Shown: piece by piece, positions 1 to 64,000 of the stretch
How the letters are laid out: the number at the start of each line of letters is the position of its first letter
Position numbering within the stretch: the stretch's first letter is position 1
Assembly (NCBI GenBank): GCA_003583745.1
Contig: QXPY01000005.1
Span: 62,001-126,000 of the forward strand
DNA length: 64,000 nt
Reading direction: 5' to 3'
From: Rhodocyclales bacterium GT-UBC
GTDB taxonomy: Bacteria; Pseudomonadota; Gammaproteobacteria; Burkholderiales; Rhodocyclaceae
Notes under the pieces: model-generated
Databases searched by the model: none
Told to the model about the DNA's origin: nothing
The model's input: the letters and a program-made list of their open reading frames with translations, nothing else
Program-made: the position numbers and the translations under genes

Positions 1-37
1 TGTCCAGCCAGACGAGGTTGTTTGCATTGCCTGCCAT
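1..37 (-). CDS. orn: Oligoribonuclease, first 12 codons only
   Basis: Only the N-terminus lies in the window; the gene reads leftward off the edge. The visible codons give MAGNANNLVWLD, the typical opening of Orn, a DEDD-family 3'-5' exonuclease that finishes RNA decay by degrading 2-5 nt fragments, including pGpG from c-di-GMP breakdown. The last visible Asp aligns with the first catalytic Asp of the family (the D of the DLE motif). The start ATG is at 37-35. The gene is divergent from the M48 peptidase, so the 56 bases between them must hold both promoters. The identification rests on a short but characteristic peptide. Confidence 0.8.
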   Translation of the reverse strand, partial: MAGNANNLVWLD

Positions 38-93
38 ATAATTGCCCAAATTCTTCAAAACCCGGATTTTCTCACAGCTTTCACCCCTGTTTA

Positions 94-1338
94 GTGACCA
101 CGAACTTCACCTTGATCTTTCTCGCCACGCTGTCTGCTACGCTCGGCGTCCGCCTGTGGCTCGCCAACCGCCACATTCGCCACGTCACCGCCCACCGCGA
201 CCACGTTCCCGCCGAATTTTCCGACCGCATTTCGCTGACCGCTCACCAGAAGGCAGCGGACTACACCATCGACCGCAGCCGCGCCGGCATCGCCAGCCAC
301 ATTGTCGATGCGGCACTGCTGCTGGCCCTGACGCTCGGCGGCGGGCTGGCTGCCCTGCATGATTTCTGGTTGCCACGACTCGACGGGCTGGCCTACGGCC
401 TGGCAATGATCTTCAGCCTGATGCTGATCTCGGGCCTGATCGACCTGCCCTATTCGCTGTATCAGCAGTTCGTCATCGAGGCCCGCCACGGCTTCAACCG
501 GATGAGCCTCGGCCTGTTTTTCGCCGATCTTGGCAAACAAACAGTCCTCGGCATCCTGATCGGCGCGCCGGTCATCCTCGCCGTCCTCTGGCTGATGGGC
601 GCCATGGGAACTTACTGGTGGTTTTACGTCTGGACGTTCTGGAGCATTTTCAACTTGCTGATCATGTTCATTTATCCGACCTGGATCGCACCGCTGTTCA
701 ACAAGTTCTCGCCCCTCGAAGAAGGCGAAATGAAACGCCGTATCGAAAATTTGCTTGCCCGCTGCGGTTTCCGTTCCAACGGTCTCTTCGTCATGGATGG
801 CTCGAAGCGCTCCAGCCATGGCAACGCCTACTTCACCGGCTTCGGCAACAACAAGCGCATCGTTTTCTTCGATACGCTGCTCGCCCGGCTCACCCCACCC
901 GAAGTCGAAGCCGTACTGGCTCACGAACTGGGGCATTTCCGGCACCGTCACATCCTGCAGCGCATGGTGCTGATGTTTGCCGCCTCCCTGGCCTTTCTCT
1001 GGCTACTGGGCCAACTGATCGAAGCCCCCTGGTTCTTCTCCGGGCTCGGCGTTCCTGCTCAGAATACGGCGTTGGCACTCATCCTTTTTTTCCCGGTCAT
1101 TCCCGTCTTCACCTTTCCGCTCGGGCCAATCGGCAGTTATCTCTCCCGGCGCAACGAGTTCGAAGCCGATGCGTATGCCGCTCAAAATGCCTCGGCCGAC
1201 GACCTCTGCCGCGCTTTAGTCAAGCTGTATCAAGACAATGCCTCGACCCTGACCCCCGATCCCCTGCACTCCCTGTTTTACGACTCGCACCCGCCGGCAG
1301 CCCAACGTATCGCCCATCTACTGAAAGTCGCCGCCTGA
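94..1338 (+). CDS. M48 family (Ste24-like) membrane zinc metallopeptidase
   Basis: Integral membrane peptidase of 414 residues. The zinc-binding motif HELGH is near residue 276 and the third ligand motif EFEAD near residue 355. Hydrophobic segments lie in the N-terminal half and again just after HELGH, the layout of Ste24/CAAX-type M48A proteases. These act on membrane or misfolded proteins; the substrate here is unknown. I chose the GTG at 94 because the upstream in-frame ATG at 22 lies inside the orn coding start and would add an uncharacteristic polar, Cys-containing leader. No strong ribosome site precedes the GTG. The stop overlaps the rsgA start (TGATG), implying translational coupling. 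Confidence 0.85.
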   Translation: MTTNFTLIFLATLSATLGVRLWLANRHIRHVTAHRDHVPAEFSDRISLTAHQKAADYTIDRSRAGIASHIVDAALLLALTLGGGLAALHDFWLPRLDGLAYGLAMIFSLMLISGLIDLPYSLYQQFVIEARHGFNRMSLGLFFADLGKQTVLGILIGAPVILAVLWLMGAMGTYWWFYVWTFWSIFNLLIMFIYPTWIAPLFNKFSPLEEGEMKRRIENLLARCGFRSNGLFVMDGSKRSSHGNAYFTGFGNNKRIVFFDTLLARLTPPEVEAVLAHELGHFRHRHILQRMVLMFAASLAFLWLLGQLIEAPWFFSGLGVPAQNTALALILFFPVIPVFTFPLGPIGSYLSRRNEFEADAYAAQNASADDLCRALVKLYQDNASTLTPDPLHSLFYDSHPPAAQRIAHLLKVAA

Positions 1339-2207
1339 TGGAAGGCCGCGTTATCGCCGCGCACGGTCGCCAGTACCTGGTGGAAACCGATGGAGGCAGG
1401 TTGCTTCCCTGTTTCCCACGTGGCAAGAAAAGTGAAGTGGCCTGCGGCGACCGGGTCGTTATCAAGCAAACCTCGGACGATCAAGGCGTCATCGAGGCGA
1501 TCCAGCCACGAACCAGCCTGCTCTACCGCTCGAACGAGATCAAGCAGAAACTGATTGCGGCCAACGTCGACCAATTGTTGATCGTTGTTGCAACCGAACC
1601 AGCCTTCTCCGACGAGTTGGTTACACGTGCCCTGCTCGCTGCCGAAAGCGAGGATATCGAAGTGCTGGTCGTCCTCAACAAGTGCGACCTGCTCGATAAA
1701 CTGCCGGCCGCCCGTCAGCGCGTCCAGATCCTGGCGCAACTGGGCTATCCCATCTTGGAACTCTCCGCCCGCGACCATGCCGAAGCGCTCCGTCCGGCAC
1801 TGCATGGCAAAACGAGCGTCCTTGTCGGCCAGTCCGGCATGGGCAAGTCAACCCTGGTCAATGCACTGATTCCCGAAGCCAACGCTGCCACCCGGGAAAT
1901 CTCACTGGCCCTCGATTCAGGCAAGCACACGACCACGCATGCCACGCTCTACCATCTCGATGCGGAAAGCCACCTGATCGACTCACCCGGCTTGCAGGAG
2001 TTTGGACTAGGCCATCTCGGCCGTAACGAAATCGAGCATGCGTTTCGTGAGTTCCGCCCCTATCTCGGCCAATGCCGTTTCCGCGACTGCCGCCATCACC
2101 GCGAACCGGGCTGCGCCCTTAATGCTGCAATTAACAAGGGCGAAATTGATGAGCGACGCTTTGCCGTCTATCACCGTATCGTCGGAACCCCGCGTAACGA
2201 TTACTAA
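1338..2207 (+). CDS. rsgA: Ribosome small-subunit-dependent GTPase RsgA
   Basis: A 289-residue circularly permuted GTPase that helps mature the 30S subunit. An N-terminal OB-fold (about 1-70) is followed by the permuted order G4 (NKCD, near 114), G1 (GQSGMGKST, near 163) and G3 (DSPG, near 210). A C-terminal zinc-knuckle region has Cys, Cys, His and Cys spaced as in CRFRDC...H...GC (about 244-257). The length matches the family. The start ATG at 1338 overlaps the stop of the M48 gene. The reading frame stays open far upstream inside that gene, but the RsgA homology begins only at this ATG. Confidence 0.95.
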   Translation: MEGRVIAAHGRQYLVETDGGRLLPCFPRGKKSEVACGDRVVIKQTSDDQGVIEAIQPRTSLLYRSNEIKQKLIAANVDQLLIVVATEPAFSDELVTRALLAAESEDIEVLVVLNKCDLLDKLPAARQRVQILAQLGYPILELSARDHAEALRPALHGKTSVLVGQSGMGKSTLVNALIPEANAATREISLALDSGKHTTTHATLYHLDAESHLIDSPGLQEFGLGHLGRNEIEHAFREFRPYLGQCRFRDCRHHREPGCALNAAINKGEIDERRFAVYHRIVGTPRNDY

Positions 2208-2325
2208 GCTCCCATATCGGCCACCTCCATGCCGGAAAGACCGGTCTTGCCGGTAGCAATATTCAGTGCTTACGCCCATAATCAGGGCGCAAAGGAATCC
2301 GCCTTCACCAAGCGGGAGAGAGATC

Positions 2326-3411
2326 ATGGCGCCAGGCCAGCCGACCATATTGATCGTTGACGACACCCCCGAGAATCTCAGCATTCTGGGTGAGTTGTTG
2401 CACCCCACCTATCGTGTGCGGGCAGCTAATTCCGGGCGCAGGGCATTGCAAATCGCGCGCAGCCACCCGACCCCGGACCTGATCCTGCTCGACGTCATGA
2501 TGCCGGAAATGGATGGCTACGAAGTTTTGGCTGAACTACGTGCGGACCCGCAGACGCACCACATTCCGGTCATTTTCGTCACGGCCATGGACGCGACCGA
2601 AGCGGAGGAGCATGGCCTCGATTGTGGCGCAGTCGATTACATCACCAAGCCCTTGCGGCCTGCCATTGTGTTGGCCAGAGTCCGCGCCCAACTCGAACTC
2701 AAGCGTGCCCGCGATTTCCTCAGCGACCAAAATAGCTTCCTCGAGGCCGAAGTTGCGCGTCGCATGGGCGAAAACCAGTTAATTCAGCGAGTCAGCATCC
2801 ACGCGCTAGCGCGGCTTGCGGAAACGCGTGATCCCGAGACGGGGAATCACCTGCGCCGGACACAGGAGTATGTCCGGGTACTGGCCAGCGCCCTGAAAGA
2901 CCATCCGCGTTTTGCCCACTATCTCGACGCCCGAACCATCAACGTCCTGGCGCAGTCCGCTCCGCTGCACGACATCGGAAAAGTCGGCATCCCCGACCAT
3001 ATCCTGCTCAAACCGGGAGCGTTGACTGCAGAGGAATGGGAAATCATGAAAACCCATGCCAAGCTGGGTAGCGACGCAATCGAAATGGCCGAGCGGGATG
3101 CCGAAAAAACTGTCGAATTTCTGTCGATTGCCAAGGAAATCGCGCATTACCATCATGAGAAATGGAACGGCAGTGGCTACCCGGAAGGCCGCTCCGGCGA
3201 CGACATACCGATCGCGGCCCGACTGATGGCACTGGCCGATGTCTTCGACGCCCTGATCTGCAAGCGGGTCTATAAACCGGCCATCCCATACGACCAGGCC
3301 TACAACATGATTCTTGAGGGAAAAGAAAAGCACTTCGATCCGGATGTCGTGCAGGCGTTCGTCAATCAATTCTCCACCTTCAAAGCCATCGCGGACGCTT
3401 ACACCGACTGA
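2326..3411 (+). CDS. Response regulator with HD-GYP c-di-GMP phosphodiesterase domain
   Basis: 361 residues. The receiver domain (about 7-125) has the acidic pair DD at 12-13, phosphoacceptor Asp56 in LLDVMMPEMDG, and the conserved Lys in ITKPL. After a helical linker comes an HD-GYP domain (about 165-345) with HDIGKVGIPD near 215, paired His in HYHH, and GSGYP near 283. Intact HD-GYP domains hydrolyse c-di-GMP to pGpG/GMP. The start at 2326 is set by the gggagag ribosome site at 2314-2320; an in-frame start 60 bases upstream lacks one. It is followed after 30 bases by a hybrid histidine kinase, a likely phosphodonor or co-regulated partner. Confidence 0.92.
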   Translation: MAPGQPTILIVDDTPENLSILGELLHPTYRVRAANSGRRALQIARSHPTPDLILLDVMMPEMDGYEVLAELRADPQTHHIPVIFVTAMDATEAEEHGLDCGAVDYITKPLRPAIVLARVRAQLELKRARDFLSDQNSFLEAEVARRMGENQLIQRVSIHALARLAETRDPETGNHLRRTQEYVRVLASALKDHPRFAHYLDARTINVLAQSAPLHDIGKVGIPDHILLKPGALTAEEWEIMKTHAKLGSDAIEMAERDAEKTVEFLSIAKEIAHYHHEKWNGSGYPEGRSGDDIPIAARLMALADVFDALICKRVYKPAIPYDQAYNMILEGKEKHFDPDVVQAFVNQFSTFKAIADAYTD

Positions 3412-3441
3412 ACGCCCTGCATTGACCGCTCCCATTACGGT

Positions 3442-6400
3442 ATGCCTGCCTCATCCAAATCGCTTAGCGCCATTACCCAGATCGTCCTTCCCTACATCGC
3501 GCTTTCCGCCTTGTGGATACTGGTTTCCGACCAGATTGCCGAGCAACTGTTTCCCGACCCCAATCAACTCCGCATCGCCAGCACCCTGAAAGGCTGGTTC
3601 TTCGTGGCCATCACGGCAAGCCTCCTGACCATGCTGTTGCGCAGGTTAATAGCAAGAATCGACAAACAGGCGGAACAAGAGCGCTTGGCTCAAGCGCAAG
3701 TGATTGACTCCATCCGCCAGATCGAGGAGGAGCGCGCCCAACTGAGAACTTTGCTCGATACCATCCCTGATCTGGTCTGGCTGAAGGATCCAGATGGCGT
3801 GTTCTTGAGCTGCAACAAGCGGTTTGCCCAGTTGTACGGCAGTGACGAAGAAAATATCCGCGGCAAGACGGACTATGACTTTGTCGACCGTGAACTCGCC
3901 GACTTTTTCCGCGCCAACGATCGGGCGGCGTTGGCGGCAGGCGGCCCACGCAGCAATGAAGAATGGGTGACTTTCGCCAGCGACGGGCACCGGGAATTGC
4001 TCAATACAACGAAAGCGCCGATGGTCGATAACGAAGGTCGATTGATCGGCGTACTCGGTATTGGTCGCGACATCTCGCAAATTCATGAGCTGCAGGAACG
4101 CTTCGAAGTCGCCTTCAATGCGAGCCCTGCCGCGATATCGCTCTCCTCGGTCGAGAATGGCATCTATCTCGATGTCAACGAGCAATACGCCACCATGCTG
4201 GGCTGGGAATGCAATGACTTGCTCGGGCGCAGTTCGCTCGAGGTCAATCTGTGGCCAACACAGACAGACCGCGAACAATGGCGCAAAGAACTGGAAGCGA
4301 CGGGGCGCTTACGCGACTATCAGACCACCTGGCTCCACCGCAACGGGCAAAGAGTTGAAATCAGCCTGTCGGCCGAAATCATCGCCCTGGGCGGCGAACC
4401 CTACGTGCTGGCCTTCATTCTCGACATCACCGAACGCAAGCATACCGAAGGCAAGGTCAGGCAGTTGCAGGAACGGCTCGCCACCGCCTTCCGCGCCGCG
4501 CCTGTTGCGGCTTGCATCATCCGCCTGCACGATGGCAAGCTGATCGACACCAACGAGCGCTTGTGCCATGAATACGAATGGCAGCGCGACGAACTGATCG
4601 GCAAGACTGCCCAGGATGCCGGCCTGTGGACCGATCATGATGGCTGGACCAGGATGGTCGACAGCATCCTCCGTGACGGTCGCGTCATCGATTTCGAAAG
4701 CATCGGCCTGACCCGTAGCGGAAAGCGCTTGATCATCAGCATTTCGGCGGAAAAGGTACTGATGGATGACGCAGACCACCTGGTGGTCTACATCGACGAC
4801 ATCACCGAACAACGTCAAGCCGCCAGTGAATTGGAAAAGCATCGCCATCATCTGGAGGAACTGGTCATCGCCCGCACGGCCGAGCTGGAAGCAGCGAAAC
4901 GTTCGGCAGAAGAAGCCAGCCGGGCAAAAAGCACCTTCCTGGCCAACATGAGCCATGAAATCCGCACACCGATGAATGCAATCATCGGCTTGACACACTT
5001 GGTCGAGCGCAGCACCGGCGACCCATCGCAACTCGATCGTCTGAGCAAGGTTGGTAATGCCGCCCGGCACTTGCTGGCCATCATCAACCAGATACTGGAC
5101 ATTTCGAAAATCGAAGCCGGCAAGCTGGAACTGGTTCCGGCCGATTTCTCCGTCTCGCGGCTACTCGACAACACCGGTGCCTTGCTGATTGATCGCATGC
5201 GATCGCGTGGCATCGACTTTCGCTGTGAAATCGACCCGACACTCCCCGCGACATTGCATGGCGACCCCTTGCGTATCGGCCAGGTGCTGCTGAATTTCCT
5301 CTCCAACGCCGTGAAATTCACTGACAAAGGCAGCATCACCGTAGCCGTCGATCGGCTCAGCGAGAACGCCGAAGGGATTCTGGTTCGTTTTGCCGTTATC
5401 GACACGGGCATCGGCATTCCCACTGAACAACAAGGGAAGATATTCGACGTTTTCGAACAAGCCGACAGTTCGACCACCCGCCGCTTTGGCGGAACCGGAC
5501 TGGGTTTGGCGATTGCGCGACGCCTGGCCCAATTGATGGGCGGCGAAAGCGGTCTTTCGAGCATCCTCGGGCAGGGCAGCACCTTCTGGTTCACCGCCCG
5601 CCTCCAAGCCGGCCAGCTAAGCGAGCACGAACCAATCGAACGCACCCTGCCAGGCGATGCCGAACGTCTGTTGATCGAACGTTACGCCCATAGCCGCATC
5701 CTGTTGGTTGAAGATAACCAGATCAATCAAGCCGTTGCCCTCGATCTCCTCAATGCCGTCGGCCTGCAGGCCGATGTGGCGTTCAATGGCAAGGAGGCTC
5801 TGGAAAAACTCGACAACGCCAACTACGACCTGATCCTGATGGACATGCAAATGCCGGTCATGGATGGTTTGACCGCAACCCGCGCCATTCGCAATGCCGA
5901 AGCGGAAAGCGGACGCAGCACACCGATCCTCGCCATGACGGCAAATGCATTCAGCGAGGACCGACAGCGTTGCCTCGAAGCCGGCATGAACGACCACATT
6001 GCCAAACCGGTCGAGCCGCAAAATCTCTACACCAGCCTGATCAAATGGCTCACCGCCTCGCCTCCCCCACTCCCATCAGGAACACCGAAGTTGCCTGCCC
6101 AACCGACGATATCCGCGACAGCACCGCCAGTTCCGCCTCTCTCCTCGCTACCTGAAGGACTGGATGCCATCGAAGGCCTGAATACCGAATTCGGGCTGGC
6201 CTCCGTTCGCGGACGGCAAGCCAGCTATCTGCGTTTACTGGGCACGTTTATTCATGCCCATGCGGGAGATCCGGAAACGATTGCGCGATTGATCGCCGAG
6301 GATCAGGCCAGCGAAGCGCTACGCGCCGTGCATACCCTTAAAGGTGCGGCCGGGACGCTGGGCATTGTGGCAATCCAGCAAGCAGCCGCCCGACTCGAAG

Positions 6401-6531
6401 TCGCCTTGCGCGAAGCTGCAACCCAAAGCGAAACGCTCGGCCTCCTGCATTTGCTTCGGGCCGAACAAAACCGAATCATTCCACTGATTGCCAAGGCACT
6501 CCCCTCACCCGCCCCGTCGGAATCATCATGA
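3442..6531 (+). CDS. Membrane hybrid sensor histidine kinase with three PAS domains, REC and Hpt
   Basis: 1029 residues. Two hydrophobic segments (about 11-29 and 49-67) enclose a short, roughly 20-residue periplasmic loop. Then follow a coiled-coil linker, three PAS domains (about 105-220, 228-345, 350-465), a HisKA box with [14 protein letters not shown] near 513, an HATPase domain (N-box FLSNAVKF, G-boxes DTGIGI and GGTGLGL), a receiver with phosphoacceptor Asp in [13 protein letters not shown], and a C-terminal Hpt domain with the His in [11 protein letters not shown]. All phosphorelay residues are present. The loop is too small for a ligand domain, so sensing is probably by PAS domains. 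The stop overlaps the next start (ATGA), so the two kinases are co-translated. Confidence 0.93.
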
Positions 6532-9500
6532 AGCCCCACCGTATCCCGACCTTGCTCGATGTCATGAGTCGCACCATCCAGACCGCGACTCCCGAGCAGA
6601 CCTTGCGCCAGGCAGCAAACCACATGGCTGCGGCAGGCGTCTCCTGCCTGGTGGTCGAAGTCGAACGCAAGCCGGTGGGAATCATTACCGAAACCCATCT
6701 TCTGCTGGCGCTCAATCAGCAGGAGTCCCTGGACCTCCCGGTTGCCCAGTGGATGCTGCAACCACTGATCACTGCCGATGCCGGCATGAATCTGTTCTCG
6801 GCTCGCCAATTGGTTATCGCCCACGGCTCACGGCATATCGTCATCGTCGATAACCAAGGGCAAACGCAGGGGTTTGTCAGCGACACCGATTTTCGGGTCA
6901 ACATCGGCACAGACATATTTCGCCACTTGCACACGCTCGACACACTGATGGAGCGCGACATCCCCCGCCTCTTGCCGGAGCAGCCTCTGGAAGAAGCAAT
7001 TGCCGCAATGGTCGACACCAGGGCCGATTATGTGATCGTCACCAGAAATGGCAGCGCCCTTGGCATATTGACCGAACGGGATATTCCCCGCCTTCTGGCA
7101 ACCCGGCCGCAAATCGGTGGCACACGCATTTGCGATGTCATGAGCAGCCCGGTAATCGGCATAGATTGCGACCATTCGGTTTCCGATGCCCTGGAACGGA
7201 TGACGCAACACAATCTGCGCCATATGGTGGTTTTCGATGCGAGCCGAGAGATCGCCGGCGTCATCAGTCAGCGTCGATTATTCGAACACCTGGCGGCCCA
7301 CCATATCGAGGAAGCCCTCGAAAAGCTCAACCAGGAACGCGACCGACTGCGCCTCGAAGCACACATGCAGTTGGCACTCGAGGTGGCCGGTGCAGGCAAC
7401 TGGGAATACGAACACGAAACGGACCGTCACATTTTCAATGAAGGTGCGCTGACTCTGCTCGGATGCACATCCCATACAGCTCCCCGTTCCATGGATAACT
7501 GGGCCGAGCGGATTCATCCGGACGACGTCCTCGAATTCAGGCGTGCCCTCGATCAGGTAAATGAGCAAGAGAAGAAGGCCTTTGTTGTTGAACACCGTTT
7601 CCAGCGCCCGGATGGTGCCTGGGTGTGGCTCGAGAATCGCGGTTGTGTGATCGAACGTCGCCATGACGGCACGCCAAAGCTCACCGCCGGCATTTTGACC
7701 GACATTGGCCAGCGCCGCGCGGCAGCCGCCGCGCTCAATCGTCAAAATCGTGCCCTGCGCCTAATGAAAGGCGTTGCCCAGGCCTTGATACGGCAAAACG
7801 ACGAACTGGCCATGCTCAACGAAATCTGCTGCCTGGCGGTGGACATCGGCGGCTATCGCGGCGCCTGGATCGCCCAGGCCATGAATGACAGCGAGAAGCG
7901 GGTTATCCCATTGGCAGAAGCGGGTTTCGGCAGTGAATTGTTGACCGCCCTGAATATCAGTTGGGCCGACGTACCAAATGGACAAGGCCCCACAGGGCGA
8001 GCGATACGAAGCGGCGTACCGGTCATCGTGCATGACACGCTGACCGACCCAAGTTACTCGCGCTGGCGCGATTTTGCGGCCAGTTCAGGGGCAAAGGCCT
8101 CGGCTGCGTTGCCGGTCAGGATCGAAGGCAGGATCATGGGTTCGCTCAACCTGTATTCGACCGAACATGATGCGTTCAGCGACGACGAAATTCCCTTGCT
8201 CTGCGACCTGGCCGGCGAACTTGGCATCGGCTTGTCGATGCATCGGGCCCGGACAGCGCTGGCCCAGCGAGAAGCAAATATGCGCCGAGCCGAACGTTTG
8301 GCCCGTCTCGGACATTTTCAATTCGATCCGCAACTCGACACCTGGTCGGCCTCACCGATGCTCGACGAAATTTTTGGCATTCCCAAGGACTTCGTCCGCT
8401 CACGCCAAAGCTGGATGGCGCTGGTTCATCCTGATGACCGGCAAATGCTCTCCAATTACCATCGAGCCTTGCTCAAGGCGGGAAAAAGCAGTTTCGACAT
8501 CGGCTACCGCATCATCCGCCACGACGATCAATCGATTCGGCATGTCCATGGCGTCGGAGAAATGCGGCTGGACGAAAATGGCCGCGTCAACCGCATGTTC
8601 GGCACCATTCAGGACGTCACCGAACAGGAAACCTTGCATCATCGGCTACTCGAAAAGCAAAGGGCCCTGCGCGAAGCCCACAGCATCGCCCAACTCGGCA
8701 GCTGGACGCTGGACCTGGAAAGCAACGAGTTGCAATGGAGCGAAGAAGCCAATGCCATCCTCGAATTGCCGGGTGACGGAATAATCCATTTCGACGTCCT
8801 GCTCGGCAAAGTGCACCCCGAAGACCGCGAACGCGTTGGCAGCGAATGGCAACAAGCCCTGCTCAGCACCACCTTCGACTCGGAACACCGTGTCGAACGT
8901 GGCGGCGATCTGCGTTGGGTACGCCAACGCGCGCACGTGCATACCGACACGACCGGAAAGCCGACCTTCGCGGTCGGTACCGTACAGGACGTGACCGAGC
9001 GACGGCAAACCGAGGAAACCTTGCGCAAGCACTCGCTGGCCATCGAGCAAAGCCCAAACAGCATCGTCATCACGAACACCGCCGCCGAGATCGAATACGT
9101 CAACAACGCTTTTCTGCAAGTCACCGGTTATCAGCGGCATGAAGTCGTGGGCTCCAATCCGCGCGTGCTGCATTCGGGACAGACCCCACCGGCCGTGTTC
9201 GCCAATCTATGGGAAACTTTGAAAAGAGGGGAAATCTGGCGAGGCGAGTTCTTTAACCGGCGCAAGGATGGCACCGTCTATGAAGAGTTCGCCATCATCT
9301 CGCCGGTCCGCCAGCCGGATGGAAGAATTACCCATTACTTGGCGATCAAGGAAGACATTTCCGAAAAAAAGCGGACGGCAGCCGAACTGGAGCGCCATCG
9401 CCATCATCTCGAAAGCCTGATTGAAGAACGAACCGCCGAGTTGCTGCGCGCCAAGGAGGATGCCGAGTCGGCCAGCCGTACCAAAACCTCCTTCCTGGCC

Positions 9501-11282
9501 AACATCAGTCACGAAATTCGCACCCCGATGAATGCCATCATGGGCCTGACCCACCTTGCGCAACGTGACGCCTGCAATCCGGAACAGCAAAAGCGGCTCG
9601 CCAAGGTCTCCGATGCCGCACAGCATCTGCTCTCCATCATCAATGACGTGCTGGATCTATCGAAAATCGAGGCAGGCAAGCTGACGCTCGAAAAACTGCC
9701 ATTCTCGCTGTCGTTGGTGTTTACGACAGCCCGCAACCTCATCCTGGAAAAGGCCGAAGCCAAGCACCTTGTCGTCGAGCAAGACATCGATCCAGCCCTG
9801 CCGCCCATGTTGTTCGGCGACCCGCTGCGGGTGCAGCAGATATTGCTCAATTTCCTCTCCAATGCCATCAAGTTCACCGAGCACGGGACGATCACCCTAT
9901 CCGCCAAGCTCTGCCAGGTAACCGACAACGACTTCATGGTGCGTTGCGAAGTCAGGGATACGGGAATCGGTGTCGCTCCCGAGGTTCAGGCTCGCCTGTT
10001 CAATCCCTTCGAACAAGCCGACACCTCGACTACTCGGCGCTTCGGCGGAACCGGACTGGGTCTGGCGATCAGCCGGCGGCTGGCCGAGGCGATGGATGGT
10101 TCGATCGGCGTCGACAGCGAATTGGGTCACGGCAGCACTTTCTGGTTTACCGCCCGATTCCGGCGCCCCGCCCAATCCTCGATCGCACCACTTGAACTGC
10201 GCCAAGACCCTGGCAACCATGAGGGTTTGCTCACCGATCTGCATGCCGGAGTCAGGGTCCTGCTAGCGGAAGACAATGAAATCAACGAAGAAGTCGCAAC
10301 CGATCTACTGCGCGGCGCCGGTTTGCAAGTTGATATTGCACGCGACGGACGTCAAGCCGTACGCATGTTTACCGAAAACCCGTACCAACTGATCCTGATG
10401 GACATGCAGATGCCGGTCATGGACGGCCTCGAAGCGACGCGCGAGATTCGCCTCCTGCCGGGAGGAGCAACTGTCCCGATTCTGGCAATGACGGCCAACG
10501 CCTTTGAAGAAGACCGCCAAAGTTGCCTGGCTGCAGGCATGAACGACCACGTTGCCAAACCGGTCAATCCCGCCATCCTCTTCAACGCGCTGGTCAAATG
10601 GCTTCCCAGCCCCAAAGCAGCACTTGCGCATACGCCCCCGCCAAATAAGGGAGTTCAGACGCCTCAAGCCTTGGAAGAACAGGCTCAGCGTGACGCACTC
10701 ATCCGTATCCCAGGGCTCGATGCCAACTTTGGCCTGCAGTCGGTCCGCGGTCGCCTCAGTAGCTATTGCCGCCTGCTCGGAAAATTCACCACCACCCACA
10801 ATGAGGATTTTGCCCAGATTCGCCAACACCTGGGCGCAATCCAAAACGCCGATGCACGCCGCCTGGCTCACTCGATGAAGGGCGCGGCAGGCACCTTGGG
10901 CGCGACCGATGTCCAGAAAAAAGCTGCCATATTGGAAGCGGCAATTCGCGATGAACTACCGATGGCGGCGATCGAGTCCTGTTTGATCGACTGTGCGCAA
11001 AGCTACGAACAGCTTTGCACCGATCTGGCCCCGGTCCTGAACATTCAGGAGGTTCCTGCAAATAGCGCAACCGCACCAGCCATCGACAGTACCGCCCGCT
11101 TCAGTTTGCTCAACGATTTCCGCATCCATTTGCGTAGTGGCGATATCGTCTGCCTCAGCCTGCTCAATCGCAACTCGGGCGCACTTCGCGAAATCCTGGG
11201 CAGCGAATTCAAAGCATTCGAATCGGCAGTCAACGACTTCGATTTCGAGACAGCCCTAAGTCTTCTCGGTAATTTGAGATAG
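6528..11282 (+). CDS. Cytosolic hybrid histidine kinase with four CBS motifs, PAS/GAF array, REC and Hpt
   Basis: 1584 residues with no obvious membrane segment. The first ~270 residues contain four CBS-type repeats (beginning near 12, 75, 142 and 205), i.e. two Bateman modules, which usually bind adenine nucleotides. Then come a PAS domain (~300-420), a GAF domain (~430-575), three further PAS domains (~590-950), HisKA with [14 protein letters not shown] (~1000), HATPase ([21 protein letters not shown]), a receiver ([13 protein letters not shown]), an Hpt domain with [11 protein letters not shown] (~1447), and about 90 further unassigned residues. The C-terminal half closely resembles the preceding kinase, suggesting duplication followed by exchange of input domains. 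Starts within the stop of that gene (ATGA). Confidence 0.92.
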
Positions 11283-11302
11283 TTCCGGCAGGTAGCTGCG
11301 AA

Positions 11303-12196
11303 TCAGGAAAGTCGAATCACAGCCTTCACTTCGTTACCGCGACCGAGGTATTCCAGGCTGTCGAAACTGATCATGCGCGACATGGCGATACCCCGTCCAT
11401 GGGTATCGAAAGCCCGTTCCGGACTCATCTCGAGATAGGCCTGCCAATCGAAACCCTGACCTTGGTCGCGAATAATGAATACCAATTCGTCGGGCGTCCG
11501 TTCAATCAACAACTCCGCCTGCCTGAGTCCCAACTCGCTGGATAGCAACAAGCGGGCAATCTCGTCATGGAGACACCCGGCATCGATCAGACGGGTTTTT
11601 TCGGCGTAGCCGATTCCCAAATTGCCATGCTCCACTGCGTTGAGCATCAGCTCCGACAAACCGAGTACGACACGCCCGGGGTCCGGCGCGGCCTTGGCAG
11701 CCAAGGCTGCCAGATTGCGTGCCTCGTCGGGACTGCGGAAAAGAAAACGCGCCTGCTGCAAACAGGAAAGCGTACTGCTCTGTCGCTGGACCTCCGCCTC
11801 CAACTCGCGATGACCCCGGTAGTCACGCGTTGCTGCAGAAACAATGGCCAACAACGTATCGGCCGAAAACGGCTTGGTCAGATAATAGTATGCCCCCGCC
11901 CGCAAGCCTTCCAGTACGTCGGAATCTGCCGTCATGCCGGTTTGCATGATGACGGGCACATGCATCATGTCGGGCCGCATTTTGACCCGTCGGAGAATCT
12001 CGATACCGTCCATGTCCGGCATCATCCGATCGAGCAAAATCGCATCAAAACGCTCCGGCGTCGCATCAATCAAACGCCACGCAGCTTCACCCGACTCCGC
12101 CTCAACCACGGCATACCCGTCTTCGGTCAGGTTTTCCGCCAGCGTCTCACGACCGATCGGCTCATCATCCACTACCAGAACACATGTTTGCGTCAA
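11303..12196 (-). CDS. Response regulator with C-terminal anti-sigma-type HATPase domain
   Basis: 297 residues. The receiver domain (1-120) has DD at 10-11, phosphoacceptor Asp56 in LLDRMMPDMDG and the Lys of LTKPF. The C-terminal domain (about 160-297) is a small GHKL ATPase of the RsbW/SpoIIAB-like type, with an N-box around ELMLNAVEHGN and a G1 box around DQGQGFD, but without a HisKA domain. Such ATPases usually act as Ser/Thr kinases or switches on STAS proteins rather than as histidine kinases. The likely start is a TTG at 12196, supported by a GGAG site 7-8 bases upstream; no in-frame ATG is available. Convergent with the CBS kinase, so it probably belongs to the same signalling locus. 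Confidence 0.88.
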   Translation of the reverse strand: MTQTCVLVVDDEPIGRETLAENLTEDGYAVVEAESGEAAWRLIDATPERFDAILLDRMMPDMDGIEILRRVKMRPDMMHVPVIMQTGMTADSDVLEGLRAGAYYYLTKPFSADTLLAIVSAATRDYRGHRELEAEVQRQSSTLSCLQQARFLFRSPDEARNLAALAAKAAPDPGRVVLGLSELMLNAVEHGNLGIGYAEKTRLIDAGCLHDEIARLLLSSELGLRQAELLIERTPDELVFIIRDQGQGFDWQAYLEMSPERAFDTHGRGIAMSRMISFDSLEYLGRGNEVKAVIRLS

Positions 12197-12307
12197 AGCC
12201 GCTTCTCCATAAAGCCCTTATCCGGGACAAGGCGAATATGGACGCAAGACTATCCTATTTCAGGAAATTGAGATATGGACCAAAGTCCAACCCACCTCCC
12301 AGGCGGA

Positions 12308-13531
12308 TCAGCCGGTCGTCCTCTCCGCCAACCAGGCGAGAACCCCCTCGGCAGCGGCCCGGCCGGTTGCCAGGCAAGCAGTCAGGAGATAACCGCCTGT
12401 AGGGGCCTCCCAATCGAGCATTTCGCCGGCCGCAAACACGCCGGGCATGGCACGCAACATCAGGCGCTCGTCCAACGCCGAGAACTTCAAGCCCCCCGCC
12501 GTGCTGATCGCCTCCGCGAGCGGGCGCGGCGCTACGATAGGCAAAGGCAATGATTTAATCGCGCCAGCCAGGCTGACGGGTGACTCGATGACTTCTCGAG
12601 TGCATAGTTCGCGCAGCAAACCGGCTTTGGCACCTTCGATGCCGGCCCGACGCCGCAAATGGTTGGCCAGAGAATCGCGCCCACGCGGCCGCGACAACTC
12701 TTCAAGCAATTTTTCCGGTGACCGCCCCGGCGCGAGATCCAGCGACAAGCTTGCCTGGCCTTCCCGTTCCAGTTGCTCACGCAAAGCGGCGGAAACGGCA
12801 TAGATCAGGCCCCCTTCTACACCGCTCGCCGTAATGTTGAACTCTCCTTGCTGGCGCAAACCAGCAATGCTGGCAATGACCGGTTTGATCGGCTGGCCGG
12901 CATAGCGCTCACTGAAATACGCCGACCAGGCGACATTGAAACCACAATTGGCCGGCTTGAGCGTGGCCACCTCGGCCCCTCGCCCGGCCAACAAAGGAAC
13001 CCAAGCGCCGTTCGAGCCGAGCTGAGGCCAGCTGCCCCCTCCCAATGCCAGAACAACCGCATCGGCATCAACTGAACGTGTGCCCTCCGGGGTCGAAAAA
13101 CACCAGGCCGCCTGGTCTGCCGACCAGCCGTTCCAACGATGGCGAACGGCAAATTGCACCCGATTTTGCCGTAAGCGATGCAACCACGCGCGCAACAAGG
13201 GAGCCGCCTTCATCTCACGCGGGAAAACCCGCCCCGAAGTCCCGACAAAGGTTTCGATTCCCAGGCCATGAATCCAGGCACGCACTTCGGCAGCACCAAA
13301 ACGGCTCAGCCACGGCGCCAGAATGTCGGCTCGTTCGCCATAGCGTCCGACGAAATTGGCCTGAGGTTCGCTGTGCGTGATATTCATGCCCCCCTTACCC
13401 GCCATCAGGAACTTTCTCCCGACCGACGGCATGGCGTCGAACACGGTAACCGATATTCCGGGTTCGGCAGACAAAACCTCGGCCGCCATCAATCCGGCCG
13501 GTCCCCCGCCGATAACGGCGATTCGCGCCAT
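12308..13531 (-). CDS. HI0933/YhiN-like FAD-dependent flavoprotein
   Basis: 407 residues. The N-terminus carries a dinucleotide-binding Rossmann motif (GGGPAGLMAA, residues 8-17) and MAGKGGMNITHS near 42, typical of the HI0933-like/TIGR03862 flavoprotein family. The C-terminus has the matching FAD segment VFAAGEMLDWEAPTGGY. The family is widespread, annotated as NAD(P)/FAD-dependent oxidoreductase, and its physiological substrate is mostly unknown. Its ATG overlaps the stop of the upstream transglutaminase gene (TGATG), so it is probably translated as the last gene of the transglutaminase/ATP-grasp operon. Confidence 0.88.
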   Translation of the reverse strand: MARIAVIGGGPAGLMAAEVLSAEPGISVTVFDAMPSVGRKFLMAGKGGMNITHSEPQANFVGRYGERADILAPWLSRFGAAEVRAWIHGLGIETFVGTSGRVFPREMKAAPLLRAWLHRLRQNRVQFAVRHRWNGWSADQAAWCFSTPEGTRSVDADAVVLALGGGSWPQLGSNGAWVPLLAGRGAEVATLKPANCGFNVAWSAYFSERYAGQPIKPVIASIAGLRQQGEFNITASGVEGGLIYAVSAALREQLEREGQASLSLDLAPGRSPEKLLEELSRPRGRDSLANHLRRRAGIEGAKAGLLRELCTREVIESPVSLAGAIKSLPLPIVAPRPLAEAISTAGGLKFSALDERLMLRAMPGVFAAGEMLDWEAPTGGYLLTACLATGRAAAEGVLAWLAERTTG

Positions 13532-14532
13532 CAGCGATCCGCTCCGGTCGCTGCTTCGTCAGGTGCAGGCGAGGATTCGCTAGCCGATTCATCCGGCACG
13601 CCAAACTCAGCAAGGACAGTCTGTGCCTCGTCGAGCGGCGTGACGGTCACGGCGACATCGGGTTCGGCGCCGCCTCCTCCCAGGATAATGCCGCGTAACG
13701 GCGATATATCACCGAAATCGCGACCGATTGCCACCGTGATGTGTTCGGTATTGGGCAGCAAATTGTTGGTCGGATCGAAATCCACCCAACCTTCGTTAAA
13801 GCCAGGCGCATAGACCGACACCCAGGCATGCGATGCGTCTGCCCCGATCAGGCGCGGCTTGCCCGGCGGCGGGCGAGTCAGCAGGTAACCGCTGACATAG
13901 CGAGCCGACAGGCCGAGCGCCCGCATACAGGCAATCATCAAGTGAGCGAAGTCCTGACAGACCCCCCGCTTCTTTTCGAGCACTTCCATGACCGGGGTGG
14001 ACACCGTGGTGGCCTCCGGATCGAACTTGAATTCCTTGAATATCTTCGCCATCAGGGCCTGCGCCCCAATCAGGATTGGCGTTTGCGGCGGAAAGCAGTC
14101 GGCCGCGTAATCAGCCAGCTCATGCTTGACCCTGACGTGAGCGCTTTCAAACAAGTAGCGCATCGCATCCAGGTCTTCCGGCAAGGGGGGCGCCGCATCA
14201 TAGGCCAAGCGTTCCCGCACCGCTTCCCAAGGCAGCGAGCGCTCCAGATTCTCCGGCAGATGCGGCAGGACCTCGACTCGCATCGACGAGCTGATGCACA
14301 ACTGTTCATGCGGCGAATGAAAAGCAATCCAGGTCACAGGATTGCCGAAAGAGTCTTGACCATCGCGCCGCCAGGTCGGCGTCGGCTTGATCGTGATCTC
14401 CTGCTCTTCGATCCGTTGCCAGGCCAGAATCCGCGGCGAAAGGTGCAATTGCTGTTGCGACAGCGACACGGTACTGCCGTAGTCATAGGTCGTTTCGTGC
14501 AGCACGTGATAGCGAATGGGCTGTTTATCCAT
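13531..14532 (-). CDS. Transglutaminase-like cysteine peptidase family protein
   Basis: 333 residues. An N-terminal transglutaminase beta-strand domain (YHVLHETTYDYGSTVSLSQQ) is followed by a transglutaminase-like catalytic core. The Cys-His-Asp triad is visible: Cys in KKRGVCQDFAH, His in ASHAWVSVY and Asp in VDFDPTNN. Bacterial members of this type are predicted to cleave or form amide bonds in peptides. The start at 14532 follows the preceding gene's stop by 2 bases; a longer frame would begin inside that gene. The stop overlaps the next ATG. Third gene of a leftward operon with the DUF2126 transglutaminase and the ATP-grasp-alpha-E fusion. Substrate unknown. Confidence 0.9.
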   Translation of the reverse strand: MDKQPIRYHVLHETTYDYGSTVSLSQQQLHLSPRILAWQRIEEQEITIKPTPTWRRDGQDSFGNPVTWIAFHSPHEQLCISSSMRVEVLPHLPENLERSLPWEAVRERLAYDAAPPLPEDLDAMRYLFESAHVRVKHELADYAADCFPPQTPILIGAQALMAKIFKEFKFDPEATTVSTPVMEVLEKKRGVCQDFAHLMIACMRALGLSARYVSGYLLTRPPPGKPRLIGADASHAWVSVYAPGFNEGWVDFDPTNNLLPNTEHITVAIGRDFGDISPLRGIILGGGGAEPDVAVTVTPLDEAQTVLAEFGVPDESASESSPAPDEAATGADR

Positions 14533-14534
14533 AC

Positions 14535-17054
14535 TTACAAAGCCATCGTTTGCCGGCTGACATCGCCCACGTGGGTGAAATAGCGCATGCCCAGCCAATC
14601 GGAGAGCTGGATGGCCGCCCCATCGAGGTCTCGCAACACGGTAGCGAGTTCCTGACAGGCATCGTCAGCCCGTGCCATTCCGAATTCCAAATCCTCAAGC
14701 CGGCCAAGGTCGAAGGCGCGTAGCCGCTCCAGGACATCCGCCAGGCTGCTCTCGTTGTTTTCATCAAGCTCGCGTGCCATGCGGTCCAGATAGCGCGCCA
14801 GAACGCCTGCCTGGAACACCACACCATGTGGATTGCTGTCGTCAAAGACCAACAGATCGAGTACCGGCAGCATCTCGGGCAGACGCGAATAGCGCGAGCG
14901 ATAGGTGATGATCGAATCGGTCAATTCCAGTAGCCATTCCAGACAACCTGGACCACGGGTGGACGGCATGCTGAGGAAATTGGCGATGGCATTGGTCAGG
15001 AAAGAGAGGCGTTCTAGACGACGACCGATGATGAGGAAACGCCAGCCATCGTCGCGCGTCATGTTATCCATGGCAAAGCCGGTGAGCGATGACGACACGC
15101 CTAGCACCCGGTCAAGGAAGGCAATCGCCTCGGTCAACGTCGGATGGGTCTTCAAGGCGGCCTGCTGCTCACGCTGCAGACGGTTCAACGAATGCCAGTG
15201 ATCGAGCGACAAACGCTCGCGGACATGGGTGGCCGACCACATCAGGTTGCGGATGTTGCCGGCCAGGCTGCCCGGCTGGTTCGGGTCGTAGATCGCCTCG
15301 AGCAGCACGTGTTCGCTGCCTTCGGTGATCTCGGTATCCTCCTCGGGCTTGGGCAGGATACCGAGCAGCAGGGCCAGTTCCATTGCTGAGGCAACTGCCG
15401 GCGTCTTTTCACCGCCGGATTCGACGACGCGGCTGAGTGCGACGCGCAGCATGCGGGCGCTGTCGTCGAAACGTTCGGAATAGCGTCCCAGCCAGAAGAG
15501 GTTTTCAACCACCCGCGACGAGAGATTGGCCCCGGCCCGCACCAGGTCGCGCACACCGACCGAAGGCTTGAGCATGGTGAATTCGCTGACCGGGCCGTTG
15601 GTCAGCACCCAGGCATCCTTCGACGCGCCGCCACGCTGCATCGAGATGATGCGGGCATTGGCGCCGGTCGCGACGCGGGCCAAGCCGCCCGGCATGACCG
15701 AATAGCCATCGACCGACGACACGGCGTAGGCACGCAGGCCGACCGGTCGGGCCAGCAGGCGACGCTCGTGCGAACGGCTCCAGGTCGGCGCCTGCGACAG
15801 GTTAACCATTTCCTGGGCGACATAAGCGTGAGGCCGTGCTTCCATTCGGCGCAGCATTTCCGCCCGCGCCTCGCCCTTCAACTCATGGCCGAATACCGGG
15901 TCCATGCGCTGCGTCGGGTAAGCCGGCTTGATGACCAGGTCGTCAAAATTCTCGCGCACGTAATCAAGGGCCGGCTTTTCGCCGCACCACCAGGTGCCGA
16001 CCGAGGGCATCGCCAACTCCTCGCCCAGCAACTTGCGACAGATCGCCGGCAGGAAGCCCATCAACGCGCCGGAGGACAGCAGGCCGCTGCCCAGCGCATT
16101 GGCGATGACGACGCGGCCGGCCCGGGCGACATTGAGCAGGCCGGGAATGCCCAGCGCCGAGTCGCCGCGCAATTCGAGCGGGTCACAATAATCGTCATCC
16201 TGGCGACGCAGCACGACGTGCACCCGCTTCAGGCCGCGCAGGGTTTTCAGATACAGGGTTTCGCCGCGTACCGTCAGATCCTGCCCCTCGACCAGCGGGA
16301 AGCCAAGATAGCGCGCCAGATAGGCGTGTTCGAAATAGGTTTCGTTGTAGGGTCCCGGTGTCAGCAGCACGATATGCGGCTGCTCGTCGCCTTCGACTGG
16401 CGCCAGTGCATTCAGGCCATCCTGCTGGTCGCGGAAAAAATCCGCCAGGTGCTGGACGTGCAGATCGCGGAACATTTCCGGGAAAACGCGCGAGACGATC
16501 AACCGATTTTCCAGCGCGTAACCGGCCCCGGAGGGCGCCTGCGTCCGGTCGGCAATGACCCACCAGCGGCCGTCCGGCGAACGCGCCAGATCGACCGCAT
16601 ACTGGTGCAACCAGGTACCACCGGCCGGCTTGATTCCCTGGCAGGGCCAGAGATAGCCGTGCTGACCGTAAACCAATGCCGGCGGCAGCAAACCTTCGGC
16701 AAGTAATGTTTGCTCGCCGTAGAGATCGGCCAGGATCGCATTCAGCAGGGTAGCCCGCTGGGCCACGGCAGCCGAGACCTCGGCCCATTCTTCGGCCGAA
16801 ATGATCAGCGGTAGCGGATCGAGCGCCCACGGCCGGTCCGCCCCGCTGGGATCGGCATAGACGTTGTAGGTGACGCCGTTTTCCTGAATGCGGCGATCAA
16901 CGAAATCGAGACGCCGATGCATCTCGTCCGGCGCGACCGAATCGAGATGGATGAAGAACTGTCGCCAGTGTGGACGAACCGCTCCCTCCGCCGTGAGCAT
17001 TTCATCGTAGCGGCGAGAGCTGTTCGGGTAAATCGCGAGGAGTGTGCGGGCCAT
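14535..17054 (-). CDS. Fusion of circularly permuted type 2 ATP-grasp and alpha-E domains
   Basis: 839 residues. Residues ~1-490 match the circularly permuted ATP-grasp family (DUF404/DUF407), with TPGPYNETYFEH, the acidic motif RRQDDDYCDP and NALGSGLLSS. Residues ~510-830 match the alpha-helical alpha-E (DUF403) family, starting at SSRVVENLFWLGRYSER. In many bacteria, and in the second operon here (21905-24268), these are separate neighbouring genes. ATP-grasp enzymes of this class are predicted to be amidoligases that activate a carboxylate with ATP; alpha-E has no known activity. The gene lies 79 bases after the 1120-residue transglutaminase and 2 bases before the next one. Confidence 0.9.
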   Translation of the reverse strand: MARTLLAIYPNSSRRYDEMLTAEGAVRPHWRQFFIHLDSVAPDEMHRRLDFVDRRIQENGVTYNVYADPSGADRPWALDPLPLIISAEEWAEVSAAVAQRATLLNAILADLYGEQTLLAEGLLPPALVYGQHGYLWPCQGIKPAGGTWLHQYAVDLARSPDGRWWVIADRTQAPSGAGYALENRLIVSRVFPEMFRDLHVQHLADFFRDQQDGLNALAPVEGDEQPHIVLLTPGPYNETYFEHAYLARYLGFPLVEGQDLTVRGETLYLKTLRGLKRVHVVLRRQDDDYCDPLELRGDSALGIPGLLNVARAGRVVIANALGSGLLSSGALMGFLPAICRKLLGEELAMPSVGTWWCGEKPALDYVRENFDDLVIKPAYPTQRMDPVFGHELKGEARAEMLRRMEARPHAYVAQEMVNLSQAPTWSRSHERRLLARPVGLRAYAVSSVDGYSVMPGGLARVATGANARIISMQRGGASKDAWVLTNGPVSEFTMLKPSVGVRDLVRAGANLSSRVVENLFWLGRYSERFDDSARMLRVALSRVVESGGEKTPAVASAMELALLLGILPKPEEDTEITEGSEHVLLEAIYDPNQPGSLAGNIRNLMWSATHVRERLSLDHWHSLNRLQREQQAALKTHPTLTEAIAFLDRVLGVSSSLTGFAMDNMTRDDGWRFLIIGRRLERLSFLTNAIANFLSMPSTRGPGCLEWLLELTDSIITYRSRYSRLPEMLPVLDLLVFDDSNPHGVVFQAGVLARYLDRMARELDENNESSLADVLERLRAFDLGRLEDLEFGMARADDACQELATVLRDLDGAAIQLSDWLGMRYFTHVGDVSRQTMAL

Positions 17055-17133
17055 TCAGCCTGAGATACAGCGCGGGCAGGCCTTTCCGGCCCAATTTTGG
17101 CAGCCGGCCGGTCGCCACCCGCGTCGGGAGGGG

Positions 17134-20100
17134 TTAAAAACGGCGCAAGTCTAACGTAAACGGGTGCTCCGCGCTGACCTCGGGTATCCCGATCGACATC
17201 TTCCCTGGTGTGTGGCCGATTCTGAAGAAGCGGGCCAGACGGCGGCTTTCGGCCTCGAAAACGTTGACCGGGAAGGTGTCGAAACTGCGCCCCCCCGGGT
17301 GCGCCACGTGATACTGGCAGCCGCCGAGCGAACGTTGCATCCAGGTATCGACGATGTCGAACACCAGCGGCGCATGCACGCCGATCGTCGGATGCAGGCA
17401 GGAAGCCGGCTGCCAGGCACGATAACGGACGCCGGCGACGAATTCGCCGTTGATGCCGGTGTTCTGCAAGGGCACCGGCACGCCGTTGCAGGTCAGCACG
17501 TAGCGATCCGGCGCCATTCCCTTGACCTTGACCTGAACGCGCTCGACCGAGGAATCGACGTAACGCACCGTACCGCCGCCGCCCCCCTCTTCGCCCATCA
17601 CATGCCAGGGCTCCAGCGCATGGCGCAATTCGAACTCGATCCCCTTGACGGCGAAATCGCCGTATTTCGGGAAGCGGAATTCGAAATGCGGGGCGAACCA
17701 TTCGGCCTTGAACGGATAGCCGGCCGCCGTCATCTCTTCCATCACGTCGCAGAAATCCTGTTCGGCGTAGAAAGGCAGCATGAAACGGTCGTGCAGTTCG
17801 GTGCCCCAGCGGGCGAGACGAGCCGGCTCGTAGGGCTCTTCCCAGAAGCGGGCGATCATGGCCCGCAACAGCAACTGCTGAGCCAGCGACATGCGGGCGT
17901 GCGGCGGCATCTCGAAAGCACGCAATTCGAGCAGACCGAGACGGCCGGTCGGGCCATCCGGCGAGTAGAGCTTGTCGATGCAGAACTCGGCGCGGTGGGT
18001 ATTGCCGGTGACATCGGTCAGCAGGTTGCGCAGGATGCGGTCGATCAGCCAGGGTGGCACATGGCCGCCCGGTTGCGGAATCTGCTTGAAGGCGATTTCC
18101 AGCTCGTAGAGCGAATCGTTGCGCGCCTCATCGACGCGCGGCGCCTGGCTGGTCGGGCCGATGAACAGCCCGGAGAACAGGTAGGACAAACTGGGATGAT
18201 TGTGCCAGTAGGCGATCAGGCTCTTCAGCAGATCCGGCCGGCGCAGGAAGGGTGAATCGTTCGGGGTGGCCCCGCCGAGCACGAAATGGTTACCGCCCCC
18301 GGTACCGGTGTGGCGGCCATCGACCATGAACTTCTCGGTCGTCAGCCGGGTGTAGTGCGCGGCCTCGTACAGGTGCGTCGTCTGATCGACCAGTTGGCCC
18401 CAGCTCTTCGCCGGATGGATATTGACTTCGATGACGCCCGGATCGGGCGTCACGCGGAAATGTGTCAGACGCGGATCGGATGGCGGCTCGTAGCCTTCCA
18501 TGATCACCGGCAGGTTCATTTCCTCGGCGGTGGCTTCGACCGCGGCGACGATTTCCAGGTAGTCGTCGAGACGCTCGGTCGGCGGCATGAAAATGTACAG
18601 GCGGCCGTCGCGCGGTTCGGCACACATGGCCAGACGGGTGATCCAGGCCGCCGATTCCTTGAAGCCCGGAACGGTATCGGTCGGCTTCTCCCATGCTCGG
18701 CCCGGGCCGGCGCCCTCGCCGTAACCGCTGGCTGTCCCACTCCGCCGATCCTGCATCTGCGGCACACGGGCGCCGATATCGCCACTGACGCGGGCGCGCA
18801 GTGCCGCGTGGCTGGCCAGCGGATCGGTGGCCATTTCGGCGTCGGGCGGATTGACGTAGGGATAGTCGCTTTGTGCCGTCCAGGGTTGCGAATCGATCGG
18901 CAGACGGTAGCCCATGGCCGAATCGCCGGGGAACAGGTAGCACCGTTCGGCACGCAGGAACCACGGCCCGGTCTGCCATTCGCCGCGCAGGTTCTTCATG
19001 ATCGGCAGGACATGGCCGACGGTATAGGTCAGACCCTGGGTGAATACCTTCATCAGGCGGGCACGTTCGAGTTCGTCATCGACCCGCGAATCGAAGGGAT
19101 CGACGTTGCCCGGCAGGCGGCGCTCGCGCCACATGTAGTAGTAAGCGTCCTCGAAGGCCGGGAAGACGTGCTCGCCGGTGACGCCGAGCCGTTCTGCAAC
19201 CCGCTTCAGGAAACGCTCGGCCTGCTCGCTCGTCACGCCATAATTGGCACTTTCATTAGCGTACAGGGCCGGCGAGTTCCAGATCGGCTCGCCATCCTTG
19301 CGCCAGAAACAATTCAGGCTCCAGCGCGGCAATTGCTCGCCGGGGTACCACTTGCCCTGACCGAAATGCATCAGGCCGTTCGGGGCATATTTTTCGCGCA
19401 GGCGATGGAACAGGTCGGCAGCATAGATCCGCTTGGTCGGCCCCATGGCGGCAGTATTCCACTCGGCACCGTCCGGATTGTCGACCGCAACGAAGGTCGG
19501 CTCGCCGCCCTGGGTCAGGCGGACGTCGAGACTGCGCAAGGTATCGTCGATCTTGTGGCCGAGACCTTCGATCTCCAGCCATTGTTCATCGGTATACGGT
19601 TTGGTGACGCGCGGCGCTTCCCAAATGCGGGTCACGCTCATCGAATGGCCGAAATCGGTTTCGCATTCGTCCAGTCCGCCACTGACCGGCGCCGCCGAAG
19701 AAGGCTCCGGCGTGCAGGCAAGCGGAATATGACCCTCACCGGCAAACAGGCCCGAGGTCGGATCGAGACCGATCCAGCCGGCCCCCGGCAGATAGACCTC
19801 GCACCAGGCATGCAGGTCGGTGAAATCGGCCTCCGGACCGGAAGGACCGTCGAGTGACTTGACGTCGGCGGTGAGCTGGATCAGGTAGCCGGAAACAAAG
19901 CGGGCAGCCAGGCCAAGATGGCGCAATATCTGAACCAGTAGCCAGGCTGAATCGCGGCACGAACCGGAACGCTTGGTCAGCGACTCTTCCGGCGTCTGGA
20001 CACCGGGTTCCATCCGGATGGTGTAGCTGATGTCGCGCTGCAACTGGGCGTTGATCGCGACCAGGAAATCGACGCTGCGCACCGGCTCACGCGAAATGGC

Positions 20101-20496
20101 GGCAACGTATTTATCGAACAACGGCCCGCAATTCACCTTGTAGAGATAAGGGGCCAGTTCATGCCTTTCGCCGGCCTCGTAGGCGAAAGGAATATTCTCG
20201 GCGTGCGGCTCAAGGAAGAAATCGAAGGGGTTGATGACCGACATCTCGGCCACCATGTCCACCTCGACGGTAAATTCACGAGTTTTCTCCGGGAAGACCA
20301 GGCGCGCCAGGTAGTTGCCCTGCGGGTCTTGCTGCCAGTTGATGAAATGCTTTTCCGGCCCGATCTTCAGCGAATAGGAAAGGATACGGGTCCGTGAATG
20401 CGGACAGGGACGCAGGCGGATAACCTGCGGTCCAAGATTGATCAATCGGTCGTAGCTGTAACGGGTGACGTGATTAAGTGCAACGTGAATGGACAC
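17134..20496 (-). CDS. Large transglutaminase with C-terminal DUF2126
   Basis: 1120 residues. An N-terminal transglutaminase beta domain and catalytic core (about 1-290) carry the triad: Cys in [11 protein letters not shown], His in DLHAWCEVY and Asp in GLDPTSGL. The remainder (about 310-1110) is the long DUF2126 region that always accompanies this subfamily; part of it resembles glutamate-cysteine-ligase-like folds in published domain analyses. The start codon is a GTG at 20496, supported by a GGAG site 9 bases upstream. First gene of the operon, preceded by a sigma-54-like promoter and NtrC-like sites. The reaction is unknown; peptide-bond processing linked to the adjacent ATP-grasp ligase is an inference. 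Confidence 0.9.
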
Positions 20497-20533
20497 GACG
20501 ATTTGCTCCGGGCATAAAGACTAAGAAATTAAA

Positions 20534-20549
20534 AGCAAAAGCTGAACCA
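20534..20549 (-). promoter_or_regulatory. Candidate sigma-54 (-24/-12) promoter of the first transglutaminase operon
   Basis: Read on the minus strand the sequence is TGGTTCAGCTTTTGCT. It has the invariant GG (20548-20547) and GC (20536-20535) separated by exactly 10 bases, with the family's TTGC(A/T) at -12. The -24 element keeps TGG but lacks the consensus CACG. Transcription would start near 20523, leaving a ~27-base leader before the GTG at 20496. A single GG-N10-GC match can occur by chance; the NtrC-like sites upstream and a better match before the second operon strengthen the call. Confidence 0.5.
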
Positions 20550-20600
20550 CCCTCGACAAGCACCGAATCGCAGCACATCAACCTAACATGATGACATGGC

Positions 20601-20648
20601 GCACCAGTTCAAAGCCCAAGGCATGAACTAGTGCACCACAATGGGGCG
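20601..20648. promoter_or_regulatory. NtrC-like enhancer: inverted repeat plus near-consensus site
   Basis: 20632-20648 reads TGCACCACAATGGGGCG and fits the NtrC consensus TGCACCA-N3-TGGTGCA at 12 of 14 defined positions. Overlapping it, 20601-20611 (GCACCAGTTCA) and 20624-20634 (TGAACTAGTGC) form an inverted repeat with 10 of 11 bases paired and a 12-base gap. Both lie 50-115 bases upstream of the sigma-54-like promoter at 20534-20549, the usual enhancer distance. The rest of the 162-base gap (20497-20658) shows nothing else I can name. Confidence 0.45.
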
Positions 20649-20658
20649 TACGAAAGTA

Positions 20659-21786
20659 TTACTTCAACTTGGCGAGCGCTTCAGCAAGGTGCAACACCGT
20701 TCTTTCAATATCATGAAGCTTGTCGAGCCCGAACAGGCCGACCCGGAATGTCCGGTAGTCGGCCGGCTCGTCGCATTGCAACGGCACCCCGGCCGCCGTC
20801 TGCAGGCCTAGTCCGATGAATTTCTTGCCCGTCTGGATTTCCGGATCTTCGGTATAACTGACGACCACGCCCGGCGCCGCAAAGCCATCGGCAGCGACGC
20901 TCGGATAGCCCTGAGCGGCAAGCAAGGCGCGCACCCGGTCACCCAAGGCTTGCTGCTCGTCACGGATTTTCTCGAAACCGTAGCTTTCCATCTCCAGCAT
21001 GGTGTCGCGCAACTTGACCAGCGCATCGGTCGGCATCGTGGCGTGATAGGCATGACCACCGCCCTCGTAGGCTTCCATGATCTGCAGCCATTTCTTCAGG
21101 TCGCAGGCAAAACTGGTGCTGGTCGTCGCCTCGATCCGGGCCCGCGCCCGTTCGCCCAGCATCACCAGGGCGCCACAGGGAGAAGCGCTCCACCCCTTCT
21201 GCGGCGCACTGATCAGGACATCAACGCCAGCCGTCTCCATATCGACCCAGATGGCACCGGAAGCAATGCAGTCGAGCACGAACAAGCCATCCACTTCACG
21301 CACGGCATTAGCCACCGCGCGCACATAGTCGGGCGGCAAAATCATCCCGGAAGCCGTTTCAACATGCGGCGCGAAAACGACGGCCGGCTTTTCGCGGCGA
21401 ATGGTCGCCACCACCTCGTCAATCGGCGGCGGCGCAAATGGCGCCTGCGGCCGATCGGCAATCCGGCGCGCCTTGAGCACGATGCTTTCGGAAGGGATGC
21501 GTCCCATCTCGAAAATCTGCGTCCAGCGGAAGCTGAACCAGCCATTGCGGATGACCAGGCATTTCCGGTCGGTGGCGAACTGACGTGCCACGGCCTCCAT
21601 GCCGAACGTGCCGCTGCCCGGCACGACGATGGCGGCCTTGGCGTGATAAACCTGTTTGAGGATACGGGAAATGTCGCGCATGACGCCCTGGAAGGACTGC
21701 GACATGTGATTCAAAGCGCGGTCGGTATAGACCACAGAATATTCAAGCAAACCTTCAGGATCGACGGCGGGCAACAAACTGGACAT
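20659..21786 (-). CDS. Class V aminotransferase (alanine-glyoxylate/serine-pyruvate type)
   Basis: 375 residues. The fold-type I PLP signature is SAPQKGWSASPCG with the Schiff-base Lys; VPGSGTFGMEA near 62 is the phosphate-binding region and the PLP-contacting Asp is in VLDCIASGAIW. It resembles alanine/serine-glyoxylate aminotransferases and the PucG-like ureidoglycine-glyoxylate aminotransferase branch; the donor cannot be told from sequence alone. The start at 21786 has GGAG at a suitable distance; the frame extends further upstream into the alpha-E gene without family similarity. It lies between the two ATP-grasp/alpha-E operons on the same strand, 118 bases after the alpha-E gene, with no clear terminator between. 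Confidence 0.85.
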   Translation of the reverse strand: MSSLLPAVDPEGLLEYSVVYTDRALNHMSQSFQGVMRDISRILKQVYHAKAAIVVPGSGTFGMEAVARQFATDRKCLVIRNGWFSFRWTQIFEMGRIPSESIVLKARRIADRPQAPFAPPPIDEVVATIRREKPAVVFAPHVETASGMILPPDYVRAVANAVREVDGLFVLDCIASGAIWVDMETAGVDVLISAPQKGWSASPCGALVMLGERARARIEATTSTSFACDLKKWLQIMEAYEGGGHAYHATMPTDALVKLRDTMLEMESYGFEKIRDEQQALGDRVRALLAAQGYPSVAADGFAAPGVVVSYTEDPEIQTGKKFIGLGLQTAAGVPLQCDEPADYRTFRVGLFGLDKLHDIERTVLHLAEALAKLK

Positions 21787-21904
21787 GGGCAACTCCGGCA
21801 GGGATTGAATCGTCTGAAACGACGGACCCGTGCAGCATAACGCCAAGCTACACGGGTTCCAACCCTGCTCACCGGCCGTCGATGCTTCGCCGGCCGTTCC
21901 TGGT

Positions 21905-22852
21905 TCAGGCCGCTTCGGCCAGCGGCACCAGGAAGTCCTTGCTGATCCCATCACCCAGGATGTAGATGCGATCCATGAAGTCGGTCAGCCATTCGTGCAA
22001 GCCCTGGGCCAGAATATCCTCGACCCGGGCGTAATGCAGTTGTGCATGCAGCAGGCCGGCCTGGCGCTGGGTTTCGCCGGAATGTCGGTTGGCGATCAGC
22101 TCCAGATTCTTGACCACGCCATTCATGCAGAAATGCAACGAACGCGGCATGTCGTCACGCAGAATCAGCAGTTCGGCCACCCGTTCCGGCGTAATGACGT
22201 CGCGGTAAGCCTTGCGATAGACCTCGAAGGCCGAAACGGAGCGCAGCAAGGCCCCCCACTGATAGAAGTCGGTGGCACCTTCATCGCCATGCGGACGCAG
22301 CACGTGGTATTTGACGTCCAGGATGCGTGCCGTGTTGTCGGCCCGTTCGAGCAAGGTACCGAGCCGGATGAAATGGTAGGACTCATCCTGCAGCAGCGTG
22401 CCCAGCGTGGTTCCGCGCGACAGCGAGGAGCGCATCTTGACCCACTCGAAGAATTCGCCGATGCCGGCATTGAAGATTTCTTCAAAGGTCCGGTCGCGCG
22501 CTTCAAGCCAGGTGAAATTAAGCGTCTCCCACATCTCGGAGGTGACCGTGCCACGGACCGCATGCGCATTCTCGCGCGCCATGCGCAGGCAGCTGTAGAT
22601 CGACGAGTAGTTGTCGGCGTCCCGAACCATGAAGCGCAAGACATTCTCGGCATTGACCGTGTCGTACTTGGCGGAAAATGCTTCATCGAGACTGTTCAAG
22701 GTGATGATCGCACGCCAGTTCTGGTTGGCCGCTTCTTCCGACTGCGGCACCATCGACATTTGCCAGGTGACGTCGAGCAGGCGGGCCAGGTTCTCGGCCC
22801 GCTCGATATAGCGGGACATCCAGAAAAGGTGATCGGCAGTACGCGATAGCAT
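21905..22852 (-). CDS. Alpha-E domain protein (DUF403)
   Basis: 315 residues, almost entirely predicted helical, starting MLSRTADHLFWMSRYIER and matching the alpha-E family over its full length. It is homologous to the C-terminal half of the fusion at 14535-17054. No enzymatic motif is known for the family; it occurs almost always beside a circularly permuted ATP-grasp gene and a transglutaminase, so it is probably an obligate partner of the ligase. The ATG lies 3 bases after the stop of the ATP-grasp gene, so the two are co-translated. Confidence 0.9.
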   Translation of the reverse strand: MLSRTADHLFWMSRYIERAENLARLLDVTWQMSMVPQSEEAANQNWRAIITLNSLDEAFSAKYDTVNAENVLRFMVRDADNYSSIYSCLRMARENAHAVRGTVTSEMWETLNFTWLEARDRTFEEIFNAGIGEFFEWVKMRSSLSRGTTLGTLLQDESYHFIRLGTLLERADNTARILDVKYHVLRPHGDEGATDFYQWGALLRSVSAFEVYRKAYRDVITPERVAELLILRDDMPRSLHFCMNGVVKNLELIANRHSGETQRQAGLLHAQLHYARVEDILAQGLHEWLTDFMDRIYILGDGISKDFLVPLAEAA

Positions 22853-22855
22853 GTC

Positions 22856-24268
22856 TTAATCCTCCAGAACCCAAGTGTCTTTGGTACCGCCGCCCTGCGA
22901 CGAATTCACCACCAGCGAGCCCTTGGTCAGGGCAACCCGGGTCAGGCCGCCGGGCACCATGTTCACGCACTCGCCGGACGACAGCACGAAGGGGCGCAAG
23001 TCGAGATGGCGCGGCGCAATGCCTTCCTCGACAAAAGTCGGGCAGTTGGACAGGGCCAAGGTGGGCTGGCCGATGTAACCGTCAGGCTTGGCGATCAGCA
23101 ATTTGCGGAAATGCTCGATCTGCTCCTTGGTCGAGGCCGGACCGACCAGCATGCCGTAGCCGCCGGCACCATGGACTTCCTTGACGACCAGTTCGGGCAG
23201 ATGCGCCAGCACGTATTCGAGGTCGTCCTTCTTGCGACACATGTAGGTCGGCACGTTGTTCAGCTTCGGCTCTTCGCCGAGATAGAAGCGGATCATGTCC
23301 GGCACATAGGGGTAGATCGACTTGTCGTCGGCAACGCCGGTACCGATGGCATTGGCCAGGGTCACATTACCGGCCTGATAGGCGCGCAGGATACCCGGGA
23401 TGCCCAGCGTCGAATCGGCACGAAATGCCTGCGGGTCGAGATAGTCGTCATCGATCCGGCGATAGATCACATCGACGCGCTGCGGCCCTTGCGTCGTCTG
23501 CATGTAGACGACTTCATCCTTGACGAAGAGATCACGCCCCTCGACAAGTTCGACCCCCATCTGCTGCGCCAGGAAGGTGTGTTCGAAATAGGCGCTGTTG
23601 TAGGCGCCCGGCGTCAGCACCACAACCGTCGGGTTGCTGACCCCCTTCGGCGAAACGGCCCGCAGTTTTTCCAGCAGCATGTCCGGGTAATGCTGCACGG
23701 GAGCGACCTTGTGCTTGGCAAACAACTCGGGGAAGAGGCGCATCATCATCTTGCGATCTTCCAGCATGTAGGACACGCCGGAAGGGACGCGCAGATTGTC
23801 CTCGAGAACATAGAACTCGCCAGCCCCGGCCCGCACGATGTCGACGCCGGCAATATGGGCATAAATGCCGCCGGGCACATCGACCCCCTGCATCACCGGT
23901 CGGTACTGGGCATTGTTCAGCACCTGCTCGGCGGGAATCTTGCCTGCCTTGAGGATTTCCTGATTGTGATAGACGTCGTGCAGGAACATGTTCAAGGCCT
24001 TGACGCGCTGCCGCAGCCCGGACTGCAAGGCCTTCCATTCCGCCGACGGAATGATCCGGGGCACGATATCGAACGGAATCAGGCGCTCCTTGCCGGCCTC
24101 CTCGCCATACACCGCGAAGGTGATGCCAACCCGGTGAAAAGCCAGATCGGCCTCTGCTCGCTTGCGCGCAATGCGCTCGGGCGGGGTCGATTTGAGCCAG
24201 TCGTCGTAACGCTGGTAGTGAGCGCGGACGCCGCCGTTGGCGTCCATCATTTCGTTGTAGAAGTTCAT
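22856..24268 (-). CDS. Circularly permuted type 2 ATP-grasp protein
   Basis: 470 residues, full-length match to the DUF404/DUF407 ATP-grasp family: VPSGVSYMLEDRKMM, LTPGAYNSAYFEHTF, the acidic motif RRIDDDYLDP, LANAIGTGVADDK and VKEVHGAGGYGM. It is paralogous to the N-terminal half of the fusion protein at 14535-17054. Predicted to be an ATP-dependent amidoligase; substrate unknown. I chose the ATG at 24268 (MNFYNEMMDANGG) because an upstream extension to 24337 would run across the sigma-54-like promoter. Weak ribosome site. First gene of a two-gene operon with alpha-E. Confidence 0.9.
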   Translation of the reverse strand: MNFYNEMMDANGGVRAHYQRYDDWLKSTPPERIARKRAEADLAFHRVGITFAVYGEEAGKERLIPFDIVPRIIPSAEWKALQSGLRQRVKALNMFLHDVYHNQEILKAGKIPAEQVLNNAQYRPVMQGVDVPGGIYAHIAGVDIVRAGAGEFYVLEDNLRVPSGVSYMLEDRKMMMRLFPELFAKHKVAPVQHYPDMLLEKLRAVSPKGVSNPTVVVLTPGAYNSAYFEHTFLAQQMGVELVEGRDLFVKDEVVYMQTTQGPQRVDVIYRRIDDDYLDPQAFRADSTLGIPGILRAYQAGNVTLANAIGTGVADDKSIYPYVPDMIRFYLGEEPKLNNVPTYMCRKKDDLEYVLAHLPELVVKEVHGAGGYGMLVGPASTKEQIEHFRKLLIAKPDGYIGQPTLALSNCPTFVEEGIAPRHLDLRPFVLSSGECVNMVPGGLTRVALTKGSLVVNSSQGGGTKDTWVLED

Positions 24269-24307
24269 AGTGGACTCGTCGCTGAGGGATGCTCTCGAAT
24301 GGAATTC

Positions 24308-24323
24308 AGCAGGTTCCATGCCA
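24308..24323 (-). promoter_or_regulatory. Candidate sigma-54 promoter of the ATP-grasp/alpha-E operon
   Basis: On the minus strand the sequence is TGGCATGGAACCTGCT, close to the consensus TGGCACG-N4-TTGC(A/T): the GG (24322-24321) and GC (24310-24309) are exactly 10 bases apart, and 6 of 7 bases of the -24 element and 4 of 5 of the -12 element match. Transcription would start near 24297, about 29 bases before the ATG at 24268. This is the stronger of the two sigma-54-like sites in the window. Confidence 0.6.
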
Positions 24324-24375
24324 CAAGCAAAAATCACAACAAATCAGTGCATTAACCGAAGGCACAATCCAGGTG

Positions 24376-24412
24376 CGCACCGCTTCGGTGCAAATCAGGT
24401 CAAACTGGTGCA
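24376..24412. promoter_or_regulatory. Two NtrC-like sites upstream of the ATP-grasp/alpha-E operon
   Basis: 24376-24392 reads CGCACCGCTTCGGTGCA, a 17-base dyad matching TGCACCA-N3-TGGTGCA at 11 of 14 defined positions. A perfect right half site TGGTGCA follows at 24406-24412 with a poor left half. The pair sits 54-90 bases upstream of the -24 element at 24322, a standard NtrC enhancer position. The 204-base gap 24269-24472 otherwise holds only the promoter and the thiolase terminator. Confidence 0.45.
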
Positions 24413-24415
24413 AAT

Positions 24416-24448
24416 AAAAAACCCACCGGATCGCTCCGATGGGTTTTT
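24416..24448 (-). terminator. Rho-independent terminator of the thiolase gene
   Basis: The hairpin arms ACCCA/TGGGT and CGGA/TCCG close a short loop and are flanked by A/T runs (AAAAAA on the left, TTTTT on the right). Read leftward it ends in a T-rich tract about 25 bases beyond the bktB-like stop. The symmetry would let it work in both directions. Confidence 0.75.
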
Positions 24449-24472
24449 GTGCATCGCAACAGCCTGACTGGA

Positions 24473-25654
24473 TCAGGCGCGCTCGAAAATGACCGCGATC
24501 CCTTGGCCACCACCGATACACATCGTCACCAGGCAGTACTTGCCGCCGATCCGTTCCAGTTCGTACAGCGCCTTGGTGGCGATGAAGGCACCGGAGCAGC
24601 CAACCGGGTGACCCAGGGCGATGGCACCACCATTCGGGTTGGTCTTGGCCGGATCGAGGCCGAGCACCTTGGAAACCGACAGCGCCTGGGCGGCAAAGGC
24701 TTCGTTGGACTCGATGACATCCATCTGATCCAGCGTCAGACCAGCCTTCTTCAGGGCCAGTTTGGTCGCCGGAATCGGGCCTTCGCCCATGACGTCGTTC
24801 GGCACGCCGGCAACGGCGTAGGAAACCATGCGGGCCATCGCCTTGTAACCGGACTTGGCAGCCACATCTGCGGCAGCCAGCACGAAGAAGGCGGCACCAT
24901 CGTTGATGCCCGAAGCATTACCGGCCGTGACGGTACCGTCCTTCTTGAAGGCCGGCTTCATTTTGGCCAGGGCTTCGATGGTGGTACCACGCTTGACGTA
25001 CTCGTCGGTATCGAAGACCACTTCACCTTTCTTGGTCTGCTTGACGATCGGGAAAATCTGCGACTTGAAATGGCCTGCATCAATAGCCGCTGCAGCACGA
25101 CGCTGTGACTCGACCGCAAAGGCATCCTGCTCTTCACGGGTGATGCCGTGCTTGGCGGCCAGGTTTTCGGCGGTGATCCCCATATGACCAACGCCAAACG
25201 GGTCGGTCAGCACAGCCACCATGGAGTCGATGGCCTTGGTGTCGCCCATGCGGGCACCGCTACGCAGTGCCGGCATCAGGTAGGCGGCCTTGGACATGAC
25301 TTCAACGCCGCCGCCAATACCGATATCGGCATCGCCCAGCATGATGTTCTGGGCAGTGGTCACAATGCCTTGCAGACCGGAAGCACAGAGGCGGGAAACC
25401 TGCATCGCGACAGACTCCATCGGCAGACCAGCCTGGATGGAGGCAACGCGGGAGGCATAGGCATAACGGGAATCGGTCGGCATCGTCGTGCCAACGGTGA
25501 CATAACTGATTTGCTGGGGATCAACACCAGAACGGGAAACCGCTTCCTTCATCACGACGCCGGCCAGCTCGCTGGTTTCGAAGTCGGCCAGGGAACCACC
25601 GAAAGAACCGATAGCGGAACGAACTGCGCTCAGAACGACAACTTCTCTGCTCAT
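24473..25654 (-). CDS. bktB: Acetyl-CoA C-acyltransferase (beta-ketothiolase)
   Basis: 393 residues, the usual length of biosynthetic thiolases, which condense or cleave acyl-CoAs. The nucleophilic Cys is in SRLCASGLQG (~90), the general-base His in AIALGHPVGCSG (~350) and the second Cys in TMCIGGGQG (~380). The N-terminus (MSREVVVLSAVRSAIGSFGGS) and MCIGGGQGIAVIFE tail resemble BktB of Cupriavidus, a ketothiolase used in polyhydroxyalkanoate synthesis and 3-oxoacyl-CoA breakdown; phaA or a degradative thiolase is possible. The start at 25654 follows a strong AGGAGG site. It lies 23 bases after the CobD/CbiB-like gene and is followed by a terminator. Confidence 0.9.
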   Translation of the reverse strand: MSREVVVLSAVRSAIGSFGGSLADFETSELAGVVMKEAVSRSGVDPQQISYVTVGTTMPTDSRYAYASRVASIQAGLPMESVAMQVSRLCASGLQGIVTTAQNIMLGDADIGIGGGVEVMSKAAYLMPALRSGARMGDTKAIDSMVAVLTDPFGVGHMGITAENLAAKHGITREEQDAFAVESQRRAAAAIDAGHFKSQIFPIVKQTKKGEVVFDTDEYVKRGTTIEALAKMKPAFKKDGTVTAGNASGINDGAAFFVLAAADVAAKSGYKAMARMVSYAVAGVPNDVMGEGPIPATKLALKKAGLTLDQMDVIESNEAFAAQALSVSKVLGLDPAKTNPNGGAIALGHPVGCSGAFIATKALYELERIGGKYCLVTMCIGGGQGIAVIFERA

Positions 25655-25677
25655 GAAAACCTCCTGATAAGAATTAT

Positions 25678-26601
25678 TCAGCCCACCAGACTGGCAAGCC
25701 CCAACAAAAACAGCAACAACATCCATAGTACCGTGGCACGCCAGACCAGGCCGACGGCACTTTGCATGAAATCGGCATCCGCCTGATCCCCAACCCCCAA
25801 GGCAGCACGGTCGGTAACCTCCAACCCTTCCACCACAGGCATGCCAAGCTGGACGCCCAAGGCACCCGCACCAGCCGCCAGAACAATACCAAGGTCGCGA
25901 TCAGGCCACTGACTGGCCTGGGTACGCCAGCAATAAATGGCATCTTCGAAATCGCCAACGATGGCAAACGCCGACGCAGTTACCCGTAAAGGCAGCCAGT
26001 CGATGATACCGAAAATGAAGCGTGAGAACGCCGAGAAATGATCGTTATCGATCACATCTGTTTCCTGCCAGCGACGGCTGATTTCCAAGGACAAGCGGTA
26101 AAGCAAGGCTCCGCATGGCCCGGGCAACAAGACAAACCATAACAACACCGCAAACACATGCCGGTGCGAAGCCACCAGCGCCTGTTCGATAGCCAATCGC
26201 GCAACATCTTCCGCCCCGAGACCTTCGGTCGAACGCCCCAGCCACTGGGCCAGCAAGCTTCGAGCTTGCCCCCCATTACCTGCCCGCAAGGCAATCAGAA
26301 TTTCGCTGAAATGGTGGCTGAACTGACGAAAACCCATGGTCAGGTAAAGAACACCGACATTCAAAACCCATCCCAAGACAGGATGAACGGAATACAGCGT
26401 AATGTAGAGTCCACATACCGCCAGCACAGGCAGCAATACCGCAACGCACCACGCCACGACGCCGTGGCGGAACTCTCCGGCATTGAATCGAGACTCGATA
26501 AAATCAGCCCACACAGCAAGTGGCTCGGCCACGATGCGACGGTAATGCAAAGGCTGCAGCTGCTCGATGAGAAAAACTGCTATCAGCGAGAGAAGACTCA
26601 T
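25678..26601 (-). CDS. CobD/CbiB-family membrane protein (AmpE-like)
   Basis: 307 residues with several hydrophobic segments (near 1-12, 50-90, 148-170 and the C-terminus) and the motifs HPVLGWVLN, FSRFIFGIIDWLPLR and FEDAIYCWRTQA, found in the CobD/CbiB/AmpE superfamily. True CbiB makes adenosylcobinamide phosphate, but no other cobalamin gene is nearby, and stand-alone betaproteobacterial copies are usually called regulatory or AmpE-like proteins. Function is therefore open. It lies in a leftward run of genes between the Nudix gene and the thiolase. Confidence 0.75.
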   Translation of the reverse strand: MSLLSLIAVFLIEQLQPLHYRRIVAEPLAVWADFIESRFNAGEFRHGVVAWCVAVLLPVLAVCGLYITLYSVHPVLGWVLNVGVLYLTMGFRQFSHHFSEILIALRAGNGGQARSLLAQWLGRSTEGLGAEDVARLAIEQALVASHRHVFAVLLWFVLLPGPCGALLYRLSLEISRRWQETDVIDNDHFSAFSRFIFGIIDWLPLRVTASAFAIVGDFEDAIYCWRTQASQWPDRDLGIVLAAGAGALGVQLGMPVVEGLEVTDRAALGVGDQADADFMQSAVGLVWRATVLWMLLLFLLGLASLVG

Positions 26602-26669
26602 TTGGGGCCGCTTATTGCCGTAATCGGCTTATATTGATTGATGAAGCAAAGTGCCACCTTACCACAAGG

Positions 26670-27263
26670 TCATCCGGACTGTCGTCCAAGACGCTCAACC
26701 AGAGAACGAATCATGCCGGCGGTCGCTCCCCAGATAAAGTAATCGCCGTAAGGCATGGCGTAATAACTGCGCAAGGCGCCCCGATAATGCAATGACTGAC
26801 GCTGGTGATTTGCCGTATCAAGCAGAAAATCGAGCGGCACCTCGAACGCCTCGGCAACCTCGAAAGGGTCCAGACTAAGCTCGAAAGGTGGGCGCACCAG
26901 CGCAACCACCGGGGTAACCCGGAAACCTGTACCGGTACGGTACTCCGGCAAAAAGCCCAGAACATCGATGTGCCGACGAGCCAATCCGATCTCCTCCTCG
27001 GTCTCCCGCAAAGCGGTATGAACGGGAGACGCGTCATCAGGCTCAACCCGCCCACCAGGAAAGCTGATTTGCCCGGCATGATCGCGCAAATGTGCGGTGC
27101 GCTGGGTTAACAATACGGTATTCCCGCTCTCTCGCGTCACGATCGGGAATAGAACGGCCGCCGGCGTCAGGGCAAGACTTTCCGCTCCTTCCTCCAGAAT
27201 GAATTGGCCTGCTTCAGGCTGATTCAGCAAACTGGCCCGCAAATGTTCCAGATCGACATTCAT
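26670..27263 (-). CDS. CoA pyrophosphatase, Nudix hydrolase (NudL-like)
   Basis: 197 residues. The Nudix box is GGRVEPDD...RETEEEIGL, and upstream of it lies the LLTQR...HAGQISFPGG pattern that marks the coenzyme A diphosphatase branch (UPF0035). These enzymes cleave CoA and acyl-CoA to 4'-phosphopantetheine and 3',5'-ADP. The start ATG at 27263 overlaps the stop of the small upstream gene (ATGA), so translation is coupled. Length is typical of the family. Confidence 0.88.
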   Translation of the reverse strand: MNVDLEHLRASLLNQPEAGQFILEEGAESLALTPAAVLFPIVTRESGNTVLLTQRTAHLRDHAGQISFPGGRVEPDDASPVHTALRETEEEIGLARRHIDVLGFLPEYRTGTGFRVTPVVALVRPPFELSLDPFEVAEAFEVPLDFLLDTANHQRQSLHYRGALRSYYAMPYGDYFIWGATAGMIRSLVERLGRQSG

Positions 27264-27517
27264 GCCGCCTCTGAATCCTCCTCGATTGCGGCATTAACAG
27301 CCGACAGGGCATCTTGCAAGGTTTCTTCCGATAGACAATTGATTGATGTCGCCACGACATCCGCAGCCTCAATCGCTCCGACAGGCAAGCGCTTGCTATC
27401 CAGGCAGGCAATCAAAGCCGCCGCCGCACCGACAACACGCAATATGTCCTGTCGTTCGTTCATCAGCATTTCGAGTTCTCCGCGCAAAAGCGCAATTTCC
27501 TGATCACGTTGTGGCAT
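27260..27517 (-). CDS. Small conserved-type protein of unknown function
   Basis: 85 residues: a charged, probably coiled-coil N-terminus (MPQRDQEIALLRGELEMLMNE), a central Ala/Leu-rich stretch and an acidic tail (EEDSEAA). I do not recognise the family. It is likely a real gene: it overlaps the start of the CoA pyrophosphatase by four bases (ATGA), sits 9 bases after the aspartic protease stop, and its codon use looks like that of its neighbours. A scaffolding or regulatory role would be speculation. Confidence 0.65.
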   Translation of the reverse strand: MPQRDQEIALLRGELEMLMNERQDILRVVGAAAALIACLDSKRLPVGAIEAADVVATSINCLSEETLQDALSAVNAAIEEDSEAA

Positions 27518-27526
27518 CTTGCTCTC

Positions 27527-28186
27527 CTAGAATCGTTTTTTAAGTGTCATGGTATTACCGTCCCGCAGCATTTCCATCCGGTTGAGGAAACTCATCCCCA
27601 GGAGAGCCATCGGCATATCGCTCTGATGCACGACGGCATCGACACCATGCAGCGTTACATCGCCAATTCTCACCGTATCCAGCGTTAGCTTGCTCACCAT
27701 GGTCTGGCCATTGGCAGTCTGGGCCATGCCCTTCAAACCGCGATTGAAATCAAGGCCAATCCTACGGGCATCGCTCGCTCCCAAGGAAATCATCGTCGCC
27801 CCGGTATCTACTAAAAAACGAACCGACGTTCCATTGATATTTCCCGTGGTATAGAAATGGCCCTGTGCATCAGCGGACAAAACTATTTTTCCCGAACCAT
27901 CGGCAACCGGTGCACCAATGGCGAGCTGACCGACGCGCAATGGCCGCTTCTTGCCGCCGATTTCAATAACCACCTGATCGCTGGAGACCGAAATCACTTT
28001 GACGCCATCGACACTTTGGCCGGCAGCGACGGCTTGCGGCTCACCACCGTTCACCATCAACATTGCTTTGCTGCCCATTACGCCAGCCAAACCAACCTCC
28101 TGCGCCGTGCCAGCTGCGGAAAATAGGCAGAGCAGGATGGGCGCCGTAAAATAGCGCGATGATTTTCTGGACCAGTCACACAACAT
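27527..28186 (-). CDS. Retropepsin-like aspartic protease (TIGR02281 type)
   Basis: 219 residues. The N-terminus looks like a signal peptide: basic region (DWSRKSSR), hydrophobic core (APILLCLFSAA) and a plausible cleavage at GTA-QEV. The protease domain has the active-site motif VDTGAT followed by SDARRIGLDF, and the conserved LLGMSFLN near the C-terminus, as in clan AA single-domain aspartic proteases. The mature protein is probably periplasmic or membrane-tethered. I chose the ATG at 28186; two earlier in-frame starts (28201, 28219) lie within the divergent amidotransferase gene. The chosen start overlaps that gene's start by two bases. Confidence 0.85.
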   Translation of the reverse strand: MLCDWSRKSSRYFTAPILLCLFSAAGTAQEVGLAGVMGSKAMLMVNGGEPQAVAAGQSVDGVKVISVSSDQVVIEIGGKKRPLRVGQLAIGAPVADGSGKIVLSADAQGHFYTTGNINGTSVRFLVDTGATMISLGASDARRIGLDFNRGLKGMAQTANGQTMVSKLTLDTVRIGDVTLHGVDAVVHQSDMPMALLGMSFLNRMEMLRDGNTMTLKKRF

Positions 28187-28910
28187 GCTACCTGTTGCCA
28201 TATTCCGCCACTCCCCCACCGAAGGTCCGGGCTATTTTGCCATATTCCTTGAGCAGCAAGGGATTCCGTGGACCCTGATTGCCGTTGACGAAGGCGCACC
28301 AATCCCCGAAATGGCAAGCGCGTACTCAGGCCTCTGTTTCATGGGGGGACCGATGAGCGTCAACGATCCGCTCCCTTGGATCGAACCAGTATGCCAACTT
28401 ATTCGCAATGCGGTGGATCACGACATACCAGTTATTGGTCACTGCCTGGGCGGACAACTCCTGAGCAAAGCTTTGGGCGGAAACGTAACAGCCAATCCGG
28501 TGCGCGAAATTGGCTGGAGCGAAGTGGTTGGCGAAGATCACCCAAGAGCCTTGCAGTGGCTAGGCAAGTTCGCCGGCAAACCAGGGACGGTATTTCAATG
28601 GCACGGCGAAACATTCACTCTCCCTGCAGGCGCCAGCCGCCTCATGTCGAATATGCATTGCGCCAATCAGATATTCGTCTGTGGACCGCACCTCGGGATG
28701 CAGTGCCACGTTGAGATGACGCCGGAGATGATTGCCACATGGTGCCAGCAATGGCAGGAAGAAGCCGCTGCCTTCAAAACCGACCCAAGTGTGCAGACGC
28801 CTGAGACGATGCTTGGAGAAATCGACGACCGCCTACCGACCATGCGCGCACTATCGGAACAGCTTTATTCCGTTTGGATACAGGGCTTGAAAGACCCGCA
28901 TCGCCCCTAA
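28185..28910 (+). CDS. Class I glutamine amidotransferase
   Basis: 241 residues, a stand-alone GATase1 domain like the GMP-synthase-like amidotransferases. The nucleophilic Cys is in the elbow GHCLGGQLLSKALGG (~87) and the His/Glu of the triad in MQCHVEMTP (~173-175). The family releases ammonia from glutamine or hydrolyses gamma-glutamyl compounds; the acceptor here is unknown. The ATG at 28185 lies head to head with the aspartic protease start. It ends one base before a terminator. Confidence 0.85.
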   Translation: MLPVAIFRHSPTEGPGYFAIFLEQQGIPWTLIAVDEGAPIPEMASAYSGLCFMGGPMSVNDPLPWIEPVCQLIRNAVDHDIPVIGHCLGGQLLSKALGGNVTANPVREIGWSEVVGEDHPRALQWLGKFAGKPGTVFQWHGETFTLPAGASRLMSNMHCANQIFVCGPHLGMQCHVEMTPEMIATWCQQWQEEAAAFKTDPSVQTPETMLGEIDDRLPTMRALSEQLYSVWIQGLKDPHRP

Positions 28911-28942
28911 AAAAAACCGGGCCTGATCGACCCGGTCTTTTT
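28911..28942. terminator. Bidirectional terminator between amidotransferase and yajQ
   Basis: The stem CCGGG/CCCGG around a 9-base loop is flanked by an A run on the left and TCTTTTT on the right, directly between two convergent genes. It would end transcripts from both sides. Confidence 0.8.
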
Positions 28943-28954
28943 GCCGCAACAGAT

Positions 28955-29449
28955 TCAATCGCGGAAATTGCCGTATTTGATAGGAAAATCGGTAATCGAT
29001 TTCTTGATCAAGGCGATACATTCCTGCAAATCATCGCGCTTGGCGCCCTGGACACGTACAGCATCGCCCTGTATCGAACCTTGCACTTTGAGTTTGGCAT
29101 CCTTGATCAGCTTGACGATTTTTTTCGCCATTTCGGTCTCGATGCCATCCTTGATTTTCAGCTCCTGCTTGACCTTGTTACCGGACACCTTTTGCACAGC
29201 CTGGTGATCCAGACGCTTGGTACTTTCGGTTTCCTTCTTCTCCATAGCAGGGAAAAGAATATCCTTGATCTGATCGAGTTGAAAATCCGAATCACCATGC
29301 AACGTTATGATTTTGTCTTTCTCATTTAGCTCGATCTTGGCCGAGGTCCCTTTGAAGTCATAACGGTTATCGATTTGCCTGGCAGCCACATCAACAGCGT
29401 TCTTAAGGGCCACCATATCGGCCTCTGAAGTAAAATCGAAGCTCGGCAT
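28955..29449 (-). CDS. yajQ: YajQ family c-di-GMP/nucleotide-binding protein
   Basis: 164 residues, full-length YajQ (UPF0234): starts MPSFDFTSEADMVALKNAVD, contains NRYDFKGTSA and ends YGNFRD. The protein is a small double ferredoxin-like fold; homologues bind c-di-GMP in Xanthomonas and Pseudomonas and act with transcription regulators, while other roles have been proposed. The start at 29449 was chosen because family similarity begins there; an upstream ATG adds seven unrelated residues. Last gene of the leftward arg run, five bases after ppnP. Confidence 0.92.
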   Translation of the reverse strand: MPSFDFTSEADMVALKNAVDVAARQIDNRYDFKGTSAKIELNEKDKIITLHGDSDFQLDQIKDILFPAMEKKETESTKRLDHQAVQKVSGNKVKQELKIKDGIETEMAKKIVKLIKDAKLKVQGSIQGDAVRVQGAKRDDLQECIALIKKSITDFPIKYGNFRD

Positions 29450-29454
29450 CTTGC

Positions 29455-29772
29455 TTACCCGAAATGGCAAACGTAGTGGTAGGCCTCTCCGGCCGCCACT
29501 TCAATGTCAAAACTGGAATTGCCCGGGACGTTAAACGACTGCCCCTCCCCGTAGCTCTTCCACTCCGACTCACCTTTGAGCTTGACGCGGCACGAACCGC
29601 CCACTCCCTCCATGATTTCCGGCGCCCCCGTATTGAAGGTCAGGGCAGAGGGAAGGATCACTCCGACGGTTTTCTTGGTACCGTCAGCCAACACCACAGT
29701 GTGGCTGACGCACTTGCCGTCAAAATAAACATTGGCTTTTTTGACCACGGACACGTTGTCGTATTGCGACAT
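29455..29772 (-). CDS. ppnP: Pyrimidine/purine nucleoside phosphorylase PpnP (YaiE)
   Basis: 105 residues, a single cupin-like domain with the PpnP signatures [36 protein letters not shown] and [10 protein letters not shown]. PpnP phosphorolyses several nucleosides to the base and (deoxy)ribose 1-phosphate. It directly abuts the DUF2788 gene and yajQ on the same strand. Confidence 0.9.
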
Positions 29773-29997
29773 TCAGATACCCCAGATTTTTTGGATGATG
29801 GCTTTGGCGACGAAACCAACCATACCGAAAGCCAGAACGAAGAAAAGCACAAACGTCCCCGTCTTACCGGCTTTCGATTTCCAGGCGATTTCGCCAATGA
29901 TGAATAACATGAACAGGATGAAAGCACCGACTCCCCAGGTCGAGAAAAAGTCGGCAATCTGCTCTTCGGTCATGCCGAACAGCGTTGTCCCTTCCAT
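29773..29997 (-). CDS. DUF2788 small membrane protein
   Basis: 74 residues with two hydrophobic helices (about 23-40 and 50-67) separated by a basic loop (KSKAGKTG). The N-terminus MTEEQIADFF and overall pattern match the DUF2788 family of proteobacteria, whose function is unknown. It sits 3 bases after argG and directly before ppnP, so it is probably cotranscribed with the arginine genes. Confidence 0.8.
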   Translation of the reverse strand: MEGTTLFGMTEEQIADFFSTWGVGAFILFMLFIIGEIAWKSKAGKTGTFVLFFVLAFGMVGFVAKAIIQKIWGI

Positions 29998-30000
29998 TGC

Positions 30001-31236
30001 TTAAGCTTGACCTTTCTTGGCACGCAAGTTCGCTGCGATACGCATCCGCAAGGCATTTAGCTTGATGAAACCAGCCGCATCCTTCTGATCGTATGCTCCG
30101 GCGTCATCCTCAAAAGTCGCGATAGTCGAATCAAACAAGGAATCCGTCTTCGAATCGCGACCGACCACAATGACATTGCCCTTGTAGAGCTTGACGCGAA
30201 CCGAACCATTCACCGACGACTGGGTGTGGTCGATCAAGGTCTGCAGCGCAATGCGCTCCGGGCTCCACCAGTAGCCGTTGTACACCAGGCTGGCATAGCG
30301 CGGCATCAGGTCATCCTTGAGATGGGCGACTTCGCGATCCAGGCAGATCGATTCGATGGCACGGTGAGCACGCAGCATGATGGTACCGCCCGGGGTTTCG
30401 TAACAGCCGCGCGACTTCATGCCGACGTAGCGATTTTCAACCAGGTCGAGACGGCCGATACCATGCTTGCCGCCCAACTGATTCAGCGTGGACAACACCT
30501 GGGCCGGCGTCATGCGGGTACCGTTCAGCGCAACAATGTCCCCCTTCTCGTATTCGATGTCGAGGTATTCGGCCTGATCCGGCGCTGCCTCCGGCGAAAC
30601 CGTCCACCGCCACATCGACTCCTCGGCTTCTGCCGCCGGGTTTTCCAGGTGACGACCTTCATAGGAAATATGCAGCAGGTTGGCATCCATCGAATACGGC
30701 GAGCCACCTTGCTTGTGCTTCATTTCAACCGGGATGCCGTGCTTCTCGGCATAGGCGAGCAGCTTCTCGCGCGACAGCAGATCCCACTCGCGCCACGGCG
30801 CAATCACTTTGACCCCCGGCTTCAAGGCATAGGCGCCCAACTCGAAACGAACCTGATCGTTACCCTTGCCGGTTGCACCATGGGAAATGGCATCGGCGTT
30901 GGTCAGGTTGGTGATTTCGATCAGACGCTTGGCGATCAGCGGACGGGCGATCGAGGTACCGAGCAGGTATTCGCCTTCGTAAACCGTGTTGCAACGGAAC
31001 ATCGGGAAAACGAAATCGCGGACGAATTCTTCGCGCAGATCGTCGATGAAGATATTTTCCGGCTTGATGCCGAATTGCAGGGCCTTGGCGCGAGCCGGCT
31101 CAAGCTCTTCACCCTGACCGAGGTCAGCCGTGAAGGTCACCACTTCGCATTGATAGGTATCCTGCAGCCACTTGAGGATCACCGAAGTATCGAGACCGCC
31201 GGAATAGGCCAGCACCACTTTTTTGACGTCGCTCAT
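30001..31236 (-). CDS. argG: Argininosuccinate synthase
   Basis: 411 residues. ATP-PPi loop [11 protein letters not shown] at 8-18, plus the citrulline/aspartate motifs [21 protein letters not shown] and [12 protein letters not shown]. It ligates citrulline and aspartate to argininosuccinate in arginine synthesis. The start at 31236 (MSDVKKVV) has a ribosome site (AGGGAAC) and gives the usual family length. Follows argF by 33 bases on the same strand. Confidence 0.97.
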
Positions 31237-31269
31237 TTCTGTTCCCTTGTTTCGTTGCAACCAAACCGC

Positions 31270-32190
31270 TCAGCCGTTGATCCGGCCCAGCATCAAATAT
31301 TCCATCAAAGCCTTCTGGACATGCAGACGATTCTCCGCCTCGTCCCAGACCACCGATTGTGGCCCGTCGATCACCTCGGCAGTCACCTCCTCGCCACGGT
31401 GGGCAGGCAGGCAGTGCATGAACAGCGCTCCCTCGTTGGCGACCTGCATCATTTCGCCATCGACGCACCAGTCGGCAAACGCCTTGATCCGCGCTTCGTT
31501 CTCGGCCTCGTAGCCCATCGACGTCCAGACGTCGGTGGTGACCAGATCGGCACCACGACAGGCATCCATCGGATCGGCAAACACCTTGAACCGGGCCGCA
31601 TCGATCTTGCCGACCAGTTCAGGATTGATTTCGTAACCCGGCGGCGTCGAGACATGGACCTTGAAATCCAGGACTTCGGCAGCCTGCAGCCAGGTATTGC
31701 ACATGTTGTTGGCGTCGCCAACCCAGGCTACCGTCTTGCCCTGGATCGAGCCACGATGCTCGATGTAGGTGTAGATATCGGCCAGGATCTGGCAAGGGTG
31801 ATATTCGTTGGTCAGCCCGTTGATCACCGGCACGCGCGAATTGGCCGCAAAACGCTCGATGATGCTTTGCTCGAAGGTGCGAATCATGACGATGTCGCTC
31901 ATCCGCGAAATCACCTGTGCCGCGTCTTCGACTGGCTCGCCGCGCCCCAGCTGCGAGTCGCGGGTATTGAGATAGATCGCCGAACCACCCAGTTGCTGCA
32001 TTCCCGCTTCGAAGGAAAGACGGGTACGCGTACTGGCTTTCTCGAAGATCATGACCAGGGTCCGGTCACTCAGCGGCCAATATTTTTGATAAGACTTGAA
32101 CTGGTTCTTGATCCAGCGCGTCCGGTCGAAAACATAATCGAACTCGTCGCGAGAAAAATCTTTGAACTGTAGAAAGTGTTTGATCGCCAT
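31270..32190 (-). CDS. argF: Ornithine carbamoyltransferase
   Basis: 306 residues. The carbamoyl-phosphate motif is KASTRTR (~51-57), the ornithine-binding HCLPAHRG lies near 265, and DVWTSMGYE is also present. It makes citrulline from ornithine and carbamoyl phosphate. The ATG is two bases after the argD stop, so the two are tightly coupled. Confidence 0.97.
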   Translation of the reverse strand: MAIKHFLQFKDFSRDEFDYVFDRTRWIKNQFKSYQKYWPLSDRTLVMIFEKASTRTRLSFEAGMQQLGGSAIYLNTRDSQLGRGEPVEDAAQVISRMSDIVMIRTFEQSIIERFAANSRVPVINGLTNEYHPCQILADIYTYIEHRGSIQGKTVAWVGDANNMCNTWLQAAEVLDFKVHVSTPPGYEINPELVGKIDAARFKVFADPMDACRGADLVTTDVWTSMGYEAENEARIKAFADWCVDGEMMQVANEGALFMHCLPAHRGEEVTAEVIDGPQSVVWDEAENRLHVQKALMEYLMLGRING

Positions 32191-32192
32191 GG

Positions 32193-33365
32193 TCAGGCCG
32201 CCAAAAAATCCTTGATTAGGGGAGTAACGCGCTCGACAAGCTCACGCGCGTCCTGTTCGCTGAAAATCAATGGCGGCAGGAAACGCACTACCTTGTCAGC
32301 CGTCACATTGATCAAAAGCCCGGCGGCAAGGGCCTTGCCGACCAATTCGCCGCAAGGCCGATCGAGTTCAATGCCGATCATCAGGCCATGACCGCGAATA
32401 TCCACGACGCCTTTCACCCCGCCCAAGGCTTCGGCAGACAATTGACGAATCAGGGCGCCGATCCGTTCGGCATTGGCCAGCAGGCCATCCTGTTCGATCA
32501 CGTCAATGGTGGTCAAGGCCGCCGTCGACACCAACGGATTGCCCCCAAAGGTCGAACCGTGATTACCCGGCCCGAACAAGCCAGCCGCCTTGCCACCAGC
32601 CAGACAGGCGCCAATCGGCACGCCGGAGCCGAGGCCTTTGGCCAGGGTAGCGATATCCGGCTGAATGCCGGCATGTTGATAGCCGAACCATTTGCCGGTT
32701 CGTCCCATGCCGCACTGAACCTCGTCGCAAATCAACAACCAGCCATGCTCGTCGCACAATTGGCGCAATGCTCTCTGATATTCAATCGAGGCAAGATGAA
32801 TCCCGCCCTCGCCCTGGATGATCTCCAGCATGACTGCAACCACGCTGTGGTTATGTTCTGCAACCGCTTTGATTGCCGCCAGATCATCGTAAGGTACACG
32901 GACGAAACCCGACACCAGCGGCTCGAACCCCGCTTGCGCCTTGCGATTCCCGGTCGCCGACAAGGTTGCCAAGGTACGACCATGAAATGCTTTTTCCATC
33001 ACGATGACGGTGGGCGTCTCGATACCTTTTTTGTGACCATAAAAACGAGCCAGCTTGATCGCTGCTTCGTTGGCCTCAGCCCCAGAGTTGGAAAAAAAGA
33101 CTTCTTCCATACCGGACAAGGCGGCCAACTTGTCAGCCAGGGCCTCCTGCTCACGAATCCGGTACAGATTAGAGGTATGCAGCATGCGTCCGGCCTGTTC
33201 TGAAATAGCCGAAACCAATCTCGGGTGGGCATGACCGAGTGTTGAAACGGCAATCCCGGACAAGGCATCCAGATACTCGCGCCCCTCGATATCGGTGATC
33301 CGACTTCCCCGCCCATGGCTAAAAGCCACAGGCAACCGGGCATAGGTATTCATGACATGCGACAT
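32193..33365 (-). CDS. argD: Acetylornithine aminotransferase
   Basis: 390 residues, class III PLP aminotransferase. The PLP site has FSNSGAEANEAAIKLAR, ICDEVQCGMGRTG and the Schiff-base Lys in TLAKGLGSGVPIGA. It converts N-acetylglutamate semialdehyde to N-acetylornithine and often also acts in lysine synthesis. ATGs at 33365 and 33353 are both possible; the first has a GAGG site at 33376-33373. A terminator-like hairpin lies directly before that site. First gene of argD-argF-argG. Confidence 0.95.
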   Translation of the reverse strand: MSHVMNTYARLPVAFSHGRGSRITDIEGREYLDALSGIAVSTLGHAHPRLVSAISEQAGRMLHTSNLYRIREQEALADKLAALSGMEEVFFSNSGAEANEAAIKLARFYGHKKGIETPTVIVMEKAFHGRTLATLSATGNRKAQAGFEPLVSGFVRVPYDDLAAIKAVAEHNHSVVAVMLEIIQGEGGIHLASIEYQRALRQLCDEHGWLLICDEVQCGMGRTGKWFGYQHAGIQPDIATLAKGLGSGVPIGACLAGGKAAGLFGPGNHGSTFGGNPLVSTAALTTIDVIEQDGLLANAERIGALIRQLSAEALGGVKGVVDIRGHGLMIGIELDRPCGELVGKALAAGLLINVTADKVVRFLPPLIFSEQDARELVERVTPLIKDFLAA

Positions 33366-33375
33366 GATGCAACCT

Positions 33376-33405
33376 CAAAAACAAAAACGGCGGCAATCGC
33401 CGCCG
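33376..33405 (-). terminator. Terminator-like hairpin in the argD leader (possible attenuator)
   Basis: Read leftward: a 7-bp GC-only stem (33405-33399 with 33394-33388), loop GATT, then TTTTTGTTTTT. This has all the features of an intrinsic terminator, but no gene on this strand ends upstream; the next feature leftward is the argD ribosome site (33376-33373). Rightward it has no T run. It could terminate a short leader RNA or act as an attenuator for arg genes. I saw no clear arginine-rich leader peptide. Confidence 0.5.
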
Positions 33406-33493
33406 GAACGACCGCAAGCTCACCGACGACTAAATGCCGGAAAAAGTTGCAGAAAATCGAATGTTAAGTGAAAAATAGAGGCTTGTATAGAAC

Positions 33494-34294
33494 GTGAAAA
33501 TCATGCGCATCGCCATATTCAACCAGAAAGGCGGCGTCGGCAAAACGACGACCACACTCAATCTAGGCGCTGCACTCAAGCGTGCCGGGATGCCACCTTT
33601 GATGATCGACCTTGACCCGCAAGGTCATCTCTCAAGCATTCGTGGCAACACCCCCGGCGAAGCCAATCACAGCCTGTTTGCGTTCTACCAGGACCTTAGC
33701 TCCCTGGATTCACTCAAAATTGCCTGGGACGAAATCGGCCACCTTATTCCATCACATCAACAACTTATCAAAGTCGACTCGATATTCGGCAAAGGCCCCG
33801 CAATTCTGAACAAGCTGAAAAGCGGGATTGATGCCATGGAGTCGGACGAAACCCAATCCCCAGTCTTAATCGACTGCTGCCCATACATCGGAGTTCTGGC
33901 GCTCAACGCCATCTTTGCCTGCGATCGCCTGATCATCCCGGTGTCGACAGATTACCTCTCACTACAGGCCGCGGACCACATCACACGCACACTACAAGTT
34001 CTTGAACCGGTGCTGAAGCGACGCGTTGAGAGACGCTACCTACTAACCCGCTTCGACCGTCGCCGCCGAATGAGTGATGACGTCCGCAACAAGTTACGCG
34101 AACGCTACGCCAGCGAAGTACTGGAAACCGTCATTTCCGAAAATGTGACCGTTGCAGAGAGCCCATCTTTAAACCGGGACGTATTCCGTCACAACCCAAA
34201 CAGTTCCGGAGCCCACGACTATCAAGCGTTGCTAGGAGAACTTATCGAGCGAGGAGACATCCCCTCCCCGGCACAAACAACCCCACGCCCATAA
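33494..34294 (+). CDS. Orphan ParA/MinD-family ATPase
   Basis: 266 residues. Deviant Walker A FNQKGGVGKTTTT near the N-terminus, Walker A' region MIDLDPQGHLSS and Walker B-like VLIDCCP (~127). It is a P-loop ATPase of the Soj/ParA type. No parB or plasmid gene is adjacent, so chromosome or plasmid partition is unlikely; such orphans often position protein complexes. Start is either GTG 33494 or ATG 33503; neither has a strong ribosome site. It lies between argD (divergent) and the DUF3579 gene (same strand, 78 bases on). Confidence 0.85.
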   Translation: MKIMRIAIFNQKGGVGKTTTTLNLGAALKRAGMPPLMIDLDPQGHLSSIRGNTPGEANHSLFAFYQDLSSLDSLKIAWDEIGHLIPSHQQLIKVDSIFGKGPAILNKLKSGIDAMESDETQSPVLIDCCPYIGVLALNAIFACDRLIIPVSTDYLSLQAADHITRTLQVLEPVLKRRVERRYLLTRFDRRRRMSDDVRNKLRERYASEVLETVISENVTVAESPSLNRDVFRHNPNSSGAHDYQALLGELIERGDIPSPAQTTPRP

Positions 34295-34372
34295 TTATGG
34301 CAAGCCTAAGGCCTTCTGCTAGAATGCGACAACCCAAGGTCGCAACGCCCGAAAACGCAGAGTAAAAAAACA

Positions 34373-34684
34373 ATGACAAAATCAGAATCGAGCACCTTCA
34401 TCATTGTTGGCCTAACCAAGCAAGGACGCAAATTTCGTCCAAGTGACTGGGCAGAACGCCTGTGCGGGGTCATGTCGGCCTTTGGCGCCGAACGCAAGAT
34501 GAAATACTCTCCCTACGTTGGCCCCGGAGACTATAACGGGGAAAAAGCAGTTTTTGTAGACGGCCGACTCGGCGAAATCGAACCCATGGCCTACCGCTTC
34601 ATGCTAAATTTTGCACAGGACAATGACCTTCAAATCATCGATGGCGTCTGTTCGATTGAGGACAAAAAGCAAGCCCCCTCCTAA
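34373..34684 (+). CDS. DUF3579 domain protein
   Basis: 103 residues matching the betaproteobacterial DUF3579 family end to end (FIIVGLTKQGRKFRPSDWAERL, YSPYVGP, MLNFAQDNDLQIIDGVCSI). It is a small soluble alpha/beta protein, often found near argD/argF and rpsT in this class of bacteria. Function unknown. It ends 26 bases before a bidirectional terminator shared with rpsT. Confidence 0.85.
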   Translation: MTKSESSTFIIVGLTKQGRKFRPSDWAERLCGVMSAFGAERKMKYSPYVGPGDYNGEKAVFVDGRLGEIEPMAYRFMLNFAQDNDLQIIDGVCSIEDKKQAPS

Positions 34685-34710
34685 CAAAAACAAAACGCTT
34701 ACTGAAAATA

Positions 34711-34740
34711 AAAATGGCGCCCCAAGGCGCCATTTTTTGT
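34711..34740. terminator. Bidirectional terminator between DUF3579 gene and rpsT
   Basis: An 11-bp perfect stem (34711-34721 AAAATGGCGCC with 34726-34736) and a CCAA loop, with an A run on the left and a T run on the right. It serves the convergent DUF3579 and rpsT genes. Confidence 0.88.
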
Positions 34741-34753
34741 GATCACTCGAAAA

Positions 34754-35023
34754 TCAAGCAGCAGCAAGTGCCTTGATTTGAGCAGACAAGCGACTCTTGG
34801 TACGAGAAGCCTTGTTCTTATGAATGATCTTCTTGTCAGCAATGCGATCCAAGACAGCAACGGACTGCTGGAACACACCTTGTGCTGCGGCTTTGTCGCC
34901 AGCTTCGATTGCCTGACGGACACGCTTAACTGCGGTACGCAGGGTCGAACGCAGGCTGGCGTTGTGGGAACGCTGCCCGTCAGCCTGACGGGCGCGCTTG
35001 CGAGCTTGAGCGCTATTGGCCAT
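34754..35023 (-). CDS. rpsT: 30S ribosomal protein S20
   Basis: 89 residues, lysine/arginine- and alanine-rich helical protein with the S20 pattern [36 protein letters not shown], and [19 protein letters not shown]. Binds 16S rRNA during 30S assembly. Monocistronic here, with a strong terminator downstream. Confidence 0.96.
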
Positions 35024-35101
35024 AATTTATCTCGGAAACAAAAACTAAAGACGTCAACTATACTAACGATTTTGGGTTTCAGCAACCAATATCGTATTAA
35101 T

Positions 35102-35761
35102 TCATCTTCGCCAAGCCTTCTCTCTTGCCGATGCAGGATTTCCCATAAGCTGATCTGCCGTTGGAGGAGTCAAGCGAATACGCACGCGACTCCGTACATT
35201 CATACTACCCTGACCACCAGGCACGAATTTTTCAGCTTTGAAGTGAGCTATCGCTCTTTCCACCAACGGCTTGGGCAAAGTCGACTCCAGTAGAACAACA
35301 TCATCCACATCACCTTCAGATGAGATGAGCACCATAATCTCGGCGTCTCCCACGACACCTTCAAATTCCTTGAAATGCAACTCCGCCGCATCAGCGTCGC
35401 GAGGAAACGGAATTCGACTCAATCGACTTGGGGGCAAGTAGTCGTCAATAGAAAGCTTGGTCGGGGCGGCCATCTCAGCAGTCGATCCAACAGACATTTC
35501 CGAAGACTCGGGAACATGCCCTTCCTCAACACGCGCTGCAACCCCATGCACTTCCGCAACCACCTGCCGAATCTCCTGCCGCCCAACCAATCTCACGTAA
35601 ATTCTGTCGCCAACATCCCCGTTTATAAAACCCATTTGAAAAACAGCAGAACAACAAGCAAACACCGCCAAATGCAGCGCCAAAGATATACAAAGCGAGA
35701 CACTCAAATCCCCAACTGACTGGCTGTGGAAATGTGCCCTTCGTCGGCAAACTGGCGCCAT
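35102..35761 (-). CDS. TonB-like C-terminal domain protein
   Basis: 219 residues. A single hydrophobic segment (about 20-40) is followed by a variable linker and a C-terminal domain (about 135-205) resembling the TonB/energy-transducer fold (GDAEIMVLISSEGDVDDVVLLEST...ERAIAHFKAEKFVPG). No ExbB/ExbD genes adjoin. I chose the ATG at 35761, which has an AGGA site; an upstream TTG at 35806 is weaker. Divergent from the pilin operon, 100 bases away. It may be a TonB-family transducer or a cell-envelope protein using the same fold. Confidence 0.65.
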   Translation of the reverse strand: MAPVCRRRAHFHSQSVGDLSVSLCISLALHLAVFACCSAVFQMGFINGDVGDRIYVRLVGRQEIRQVVAEVHGVAARVEEGHVPESSEMSVGSTAEMAAPTKLSIDDYLPPSRLSRIPFPRDADAAELHFKEFEGVVGDAEIMVLISSEGDVDDVVLLESTLPKPLVERAIAHFKAEKFVPGGQGSMNVRSRVRIRLTPPTADQLMGNPASAREKAWRR

Positions 35762-35861
35762 CTGTTCCTGCTGCCACTTATCCAAAAAATTCAACCCTTT
35801 GTCCAAAAGCTTACAACCCGGCCAAAGCCAAAGATTACAATGCCATCAAAGGACGATAGCC

Positions 35862-36425
35862 ATGCAAACTACGGAATCAACAGGTTTCACGCTTCTTGAA
35901 CTTCTCATCGTAATCGCCATTGTCGGAATTCTCGCAGCTTTGGCCGGCCCTAGCTTGAGAACACTGCTTCTAAATAACCAACTCGCATCCGAAACAAATG
36001 AACTGTTAGTCGACTTGGCCTTTGCTCGCGCTGAATCCGCCCGTGTCGGCAAGCGGATAACGTTATGCATCAGCACCTCTGGAACATCATGCGGCACCGG
36101 TTCATCCTGGACATCTGGTCGAATTTCCTTTGTAGACGAAAGCACTTCGGGCACGACCGGGACAGTTGATAGCGGCGAAGAAATTCGTCGCACCACGAAA
36201 CCAAGTTCAAACAATTCCGCAACCATTACTGCTTCAGGATTTACCAATTCAGCCGGAAGCTCGACCAATAATTTTATTCAATACAGACCGAACGGTTCGC
36301 TTAATTCGACCACCACAGGGCGTTTCAAAATATGTGACAACCGCGTTGGAAACTTTGGCAGAAGCATTGAAATATTACCTACAGGTCGCGCTTCATTAAA
36401 ATCGACATCTGAATCATGCCCATGA
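35862..36425 (+). CDS. fimT: Type IV pilus minor pilin of GspH/FimT family
   Basis: 187 residues. The prepilin-peptidase site is TESTG|FTLLELLIVIAIVGILAAL with Glu at +5, followed by the long N-terminal helix and a GspH/FimT-type C-terminal domain rich in Ser/Thr with two Cys near CISTSGTSCG. Acts as a minor pseudopilin that primes pilus assembly in the inner membrane. The start at 35862 has AGGA upstream; an earlier in-frame start adds 21 residues before a normal short leader. First gene of fimT-pilV-pilW-pilX-pilY1-pilE. A TACAAT box at 35836-35841 may belong to its promoter. Confidence 0.9.
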   Translation: MQTTESTGFTLLELLIVIAIVGILAALAGPSLRTLLLNNQLASETNELLVDLAFARAESARVGKRITLCISTSGTSCGTGSSWTSGRISFVDESTSGTTGTVDSGEEIRRTTKPSSNNSATITASGFTNSAGSSTNNFIQYRPNGSLNSTTTGRFKICDNRVGNFGRSIEILPTGRASLKSTSESCP

Positions 36426-36952
36426 ACAGGACAAAACTAAACGGATTTACGATGATCGAAGTCATGGTGACGATCGTCATCGTTGCAATTGGTCTACTCG
36501 GCTTGGCCGCGTTGCTACTAAGAGGAATGCAAGCTGGAAACACCTCCCAATTACGTAGCTACGCAGTCGCACAAGCCTATGACATGGCCGATCGGATGCG
36601 AGCCAATCCAGCCGGCCTGGCCGCAGGGCACTACGACAACATCATACCAACTGGATCCAGCGCCTCATGCAGCACCCTATTGGCAAGTCCAAGTAGTTCG
36701 CCGGCCGCAGTAGCCCCACCGACAACCTCACCAGGCACTTGCGGCGCCTGCAGCAGCGCCGCATGCACTGTAGCCAACGTTGCAGCGCGTGACAAATGCA
36801 TCTGGCAGCAAACAAATTCAGGGCTGCTACCGAATGGAGCGGGCGCGATATGCAAAGACAGCAGCAAGAACTGGTACACCATTTACGTTTCTTGGGATGA
36901 AAGTCGCTCCGGAACCACAGATAAATCCTTTTCTATCAGTTTTGAGCCATGA
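36422..36952 (+). CDS. pilV: Type IV pilus modification/minor pilin PilV
   Basis: 176 residues from the ATG at 36422. Leader MNRTKLNG|FTMIEVMVTIVIVAIGLLGLAALLL is a classic class III cleavage site; the downstream QAYDMADRMRANPAG motif identifies PilV. The C-terminal domain is Cys-rich. I prefer the ATG at 36422 because it overlaps the fimT stop (ATGA); one at 36416 adds two residues. Minor pilins PilV/W/X with PilY1 form the complex that initiates pilus assembly. Confidence 0.9.
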   Translation: MNRTKLNGFTMIEVMVTIVIVAIGLLGLAALLLRGMQAGNTSQLRSYAVAQAYDMADRMRANPAGLAAGHYDNIIPTGSSASCSTLLASPSSSPAAVAPPTTSPGTCGACSSAACTVANVAARDKCIWQQTNSGLLPNGAGAICKDSSKNWYTIYVSWDESRSGTTDKSFSISFEP

Positions 36953-38037
36953 AACTACGTTTTACCAAATACCTCGATCCACAACGAGGCCTGACGCTGA
37001 TTGAATTACTTATTGCTATGGCAATAGGCCTGTTCGTTGTGGGAGCCGTTTCAGTTCTTTATATCAATACACGAAGCGGCTTCAATTATCTTGAGGAGGT
37101 TTCCCGTATCCAAGAGACTGGCCGTTTCGCAATCGATACGATTAGTCGAGACATCCGGATGGCTGGCTATAACGGATGTGGGAAAGACGTGACGACGATA
37201 GCCAACGTCGTAAATGGCGCGAGCAGCAGTCCTTTTCTCGACTTCTCGACCCCCATCCGGGGCTATGGCGATGGCGTCGCTTTCCCCACAGCACTCAGCA
37301 GCGCAGGGGCTATCAGCGGAACGGATGCCATTGTTCTTCTTGGCGTCGACACATCGAGTGAAATGGTTGTACAAAATCACAACCCCTCTTCGGCTCAAAT
37401 AGACACCAATACCCACTCGGTCAAACCAGGGGAAATATTGCTGATCACCGACTGCGCGAAGGCATCCATTTTCCAGATGACTGGCCCAACAAACAACAAC
37501 AACAATGCCACGAACGTCGTTCATAACACGGGTACCGGAACACCCGGAAACTGCACAAAATTTCTTGGAGCAAGCTGCCCGAGCGCACTCACTTATACAT
37601 ATAAGCCAGGCTCTTCGTTAATCAAAATCTATTCAAATGCATATTTCATAGCGAATTCGTCTCTTAACAACGGCACACGCTCGCTATGGAGCCTTGCACT
37701 CGAAGGCAGTACAAGCGGCTCTGCTGTTGCAAAAGAGTTACTGGTCGGGGTTAATAACATGCAAATCTATTATGGCCTCGACATGGATGGAGATGGCAGT
37801 GCTGATCGCTATGTAACAGCGGATGTTGTCCAGTCATCTGGCATCTGGAGCAAAGTCAATACTGTACGAATTTCTCTGTTGGTTACCTCGACCAATACAA
37901 AGGTTGCCACAGGAAAGCAAAGTTATTTATTCCAAACAACCTCTGGTAGCACCACTGAATCAACCGTCACACCAGGGGATAGAATTTTGCGACGAGTTTT
38001 CTCGGAAACCGTGGTTGCACGTAATCGCGTCATGTAA
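36949..38037 (+). CDS. pilW: Type IV pilus assembly minor pilin PilW
   Basis: 362 residues. Leader ...LDPQRG|LTLIELLIAMAIGLFVVGAVSVLY and RFAIDTISRDIRMAGYNGCG are the hallmarks of PilW. The large globular domain contains GLDMDGDGSADRYV near 275-288, which has the Dx[DN]xDGxxD spacing of a calcium-binding loop. The start overlaps the pilV stop (ATGA) and the stop overlaps pilX (TAATG). Confidence 0.92.
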   Translation: MKLRFTKYLDPQRGLTLIELLIAMAIGLFVVGAVSVLYINTRSGFNYLEEVSRIQETGRFAIDTISRDIRMAGYNGCGKDVTTIANVVNGASSSPFLDFSTPIRGYGDGVAFPTALSSAGAISGTDAIVLLGVDTSSEMVVQNHNPSSAQIDTNTHSVKPGEILLITDCAKASIFQMTGPTNNNNNATNVVHNTGTGTPGNCTKFLGASCPSALTYTYKPGSSLIKIYSNAYFIANSSLNNGTRSLWSLALEGSTSGSAVAKELLVGVNNMQIYYGLDMDGDGSADRYVTADVVQSSGIWSKVNTVRISLLVTSTNTKVATGKQSYLFQTTSGSTTESTVTPGDRILRRVFSETVVARNRVM

Positions 38038-38669
38038 TGAACAAATCATCTATGAAACCACCGAATTTGCTGGGTACTCAGCGTGGCGTAGTTTTAATCA
38101 CCGCGGTGATGTTCTTGGTTGTCCTTTCTCTTCTCGCCATTTCCATGATGAAGACAAGCATTCTTGAAGAACGGATGGTGGCAAGCAACCGGGATTGGAG
38201 TAATGCATTCCAGGCAGCAGAATCCGCCCTGCGTGACGCCGAACGAGAAATCAAAGACAGCACGCGCATCTCCGGCCAAACAGGCTTCGTTGCTCTTTGC
38301 AGCAGTTCCTCGGCACCCAAAGGTGGCGGACTATGTTTACCCAACAACTGCACTAGCACTGCATCCAACGGAAACTGCAGTCCGATATGGGTTCACCTAT
38401 CAACAGTACAGAATGATTCGGGGTGGAAAACAGGCTCCGGAACCTCGAAAAGCATTCAGTACGGCGGCATAACAAATGCGGCCGCTCTTTCCGGCGTAGG
38501 TGCTCAGCCGCGCTACATCATTGAGGTATTGACAGTACCCTCCGCCGGCTCCCAAAAAGTACAACCAGGGCAAGCACAGTTAGATTATTTGTATCGGGTT
38601 ACTGCGGTGGGATTCGGCGTCAACGTCCAAAGCAGAGTCATGTTGCAGTCGATGGTTAGACCCCACTAG
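38037..38669 (+). CDS. pilX: Type IV pilus minor pilin PilX
   Basis: 210 residues. QRG|VVLITAVMFLVVLSLLAISMMKTSILEERM with NAFQAAESALRDAEREI is the PilX pattern; the position +5 Glu is missing, as is usual for this family. The globular part has paired Cys typical of minor pilins. It begins in the pilW stop and is followed by a 30-base gap to pilY1. Confidence 0.9.
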   Translation: MNKSSMKPPNLLGTQRGVVLITAVMFLVVLSLLAISMMKTSILEERMVASNRDWSNAFQAAESALRDAEREIKDSTRISGQTGFVALCSSSSAPKGGGLCLPNNCTSTASNGNCSPIWVHLSTVQNDSGWKTGSGTSKSIQYGGITNAAALSGVGAQPRYIIEVLTVPSAGSQKVQPGQAQLDYLYRVTAVGFGVNVQSRVMLQSMVRPH

Positions 38670-38699
38670 AACGCGAAGAATATTAAGAGGAAATTGATC

Positions 38700-41600
38700 A
38701 TGAACAAATTCTCCCCTTTGCCTCATTCACTCAGCACGATCATGAGAAACGCCTTGCTGTGTGCGACAGTAAGTTCGCTCATGGTTTTGCCGCCCTCCAC
38801 TGCAACTGCAGCTACGCTCGCAGCGGCTCCAATGTATATCACAGCCAGCCAGCCGCCGTTGATCATGCTAACAATGGCGCGCGACCATAAACTGTTTTAC
38901 GAAGCTTATAACGATTATTCCGACCTCAACGGTGACGGGAAAATCGACGTTGGATACAAGCCGGCGCAGATCGAATACTACGGTTATTTCGACTCGTACA
39001 AATGCTACAACTACAGTGGTGGGATATTCACGCCGGTAGCAATGAGTGATTCCTCCGTCGTTGATGGCGTAACGACCTATAACAAAAAATGTACCGGGAC
39101 AGGGCGCGATTACTGGAGCGGGGATTTTCTTAATTACGTCACCACATCGCGAATCGATGCATTGCGTAAAGTCCTTTACGGTGGCTACCGCAGTACGGAC
39201 ACAACCACACAGACAATTCTCGAACGCGCTTTCATTCCCCAAGATGCACACAGTTGGGGCAAGGAGTACACAAGTATTGCCAATGATGGATATGACATCA
39301 CTGAATATACGCCGCTCAGCTTGCCGGCCTCCAGTAAGCGACACCTCTTTGCCAACGTAACACTGACCGGCTTCGGGCAACCTCCACTCATGCGTGTTGT
39401 TACCAACAGCAGTTATCGGATCTGGGAGTGGGTTTCGATTGAACGCCCCGTCGCAGGCGATGATTGTGCAACCGGCAATAACGTACGTGGCAGTTGCACG
39501 GGGAACAATAACACCTACACAGGAAACCCTGCCGATGCAGCAGCTTTTCAGGTTCTGATTGATACCTATGCCACCAGTGGTCATCAAACCGGGCAACGCA
39601 CCATCGGCAATATCGATCAGAGTGGGAGCAACAACAATCCTTATGCTTCAGGGGATTACTATCTCGACGTCTTCCGCGGCACACTGAATGTCAGTACCGC
39701 TGGCACATACTATTTTGCAGTCGATGGGGACGATGCCGTCGAACTCTGGATTGACGGAGCGCTAGTCACCGGTTGGTATGGTGGTCACGGACGTTGCAAC
39801 TGCACCAGCCACAACGCATCGAAATCGCTAACAGCAGGAACTCACAGCATCGAGTTTCGACATCAGGAGGCAGCGGGTGACGACAACTGGACGTTGCAAT
39901 GGAAAGGCCCAGACAGCAGCAATAACTGGGCGGTAGTTCCTTCATCGAAATTTTCCGGCCTGACGCAGACTTTCTATAACGTTAGTGCAGCCACTTCGAC
40001 ACGAACAGACTACAACGTTCGCGTCGAAGCCTGCAAGCTCATCTCCGGTGTGCCATCAGACGCCTATTTCGGTCGTGAAAGCAACTGCAAAGCCTATAGC
40101 GATGGGGCAGCGACGCCGACCATTACTTACAAGCCAACCGGCCTCCTCCACAATTACGGCGAATCCAACGGGATGTTCTTTGGCCTGTTGAGCGGGTCCT
40201 ATGATCAAAACACAAACGGCGGCGTCCTTCGCAAAGCCGTATCCTCGATCACCAACGAAATCGAAACCACGACCGGCATATTCAAAGAATCGGGCAGTAC
40301 ATGCGGTCTGACTGGTTCGAGTTCCTGCGTTAACGGTATCGTCGGAACGATCAACCGCTTCCACATCACAAGTTTCAATTACGCTGACCAGTCGTACAGC
40401 TGCGGCTGGATCACAACCCGTCAGATGACGGATGGCGAATGTGAAATGTGGGGCAATCCATTAGCCGAAATGATGTATGAAGCCGTACGTTACTTCTCCG
40501 GTGCCACAACACCCACCGCAGCATTCAACACAAGCCACACACGAGATGACGCGGTCACGCTTTCCGGCGGCACAACGGGTTTACCACGGATTACCACCTG
40601 GACTAACCCATTCTCAACATCGGCCAGCTTGCCCATTCCCAACACGGGTCCGTTCCCCGTGTGTTCGAAGCCGTTCATGATGTTGATCAGCGACGTCTAT
40701 CCGTCCTTTGATTCCGACTCGGTACCTGGCGCTGACAGCAATTTCAGTTCGTTGGCGGCAGTGAATATCAATGGGGCATCCCTGAACGCTGCAGCACGTG
40801 GCCAAACGCTGTGGGATCTCGAGTTTTCTGGCTCGGCGACCAGTAAAAATGTATTCATTGGCCAGGTAGGCGCTAATTTCGACGGCGCACCAACTCCCAA
40901 GGCTGCAACAAGCTTTGGCAATTTGCGAGGCCTTGCGCCCAGCGACCCGACCCGTCAGGGTAGCTATTACGCTGCCAGCGTTGCTCATTTTGCGAAAGTA
41001 AACGACATCAACAGCATTGCGAGCAGCCAAAAAGTTGGCACCTATGCAATCGCACTTTCTGCTCCGCTACCGACCATTCAAATCCCGATTGGCACAACCG
41101 GGAATTACATCACGATCGTTCCATTTGCCAAGTCGGTTGGTGGTTCATCGATCAGTGCCACTCAAGGTGCATTTCAGCCGACCAACCAGATCGTCGACTT
41201 CTATGTGGACACCATCGTCAATGTCAATGCATTGAATGAAGACACCGGTATTAACGGTGGCCGGCCTTATTACAAGTTCCGTATTAATTACGAGGACGTT
41301 GAGCAAGGTGCTGACCATGACATGGACGCGATTGCGGTCTATGAAATTTCACTCAACGCAAACAACACCGTCACGATCAAGGTCAATTCAACCTATGCCG
41401 CGGGCGGCATCATGCAACACATGGGCTACGTGATATCCGGTTCAACAGCCGACGGCGTGTATCTTGTCGTACGCGATAGCGACACCGGCTATAGTTCGGA
41501 TCCGGAATACTTCCTGGACCGTCCGAAATCCTCCGATACCGGTACCGATTCGACTTATCACATGCCCTTGCTGTCGAGTGCCGATAACGATGTACCGGAT

Positions 41601-44027
41601 GCTAGCAATTTCGCCACGCGCACCTTCACCGCCAACACTGGCAGTACCAGTGCGACAACACTGCGCGACCCGCTTTGGTATGCGGCCAAGTACGGTGGCT
41701 TTAACGACCTGAACGGCGATAACGTTCCCCAGACGAACGAGTGGGATGCCGATGGTGATGGGGTTCCGGACACCTATTTCCTGGTGGTCAACCCGCTCAA
41801 ACTGTTGGCACAACTGGACAAGGCCTTGGCCAAGATTCGCGACAGTTCGGGCACATCCGCCGCATTGACTTCAAACTCTTTCTCCTTCCAGACGGATACG
41901 CTGATCTATCAAGCCCGTTTCAACACCGATGGCTGGTCTGGTGAGTTGGTCGCATACCCGGTCACGGCCTCCAGTATTGGCAATCCGACATGGCAAGCTC
42001 AACAATTGCTCGCCGATAAAACGCCTTCGTCGCGCGTCATTCTGACCTATGACCCGGATAAGTCGGGGACCAAAGGGATTCCTTTCCGTTGGAACAGCAT
42101 GACCTCTTCGGGAACGACAACCCTCCGCACCTCGCTGAACAAAACCTCGGGGGGAACGACCGACAGCCTTGGCTCGGACCGAGTCAGCTTCCTGCGCGGC
42201 GAAGATGTGTCCGGAATGCGTACTCGCCCACGCATTACGACAACCACGATCACCGGCACCTGCACGGGCACCTACACTTGCCCGGATTCTGGCGGCACCG
42301 CCGTCTGCTCGGGTGGCGGCTCAGTGGTTTGCACCCCGACAACCAAACCCAATCGCCTGGGCGACATCATTAATTCCCAAGCCCAGTATGTTGGACGCCC
42401 TGCTTTCGGATACGCCGATGGCAGTTACGCAAAGTTCTCGAGCGACTACAACGCGACGACCAATTCGACAGGCAAAGGAGATCGAACCGAAATGGTTTAC
42501 GTCGGTGCCAATGATGGGATGTTGCATGGTTTCAATGCCTCGACCGGAGAGGAGTTGTTGGCCTATGTCCCGAGCGAAATGTATCGCCAGCGCAACAGTC
42601 GCTGGATTCTCAACAAGCTGACCGAATCGGACTATGGAAAGACCGGCTCCAGCAACACCCACCGTTACTATGTCGATGGCACACCGACGATCGGTGATAT
42701 TTGTGTCACGGAAAATGTCACCAACTGCCCGGACGGCGATTGGCGGACATTGCTGGTAGGCGGTCTGGGGGCAGGTGGTCAAGGCATATTCGCACTCGAT
42801 GTCACTACTCCGGACAATTTCTCCGAAGCAAACGCCGGCTCATTGGTTAAATGGGAATACTCGGATAAAAATGACGTCGACATGGGCTATACCGTTGGGC
42901 GCCCTTATATTGTTCGTCTATGCACCGACCGCAATGCGGATCAATCCTGTAACGCATGGAGTTGGTATGTGCTGATCAACAACGGCTACAACAACACCGA
43001 GAGTGACGGTTATCAAAGCACAAACGGCGATGCCGCTCTCTATATCCTGAATGCAAACACCGGTGCTCTGGTCAAGAAAATCCGGGTTCAAGAAGGCGAT
43101 GTATCGTCGAGCGGCCCCAACGGCTTGTCTGAAATCGCACCGATCGACTTCGACGGCGATGGTGTAGTCGATTACGTCTATGCCGGCGATATCAAGGGCA
43201 ACCTGTGGCGGTTTGATTTGATTAGCCAGAACACCAATAACTGGGATGTTGCATTTGGTTCGGGTACCAACCTGAATCCCCTATACGTTGCCTGGGATGA
43301 ACAAACTACGCGGGTTCGTCAGCCGATCACCACCTCGCCAGACGTCATCAAGCATCCCAGTGGCGGCTTGCTCGTAATCTTCGGTACCGGCAGTTTCATT
43401 TTCACCGGTGACGATCTCAGTACCCAAGTCCAAACCGTGTACGGGATCTGGGACAAGCTGGATGGCAATACCGTATCCTCGAGTAGCCGGGCCAATCTGC
43501 AACAACAAACCGTGCTGAGCGCAACGGTAACCGCAACCTCGACCTTTGGTGACACGACCGGCAATGACGTTTACACCTACCGCACCATTACCGAAAACAC
43601 CGTTGATTGGGATACCAAAAAAGGTTGGTACTTCAACCTGCCGGATAGCGGAGAACGCATTAGCTACAACCTCGAAGTACGCGGCAGCAATGTACTACGC
43701 GTCACCAGCACGGTCCCCTCGAGCGATGTTTGCGCGTCAGGCGGCAGTTCCTGGGAGTACTTCGTGAACGCACTGACAGGCCAGAGACTGGGGTGGTCGC
43801 CTTACACGGACGTTCCGGGTCTTCTTGATTTTGGTGGCACATCGGCCTATGCCAGTGCCCGCAAGAGCAACTCGGGCATCACCCCCCCAGGCGTCATCAT
43901 TACTGAAGGCAGAGGTCGTGGCACCGAATTCACCTGTGGCAGTGCCGGCACTTGCGAAGGCGCCAAACTGAACCTAGGCCCCGCCACTGCAGGCCGCCTT
44001 TCCTGGCGAGAAATTTTGAGCGACTAA
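38700..44027 (+). CDS. pilY1: Type IV pilus tip adhesin/assembly protein PilY1 with PA14-like insertion
   Basis: 1775 residues from the ATG at 38700, set by AAGAGG nine bases upstream. Signal peptide ~1-38 (ending ATAA). N-terminal part has DLNGDGKIDVGYKP (~77). Residues ~310-420 match a PA14-type domain (YYLDVFRGTLNVSTAGTYYF, VDGDDAVELWIDG, GTHSIEFRHQEAAGDDNW). The C-terminal PilY1 beta-propeller begins near RLGDIINSQAQYVG (~1220) and contains DFDGDGVVDYVYAGDIKGN (~1483), the calcium-binding loop needed for pilus extension in Pseudomonas. No clear N-terminal von Willebrand A domain. Probably at the pilus tip and outer membrane. Much longer than the ~1160 residues of P. aeruginosa PilY1. Confidence 0.92.
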   Translation: MNKFSPLPHSLSTIMRNALLCATVSSLMVLPPSTATAATLAAAPMYITASQPPLIMLTMARDHKLFYEAYNDYSDLNGDGKIDVGYKPAQIEYYGYFDSYKCYNYSGGIFTPVAMSDSSVVDGVTTYNKKCTGTGRDYWSGDFLNYVTTSRIDALRKVLYGGYRSTDTTTQTILERAFIPQDAHSWGKEYTSIANDGYDITEYTPLSLPASSKRHLFANVTLTGFGQPPLMRVVTNSSYRIWEWVSIERPVAGDDCATGNNVRGSCTGNNNTYTGNPADAAAFQVLIDTYATSGHQTGQRTIGNIDQSGSNNNPYASGDYYLDVFRGTLNVSTAGTYYFAVDGDDAVELWIDGALVTGWYGGHGRCNCTSHNASKSLTAGTHSIEFRHQEAAGDDNWTLQWKGPDSSNNWAVVPSSKFSGLTQTFYNVSAATSTRTDYNVRVEACKLISGVPSDAYFGRESNCKAYSDGAATPTITYKPTGLLHNYGESNGMFFGLLSGSYDQNTNGGVLRKAVSSITNEIETTTGIFKESGSTCGLTGSSSCVNGIVGTINRFHITSFNYADQSYSCGWITTRQMTDGECEMWGNPLAEMMYEAVRYFSGATTPTAAFNTSHTRDDAVTLSGGTTGLPRITTWTNPFSTSASLPIPNTGPFPVCSKPFMMLISDVYPSFDSDSVPGADSNFSSLAAVNINGASLNAAARGQTLWDLEFSGSATSKNVFIGQVGANFDGAPTPKAATSFGNLRGLAPSDPTRQGSYYAASVAHFAKVNDINSIASSQKVGTYAIALSAPLPTIQIPIGTTGNYITIVPFAKSVGGSSISATQGAFQPTNQIVDFYVDTIVNVNALNEDTGINGGRPYYKFRINYEDVEQGADHDMDAIAVYEISLNANNTVTIKVNSTYAAGGIMQHMGYVISGSTADGVYLVVRDSDTGYSSDPEYFLDRPKSSDTGTDSTYHMPLLSSADNDVPDASNFATRTFTANTGSTSATTLRDPLWYAAKYGGFNDLNGDNVPQTNEWDADGDGVPDTYFLVVNPLKLLAQLDKALAKIRDSSGTSAALTSNSFSFQTDTLIYQARFNTDGWSGELVAYPVTASSIGNPTWQAQQLLADKTPSSRVILTYDPDKSGTKGIPFRWNSMTSSGTTTLRTSLNKTSGGTTDSLGSDRVSFLRGEDVSGMRTRPRITTTTITGTCTGTYTCPDSGGTAVCSGGGSVVCTPTTKPNRLGDIINSQAQYVGRPAFGYADGSYAKFSSDYNATTNSTGKGDRTEMVYVGANDGMLHGFNASTGEELLAYVPSEMYRQRNSRWILNKLTESDYGKTGSSNTHRYYVDGTPTIGDICVTENVTNCPDGDWRTLLVGGLGAGGQGIFALDVTTPDNFSEANAGSLVKWEYSDKNDVDMGYTVGRPYIVRLCTDRNADQSCNAWSWYVLINNGYNNTESDGYQSTNGDAALYILNANTGALVKKIRVQEGDVSSSGPNGLSEIAPIDFDGDGVVDYVYAGDIKGNLWRFDLISQNTNNWDVAFGSGTNLNPLYVAWDEQTTRVRQPITTSPDVIKHPSGGLLVIFGTGSFIFTGDDLSTQVQTVYGIWDKLDGNTVSSSSRANLQQQTVLSATVTATSTFGDTTGNDVYTYRTITENTVDWDTKKGWYFNLPDSGERISYNLEVRGSNVLRVTSTVPSSDVCASGGSSWEYFVNALTGQRLGWSPYTDVPGLLDFGGTSAYASARKSNSGITPPGVIITEGRGRGTEFTCGSAGTCEGAKLNLGPATAGRLSWREILSD

Positions 44028-44036
44028 TCGACAAAC

Positions 44037-44486
44037 ATGAACAATACAATCAAGCAGAAGGGCTTTACTCTTATCGAACTGATGATCGTGGTTGTCGTGA
44101 TTAGTATTCTTGCTGCGGTAGCTGTCCCCAGCTACCGCCAGTATGTTGCGAAATCACGGCGAACCGATGCCAAATCGGCTTTGCTGGCCACATCGCAAGC
44201 AATGGAAAAGTTCTATACAGAGAAAATGACCTATGATGCGGCAACGCTGGGAACCGCGAGCACTGACATAAGCAAAACGACGTCTCCGGACGGTTATTAC
44301 ACTATCCGCTTTGACAGCGCACCTACAGGCACGGTCTGCAGTGCCCTAAGCACCTCCAGCAGCAACGCTACTGCCTACCGGATTTGTGCAACGCCGACAG
44401 GAAGCCAGACAGGAGACGCCTGTGGCATTCTGTCTATCGACAATAAAGGGGTGAAGTTACCCGCAACCGCTGGCTGCTGGCGCTAA
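44037..44486 (+). CDS. pilE: Type IV pilin-like minor pilin PilE
   Basis: 149 residues. Leader [37 protein letters not shown], followed by a short globular domain with Cys pairs (VCSALS...RICAT...GDACG...AGCW). PilE-type minor pilins close this operon in many beta/gammaproteobacteria; it could in principle be a structural subunit, but its position after pilY1 argues for the minor role. Convergent with ispH six bases away; I see no terminator between them. Confidence 0.88.
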
Positions 44487-44492
44487 CCGCAC

Positions 44493-45419
44493 CTAACCCG
44501 GATGCAGTTCCTTGGGAAGGGGGAACGAAACTCCCTCTTCCACTCCTTGCATCTGGGTCACTTCAGCACCAGCAAGCTGTTGAATCCGGGTTATGACCCG
44601 CTGCACCAAGATTTCCGGTGCTGATGCGCCGGCGGACACACCAACACGACGCTTGCCGCTCAGCCAAACCGACTCGATTTCATCCGGACCGTCCACAAGA
44701 TACCCCTCAACCCCTCGCGCCACCGCAACCTCCTTCAAGCGACGAGAATTTGAACTGTTTGGACTGCCGACAACAATGACCAAATCGCACTGCTCGGCCA
44801 ACGCCTTGACCGCATCCTGGCGGTTCTGGGTGGCATAGCAAATATCGTCTTTCTTGGGACCCTGCACATCAGGGAAACGCTCTTTGAGGGCACCGATCAC
44901 CTTGGATGCATCATCGACCGACAAAGTTGTCTGGGTCACGAACGAGAGCTGATCCGGCGAATGCACAGCCAAGCCGAGCACATCTTCCGCCGTCTCCACC
45001 AGGTACATCCCGCCTTCACTCTGCCCCATCGTTCCTTCGACTTCAGGGTGCCCTTTGTGGCCGATCATCACCACTTCGCGGGCCTGATTACGCATCTTTC
45101 CAACTTCGACGTGTACCTTCGTGACCAGCGGGCAAGTGGCATCGAACACCTTCAAGCCGCGCTCTTCCGCCTCACGCCGCACCTCTTTCGACACACCGTG
45201 CGCACTGAAAATCACCGTGCTTCCGGTCGGCACCTCACTCAATTCCTCGATAAATAACGCACCCTTGGCGCGCAAGTCGTCGCAGACGAACTTGTTATGC
45301 ACGACTTCGTGGCGCACATAGATCGGCGCCCCGAACTTCTGCAAGGCACGCTCGACGATGGCGATGGCGCGCTCGACGCCGGCACAGAAGCCACGAGGAT
45401 TGGCGAGGATGATCTGCAT
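44493..45419 (-). CDS. ispH: 4-hydroxy-3-methylbut-2-enyl diphosphate reductase
   Basis: 308 residues. The three cluster-binding Cys are in [20 protein letters not shown] and [10 protein letters not shown], with [11 protein letters not shown] for diphosphate binding. Last enzyme of the MEP isoprenoid pathway, making IPP and DMAPP with a [4Fe-4S] cluster. The ATG directly follows the fkpB stop. The same pathway's dxs and ispA lie at 57819-60586. Confidence 0.96.
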
Positions 45420-45848
45420 TTACATGATTCCGATGATTTCCACCTCAAACTGGATCGGCTTGCCGGCCAGCGGGTGATTGAAGTCGAACAAGGCATGCGT
45501 CGCATCCAGCTCACGCAGGAAGCCCGCAAACGTACCGCCATTAGGCGCGGTGAATTCGACGACAGAGTTCTCCTTGAGTTCCATTTCTGCCGGCAAGCCG
45601 CTCCGCGCAATGCGCTCGACCAGGCGAGGATTGTGCTGGCCGAAAGCCTGCTCGGGCTCCAGCTGGAATACAAATTTTTCGTGAGCTGGCAAACCGATCA
45701 ATACCGATTCCAGGTTTTCTGCCAGCTGACCACTACCCATCTGCAAGGTTGCCGGGCTCATGCCAAACGTCGACAGGAATTCCTCGCCATCCTGCGCGGT
45801 AATCCGGTAATGCAAGGTGAGATAGCTGTCGGAACGAACGGTAGTCAT
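45420..45848 (-). CDS. fkpB: FKBP-type peptidyl-prolyl isomerase (FkpB/SlpA)
   Basis: 142 residues, an SlyD/FkpB-type FKBP with insert-in-flap: LTLHYRITAQDGEEFLSTF, MGSGQLAENLESVLIGLPAHEKFVF, and FDFNHPLAGKPIQFEVEII. The position between lspA and ispH is the classical fkpB location. The start at 45848 has GGAG upstream and overlaps the lspA stop (ATGA). Confidence 0.92.
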   Translation of the reverse strand: MTTVRSDSYLTLHYRITAQDGEEFLSTFGMSPATLQMGSGQLAENLESVLIGLPAHEKFVFQLEPEQAFGQHNPRLVERIARSGLPAEMELKENSVVEFTAPNGGTFAGFLRELDATHALFDFNHPLAGKPIQFEVEIIGIM

Positions 45849-46333
45849 GATTTTTTCTCCTCGGCATGCCTGCCGGATGCTGTCAGCTGCTCGACCACCA
45901 GCAAGACGGCGCCAAGCGTGATGGCCGAATCGGCCACATTGAAGGCCGGCCAGTAATAGCCGGCAACGTGCCATTGAATGAAGTCGACTACCGCGCCGAA
46001 GCGCACCCGGTCGATGACGTTGCCCAGCGCACCGCCCATCACCAGCGTCAGGGCCAGGGAAAGCAAACGTTGCTGTTTGTGCTGGCGCAGCATCACGGCG
46101 ATCCAGCCAGAAACGCCAAGAGCCAGCAGCGTGAACAGCCAGCGCTGCCAGCCCGGCTGATCGGCCAGAAAGCTGAAGGCCGCCCCGGGGTTGTAGGTCA
46201 GCACCCAGTTCCAGAACGGCGCAACATAGATTGTTTCACCGAATCCCAGGTTCTGCAGTACGACCCACTTGCTCAACTGATCCAGTACGACGACCAGCCC
46301 GGCCAGCGCATACCAGCGCTTCACATCAGGCAT
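45845..46333 (-). CDS. lspA: Lipoprotein signal peptidase
   Basis: 162 residues with four hydrophobic segments. Signatures [17 protein letters not shown] and FNVADSAI supply the two catalytic Asp. Cleaves prolipoprotein signal peptides in the inner membrane. The start at 46333 ([12 protein letters not shown]) overlaps the ileS end by 8 bases; longer starts inside ileS would add residues not typical of the family. Confidence 0.94.
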
Positions 46334-49142
46334 GGGCACGCGCCTCACCGTCGCCATGCAGATTGCTGATACAGCGGCCACAGAGGGTCGGATGCTCGGC
46401 ATCGGCCCCGACATCCTCGCGCACGTGCCAGCAACGCTCACATTTGCCATGTACCGAAGGATTGGCCAGCAGCTTTTCTTCTGCACTTTCGACCACGCTG
46501 ACCTTGGAGCAGATCAGCACGAACTTGAGATCGTCCGCCAGCGAATTCAATACCGCAAACTTCTCGCCAGCGCAATGAATTTCGACTTCGGCCTGCAGCG
46601 AGGAACCGATCTTGCCCGCCTCACGCAGCGCTTCCAGCGCCTTGGTCACATCGGCTCGCACGCTGCGGATTTGTGCCCACTTGCTCAGCAGATCGTCTTC
46701 CGCCGCAGGAACCGGCAATACGTGCCAGGTGTGCAACATGACCGACTGCTCGACGTCACCGGTCAGCACTTGCCAGATTTCCTCGGCAGTGAATGACAGA
46801 ATCGGTGCCATCAACTTGGTAAAGGCCTGCAGGATATGCCACAGCGCCGACTGGGCCGAACGCCGAGCCAGCGAATCGGGCGCCGTGGTGTACAAACGGT
46901 CTTTCAGGATATCCAGATAGAAGCCGCCAAGATCTTCCGAACAGAAGGTCTGCAGCGCCTGCACGACCCGATGGAATTCGTAACGGTCGTAATCAGCCGT
47001 ACACGCGCTCTGCAACTGACGAGTCAAGGCCAGAGCATAACGGTCTATCTCGAACCATTGCTCAACCGGCAGCAAATTCTTCCCGGCATCGAAATCCGAC
47101 GTATTGGCCAGCATGAAGCGCAGCGTATTGCGAATCCGGCGATAGCCTTCGACAACACGCTTGAGGATTTCGTCCGAAATCGACAGTTCGCCTGAGTAGT
47201 CGGTCGAAGCCGTCCACAAACGCAGGATCTCGGCGCCCATCTTGTCCGAAACCTGCTGCGGGGCAATCACGTTGCCCTTCGACTTGGACATCTTGTGGCC
47301 CTTGCCATCGACTACGAAGCCGTGGGTCAGCAGCGCCTTGTACGGGGCACGGCCGTCGATCGCGGAACCGGTCAGCAGCGACGAGTGGAACCAGCCACGG
47401 TGCTGGTCGGAACCTTCAAGATAGAGGTCGGCCGGCCAGGTCAGCTGATTGCCGTGCGAGCCGCGCATGACGCTCATGTGCGTCGTGCCGGAATCGAACC
47501 AGACATCGAGGATGTCGGTGGTCTTGACGTAGTCGGCGGCTTCTGCACCGAGCAGTTCGGCAGTTTCCAATTGCGTCCAGGCTTCGATGCCCCCCTGTTC
47601 GACGCGCTTGGCGACGGCTTCCATCAGTTCCAGCGTGTTCGGATGCAGCTCGCCGGTCGCCTTGTGCGTGAAGAAAGGCAGCGGCACGCCCCAATTGCGC
47701 TGGCGCGAGATGCACCAGTCCGGGCGATTGGCGATCATCGCGTGCAAACGGTTCTTGCCCCAGGATGGGTAGAAGGCGGTGTCCTCGACCCCCTGCAGCG
47801 CAGCTTCGCGCAGCGTGTGACCGGCCGGCTCGGTGGCGGCGACGCCCTGACTGTCGACGTCCGGCGCATCCATGCGCACGAACCACTGGCTGGTGGCGCG
47901 GTAGATTAAGGGTGTCTTGTGACGCCAGCAGTGCATGTAACTGTGCTCGATCGTGGCGTGCTTCAACAGCGCGCCGACTTCGGCCAGCTTGTCGACGATG
48001 ACCGGATTGGCCTTCCAGACGTTCATGCCGCCGAAGAAAGGCAGATCGGCCACATAGGTGCCGTCGCCCTGCACGGGTGTCAGAATCTGCTCGTTATGCA
48101 TGCCGTAGTGCTTGCAGGACTGGAAGTCCTCCAGGCCATAGGCCGGCGCCGAGTGGACGATGCCGGTACCGGCATCCAGCGTCACGTAGTCGCCGAGGAA
48201 GACCGGCGACAGGCGGTCGTAGAGCGGATGACGGAAGGCGATGCGCTCCAGCGCCGCGCCCTGGCAACTGGCGACCACGCTGCCACTCAGGCCATAACGG
48301 GTCAGACAGCCTTCCTGCAGGTCAGCGGCCAGGATCAGGCAGCCCTTCTCGGTCTGCACGAGGTTGTAAGTGATTTCCGGATGGGCGTTGAGCGCCTGGT
48401 TGCCAGGAATGGTCCAGGGCGTCGTCGTCCAGATCACCGCGTAGGTTTCGCCGGCCGGCAGCTCCTTCAGGCCAAAAGCCGCGGCCAACTTGTCGCGCTC
48501 GGCCGCGGCGAAGGCGACGTCAATGGCCGGCGATTTCTTGTCCTGGTATTCGACTTCCGCCTCGGCCAGCGCCGAACCACAGTCGAAACACCAGTTCACC
48601 GGCTTCAGGCCGCGATAGACAAAACCGCGCTTGACCATGGCGCCGAGCGCGCGAATCTCGTCGGCCTCGGTTTTGAAGTTCATGGTCTTGTACGGGTTGT
48701 TCCACTCGCCGAGCACGCCCAGGCGAATGAAATCCTTCTTCTGGCGTTCGATCTGCTCGCCGGCGTAGGCACGGGCCAGCCTCTGAACCTCGGCACGGGG
48801 AATCGCCTTGCCGTGCGTCTTTTCGATCTGAATCTCGATCGGCATGCCATGGCAGTCCCAACCGGGGACATAAGGCGCATCGAAACCGGCCAAGGTCTTG
48901 GAACGGACAATGATGTCCTTCAACACCTTATTGACAGCATGACCGATGTGAATATCGCCATTTGCGTAAGGCGGGCCGTCGTGCAGAATGAATTTCGGAC
49001 GCCCGGCGCAAGCTTCGCGGATGCGCTGGTAAAGCTGCTTTTCCTGCCATAGGGCAACCCATTGCGGCTCGCGTTTGGGCAGGTCGCCGCGCATCGGAAA
49101 GGCGGTATCAGTCAGGTTCAGGGTGTCTTTGTAATCAGCCAT
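46326..49142 (-). CDS. ileS: Isoleucyl-tRNA synthetase
   Basis: 938 residues. HIGH motif in [17 protein letters not shown] in [10 protein letters not shown], the editing (CP1) domain with [12 protein letters not shown], an anticodon-binding C-terminus, and a terminal zinc finger (CERCW...CGRC) characteristic of the bacterial type 1 enzyme. Lies between ribF (9 bases upstream) and lspA (overlapping). Confidence 0.97.
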
Positions 49143-49151
49143 TTTGCGTGC

Positions 49152-50072
49152 TCACAGCTTGAAGTAGGCCCGCGCCGCCGCAGCATCAGCTGCGATTTGC
49201 GCCTTGAGGGCATCGAAATTGGGAAAGCGTTGCTCGTCGCGCAACTTATGAACGAAACGCACCGAGATATGCGCTCCGTAAATATCACGATTGAAATCAA
49301 AAAGATGGACTTCCAGCAGCGGCCGGGTACCACCCACCGTTGGCCGTATGCCGAGATTAGCTACACCAGGTAGCGGCTGCGCGCCCAAGCCGCCGACCTC
49401 AACGGCAAAGACGCCGGTCATCGGCAGAGGATTGTGCTTGATGCGCAGGTTGGCCGTAGCGAAACCCAGTTGGCGACCGATTTTGTCACCATGTGTTACC
49501 TGGCCGTCAATGATGTAGGGCCGACCGAGCAAGCCTGCTGCGAGCTCCATATCACCGCATGCCAAGGCCTTTCGGACACCTGAACTTGAAACTCGCTCGT
49601 GGCAGAGGCGCACGCTATCCATCGCCTCAACGGAGAATCCCAGCCGCTCGCCGGCCACCTGGAGCAGCTGGAAATCCCCCGTCCGGCCACTACCGAATCG
49701 GAAATCGTCGCCGATAATCAGATGCCGGGTGCGCAAACCTCTAACCAACACCTGCTCAATGAACTCTTCGGCGGACAACTTGGCAAAAGCCGCATTAAAG
49801 CGACTGATCATGACCTGATTGACGCCACTCTCAGCCAGGAGTTCGAGTTTCTCGCGCAAGGTTGTCAGCCGCGCAGGCGCCGAATTGGGCGAAAAAAACT
49901 CCCTGGGATGCGGCTCGAAAGTCAGAACGGTGGCCGGTAACCCCAATAGCCCCCCCATCTCGGTCAAACGTTTGACCAGAGCTGCATGCCCACGATGAAC
50001 GCCATCGAAATTACCAATGGCAAGCACAACCGGGCTGGGAACAGGACGCGTATGGCCGCGAAAGACGCGCAT
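49152..50072 (-). CDS. ribF: Bifunctional riboflavin kinase/FAD synthetase
   Basis: 306 residues. The N-terminal FAD synthetase has the nucleotidyltransferase motif IGNFDGVHRGH and IGDDFRFG; the C-terminal flavokinase has GRPYIIDGQVTHGDKIGRQLGFATANL. Makes FMN and FAD. The start at 50072 (MRVFRGH) was chosen because similarity begins there; the upstream frame is non-specific. First gene of ribF-ileS-lspA-fkpB-ispH. Confidence 0.95.
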   Translation of the reverse strand: MRVFRGHTRPVPSPVVLAIGNFDGVHRGHAALVKRLTEMGGLLGLPATVLTFEPHPREFFSPNSAPARLTTLREKLELLAESGVNQVMISRFNAAFAKLSAEEFIEQVLVRGLRTRHLIIGDDFRFGSGRTGDFQLLQVAGERLGFSVEAMDSVRLCHERVSSSGVRKALACGDMELAAGLLGRPYIIDGQVTHGDKIGRQLGFATANLRIKHNPLPMTGVFAVEVGGLGAQPLPGVANLGIRPTVGGTRPLLEVHLFDFNRDIYGAHISVRFVHKLRDEQRFPNFDALKAQIAADAAAARAYFKL

Positions 50073-50231
50073 GGGCTGACTGTTGAAAAAAAACGTTGAA
50101 TTATAACGGCCCCACCCGCCCCCAACGAACGCAAGATACGATCTATGCTGAGAGAATTTAAGCGAGCGTTCATGTACCGGCATTCGCTATAATCGCGAAA
50201 CGCCCTCCACGTCGAAGAAACCACCTTTTCA

Positions 50232-51284
50232 ATGATCGATCTGATCAGCCACATTGTAAAAATTTCGTCGTGCCGCGACCGCACCGAAATCAACGCAGCG
50301 GTGGTGGACACGCTAGTCAGTCTTTTCCATCCCCTCTCGGTCACCATATTCCGCTGCTATTCGAGCAAGAAAAAAACCATCCTCTTTGCCTGCGCCAGCT
50401 ATCGAGCCGAAGCGCGCATCATCCGCAACGCCTATCTACCCGACCACCAGCACTGCCGCCCCATCGAGCGCGACCCGCTACTCAACCGTTGCCGCAAGGA
50501 ACTCTCGGCCGTTCTGGATGTTCAAGAAGATGGATCGCATCGCATCGTCTTCCCCATCACACGCATGGATCAGCCGATATACATGCTAGACATCACGCTG
50601 CCGGATAGCTTTTCCGCCGACAAACGCATCACCTTGATGGGCTTGATCGAGTACTTCGGAAACCATATCGGCCTGCTCGACTACGGAGAGTCGGACACGC
50701 TCACCGGCCTGGCCAGCCGCAAGACATTCGACAAGCACCTGTTTGAACTACTGGGCAACTCGACAGCCGACGAACTTCTGCGCGGATTCATGACCCCGAG
50801 GACCGCTCGACGACGCGGCAACAACAACGGCGACACCCATTGGCTGGCCGTTTGCGATATCGATCATTTCAAATCGGTTAACGACAATTTCGGCCACCTG
50901 ATTGGTGATGAAGTACTCATCATGGTTTCACAGATGATGCAGCACTCCTTTCGCTTTGATGACCAACTGTTCCGCTTTGGCGGAGAAGAGTTTGTCGCGC
51001 TCCTGCAACCGACCGACGAAACTTCGGCAATGGCCACCCTGGAGCGCTTCCGGGCCAATATCGAGCAACAGACATTCAGCCGGGTCGGACACATCACGAT
51101 CAGCATCGGTTTTAGTCTGCTTCGCGAAAACGACACACCAACCGACGTCATAGACCGCGCCGACGACGCGCTCTACTTCGCAAAAAGACACGGCCGCAAC
51201 CGCGTCTGCTCGTACGAGAATCTGATTGCAAGCGGCCAGCTAACTGCACACGACCTCAGCAAGGGCGAAGTCGAGTTTTTCTGA
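50232..51284 (+). CDS. GGDEF diguanylate cyclase with N-terminal sensor-like domain
   Basis: 350 residues, apparently soluble. Residues ~1-155 form an unassigned alpha/beta region that may be GAF-like. The GGDEF domain (~160-330) has LTGLASR, CDIDHFKSVNDNFGH, the active site FGGEEF, and an inhibitory I-site RxxD (RFDD) eight residues before it; all catalytic residues look intact, so it should make c-di-GMP and be product-inhibited. A ~20-residue insertion (MTPRTARRRGNNNGD) interrupts the early GGDEF domain. Alone between ribF and amiC, divergent from the former by 159 bases. Confidence 0.9.
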   Translation: MIDLISHIVKISSCRDRTEINAAVVDTLVSLFHPLSVTIFRCYSSKKKTILFACASYRAEARIIRNAYLPDHQHCRPIERDPLLNRCRKELSAVLDVQEDGSHRIVFPITRMDQPIYMLDITLPDSFSADKRITLMGLIEYFGNHIGLLDYGESDTLTGLASRKTFDKHLFELLGNSTADELLRGFMTPRTARRRGNNNGDTHWLAVCDIDHFKSVNDNFGHLIGDEVLIMVSQMMQHSFRFDDQLFRFGGEEFVALLQPTDETSAMATLERFRANIEQQTFSRVGHITISIGFSLLRENDTPTDVIDRADDALYFAKRHGRNRVCSYENLIASGQLTAHDLSKGEVEFF

Positions 51285-51287
51285 GGA

Positions 51288-52634
51288 TCAGCCAAGTGCC
51301 GCCAACCGAGCCTTGGGACCAGGCGGGTGCTTGCCGAAATAGACACGAATGCCGCGTACGATGGCCTCGGCCAGCTTTTCCTGATAGGCATCGTCGTTCA
51401 GCCGGCGCTCCTCTTCCGGATTGGAAATGAAGGCCGTTTCGATCAGGGCTGACGGAATATCCGGCGCCTTGAGCACGGCAAAACCCGCCTGTTCGACGTT
51501 GTTCTTGTGCAAGGTGTTGATTGCCCCCAACTCGCCCAGCAAATACTTGCCCAGCTTGAGGCTGTCGTTGATCGTGGCCGTTTGCGACAGATCCAGCAAG
51601 GTTCTGGCGAGAAATGGATCCTTGGCGCTGATATTGACCCCGCCAATCAGATCGGCTTCGTTTTCCTTCTGCGCCAGCAAGCGGGCCTGGGTGCTCGATG
51701 CCCCCCGCTCCGACAGGACGAACACCGAAGATCCTCGTGCATCCGGCTTGATCCAGGCATCAGCGTGAATCGACAGGAAGAGGTCGGATTGCACGCGGCG
51801 AGCCTTCTGTACTCGCATCTGCAAGGGCACGAAGAAATCGGAATCACGCGTCAGCACGGCCCGCATGTTGGGTTCGGCATCGATCCGCGCCTTGAGGCGC
51901 TTGGCAACCTCAAGTGTGACGTTCTTTTCCTGCGAACCGCCCTTGCCGATCGCACCGGGATCCTCACCGCCATGCCCTGGGTCCAGGGTGATCGTCACTA
52001 GCCGATCGACAATCGGCTTGCCGGTTTTCTTGCTGGTATGCACTTCGGGGGCTTCGATCGCCTTCTCGGGCTTCTTGGCCGCCAAATCATCCGGCTTCTT
52101 TTCGACCGCTGCGACATCCGGATCCATTTTCAATGGCTCGACAGCATCCTTGCGACCTTCGAGCAAGGCCATCATCGGATCGGGCGGATTGACCGGATAG
52201 ACATCGAGCACCAGTCGATGGCCATACTCGCCCACTGGCTTCAACTCGAAAACCTGCGGATTGACCTTGGTCTTCAACTCGATGACCAAGCGCACTACCC
52301 CCGGCTTGAAGCGACCCGCACGCAGCAACTTGATATAGGGATCGTCGGTCGCCACCTTGCGCGCCAGACTGTCGAGCACGCTGTTAAACTCGACGCCCTC
52401 AATATCGACGACCAGACGGTCGGGATTCTCGACGATGAAATGGTTGTACTTGAGCGGCGAATCGAATTCGAGGGTGACCCGCGTGTAATCAGCCGCCGGC
52501 CAGATACGTACGCCGAGCACCGCTGGCGTCTTTGCCACTGCACCAGCCAGCGGCGAGACTGAAAGAATCAGCGAGGCGCCGGCATAGCGGAGAAGTTGCC
52601 GTCGCCCCAGGCTGAGGCGAGTGCCTTTATACAT
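51288..52634 (-). CDS. amiC: N-acetylmuramoyl-L-alanine amidase, AmiC type
   Basis: 448 residues. Twin-arginine signal (LGRRQLLRYAGASLILSV), an N-terminal AMIN domain (~45-150) for septal targeting, a charged linker, and an Amidase_3 zinc domain with DPGHGGEDPG, GSQEKNV, SIHADA and IETAFISNPEE. Splits septal peptidoglycan during cell separation. The start at 52634 gives a proper Tat signal. Its first 67 bases overlap the end of tsaE. Convergent with the diguanylate cyclase. Confidence 0.93.
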   Translation of the reverse strand: MYKGTRLSLGRRQLLRYAGASLILSVSPLAGAVAKTPAVLGVRIWPAADYTRVTLEFDSPLKYNHFIVENPDRLVVDIEGVEFNSVLDSLARKVATDDPYIKLLRAGRFKPGVVRLVIELKTKVNPQVFELKPVGEYGHRLVLDVYPVNPPDPMMALLEGRKDAVEPLKMDPDVAAVEKKPDDLAAKKPEKAIEAPEVHTSKKTGKPIVDRLVTITLDPGHGGEDPGAIGKGGSQEKNVTLEVAKRLKARIDAEPNMRAVLTRDSDFFVPLQMRVQKARRVQSDLFLSIHADAWIKPDARGSSVFVLSERGASSTQARLLAQKENEADLIGGVNISAKDPFLARTLLDLSQTATINDSLKLGKYLLGELGAINTLHKNNVEQAGFAVLKAPDIPSALIETAFISNPEEERRLNDDAYQEKLAEAIVRGIRVYFGKHPPGPKARLAALG

Positions 52635-53083
52635 TGCGTCCCTTCCGGTGTATCTGCCATGGCTTCGACGACACGCCCGAGACCCGCATGATGAATGCGC
52701 AGCCGCAAGTCTGGCGACGGAACGCAGCCTTGAGCACGTTCCGGCCATTCGACCAGACAGACTGCAGTATCGTTAAAATATTCGCCAAAGCCCGCATCGA
52801 GAAACTCCTCAGGTGACTCGAAACGATAAAAATCAAAGTGATATAAGTATAAGCTCGAAATTACGTAAACTTCAACCAAAGAATAGGTCGGACTTTTGAC
52901 TGGCCCAAGATGCCCCAGCTTTCGCAACAGCGCCCGCACCAGGGTCGTCTTCCCCGCACCAAGATCACCTTCGAGGAAGACAACCAGGCCGCCAGATAGT
53001 TGCGGCGCCAGGCAAGCTCCCAGGCGCTGGGTTGCTGCCTCGTCAGGCAATTCAAAAACGGCGTTAACATCAGGGCTATGCAC
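52568..53083 (-). CDS. tsaE: tRNA threonylcarbamoyladenosine ATPase TsaE
   Basis: 171 residues from a GTG at 53083. Walker A LEGDLGAGKTTLVRALLRKLG, then VKSPTYSLVEVY, HFDFYRFESPEEF and VCLVEWPERAQ are the TsaE signatures. It is the ATPase of the TsaBDE complex that makes t6A37 in tRNA. There is no ATG in a sensible place; GTG 53083 or TTG 53050 are the candidates. It overlaps amiC by 67 bases, an arrangement usual for tsaE-amiC pairs, and its start faces queG. Confidence 0.88.
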   Translation of the reverse strand: MHSPDVNAVFELPDEAATQRLGACLAPQLSGGLVVFLEGDLGAGKTTLVRALLRKLGHLGPVKSPTYSLVEVYVISSLYLYHFDFYRFESPEEFLDAGFGEYFNDTAVCLVEWPERAQGCVPSPDLRLRIHHAGLGRVVEAMADTPEGTQCIKALASAWGDGNFSAMPAPR

Positions 53084-53098
53084 AATCAGGACTCCACA

Positions 53099-54124
53099 AT
53101 GGATTACGCGGCACTCAAGGAAACGATCCGCGAGGCCGGAAAAAAACTGGGCTTTGCCGCATTGGGCGTGGCCCGTGCCGAACCTGGTCAGGCCATTGAT
53201 CATCTGCGTGAATGGCTGGCAGAAGGCTGCCACGGCGAGATGGATTATATGGCCCGCCATGCCGAATTGCGCGCCAACCCGGCGCAACTGCAGCCCGGAA
53301 CACTGACCGTCATTTCGGCGGCAATCGACTATTTGCCACACAAAAAGCACAATGATCAGCCTGGCCAGGCCGCCATTTCCCGCTACGCCCAAGGGCGCGA
53401 CTACCACAAGGTGATCCGTAGCCGCCTGCAAAAACTGGCCGACGCAATTGCGGCCATCACAGGCCCCTTCGGCTATCGCGTCTTTTCCGACTCGGCGCCG
53501 GTCATGGAGGTGGAATTTGCCCGCCAGGCCGGCATTGGCTGGCGCGGCAAGCACACCCTATTGCTCTCCAAACAAGGTTCATGGCGCTTCCTGGGCGATA
53601 TTTATACCGACCTGCCGCTCCCCCCCGACAGCCCGACCGACGGCCATTGTGGCAGTTGCACCGCCTGCCTGAGCGCCTGCCCAACCGGAGCCATTGTCGC
53701 GCCCTACAAGGTCGATGCCCGACGCTGCATTTCCTACCTGACTATCGAACTGGCCGGCCCGATTCCGGAAGCCTTTCGCCCAATGATCGGCAACCGGATT
53801 TATGGCTGCGACGACTGCCAGCTATGCTGCCCATGGAATCGTTTTGCCCAGCTCGGCGACCCGGATTTTTCCCCCCGCCAGGGACTGGATCAGGCCAACC
53901 TGCTTGAACTTTTTGCCTGGACAGAAGCGCAATTCGAGCAACGCCTGGCCGGCAATCCGATTCGCCGCATCGGCCACGAACGCTGGCTGCGCAACATCGC
54001 GGTGGCACTGGGAAACGGCTCGCGCAGCGCGCCGACGATCAGCGCCCTGAAAACCCGGGCGGAAAGCGCATCACCCTTGCTGCTTGAGCATATCGAATGG
54101 GCACTGAGTCGGCTGGCAGGCTAG
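53099..54124 (+). CDS. queG: Epoxyqueuosine reductase
   Basis: 341 residues. Two ferredoxin-like clusters, CGSCTACLSACPTGAI and YGCDDCQLCCPWN, give the ligands for two [4Fe-4S] clusters; the N-terminal part has the cobalamin-binding region of the family. Performs the last step of queuosine synthesis in tRNA. The start is ATG 53099 (MDYAALKETI); ATG 53078 is also possible and would overlap the divergent tsaE start. Confidence 0.93.
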   Translation: MDYAALKETIREAGKKLGFAALGVARAEPGQAIDHLREWLAEGCHGEMDYMARHAELRANPAQLQPGTLTVISAAIDYLPHKKHNDQPGQAAISRYAQGRDYHKVIRSRLQKLADAIAAITGPFGYRVFSDSAPVMEVEFARQAGIGWRGKHTLLLSKQGSWRFLGDIYTDLPLPPDSPTDGHCGSCTACLSACPTGAIVAPYKVDARRCISYLTIELAGPIPEAFRPMIGNRIYGCDDCQLCCPWNRFAQLGDPDFSPRQGLDQANLLELFAWTEAQFEQRLAGNPIRRIGHERWLRNIAVALGNGSRSAPTISALKTRAESASPLLLEHIEWALSRLAG

Positions 54125-54200
54125 CCGCGATGCGTCAGCCAACTTGACCTCGATTCGAGGCCAAACCGGGTGCAAGCCGGTGACGCACCACAAAAACCAA

Positions 54201-55043
54201 TCACCCCCGCGCGATGGGCCGACCAGAATCGGCGCACCATTCGCTCCACGAACCGGCATAGAGACGCGAGCCGGGTAGATCGGCGATTTCCATTGCCAGC
54301 ATGTTGTGGCATGCCGAGACGCCAGAACCGCATTGATGAACCACGTTCTCCGGACTGGCCCCGGCCAGGATCGCCAACCATTCAGCCCGCAACGCTGCCG
54401 CCGGCTTGAAACGGCCGTCGGCCTGAAGATTGTCACGAAAGAAACGATTGACTGCACCGGGAATATGCCCCCCTACCGGATCCATCGTTTCGTTCTCGCC
54501 CCGGAAACGATCCGGGGCACGCGCATCAACCAGATGCATGCCCGGCGCTTCAAGATGCGCCAGAACATAAGCCGCATCGACCGGCCCGGCAGCCGCATGG
54601 GGAACAAATGCCGTCGGCTGCAAGGTCGGCAGCACTTGGGTCACCACCGCACCGGCCGCCCGCCAGGCTTGCCAGCCACCGTCCAGCACGGCCACCTTGT
54701 TGTGCCCGAGCAGACGCAACAACCACCACAAGCGCCCGGCAATCATGCCCTGCGCATCGTCATAGACCACTACCTGGGTATCCTGCGCAATGCCGATTTC
54801 ACCGAAACGCACCGCCAGGCGGGCCAGATCCGGCAAGGGGTGACGCCCGTTCTGGCCGGTTATCGGCCCCGACAGATCGCGATCGCAATGCAGGAAAACC
54901 GCCCCCGGAACATGCGCCTCGGCATAAGCCCGCTCGCCGTACGCGGTATCCGCCAACTGATGGCGGACATCGACAACCAGCCAACCGGGGTTGTCCAGAT
55001 TGGCCTGCAGGGTCGCGACATCGACCAGGGTCGAGTAACTCAT
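54201..55043 (-). CDS. sseA: Two-domain sulfurtransferase (rhodanese/3-mercaptopyruvate type)
   Basis: 280 residues with two rhodanese folds. The first ends with DLARLAVRFGEIGIAQDTQVVVYD; the second carries the active-site Cys loop CGSGVSA, close to the CGSGVTA of 3-mercaptopyruvate sulfurtransferases rather than the CRKG(V/T)T of thiosulfate enzymes. Moves sulfane sulfur to cyanide or thiols. Overlaps the STAS-like gene by four bases. Confidence 0.87.
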   Translation of the reverse strand: MSYSTLVDVATLQANLDNPGWLVVDVRHQLADTAYGERAYAEAHVPGAVFLHCDRDLSGPITGQNGRHPLPDLARLAVRFGEIGIAQDTQVVVYDDAQGMIAGRLWWLLRLLGHNKVAVLDGGWQAWRAAGAVVTQVLPTLQPTAFVPHAAAGPVDAAYVLAHLEAPGMHLVDARAPDRFRGENETMDPVGGHIPGAVNRFFRDNLQADGRFKPAAALRAEWLAILAGASPENVVHQCGSGVSACHNMLAMEIADLPGSRLYAGSWSEWCADSGRPIARG

Positions 55044-55390
55044 GCCGCCTCCTCCAGCCAGGCCTTGGCTTCAGCCGCATCATTGAAGACTTCGACATCG
55101 GCATTAACGAAGGTCTGTGACAACCAGGCGCTCCAGGTCACCCACTCGCTGTCGGTCACCACGGCTACACGCTTGAAGTCGTTGGCATGGGCACGCGAAA
55201 ACTTGACCTCCTCCCAGGCAACATCAATGGTCAGATCGGCCATCTGGCTCAGATCGAAATAGAGATCGACCGGCCCCTCGAACTTGATCTTGTAATTGAC
55301 GACTTCCTCGAACTCTTTGTAGTCGGCCAGGGTGAATTCACCGAATACTGACACGCTGACACGGCTGGGTTGATGGTCGATAACGATCAT
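55040..55390 (-). CDS. STAS/SpoIIAA-like small protein
   Basis: 116 residues, a single SpoIIAA-like (STAS/SEC14-type) domain: begins MIVIDHQPSRVSVSVFGEFTLADYKEFE and has DLYFDLSQMADLTIDVAWEEVKF. The family binds lipids or serves in anti-sigma switches in some bacteria; many copies have no known partner. It lacks the classical phosphorylatable Ser context of anti-sigma antagonists as far as I can see. Its stop overlaps the sulfurtransferase start (ATGA). Confidence 0.8.
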   Translation of the reverse strand: MIVIDHQPSRVSVSVFGEFTLADYKEFEEVVNYKIKFEGPVDLYFDLSQMADLTIDVAWEEVKFSRAHANDFKRVAVVTDSEWVTWSAWLSQTFVNADVEVFNDAAEAKAWLEEAA

Positions 55391-55420
55391 GATCTGACTC
55401 CGTTGTTGTTTGCTTCGAGT

Positions 55421-56272
55421 TTAATCCTGTTCCACCGGGCTGGCGCGGGAAAAGTGACTGGCCGCGACACCGGAAAGGACGATCAGTCCGATGGCGAACC
55501 AAGCCGAGGCGTCAAGCACCTCGCCCCAGAATACGGCACCGAACAAGCTGGAAAAAATGACGGTGCTGTAGGCCAATGCAGCTGACAGCAAGGTTTTGCC
55601 ACGCGTATAGGCCCGCGTCATCGCCAACTGGGCGACCGTGGCAAAGCAGGCAACGCCCAGTAACAGCAATCCGCTGTGCCAATCGACGGCATGCCATTCG
55701 CTGAACAGCAGCCAGACGCCCGAACAGACCGTGGACACCAGCGAAAAATAGAATACCGTGCGTGACTCGCTCTCGCCTCGATTGGCCAATTCGCGAACGC
55801 TGAAATAGGCCATGCCGGCAAGCACTCCGGAACCCAGGCCGACCAGGCCGCCAAATAACTGGTCAGCATGAAAACTGGGCTTGAGCAGACCGCCGACGCC
55901 AAGCAACCCGACCACCAACGCGCCGATGATCCCCGGCCGCAAGCGGGCACCGGCGATGGCCAGATAGATCGCCAGGAAGATCGCCGAGGTGTAGTTCAGG
56001 GTGACCGCTGTCGCCAACGGCAACAAGGTGATCGCATAGAAGTTGGCGAATAGCGCCGCGAAACCAACCAGACCGCGGCTGATCTGCCAGCGCCAGTGAG
56101 GCGTCGGCAAGGCAACGCCCCGCCAGCGGACCAGACCGCCCATCAGCACCAGCGAAATGACGCTGCGATAGAAGGTGATCTCGACCGCTGAATGGGTGGC
56201 TGCCGCGAATTTGACGCAGACTCCCATGCAGGCGAAGAGCAGACTGGCAACCAGCATCCAGAGGGATTGCAT
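55421..56272 (-). CDS. EamA/DMT family permease
   Basis: 283 residues with about ten hydrophobic helices in two EamA halves (YRSVISLVLMGGLVRW and LNYTSAIFLAIYLAIAGARL in the first; LLGVACFATVAQLAMTRAYTRGKTLL and YSTVIFSSLFGAVFWGEVLDASAW in the second). Drug/metabolite transporters of this type export small amphipathic molecules; the substrate is unknown. Lies 30 bases before the STAS-like gene and after a terminator. Confidence 0.88.
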   Translation of the reverse strand: MQSLWMLVASLLFACMGVCVKFAAATHSAVEITFYRSVISLVLMGGLVRWRGVALPTPHWRWQISRGLVGFAALFANFYAITLLPLATAVTLNYTSAIFLAIYLAIAGARLRPGIIGALVVGLLGVGGLLKPSFHADQLFGGLVGLGSGVLAGMAYFSVRELANRGESESRTVFYFSLVSTVCSGVWLLFSEWHAVDWHSGLLLLGVACFATVAQLAMTRAYTRGKTLLSAALAYSTVIFSSLFGAVFWGEVLDASAWFAIGLIVLSGVAASHFSRASPVEQD

Positions 56273-56286
56273 CGACGGGCTTCCGA

Positions 56287-56319
56287 AAATGAAAAGGCGT
56301 CGGATTTTACCCCGACGCC
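56287..56319 (-). terminator. Terminator of the Rieske oxygenase gene
   Basis: Read leftward, an 8-bp GC-rich stem (56319-56312 with 56303-56296, GGCGTCGG/CCGACGCC) is followed by TTTTCATTTT. It lies 22 bases beyond the oxygenase stop and separates it from the permease gene. Confidence 0.75.
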
Positions 56320-56340
56320 CCGACTGGCCTACGCAAAGAC

Positions 56341-57474
56341 TCAGCGCGTTTCGATTGCACCCTGCATGATCCGGCGATAGAACTCGTGGAAGTGCTGCAT
56401 GCCGTCTTCCATCGGGCTTTGGTACGGCCCCACTTCGTTGCGCCCTTCCTTCATCAGGGCATAACGACCGCGATCCATCCGCTCACCGATATCGTCATCC
56501 TCGATCGCCGTTTCCATGTAGGCAGCACGCTCGGCCTCGATGAAGTCGCGTTCGAAATCGACGATTTCTTCCGGGTAGTAGAACTCGACGACATTCAGGG
56601 TCTTGTTCACGCCTTGCGGAATCAGGGTCGAAACGACCAGCACATGCGGGTACCACTCGACCATGATGTTGGGGAAATAGGTCAGCCAGATGGCGCCGTG
56701 CTCAGGCGTCTTGCCCTCGGCACCATAAATGTCGCGAACCGCCTTCTGCCAGCGCTCGTAAACCTTGGAACCGGATTTCTGCAGAGAGGTAATCCCGACC
56801 CGCTGCACCGAGTACCAGTCGCCGAACTGCCAGGTCAGGTCGTCACAGGTGACAAAATTGCCCAGCCCCGGATGATAAGGGGCGACATGGTAGTCCTCGA
56901 GATAAACCTCGATGAAGGTCTTCCAGTTGTAGTTGCACTCGTGCATCTCGACGTGGTCGAGCTTGTAGCCGGTGAAATCGAGCTGGCTCGTGACATTCAT
57001 CCCGGCCAGGTCGGCATTGGCCGAACGCGGCCCCTTGAACAACAGGCCGTTCCAGTTTTCCAGCTTGGCCTTGTTCAGGTTCAGACAAGGGTTCTGCGGG
57101 AAGTGCGGCGCCCCGATCAACTGACCGGCCGTATCGTAGGTCCAGCGATGGATCGGGCACACCACGTTGCCCTGCAAGGTACCGCTACCCTGCAGCATGA
57201 TCGCCTGACGATGACGGCAAACATTCGACATCTGCCAGATACCGGCGTTGTCCCCCTCATTGCCCGCATTGAGCAGCATCTGGCCGTGGTCCTTCCACTC
57301 CAGCGAACGATAATTACCTGCTTCCGGCACCATCAACTGGTGGCCAACATAGCCCGGACCGGCATCGAAGATGAGCTTTTTCTCCAGCTCGAAAATCTTT
57401 TCATCGAAGTACCAGTCAACCGGCAGCTGGCTGGCTGCGGGCGACAAACGGGACAGGCTCGCCAGGTCGGACAT
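56341..57474 (-). CDS. Aromatic ring-hydroxylating oxygenase alpha subunit (Rieske)
   Basis: 377 residues. The N-terminal Rieske domain has CRHR and CPIHRW, the Cx-H...Cx2H ligands of a [2Fe-2S] cluster. The C-terminal non-haem iron domain has EVYLEDYHVAPYHPGL, carrying the His ligands. The family oxygenates aromatic rings or quaternary amines (choline/carnitine type); the substrate is unclear. No ferredoxin reductase or beta subunit is adjacent, so electrons must come from elsewhere. Divergent from xseB with 108 bases between. Confidence 0.87.
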   Translation of the reverse strand: MSDLASLSRLSPAASQLPVDWYFDEKIFELEKKLIFDAGPGYVGHQLMVPEAGNYRSLEWKDHGQMLLNAGNEGDNAGIWQMSNVCRHRQAIMLQGSGTLQGNVVCPIHRWTYDTAGQLIGAPHFPQNPCLNLNKAKLENWNGLLFKGPRSANADLAGMNVTSQLDFTGYKLDHVEMHECNYNWKTFIEVYLEDYHVAPYHPGLGNFVTCDDLTWQFGDWYSVQRVGITSLQKSGSKVYERWQKAVRDIYGAEGKTPEHGAIWLTYFPNIMVEWYPHVLVVSTLIPQGVNKTLNVVEFYYPEEIVDFERDFIEAERAAYMETAIEDDDIGERMDRGRYALMKEGRNEVGPYQSPMEDGMQHFHEFYRRIMQGAIETR

Positions 57475-57582
57475 TCCTCATCTCCAGCGGGATTAACAAA
57501 GCAGCTGATTTTACCCTGCCCTCAATTTGACCAGAAGCCCCTACATGGAGTATTTTCGCGTGTTTCCCGGAATCCCGTTGAC

Positions 57583-57822
57583 ATGGATCAATCCCCCATC
57601 GCCGACATGAAATTCGAGGACGCACTTGGCGAACTCGAGAACATTGTCTCCAGCATGGAAGGCGGCAAGCTTGAACTGGAAGCTTCCATCGCAGCCTATC
57701 GCCGCGGCATGGCACTGATGAAACACTGCCAGGCCCAACTGGCAAACGCCGAGGATCAGATTCGCATTCTCGAAAACGGTGAATTCAAGGAAGTCGACCG
57801 CAACACCCTGGAGGCCCAGTGA
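57583..57822 (+). CDS. xseB: Exodeoxyribonuclease VII small subunit
   Basis: 79 residues with the XseB helical pattern FEDALGELENIVSSMEGGKLELE, MKHCQAQLANAEDQI and the tail LEAQ. Partner of the XseA nuclease. The start at 57583 (MDQSPIADMKF) is the first plausible ATG; the open frame further upstream is antisense to the oxygenase gene. The stop overlaps ispA (GTGA). Confidence 0.92.
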   Translation: MDQSPIADMKFEDALGELENIVSSMEGGKLELEASIAAYRRGMALMKHCQAQLANAEDQIRILENGEFKEVDRNTLEAQ

Positions 57823-58712
57823 GCGCCACCCCGTTCAACACCTGGATGGCTGCCACCCAGGCCCGCGTCGAAACCGCCCTTTCCCATCACCTGCCCGGCA
57901 CCGACAGCATTCCGGCGCGACTGCATGAAGCCATGCGCTACGCCACGCTGGGCGGCGGCAAGCGCGTCCGCCCGCTGCTCGCCTTCGCGGCCGGAGAACT
58001 GAGCGGCGCCGCTGCCGAACACCTCGACATCGTCGCCTGCGCCGTCGAACTGATCCATGCCTATTCCCTGGTTCATGACGACCTGCCCTGCATGGACGAC
58101 GACGTACTTCGGCGCGGACGCCCGACCTGCCACGTCGAATTCGACGAACCGACCGCGCTGCTCGTTGGCGACAGCCTGCAAACCCTGGCCTTCGAGCTCT
58201 TGGCCGGCCAAGCCATCGGCCACCCCAAACAGCAACTCGAAATGATCGGCCTACTGGCCCACGCCAGCGGTTCGCGCGGCATGGCGGGCGGCCAGGCCAT
58301 CGACCTCGCCTCGGTCGGCTCCGCACTGAACCAGCCCGAACTGGAGCTGATGCACGCTCTGAAAACCGGCGCCCTGATCCGTGCCGCCGTCCTGCTCGGC
58401 GCCCTCTCTGGCACCCCGTTGTCGGCCGAGGAACGTAGCAACCTCGACCGCTTTGCAAAGCGAGCCGGCCTGCTCTTCCAGGTTGTCGACGACATTCTCG
58501 ACTGCACCGCCAGCACCGCCACGCTGGGCAAGACCGCCGGCAAGGACGAAGCGGCCGACAAGCCGACCTACGTCAGCCTGCTCGGCCTCGACGCCGCTCG
58601 CGCCTATGCCGACGAACTGCGCACCGACGCCCTCGACGCCCTGTCCATTTTCGGTGAGCGCGCCCGGCGCCTGACCGAACTGGCCGATTTCATCTGCCAC
58701 CGGCAATTCTGA
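57819..58712 (+). CDS. ispA: Farnesyl diphosphate synthase
   Basis: 297 residues from GTG 57819. The first aspartate-rich motif is in [14 protein letters not shown] and the second in [20 protein letters not shown] and KTGALIRA are also present. It elongates DMAPP/GPP with IPP to farnesyl diphosphate. GTG start overlaps the xseB stop; eight bases precede dxs. Confidence 0.95.
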
Positions 58713-58720
58713 ATTCTGAG

Positions 58721-60586
58721 ATGACCGCCTTCCGCCTGCTTGAAAGCATCAACAGCCCGGCCGATTTGCGCCGCCTGGATCGCAAGCTGCTGCCGCAGCT
58801 GGCGAACGAATTGCGCGCCTTCCTGATCGAATCGGTTTCGCAGACCGGCGGCCACCTGTCCTCCAATCTCGGCACGGTCGAACTGTCCATCGCCCTGCAC
58901 AGCGTCTTCAACACACCGGAAGACCGCATTGTCTGGGACGTCGGCCATCAGTGCTATGCCCACAAGGTCCTGACCGGCCGGCGCCAGGGCATGAACCGGC
59001 TGCGCATGCAGGATGGCGTCTCCGGTTTCCCGAAGCGCAGCGAGAGCCCCTACGACACCTTCGGCGTCGGCCATTCCTCAACTTCGATCTCGGCTGCCCT
59101 CGGTATGGCCCTGGCCGCCAAGCAGAAAGGCGAGGACCGCAAGGCCATCGCCATCATCGGCGACGGCGCGATGTCGGCCGGCATGGCCTTCGAAGCACTG
59201 AACAACGCCGGCGTCGCCGATGCCGACATGCTGGTCATCCTCAACGATAACGAGATGTCGATCTCGCCGCCGGTTGGGGCGCTGAACAACATTCTGACCC
59301 GCCTCACCTCGAGCAAGACTTACAACGCCGCCCGCACCGCCGGCCGTCACATGCTCGGTTTCGCCCCACCGCTGCTCGAACTGGCTCGCCGCGCCGAAGA
59401 ACACGTCAAGGGCATGATCGCCCCGGGCACCCTGTTCGAGGAATTCGGCTTCCACTACTACGGCCCGATCGACGGCCACGACCTCGACGCCTTGATTCCC
59501 ACCCTGCAGAACCTGCGCGCCATCAAGGGCCCCAAGTTCCTGCACGTGATCACCAAGAAAGGCCAGGGCTACAAACTGGCCGAAGCCGACCCCATCCTCT
59601 ATCACGGCGTCGCCAAGTTCGCTCCCGAAGAAGGCATCAAGTCAGGCAAGAGCGGCGGCAAGCTGACCTACACCCAGGTCTTTGGTGACTGGCTCTGCGA
59701 CATGGCCAAGGCTGATTCGAGGCTGGTCGGCATCACCCCGGCCATGCGCGAAGGCTCTGGCCTGCTCCGCTTCTCTACCGAACACCCAGATCGCTACTAC
59801 GACGTCGGGATTGCCGAGCAGCACGCCGTTACCTTTGCCGCCGGCCTGGCTTGCGAAGGTCTGAAGCCGGTCGTGGCGATTTACTCGACTTTCCTGCAAC
59901 GCGCCTACGACCAGTTGATCCACGACGTCGCACTGCAAAACCTGCCAGTGATCTTCGCCGTTGACCGCGGCGGCCTGGTTGGCGCCGACGGCCCGACCCA
60001 TCACGGCACCTTCGACCTCTCCTTCGCCACCTGCATCCCCAACATGGTGGTGATGGCGCCATCCGACGAAGCGGAATGCCGCCGGATGCTCTCCACCGCT
60101 TATGCCCTGGACTGCCCGAGCCTGGTTCGCTACCCGCGCGGTGGCGGCAACGGCACGCTGCCCGGCCTCGATCTCGATACGCTACCGCTTGGCAAGGGCG
60201 AAATTCGCCGTCAAGGCAAGAGCGTTGCCCTGCTCGCCTTCGGCAGCCTGCTCCCGGCAGCGCTGGCCGCCGGCGAAGCGATTGATGCCACGGTCGTCAA
60301 CATGCGCTTCGTCAAGCCGATCGATGCCGAGCTGATCGCCGAATTGGCCGGGAACCATTCCTTGCTGGTCAGCCTCGAAGAGAATGCCGTGATCGGTGGC
60401 GCCGGTTCCGAAGTCGAACGGGTTCTCGCTGAACGCGGCCTGCAGGTTCCCGTGCTTCGCCTGGGACTACCGGATCACTTCATTGAACACGGCGAACAGG
60501 GCCAGCTACTGGCCGAACTCGGCCTCGACAAGGACGGCATCATTGCCAGCGTACGCCAGGCCTTGACCCGAGCCGCCGCATCATAA
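58721..60586 (+). CDS. dxs: 1-deoxy-D-xylulose-5-phosphate synthase
   Basis: 621 residues. ThDP/Mg motif [31 protein letters not shown], the second-half motif [18 protein letters not shown], and [12 protein letters not shown]. First committed step of the MEP pathway, condensing pyruvate and glyceraldehyde 3-phosphate. Central gene of xseB-ispA-dxs-folE2. Confidence 0.97.
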
Positions 60587-60603
60587 TTCGCAAAGAACAG
60601 CAC

Positions 60604-61398
60604 ATGAACACCCCCAACATTCCGGATGTCCAGAACTCGGCGGACACCCGTCAAATCGCCATCAACAAGGTCGGCATCAAGGCAATTCGCCACCCAATCA
60701 AGGTTCAGGACAAGTCCTCAGGCATTCAGCACACGATTGCCGTCTTCAACATGTACGTCGGCCTGCCCCACAACTTCAAGGGCACCCACATGTCGCGCTT
60801 CGTGGAGATTCTCAACACCCAGGAACGCGAGATCTCGGTCGAAAGCTTTCCGAGCATGCTCAGCGAAATGATGCTCAAACTGGAAGCGCAATCCGGCCAC
60901 ATCGAGATGGCATTTCCCTATTTCATCAACAAGACGGCACCGGTATCCGGCGTCCAGAGCCTGATGGATTACGACGTGACGCTGATCGGCGAGATCTGCA
61001 ACGGCAAGATCACCACCTCGACCCGTGTCGTCGTGCCGGTAACCAGCCTCTGCCCGTGCTCGAAGAAAATCTCCGAATACGGTGCCCATAACCAGCGCTC
61101 GCACGTCACGGTGACCGCCCGCACCAACGACTTCCTCTGGATCGAGGACATCGTCCAGCTGGTCGAAGCCGAAGCCTCCTGCGAACTCTACGGCCTGCTC
61201 AAGCGCCCGGATGAAAAGCACGTCACCGAGCGCGCCTACGACAATCCGAAATTCGTCGAAGACATGGTCCGCGATGTTGCCGCCCGCCTCAATGCCGAGC
61301 CCCGTATCGATGCCTACGTGGTTGAGTCGGAGAATTTCGAGTCGATTCACAACCACTCGGCCTACGCCCTGATCGAGAAGGACAAGACGCTCGCCTGA
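60604..61398 (+). CDS. folE2: GTP cyclohydrolase I type 2 (FolE2)
   Basis: 264 residues. The motif [21 protein letters not shown] with the metal-binding Cys, and [10 protein letters not shown] near the C-terminus, identify the FolE2 (COG1469) type. It starts folate synthesis from GTP and can use metals other than zinc. Follows dxs by 17 bases and ends before a bidirectional terminator. Confidence 0.95.
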
Positions 61399-61425
61399 GC
61401 CCTTGCATTTCGGGGCCAGGCAAAT

Positions 61426-61455
61426 AAAAAGGGACGCCGAAGCGTCCCTTTTTTG
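61426..61455. terminator. Bidirectional terminator between folE2 and rplS
   Basis: The stem AAAAAGGGACGC with GCGTCCCTTTTTT and a short loop lies between two convergent operons, with a run of T on one side and A on the other. Confidence 0.88.
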
Positions 61456-61471
61456 TACCTCAAGAAGTCGC

Positions 61472-61846
61472 TTAAGCAGCGGCGACGTTCTTGCGAACCA
61501 GCTTTTCCTTGATACGGGCAGACTTGCCAGAACGCTCGCGCAGGTAGTACAGCTTGGCGCGACGAACATCACCACGACGCTTGACTTCGATGGAAGCAAC
61601 CAGCGGGGAGTAGGACTGGAAAGTACGCTCGACGCCTTCACCGGAAGAAATCTTGCGAACGGTGAAAGCCGAGTTCAGACCACGGTTACGCTTGGCGATA
61701 ACAACGCCTTCGTAAGCCTGCAGACGCTCGCGGTTACCTTCCTTGACCTTCACTTGCACGACGACGGTGTCGCCCGGTGCGAAGTCAGGGATGGTCTTGC
61801 CCAGACGGGCAATTTCTTCTTGCTCAAGTTGTTGAATCAGGTTCAT
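61472..61846 (-). CDS. rplS: 50S ribosomal protein L19
   Basis: 124 residues. [42 protein letters not shown] and [25 protein letters not shown] are the L19 signatures. It sits at the 30S-50S interface. Last gene of rpsP-rimM-trmD-rplS. Confidence 0.97.
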
Positions 61847-61871
61847 GTGAGATCCTTAAATTTATAAACAC

Positions 61872-62636
61872 TTACTCACCGCATTGCTCCTCTCCGACGA
61901 TTTCCGTGAGGAGTTGCGTTTCTTCCGCGCTCAACACGCGGTGCGCCAATAAATCCGGCCGGCGCTTCCGGGTTCGCGCCAGCGACTGCTTGAGCCGCCA
62001 GCGACGAATTCTTTTGTGATCGCCGGACATCAACACCTCCGGCACCGCCTCGCCCTCATAAACCTCGGGACGGGTGTAGTGCGGGCAATCCAGCAAACCA
62101 CCGACAAACGAATCTTCCACCGCCGAAGCGGCATCTCCCAGGACGCCGGGCAACTGACGGACAACGGCATCAATCAACACCATCGCCGGCAACTCGCCGC
62201 CGGAGAGTACAAAATCCCCGATCGAAATTTCCTCATCGACACAGCGCTCGATCAAACGCTCGTCAATGCCTTCGTAACGCCCGCAAAGCAGGATCAAGCC
62301 TTCCTCGCCGGACGCCAACTGCATGACCCGTTGATGGGTCAGCGGCGCGCCTTGCGGCGAGAGGTAGATCACCCGACTGCTCGCCAGCCCGACTTCGCGT
62401 TGCCGCGCCTTGGCTGCAAGCACCGCCTTCTCGAGCGGCCCGGGCTGCATCAGCATCCCCGGACCACCGCCAAAGGGGCGGTCATCCACCCGACGCCAGG
62501 CATTTTCGGCAAAATCCCGAGGATTCCACCCCTGCCACTGCCAACGCTGTTCTTCCAGCGCCCGCCGGGTAATGCCACTTTCCGTTACTGCGACGAACAT
62601 TTCCGGAAAGAGGGTAATGCAGTCAAACCGGATCAC
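61872..62636 (-). CDS. trmD: tRNA (guanine-N1-)-methyltransferase
   Basis: 254 residues from a GTG at 62636. The trefoil-knot SAM site is [27 protein letters not shown] and [20 protein letters not shown]. Makes m1G37 in tRNA. I chose the GTG because it overlaps the rimM stop (GTGA) and gives the usual [14 protein letters not shown] start; an ATG at 62651 adds five residues. Confidence 0.95.
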
Positions 62637-63151
62637 CAGTCGCTGCCCCACTCCACACGGATCAGTCCGCTTTCCTTATCCACCGCCAGCACGACCGCCG
62701 AAACAAAAGGCAGCAGACGCTCGACCTCGTCATCGCCAACCACGCGCAAAACGTCGCTGGCGCCTGTCTCGATCAGACCGGCAACCTTGCCCAGTCTCTC
62801 GTCGGCGGTATTCACCACATCCAGGCCAAGCAGGTCGGCCCAGTAAAACTCATCATCATCGGTGGTTGGCAAGGCTGCACGGGGCGCCCCCACCAACACA
62901 CCTTTCATTACTTCGGCTGCAGTTCGATCCGGTACGCCATCAAGCAGCACCACCAGACCATTGCCGTGGACTTTCAGGCCTTTCAGCCCGCACTCGCGCC
63001 ACGTTTCGCCATCACTGCTGATCCACCAGACGGGCATTTGTGCCCAATCCAGCGGGTCATCGCCAAAAGCATGCAGCTTTAGCCAGCCTCGAATTCCGTA
63101 CGGTTCGGCAAGCCGCCCCAGGACGACGATATCGTTGCCAGTCAAAGCCAA
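62633..63151 (-). CDS. rimM: Ribosome maturation factor RimM
   Basis: 172 residues: [26 protein letters not shown] at the N-terminus and the PRC-barrel domain with [12 protein letters not shown] and [15 protein letters not shown]. Helps mature the 30S head with S19/S13. The apparent start is a TTG at 63151; no ATG fits, and a second TTG six bases on is possible. Six bases follow rpsP. Confidence 0.93.
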
Positions 63152-63157
63152 AACAAC

Positions 63158-63412
63158 TTAGGCAGCTTGCTTGGCAGCGTGTTGCTTGACCAGACGAGCA
63201 ACGGTCGGCGACAACTGGGCGCCATTACCTTGCCAGTAAGCCAGACGATCAGCAGCGATACGCAGGGATTCGGCGTTGCCGGAAGCAACCGGGTTGTAGA
63301 AGCCGATGCGCTCAACGAAACGGCCATCGCGACGGTTACGGGAGTCGGTAACAACCATGTTGTAGAACGGGCGCTTCTTGGCGCCACCACGGGCAAGACG
63401 GATAACAACCAT
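63158..63412 (-). CDS. rpsP: 30S ribosomal protein S16
   Basis: 84 residues: [41 protein letters not shown], the S16 signature, ending in the usual basic/Ala tail. First gene of rpsP-rimM-trmD-rplS; the promoter must lie in the 168-base gap to the next divergent gene. Confidence 0.97.
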
Positions 63413-63580
63413 GAGAATACTTTCGTTAGCTGGAAAAAAGACCGGAGATTATAGCTGTTTATCAAGGAAAAACAAGCCACTTAGGAAGTACATAACATCC
63501 CCCTGAATTCTTCTCCTGAATCCCCGCTGCTTGAACGCTGGATAGCGAAAAGGTAAATTTTTGTTTATTCTCGCCCGACG

Positions 63581-64000
63581 ATGAGCAAACCGCCACCCAA
63601 TTCCTCAAACCAATCAGCCGAGTCAAGCATCAAGGGCATTCTTGAATGGCTGGCTTTGGCCCACGGGCGGAATGGCAACGAAGACACCGAACAGCTCCAC
63701 CAACAACTACAGACACTGCGCGCAGCCGCCGTCCCAACAGCACAACGACAGAAACTGCTGGATCTGCTTTTCAGCCAGGCCGAACGCATCGTCAACACCG
63801 ATCTGCTTGCTCTTCGGGAAATATCCCTCCCGGTATCGCGCAAACTTCGACAGCGCATTCGTGCAACACTCGAAATGCTGGGCACGCTGACTCAGGATTA
63901 TTTCAATACACTGGCGGACTTGTTCGACCCGCACAACACCGTCTCACCACGCCCGCCACAGGGGGCGCTGCGGCGAGTAATGCTCTGCTTGAACTGGCAA
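63581..64000 (+). CDS. Unrecognised protein, N-terminal part (runs off the window)
   Basis: At least 140 codons from ATG 63581. The visible part is a Ser/Asn/Pro-rich start (MSKPPPNSSNQSAESS) followed by helical sequence (ILEWLALAHGRNGNED, TAQRQKLLDLLFSQAERIV, LRQRIRATLEMLGTLTQDYFN). I see no motif I can name and no signal peptide. The frame stays open to the end with codon use like that of the neighbours, so it is likely real. Divergent from rpsP. The 168-base gap 63413-63580 shows no gene. Confidence 0.6.
   Translation, partial: MSKPPPNSSNQSAESSIKGILEWLALAHGRNGNEDTEQLHQQLQTLRAAAVPTAQRQKLLDLLFSQAERIVNTDLLALREISLPVSRKLRQRIRATLEMLGTLTQDYFNTLADLFDPHNTVSPRPPQGALRRVMLCLNWQ

Follow-up and report, generated by a model that had tools for sequence, protein, structure and literature searches.

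Related systems and gene content of the locus

Iyer et al. are said to have described in 2009 an operon that joins ATP-grasp, alpha-E and transglutaminase genes to that of Anbu, and a glutamine synthetase (GS)-like ligase has reportedly been linked to it as well. The operons studied here contain these ligase, alpha-E and transglutaminase families too; the locus differs in that Anbu was not found, one ligase is a probable fused pseudo-ligase, a second operon carries DUF2126, and an aminotransferase gene stands between the operons. In outline the five-gene system is already known, as an uncharacterised bacterial set with a predicted role in forming and cleaving amide bonds. Control by NtrC and sigma54 has been demonstrated only for the I35_5080-5083 cluster of Burkholderia cenocepacia; part of PMC5491218 describes it as a four-gene cluster (DUF404/407, DUF403, transglutaminase and large transglutaminase), and the fusion gene is not named in that part. 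The resemblance to glutathionylspermidine synthetase/amidase, which joins glutathione to spermidine and hydrolyses the bond again, lies in fold and gene pairing and is an analogy only: compared with E. coli Gss (2io7) and the peptide-spermidine ligases YgiC/YjfC, the amidase here is of the transglutaminase type and the fused ATP-grasp is degenerate.

We analysed a stretch of 64 kb (the window). All five genes of an earlier sequence-only reading, between 13531 and 24268 on the minus strand, were found where it had placed them, with strong Pfam matches far beyond chance (Table 1). The three families that it named (ATP-grasp, alpha-E, transglutaminase) are present, and it missed a fourth, DUF2126. 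The 1.4 kb gap that it reported between the operons also exists, and contains a same-strand aminotransferase gene that it had overlooked.

Table 1. Features of operons A and B and of their flanks in the window.
Feature	Position	Strand	Evidence
Stand-alone CP_ATPgrasp_2 ligase, 470 aa	22856-24268	-	Pfam E 1.6e-167
Alpha-E helical protein, 315 aa	21905-22852	-	Pfam Alpha-E 4e-99
Class-V aminotransferase gene, between the operons	20659-21786	-	PF00266 E 1.3e-7
Transglutaminase + DUF2126 protein, 1120 aa	17134-20496	-	DUF2126 (PF09899) 1350 bits
CP_ATPgrasp_2 + Alpha-E fusion, 839 aa	14535-17054	-	Pfam 5.6e-158 and 7e-65
Stand-alone transglutaminase-like protein, 333 aa	13531-14532	-	Pfam 3.1e-23
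Predicted terminator hairpin downstream of thiolase gene	24417-24448	-	inverted repeat; RNA fold
NtrC-like box TGCACC-N5-GGTGC, operon A	24377-24392	-	11/12 positions
Weaker second NtrC-like box, operon A, abutting the first	24362-24377	-	
Sigma54-type promoter GG-N10-GC, operon A, 55 bases before ligase start	24308-24323	-	
NtrC-like box upstream of operon B	20632-20648	-	10/12 positions
Weaker second NtrC-like box, operon B	20560-20575	-	
Sigma54-type promoter TGGTTCAGCTTTTGCT, operon B	20534-20549	-	

Stand-alone and fused ATP-grasp proteins

Both ATP-grasp domains gave full-length CP_ATPgrasp matches above the curated cut-off, and both belong to the family of the solved structure 3n6x, a putative glutathionylspermidine synthase of Methylobacillus flagellatus (E 1.5e-220 for the stand-alone ligase and 4.9e-91 for the fused domain). 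Since a Gss profile gave no detectable sequence alignment with these proteins, we mapped the active-site residues by motif spacing and fold. In the stand-alone ligase, which resembles 3n6x, the metal motif (E156-x-N158), the lysine and the glycine loop are all intact. None of the 82 stand-alone ligases compared had lost the metal-binding ExN motif, and E, N, R and K were present in 82 of 82. Alpha-E gave only middling helical matches in a fold search.

The fusion has the profile match and the fold of an ATP-grasp, but a degenerate active site. Where the stand-alone ligase has E-x-N-x-R, the fusion reads A168-x-R170-x-Q172, and the glycine-rich loop is missing, i.e., the metal and loop residues of 3n6x are gone. 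The ExN motif was lost in all of the 96 fusions, and the metal-motif Glu was kept in none of them, nor in any of a further 24. An invariant Arg stands at the N position (96/96 and 24/24), a near-invariant Gln also occupies the replaced metal-ligand site, and variable sequence takes the place of the glycine loop. The ATP-binding Lys was kept in 94 of the 96 fusions; in the smaller set the position aligned with it was not Lys in 18 of 24, the alignment being loose there. Many residues are nonetheless retained in both ATP-grasps, among them the core stretches TPG-N-YFEH and RR-DD-D. The fusion was found across the Proteobacteria sampled and in one acidobacterium. A recent tandem duplication of the ATP-grasp genes is not supported, as stand-alone and fused copies fall into distinct clades (bipartition support 1.0), with a mean identity of 33% between the two.

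Because its ATP site is lost in every relative examined, the fused protein is probably a helper and not a second enzyme. The sequence-only reading had proposed two ligases, which might supply two bond-forming steps or serve two substrates, and had itself named a degenerate ATP-grasp active site as the result that would count against it; such a site is what the fused copy has. Since that copy is degenerate, the locus probably holds one live ATP-grasp and one GS-like ligase, the second ligase being the DUF2126 domain that had gone unseen. A live ligase accompanied by a pseudo-ligase describes the duplication better. We give a little less than an even chance to a more specific version, in which the fusion would be a dedicated pseudo-ligase, anciently fixed and marked by its invariant Arg and near-invariant Gln at the former metal ligands, and would act solely as a non-catalytic partner of the live ATP-grasp and the GS-like ligase in a regulated amide-synthesis complex of one dead and two live ligases. 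Annotated records give the fusion the name of one more ATP-grasp protein, a label that invites misdirected assays.

DUF2126 and the transglutaminases

The large protein of operon B consists of a transglutaminase domain (C180, H229, D245) fused to DUF2126. We propose that DUF2126 is probably a GS-like amidoligase: in the structural searches all 50 matches listed in each belonged to the glutamine synthetase family, which includes gamma-glutamylmethylamide synthetase, with weak scores. DUF2126 has about 845 residues, against about 450 in that family, and differs from it also in being fused to a transglutaminase. Its profile matched nothing meaningful among the sequences of solved structures.

Both transglutaminases have an intact Cys-His-Asp triad, in keeping with the sequence-only reading. 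In the stand-alone protein the triad is C192, H235 and D253. Cys, His and Asp were each present in 98 of 98 proteins of the DUF2126 type, and in 123, 124 and 126, respectively, of 126 of the short type.

Promoters and proposed nitrogen control

Both operons begin at a predicted sigma54-type promoter (GG-N10-GC) with an NtrC-like box upstream, the combination used here as the mark of an NtrC/sigma54 regulon. The stronger box of operon A is the sole exact match to TGCACC-N5-GGTGC in the window. A simple scan found no sigma70 promoter between 12000 and 25800, where shuffled sequences give 3.4. We scored sites upstream of related genes, with a cut-off of at least 9 and shuffled sequences as control. 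Such sigma54 scores were reached by 69 of the 81 upstream regions of stand-alone ligases (7.6 in shuffles) and by 45 of the 66 regions upstream of operon-leading DUF2126 genes (6.05 in shuffles). Of 24 DUF2126 genes that lie within an operon only one reached them, and of 24 control genes none did. Outside the class, sigma54 sites were rare (2 of 12). From the sites themselves we infer that NtrC and sigma54 would induce both operons under nitrogen shortage.

Occurrence in relatives and Anbu

The gene system is widespread in the order and phylum samples: a CP ATP-grasp scored above the cut-off in 65 of 120 genomes and 115 of 199 genomes, respectively. Occurrence in the order was nested, with the stand-alone ligase in 65 genomes, DUF2126 in 41 and the fusion in 22. 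In the order sample 22 of 22 genomes with the fusion also had a stand-alone ligase, and a second set gave 45 of 48; several relatives encode the five genes in one run (loci L034, L037, L039 and L058). Together with the common promoter type, this supports the view that the two gene sets belong together.

Anbu accompanies the system in many relatives. None was found genome-wide here, in a genome estimated by the tool as 100% complete, where the sole PF00227 match is HslV; its absence from the window, noted before, thus appears to extend to the whole genome. A first Anbu query, run without a control, had no match in the genome. PF00227 alone is insufficient, since it missed the Anbu of G101 that a second query, from a Dechloromonas genome, detected. 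Run on 15 genomes, this second query gave strong matches in four (G321, which is its source, and G006, G101 and G011) and weak, short ones in three (G311, G316 and the present genome). The weak match here (26 residues, E 0.008) lies in a different reading frame across the 3' end of the alpha-E gene, and we read it as an overlap of that gene and not as a remnant. We rejected the possibility of an overlooked Anbu, given HslV as the only PF00227 match and no strong match to the Dechloromonas query in this genome.

Proposed function and alternative explanations

We give even chances to the proposal that the two operons form one make-and-break amide system, induced by nitrogen starvation, similar to glutathionylspermidine synthetase/amidase and equipped with a pseudo-ligase subunit. 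Nitrogen shortage would switch on both operons through NtrC and sigma54. The stand-alone ligase, with alpha-E, would phosphorylate the carboxylate of a peptide or amino acid and join it to an amine, and the GS-like domain may form another amide, of the glutamyl type. The transglutaminases, which have a papain fold, would cut or transfer these bonds, like the amidase of glutathionylspermidine synthetase/amidase, while the fusion, through its alpha-E domain and remaining substrate pocket, might hold the substrate or pass it on to the live ligases. Taken as a whole, the system would serve to store amine nitrogen or to mobilise it. If this is true (one pseudo-ligase, a GS-like second live ligase, a common nitrogen-starvation promoter), it becomes clear which protein to assay, in which growth condition, and which deletions to study by metabolomics.

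Some pseudokinases turned out to catalyse another transfer, and the fusion might be an active enzyme of changed chemistry, its Arg and Gln replacing the metal ligands. The constancy of the Arg makes the site look selected and not decaying, and the Lys kept in the larger set also favours such an enzyme, but the variable sequence in place of the glycine loop argues against ordinary nucleotide binding, and we hold this to be quite improbable. Even less credible, and in our view very improbable, is the original idea of two working ATP-grasps that supply two bond-forming steps or serve two substrates: it could draw on the full-length profile matches, the shared core residues and the same Lys, but the fusions have neither E-x-N nor glycine loop, and the loosely aligned smaller set mostly lacks Lys.

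Other explanations concern the purpose of the system. In the proposal for the Anbu operon, published and reported in parts of PMC6376114 and PMC5666114, the ligases tag proteins with a small peptide, and a peptidase strips the tag or degrades the tagged protein. The co-occurrence of the proteasome-like Anbu in many relatives fits this peptide tagging, which we nevertheless regard as unlikely: Anbu was not found in the present genome, YbAnbu showed neither peptidase activity nor specific binding to proteins of its operon in the experiments covered by that part of PMC6376114, and the fold relatives of known function, from our fold search and part of PMC12568646, are small-molecule or peptide-polyamine ligases. 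Part of PMC6376114 also raises ammonia scavenging, in which the transglutaminases would deamidate or transamidate Gln residues and so free ammonia when nitrogen is scarce, while the ligases do no more than make their substrates. The promoters of both operons and the triads of both transglutaminases are consistent with it, but it hardly explains ligases that cost ATP, and the fold relatives of the family make stable amides; we find it distinctly unlikely.

Flanking genes

The hairpin beyond operon A (-25.5 kcal/mol and z -4.9 in RNA folding, with a U-run after the stem) is a predicted terminator that sets the thiolase gene apart from the ligase operon. It is absent from the list of the simple scan. 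Membership of the aminotransferase in the system is not supported, as the ligase/alpha-E pair came without it in 14 of 14 loci fetched from close relatives. Among the loci fetched, only the window and L033/L104 (Dechloromonas denitrificans) have it between alpha-E and DUF2126. A relative is also encoded in L095, 6 kb away from alpha-E.

Gene organisation

The five genes that the sequence-only reading had placed in two operons are all present on the minus strand (13531-24268). In operon A, 3 bases separate the stand-alone circularly permuted (CP) ATP-grasp ligase from the alpha-E gene. In operon B, the fusion (839 residues) joins an alpha-E domain to a degenerate ATP-grasp domain that lacks the metal ExN motif and the glycine loop. 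The closest named fusion, from Dechloromonas denitrificans, is 92% identical to it, and we therefore regard the host as a Dechloromonas relative. Since a strong terminator-like hairpin lies behind the preceding thiolase gene, transcription of operon A probably begins anew.

Features of the two operons and of their surroundings
Feature	Position	Strand	Remark
Stand-alone CP ATP-grasp ligase	22856-24268	minus	operon A
Alpha-E protein	21905-22852	minus	operon A
Transglutaminase-DUF2126	17134-20496	minus	operon B
ATP-grasp/alpha-E fusion	14535-17054	minus	operon B
Transglutaminase, short type	13531-14532	minus	operon B
Class-V aminotransferase	20659-21786		in the 1.4 kb separating the operons
Sigma54-type promoter (GG-N10-GC)	24308-24323		upstream of operon A
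NtrC-like box, the window's only exact one	24377-24392		upstream of operon A
Second sigma54-type promoter	20534-20549		upstream of operon B
NtrC-like box, 10/12 positions	20632-20648		upstream of operon B
Strong terminator-like hairpin	24417-24448		3' of the thiolase gene
BktB-type thiolase	24473-25651		upstream of operon A
TIGR03862 flavoprotein	12308-13531		start overlaps stop of the last operon B gene
Response-regulator-like frame	11303-12196		open-reading-frame list only
Sensor-kinase-like frame (1584 aa)	6528-11282	plus	open-reading-frame list only

The system was reportedly already described from genome analysis by Iyer et al. 2009. In the literature searched, which omits most subscription journals and that study, we found no paper that treats the fusion as a pseudo-enzyme.

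Co-occurrence of the genes

Among 120 genomes of the order, each at least 90% complete, the CP ATP-grasp scored above the cut-off in 65 (G110 and G111 have it in fragments only), DUF2126 occurred in 41 and the long fusion in 22. These sets were nested without exception, the fusion within DUF2126 (hypergeometric P = 3.9e-13) and DUF2126 within the ATP-grasp (P = 1.8e-15), values inflated by ignoring kinship. In a sample of 199 genomes of the phylum, all 32 fusion-length matches among those listed had a second, stand-alone match in the genome. One order genome encodes three stand-alone ligases, two of them on the contig of the fusion (L040, G027:C33).

A search with the fusion yielded 80 loci, 23 of which had a stand-alone ligase, at least partial, within the fetched stretch. 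For the other 57 we searched 48 genomes and found the ligase in 45, including one split in two pieces (G324) and one with an 829-aa open frame, counted by score (G323); the three lacking it were all metagenome-derived. The five genes form one continuous operon in L034, L037, L039 and L058. In 14 loci fetched from close relatives, which were picked for having no visible ligase beside the fusion, the ligase/alpha-E pair occupies another site; hence the distance between the gene sets varies and their co-occurrence persists. Two metagenome-derived records, titled Bordetella parapertussis (L156) and Klebsiella pneumoniae (L167), carry fusions 56% and 51% identical to ours; these species names look doubtful.

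Promoters and nitrogen control

Counted with mismatches, sigma54 and NtrC motifs are about as frequent in the window as expected by chance, and the case for the promoters therefore rests on relatives. With an ad hoc sigma54 score (maximum 11, threshold 9, distance free within 300 bases), 69 of 81 regions upstream of stand-alone ligases reached the threshold, versus 7.6 in shuffles. So did 45 of 66 operon-leading DUF2126 genes (6.05 in shuffles), cases that are not independent because many belong to one clade, and both DUF2126 genes following the aminotransferase. Two Pseudomonas loci (L161, L163) scored 10. The threshold was reached by 1 of 24 DUF2126 genes internal to an operon, and by none of the control thiolase (0/7) and flavoprotein (0/17) genes. 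NtrC boxes matching at least 10 of 12 positions preceded 40/81 ligases and 24/66 operon-leading DUF2126 genes (shuffles, 1.85 and 1.35).

In a wider set the promoter preceded 3 of 4 stand-alone ligases and 8 of 22 DUF2126 genes (same order 3/3, same class 3/4, other classes of the phylum 2/12, plasmids 0/3). Being scarce outside the class, sigma54-type control is a trait of the class and not of the system. The host genome encodes both ntrC and rpoN. Expression data in PMC8050072 and in PMC5491218 agree with nitrogen-type control, and PMC3597751 reports that these domains correlate with urea metabolism in metagenomes.

Proposed function

The structure prediction for DUF2126 is mediocre (pLDDT 71.5). 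In each of two fold searches, all 50 matches listed belonged to the glutamine-synthetase family, including gamma-glutamylmethylamide synthetase; this fold is likely, but not proven. The catalytic triad is intact in 98/98 DUF2126-type transglutaminases, and in the short type Cys is conserved in 123/126, His in 124/126 and Asp in 126/126.

The sequences show the anatomy of the system, the loss of active-site residues, the co-occurrence of the genes and the promoter motifs; we infer substrates, reaction direction and the role of the fusion, a proposed pseudo-ligase, as follows. Nitrogen shortage would likely switch on both operons; the intact ATP-grasp ligase and the putative glutamine-synthetase-like ligase would form amide bonds to an amine, which the transglutaminases would cleave or transfer, and the pseudo-ligase may assist the live ligases. 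Escherichia coli glutathionylspermidine synthetase/amidase combines a ligase with a papain-fold amidase, both acting on one bond, and a similar pairing of ligase and bond-cutting enzyme may operate here.

Neighbouring genes

A relative of the TIGR03862 flavoprotein gene lies directly downstream in 18 of the 80 fusion loci, all with fusions 82-92% identical to that of the window. The thiolase gene, separated from the ligase operon by the hairpin in the window, also precedes that operon in 12 of the 14 loci fetched from close relatives. No NCBIfam model matched the aminotransferase above its cut-off; among the loci fetched, this gene lies between the operons only in the window and in D. denitrificans. 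In a related genome (L222) the peptidase Anbu follows alpha-E in its place. Beside the system, the sensor-kinase-like frame faces the response-regulator-like frame. The alpha-E and DUF2126-type genes of a Caballeronia plasmid flank a gene of opposite orientation (L206:1226-2287) whose annotation is zinc-binding metallopeptidase.
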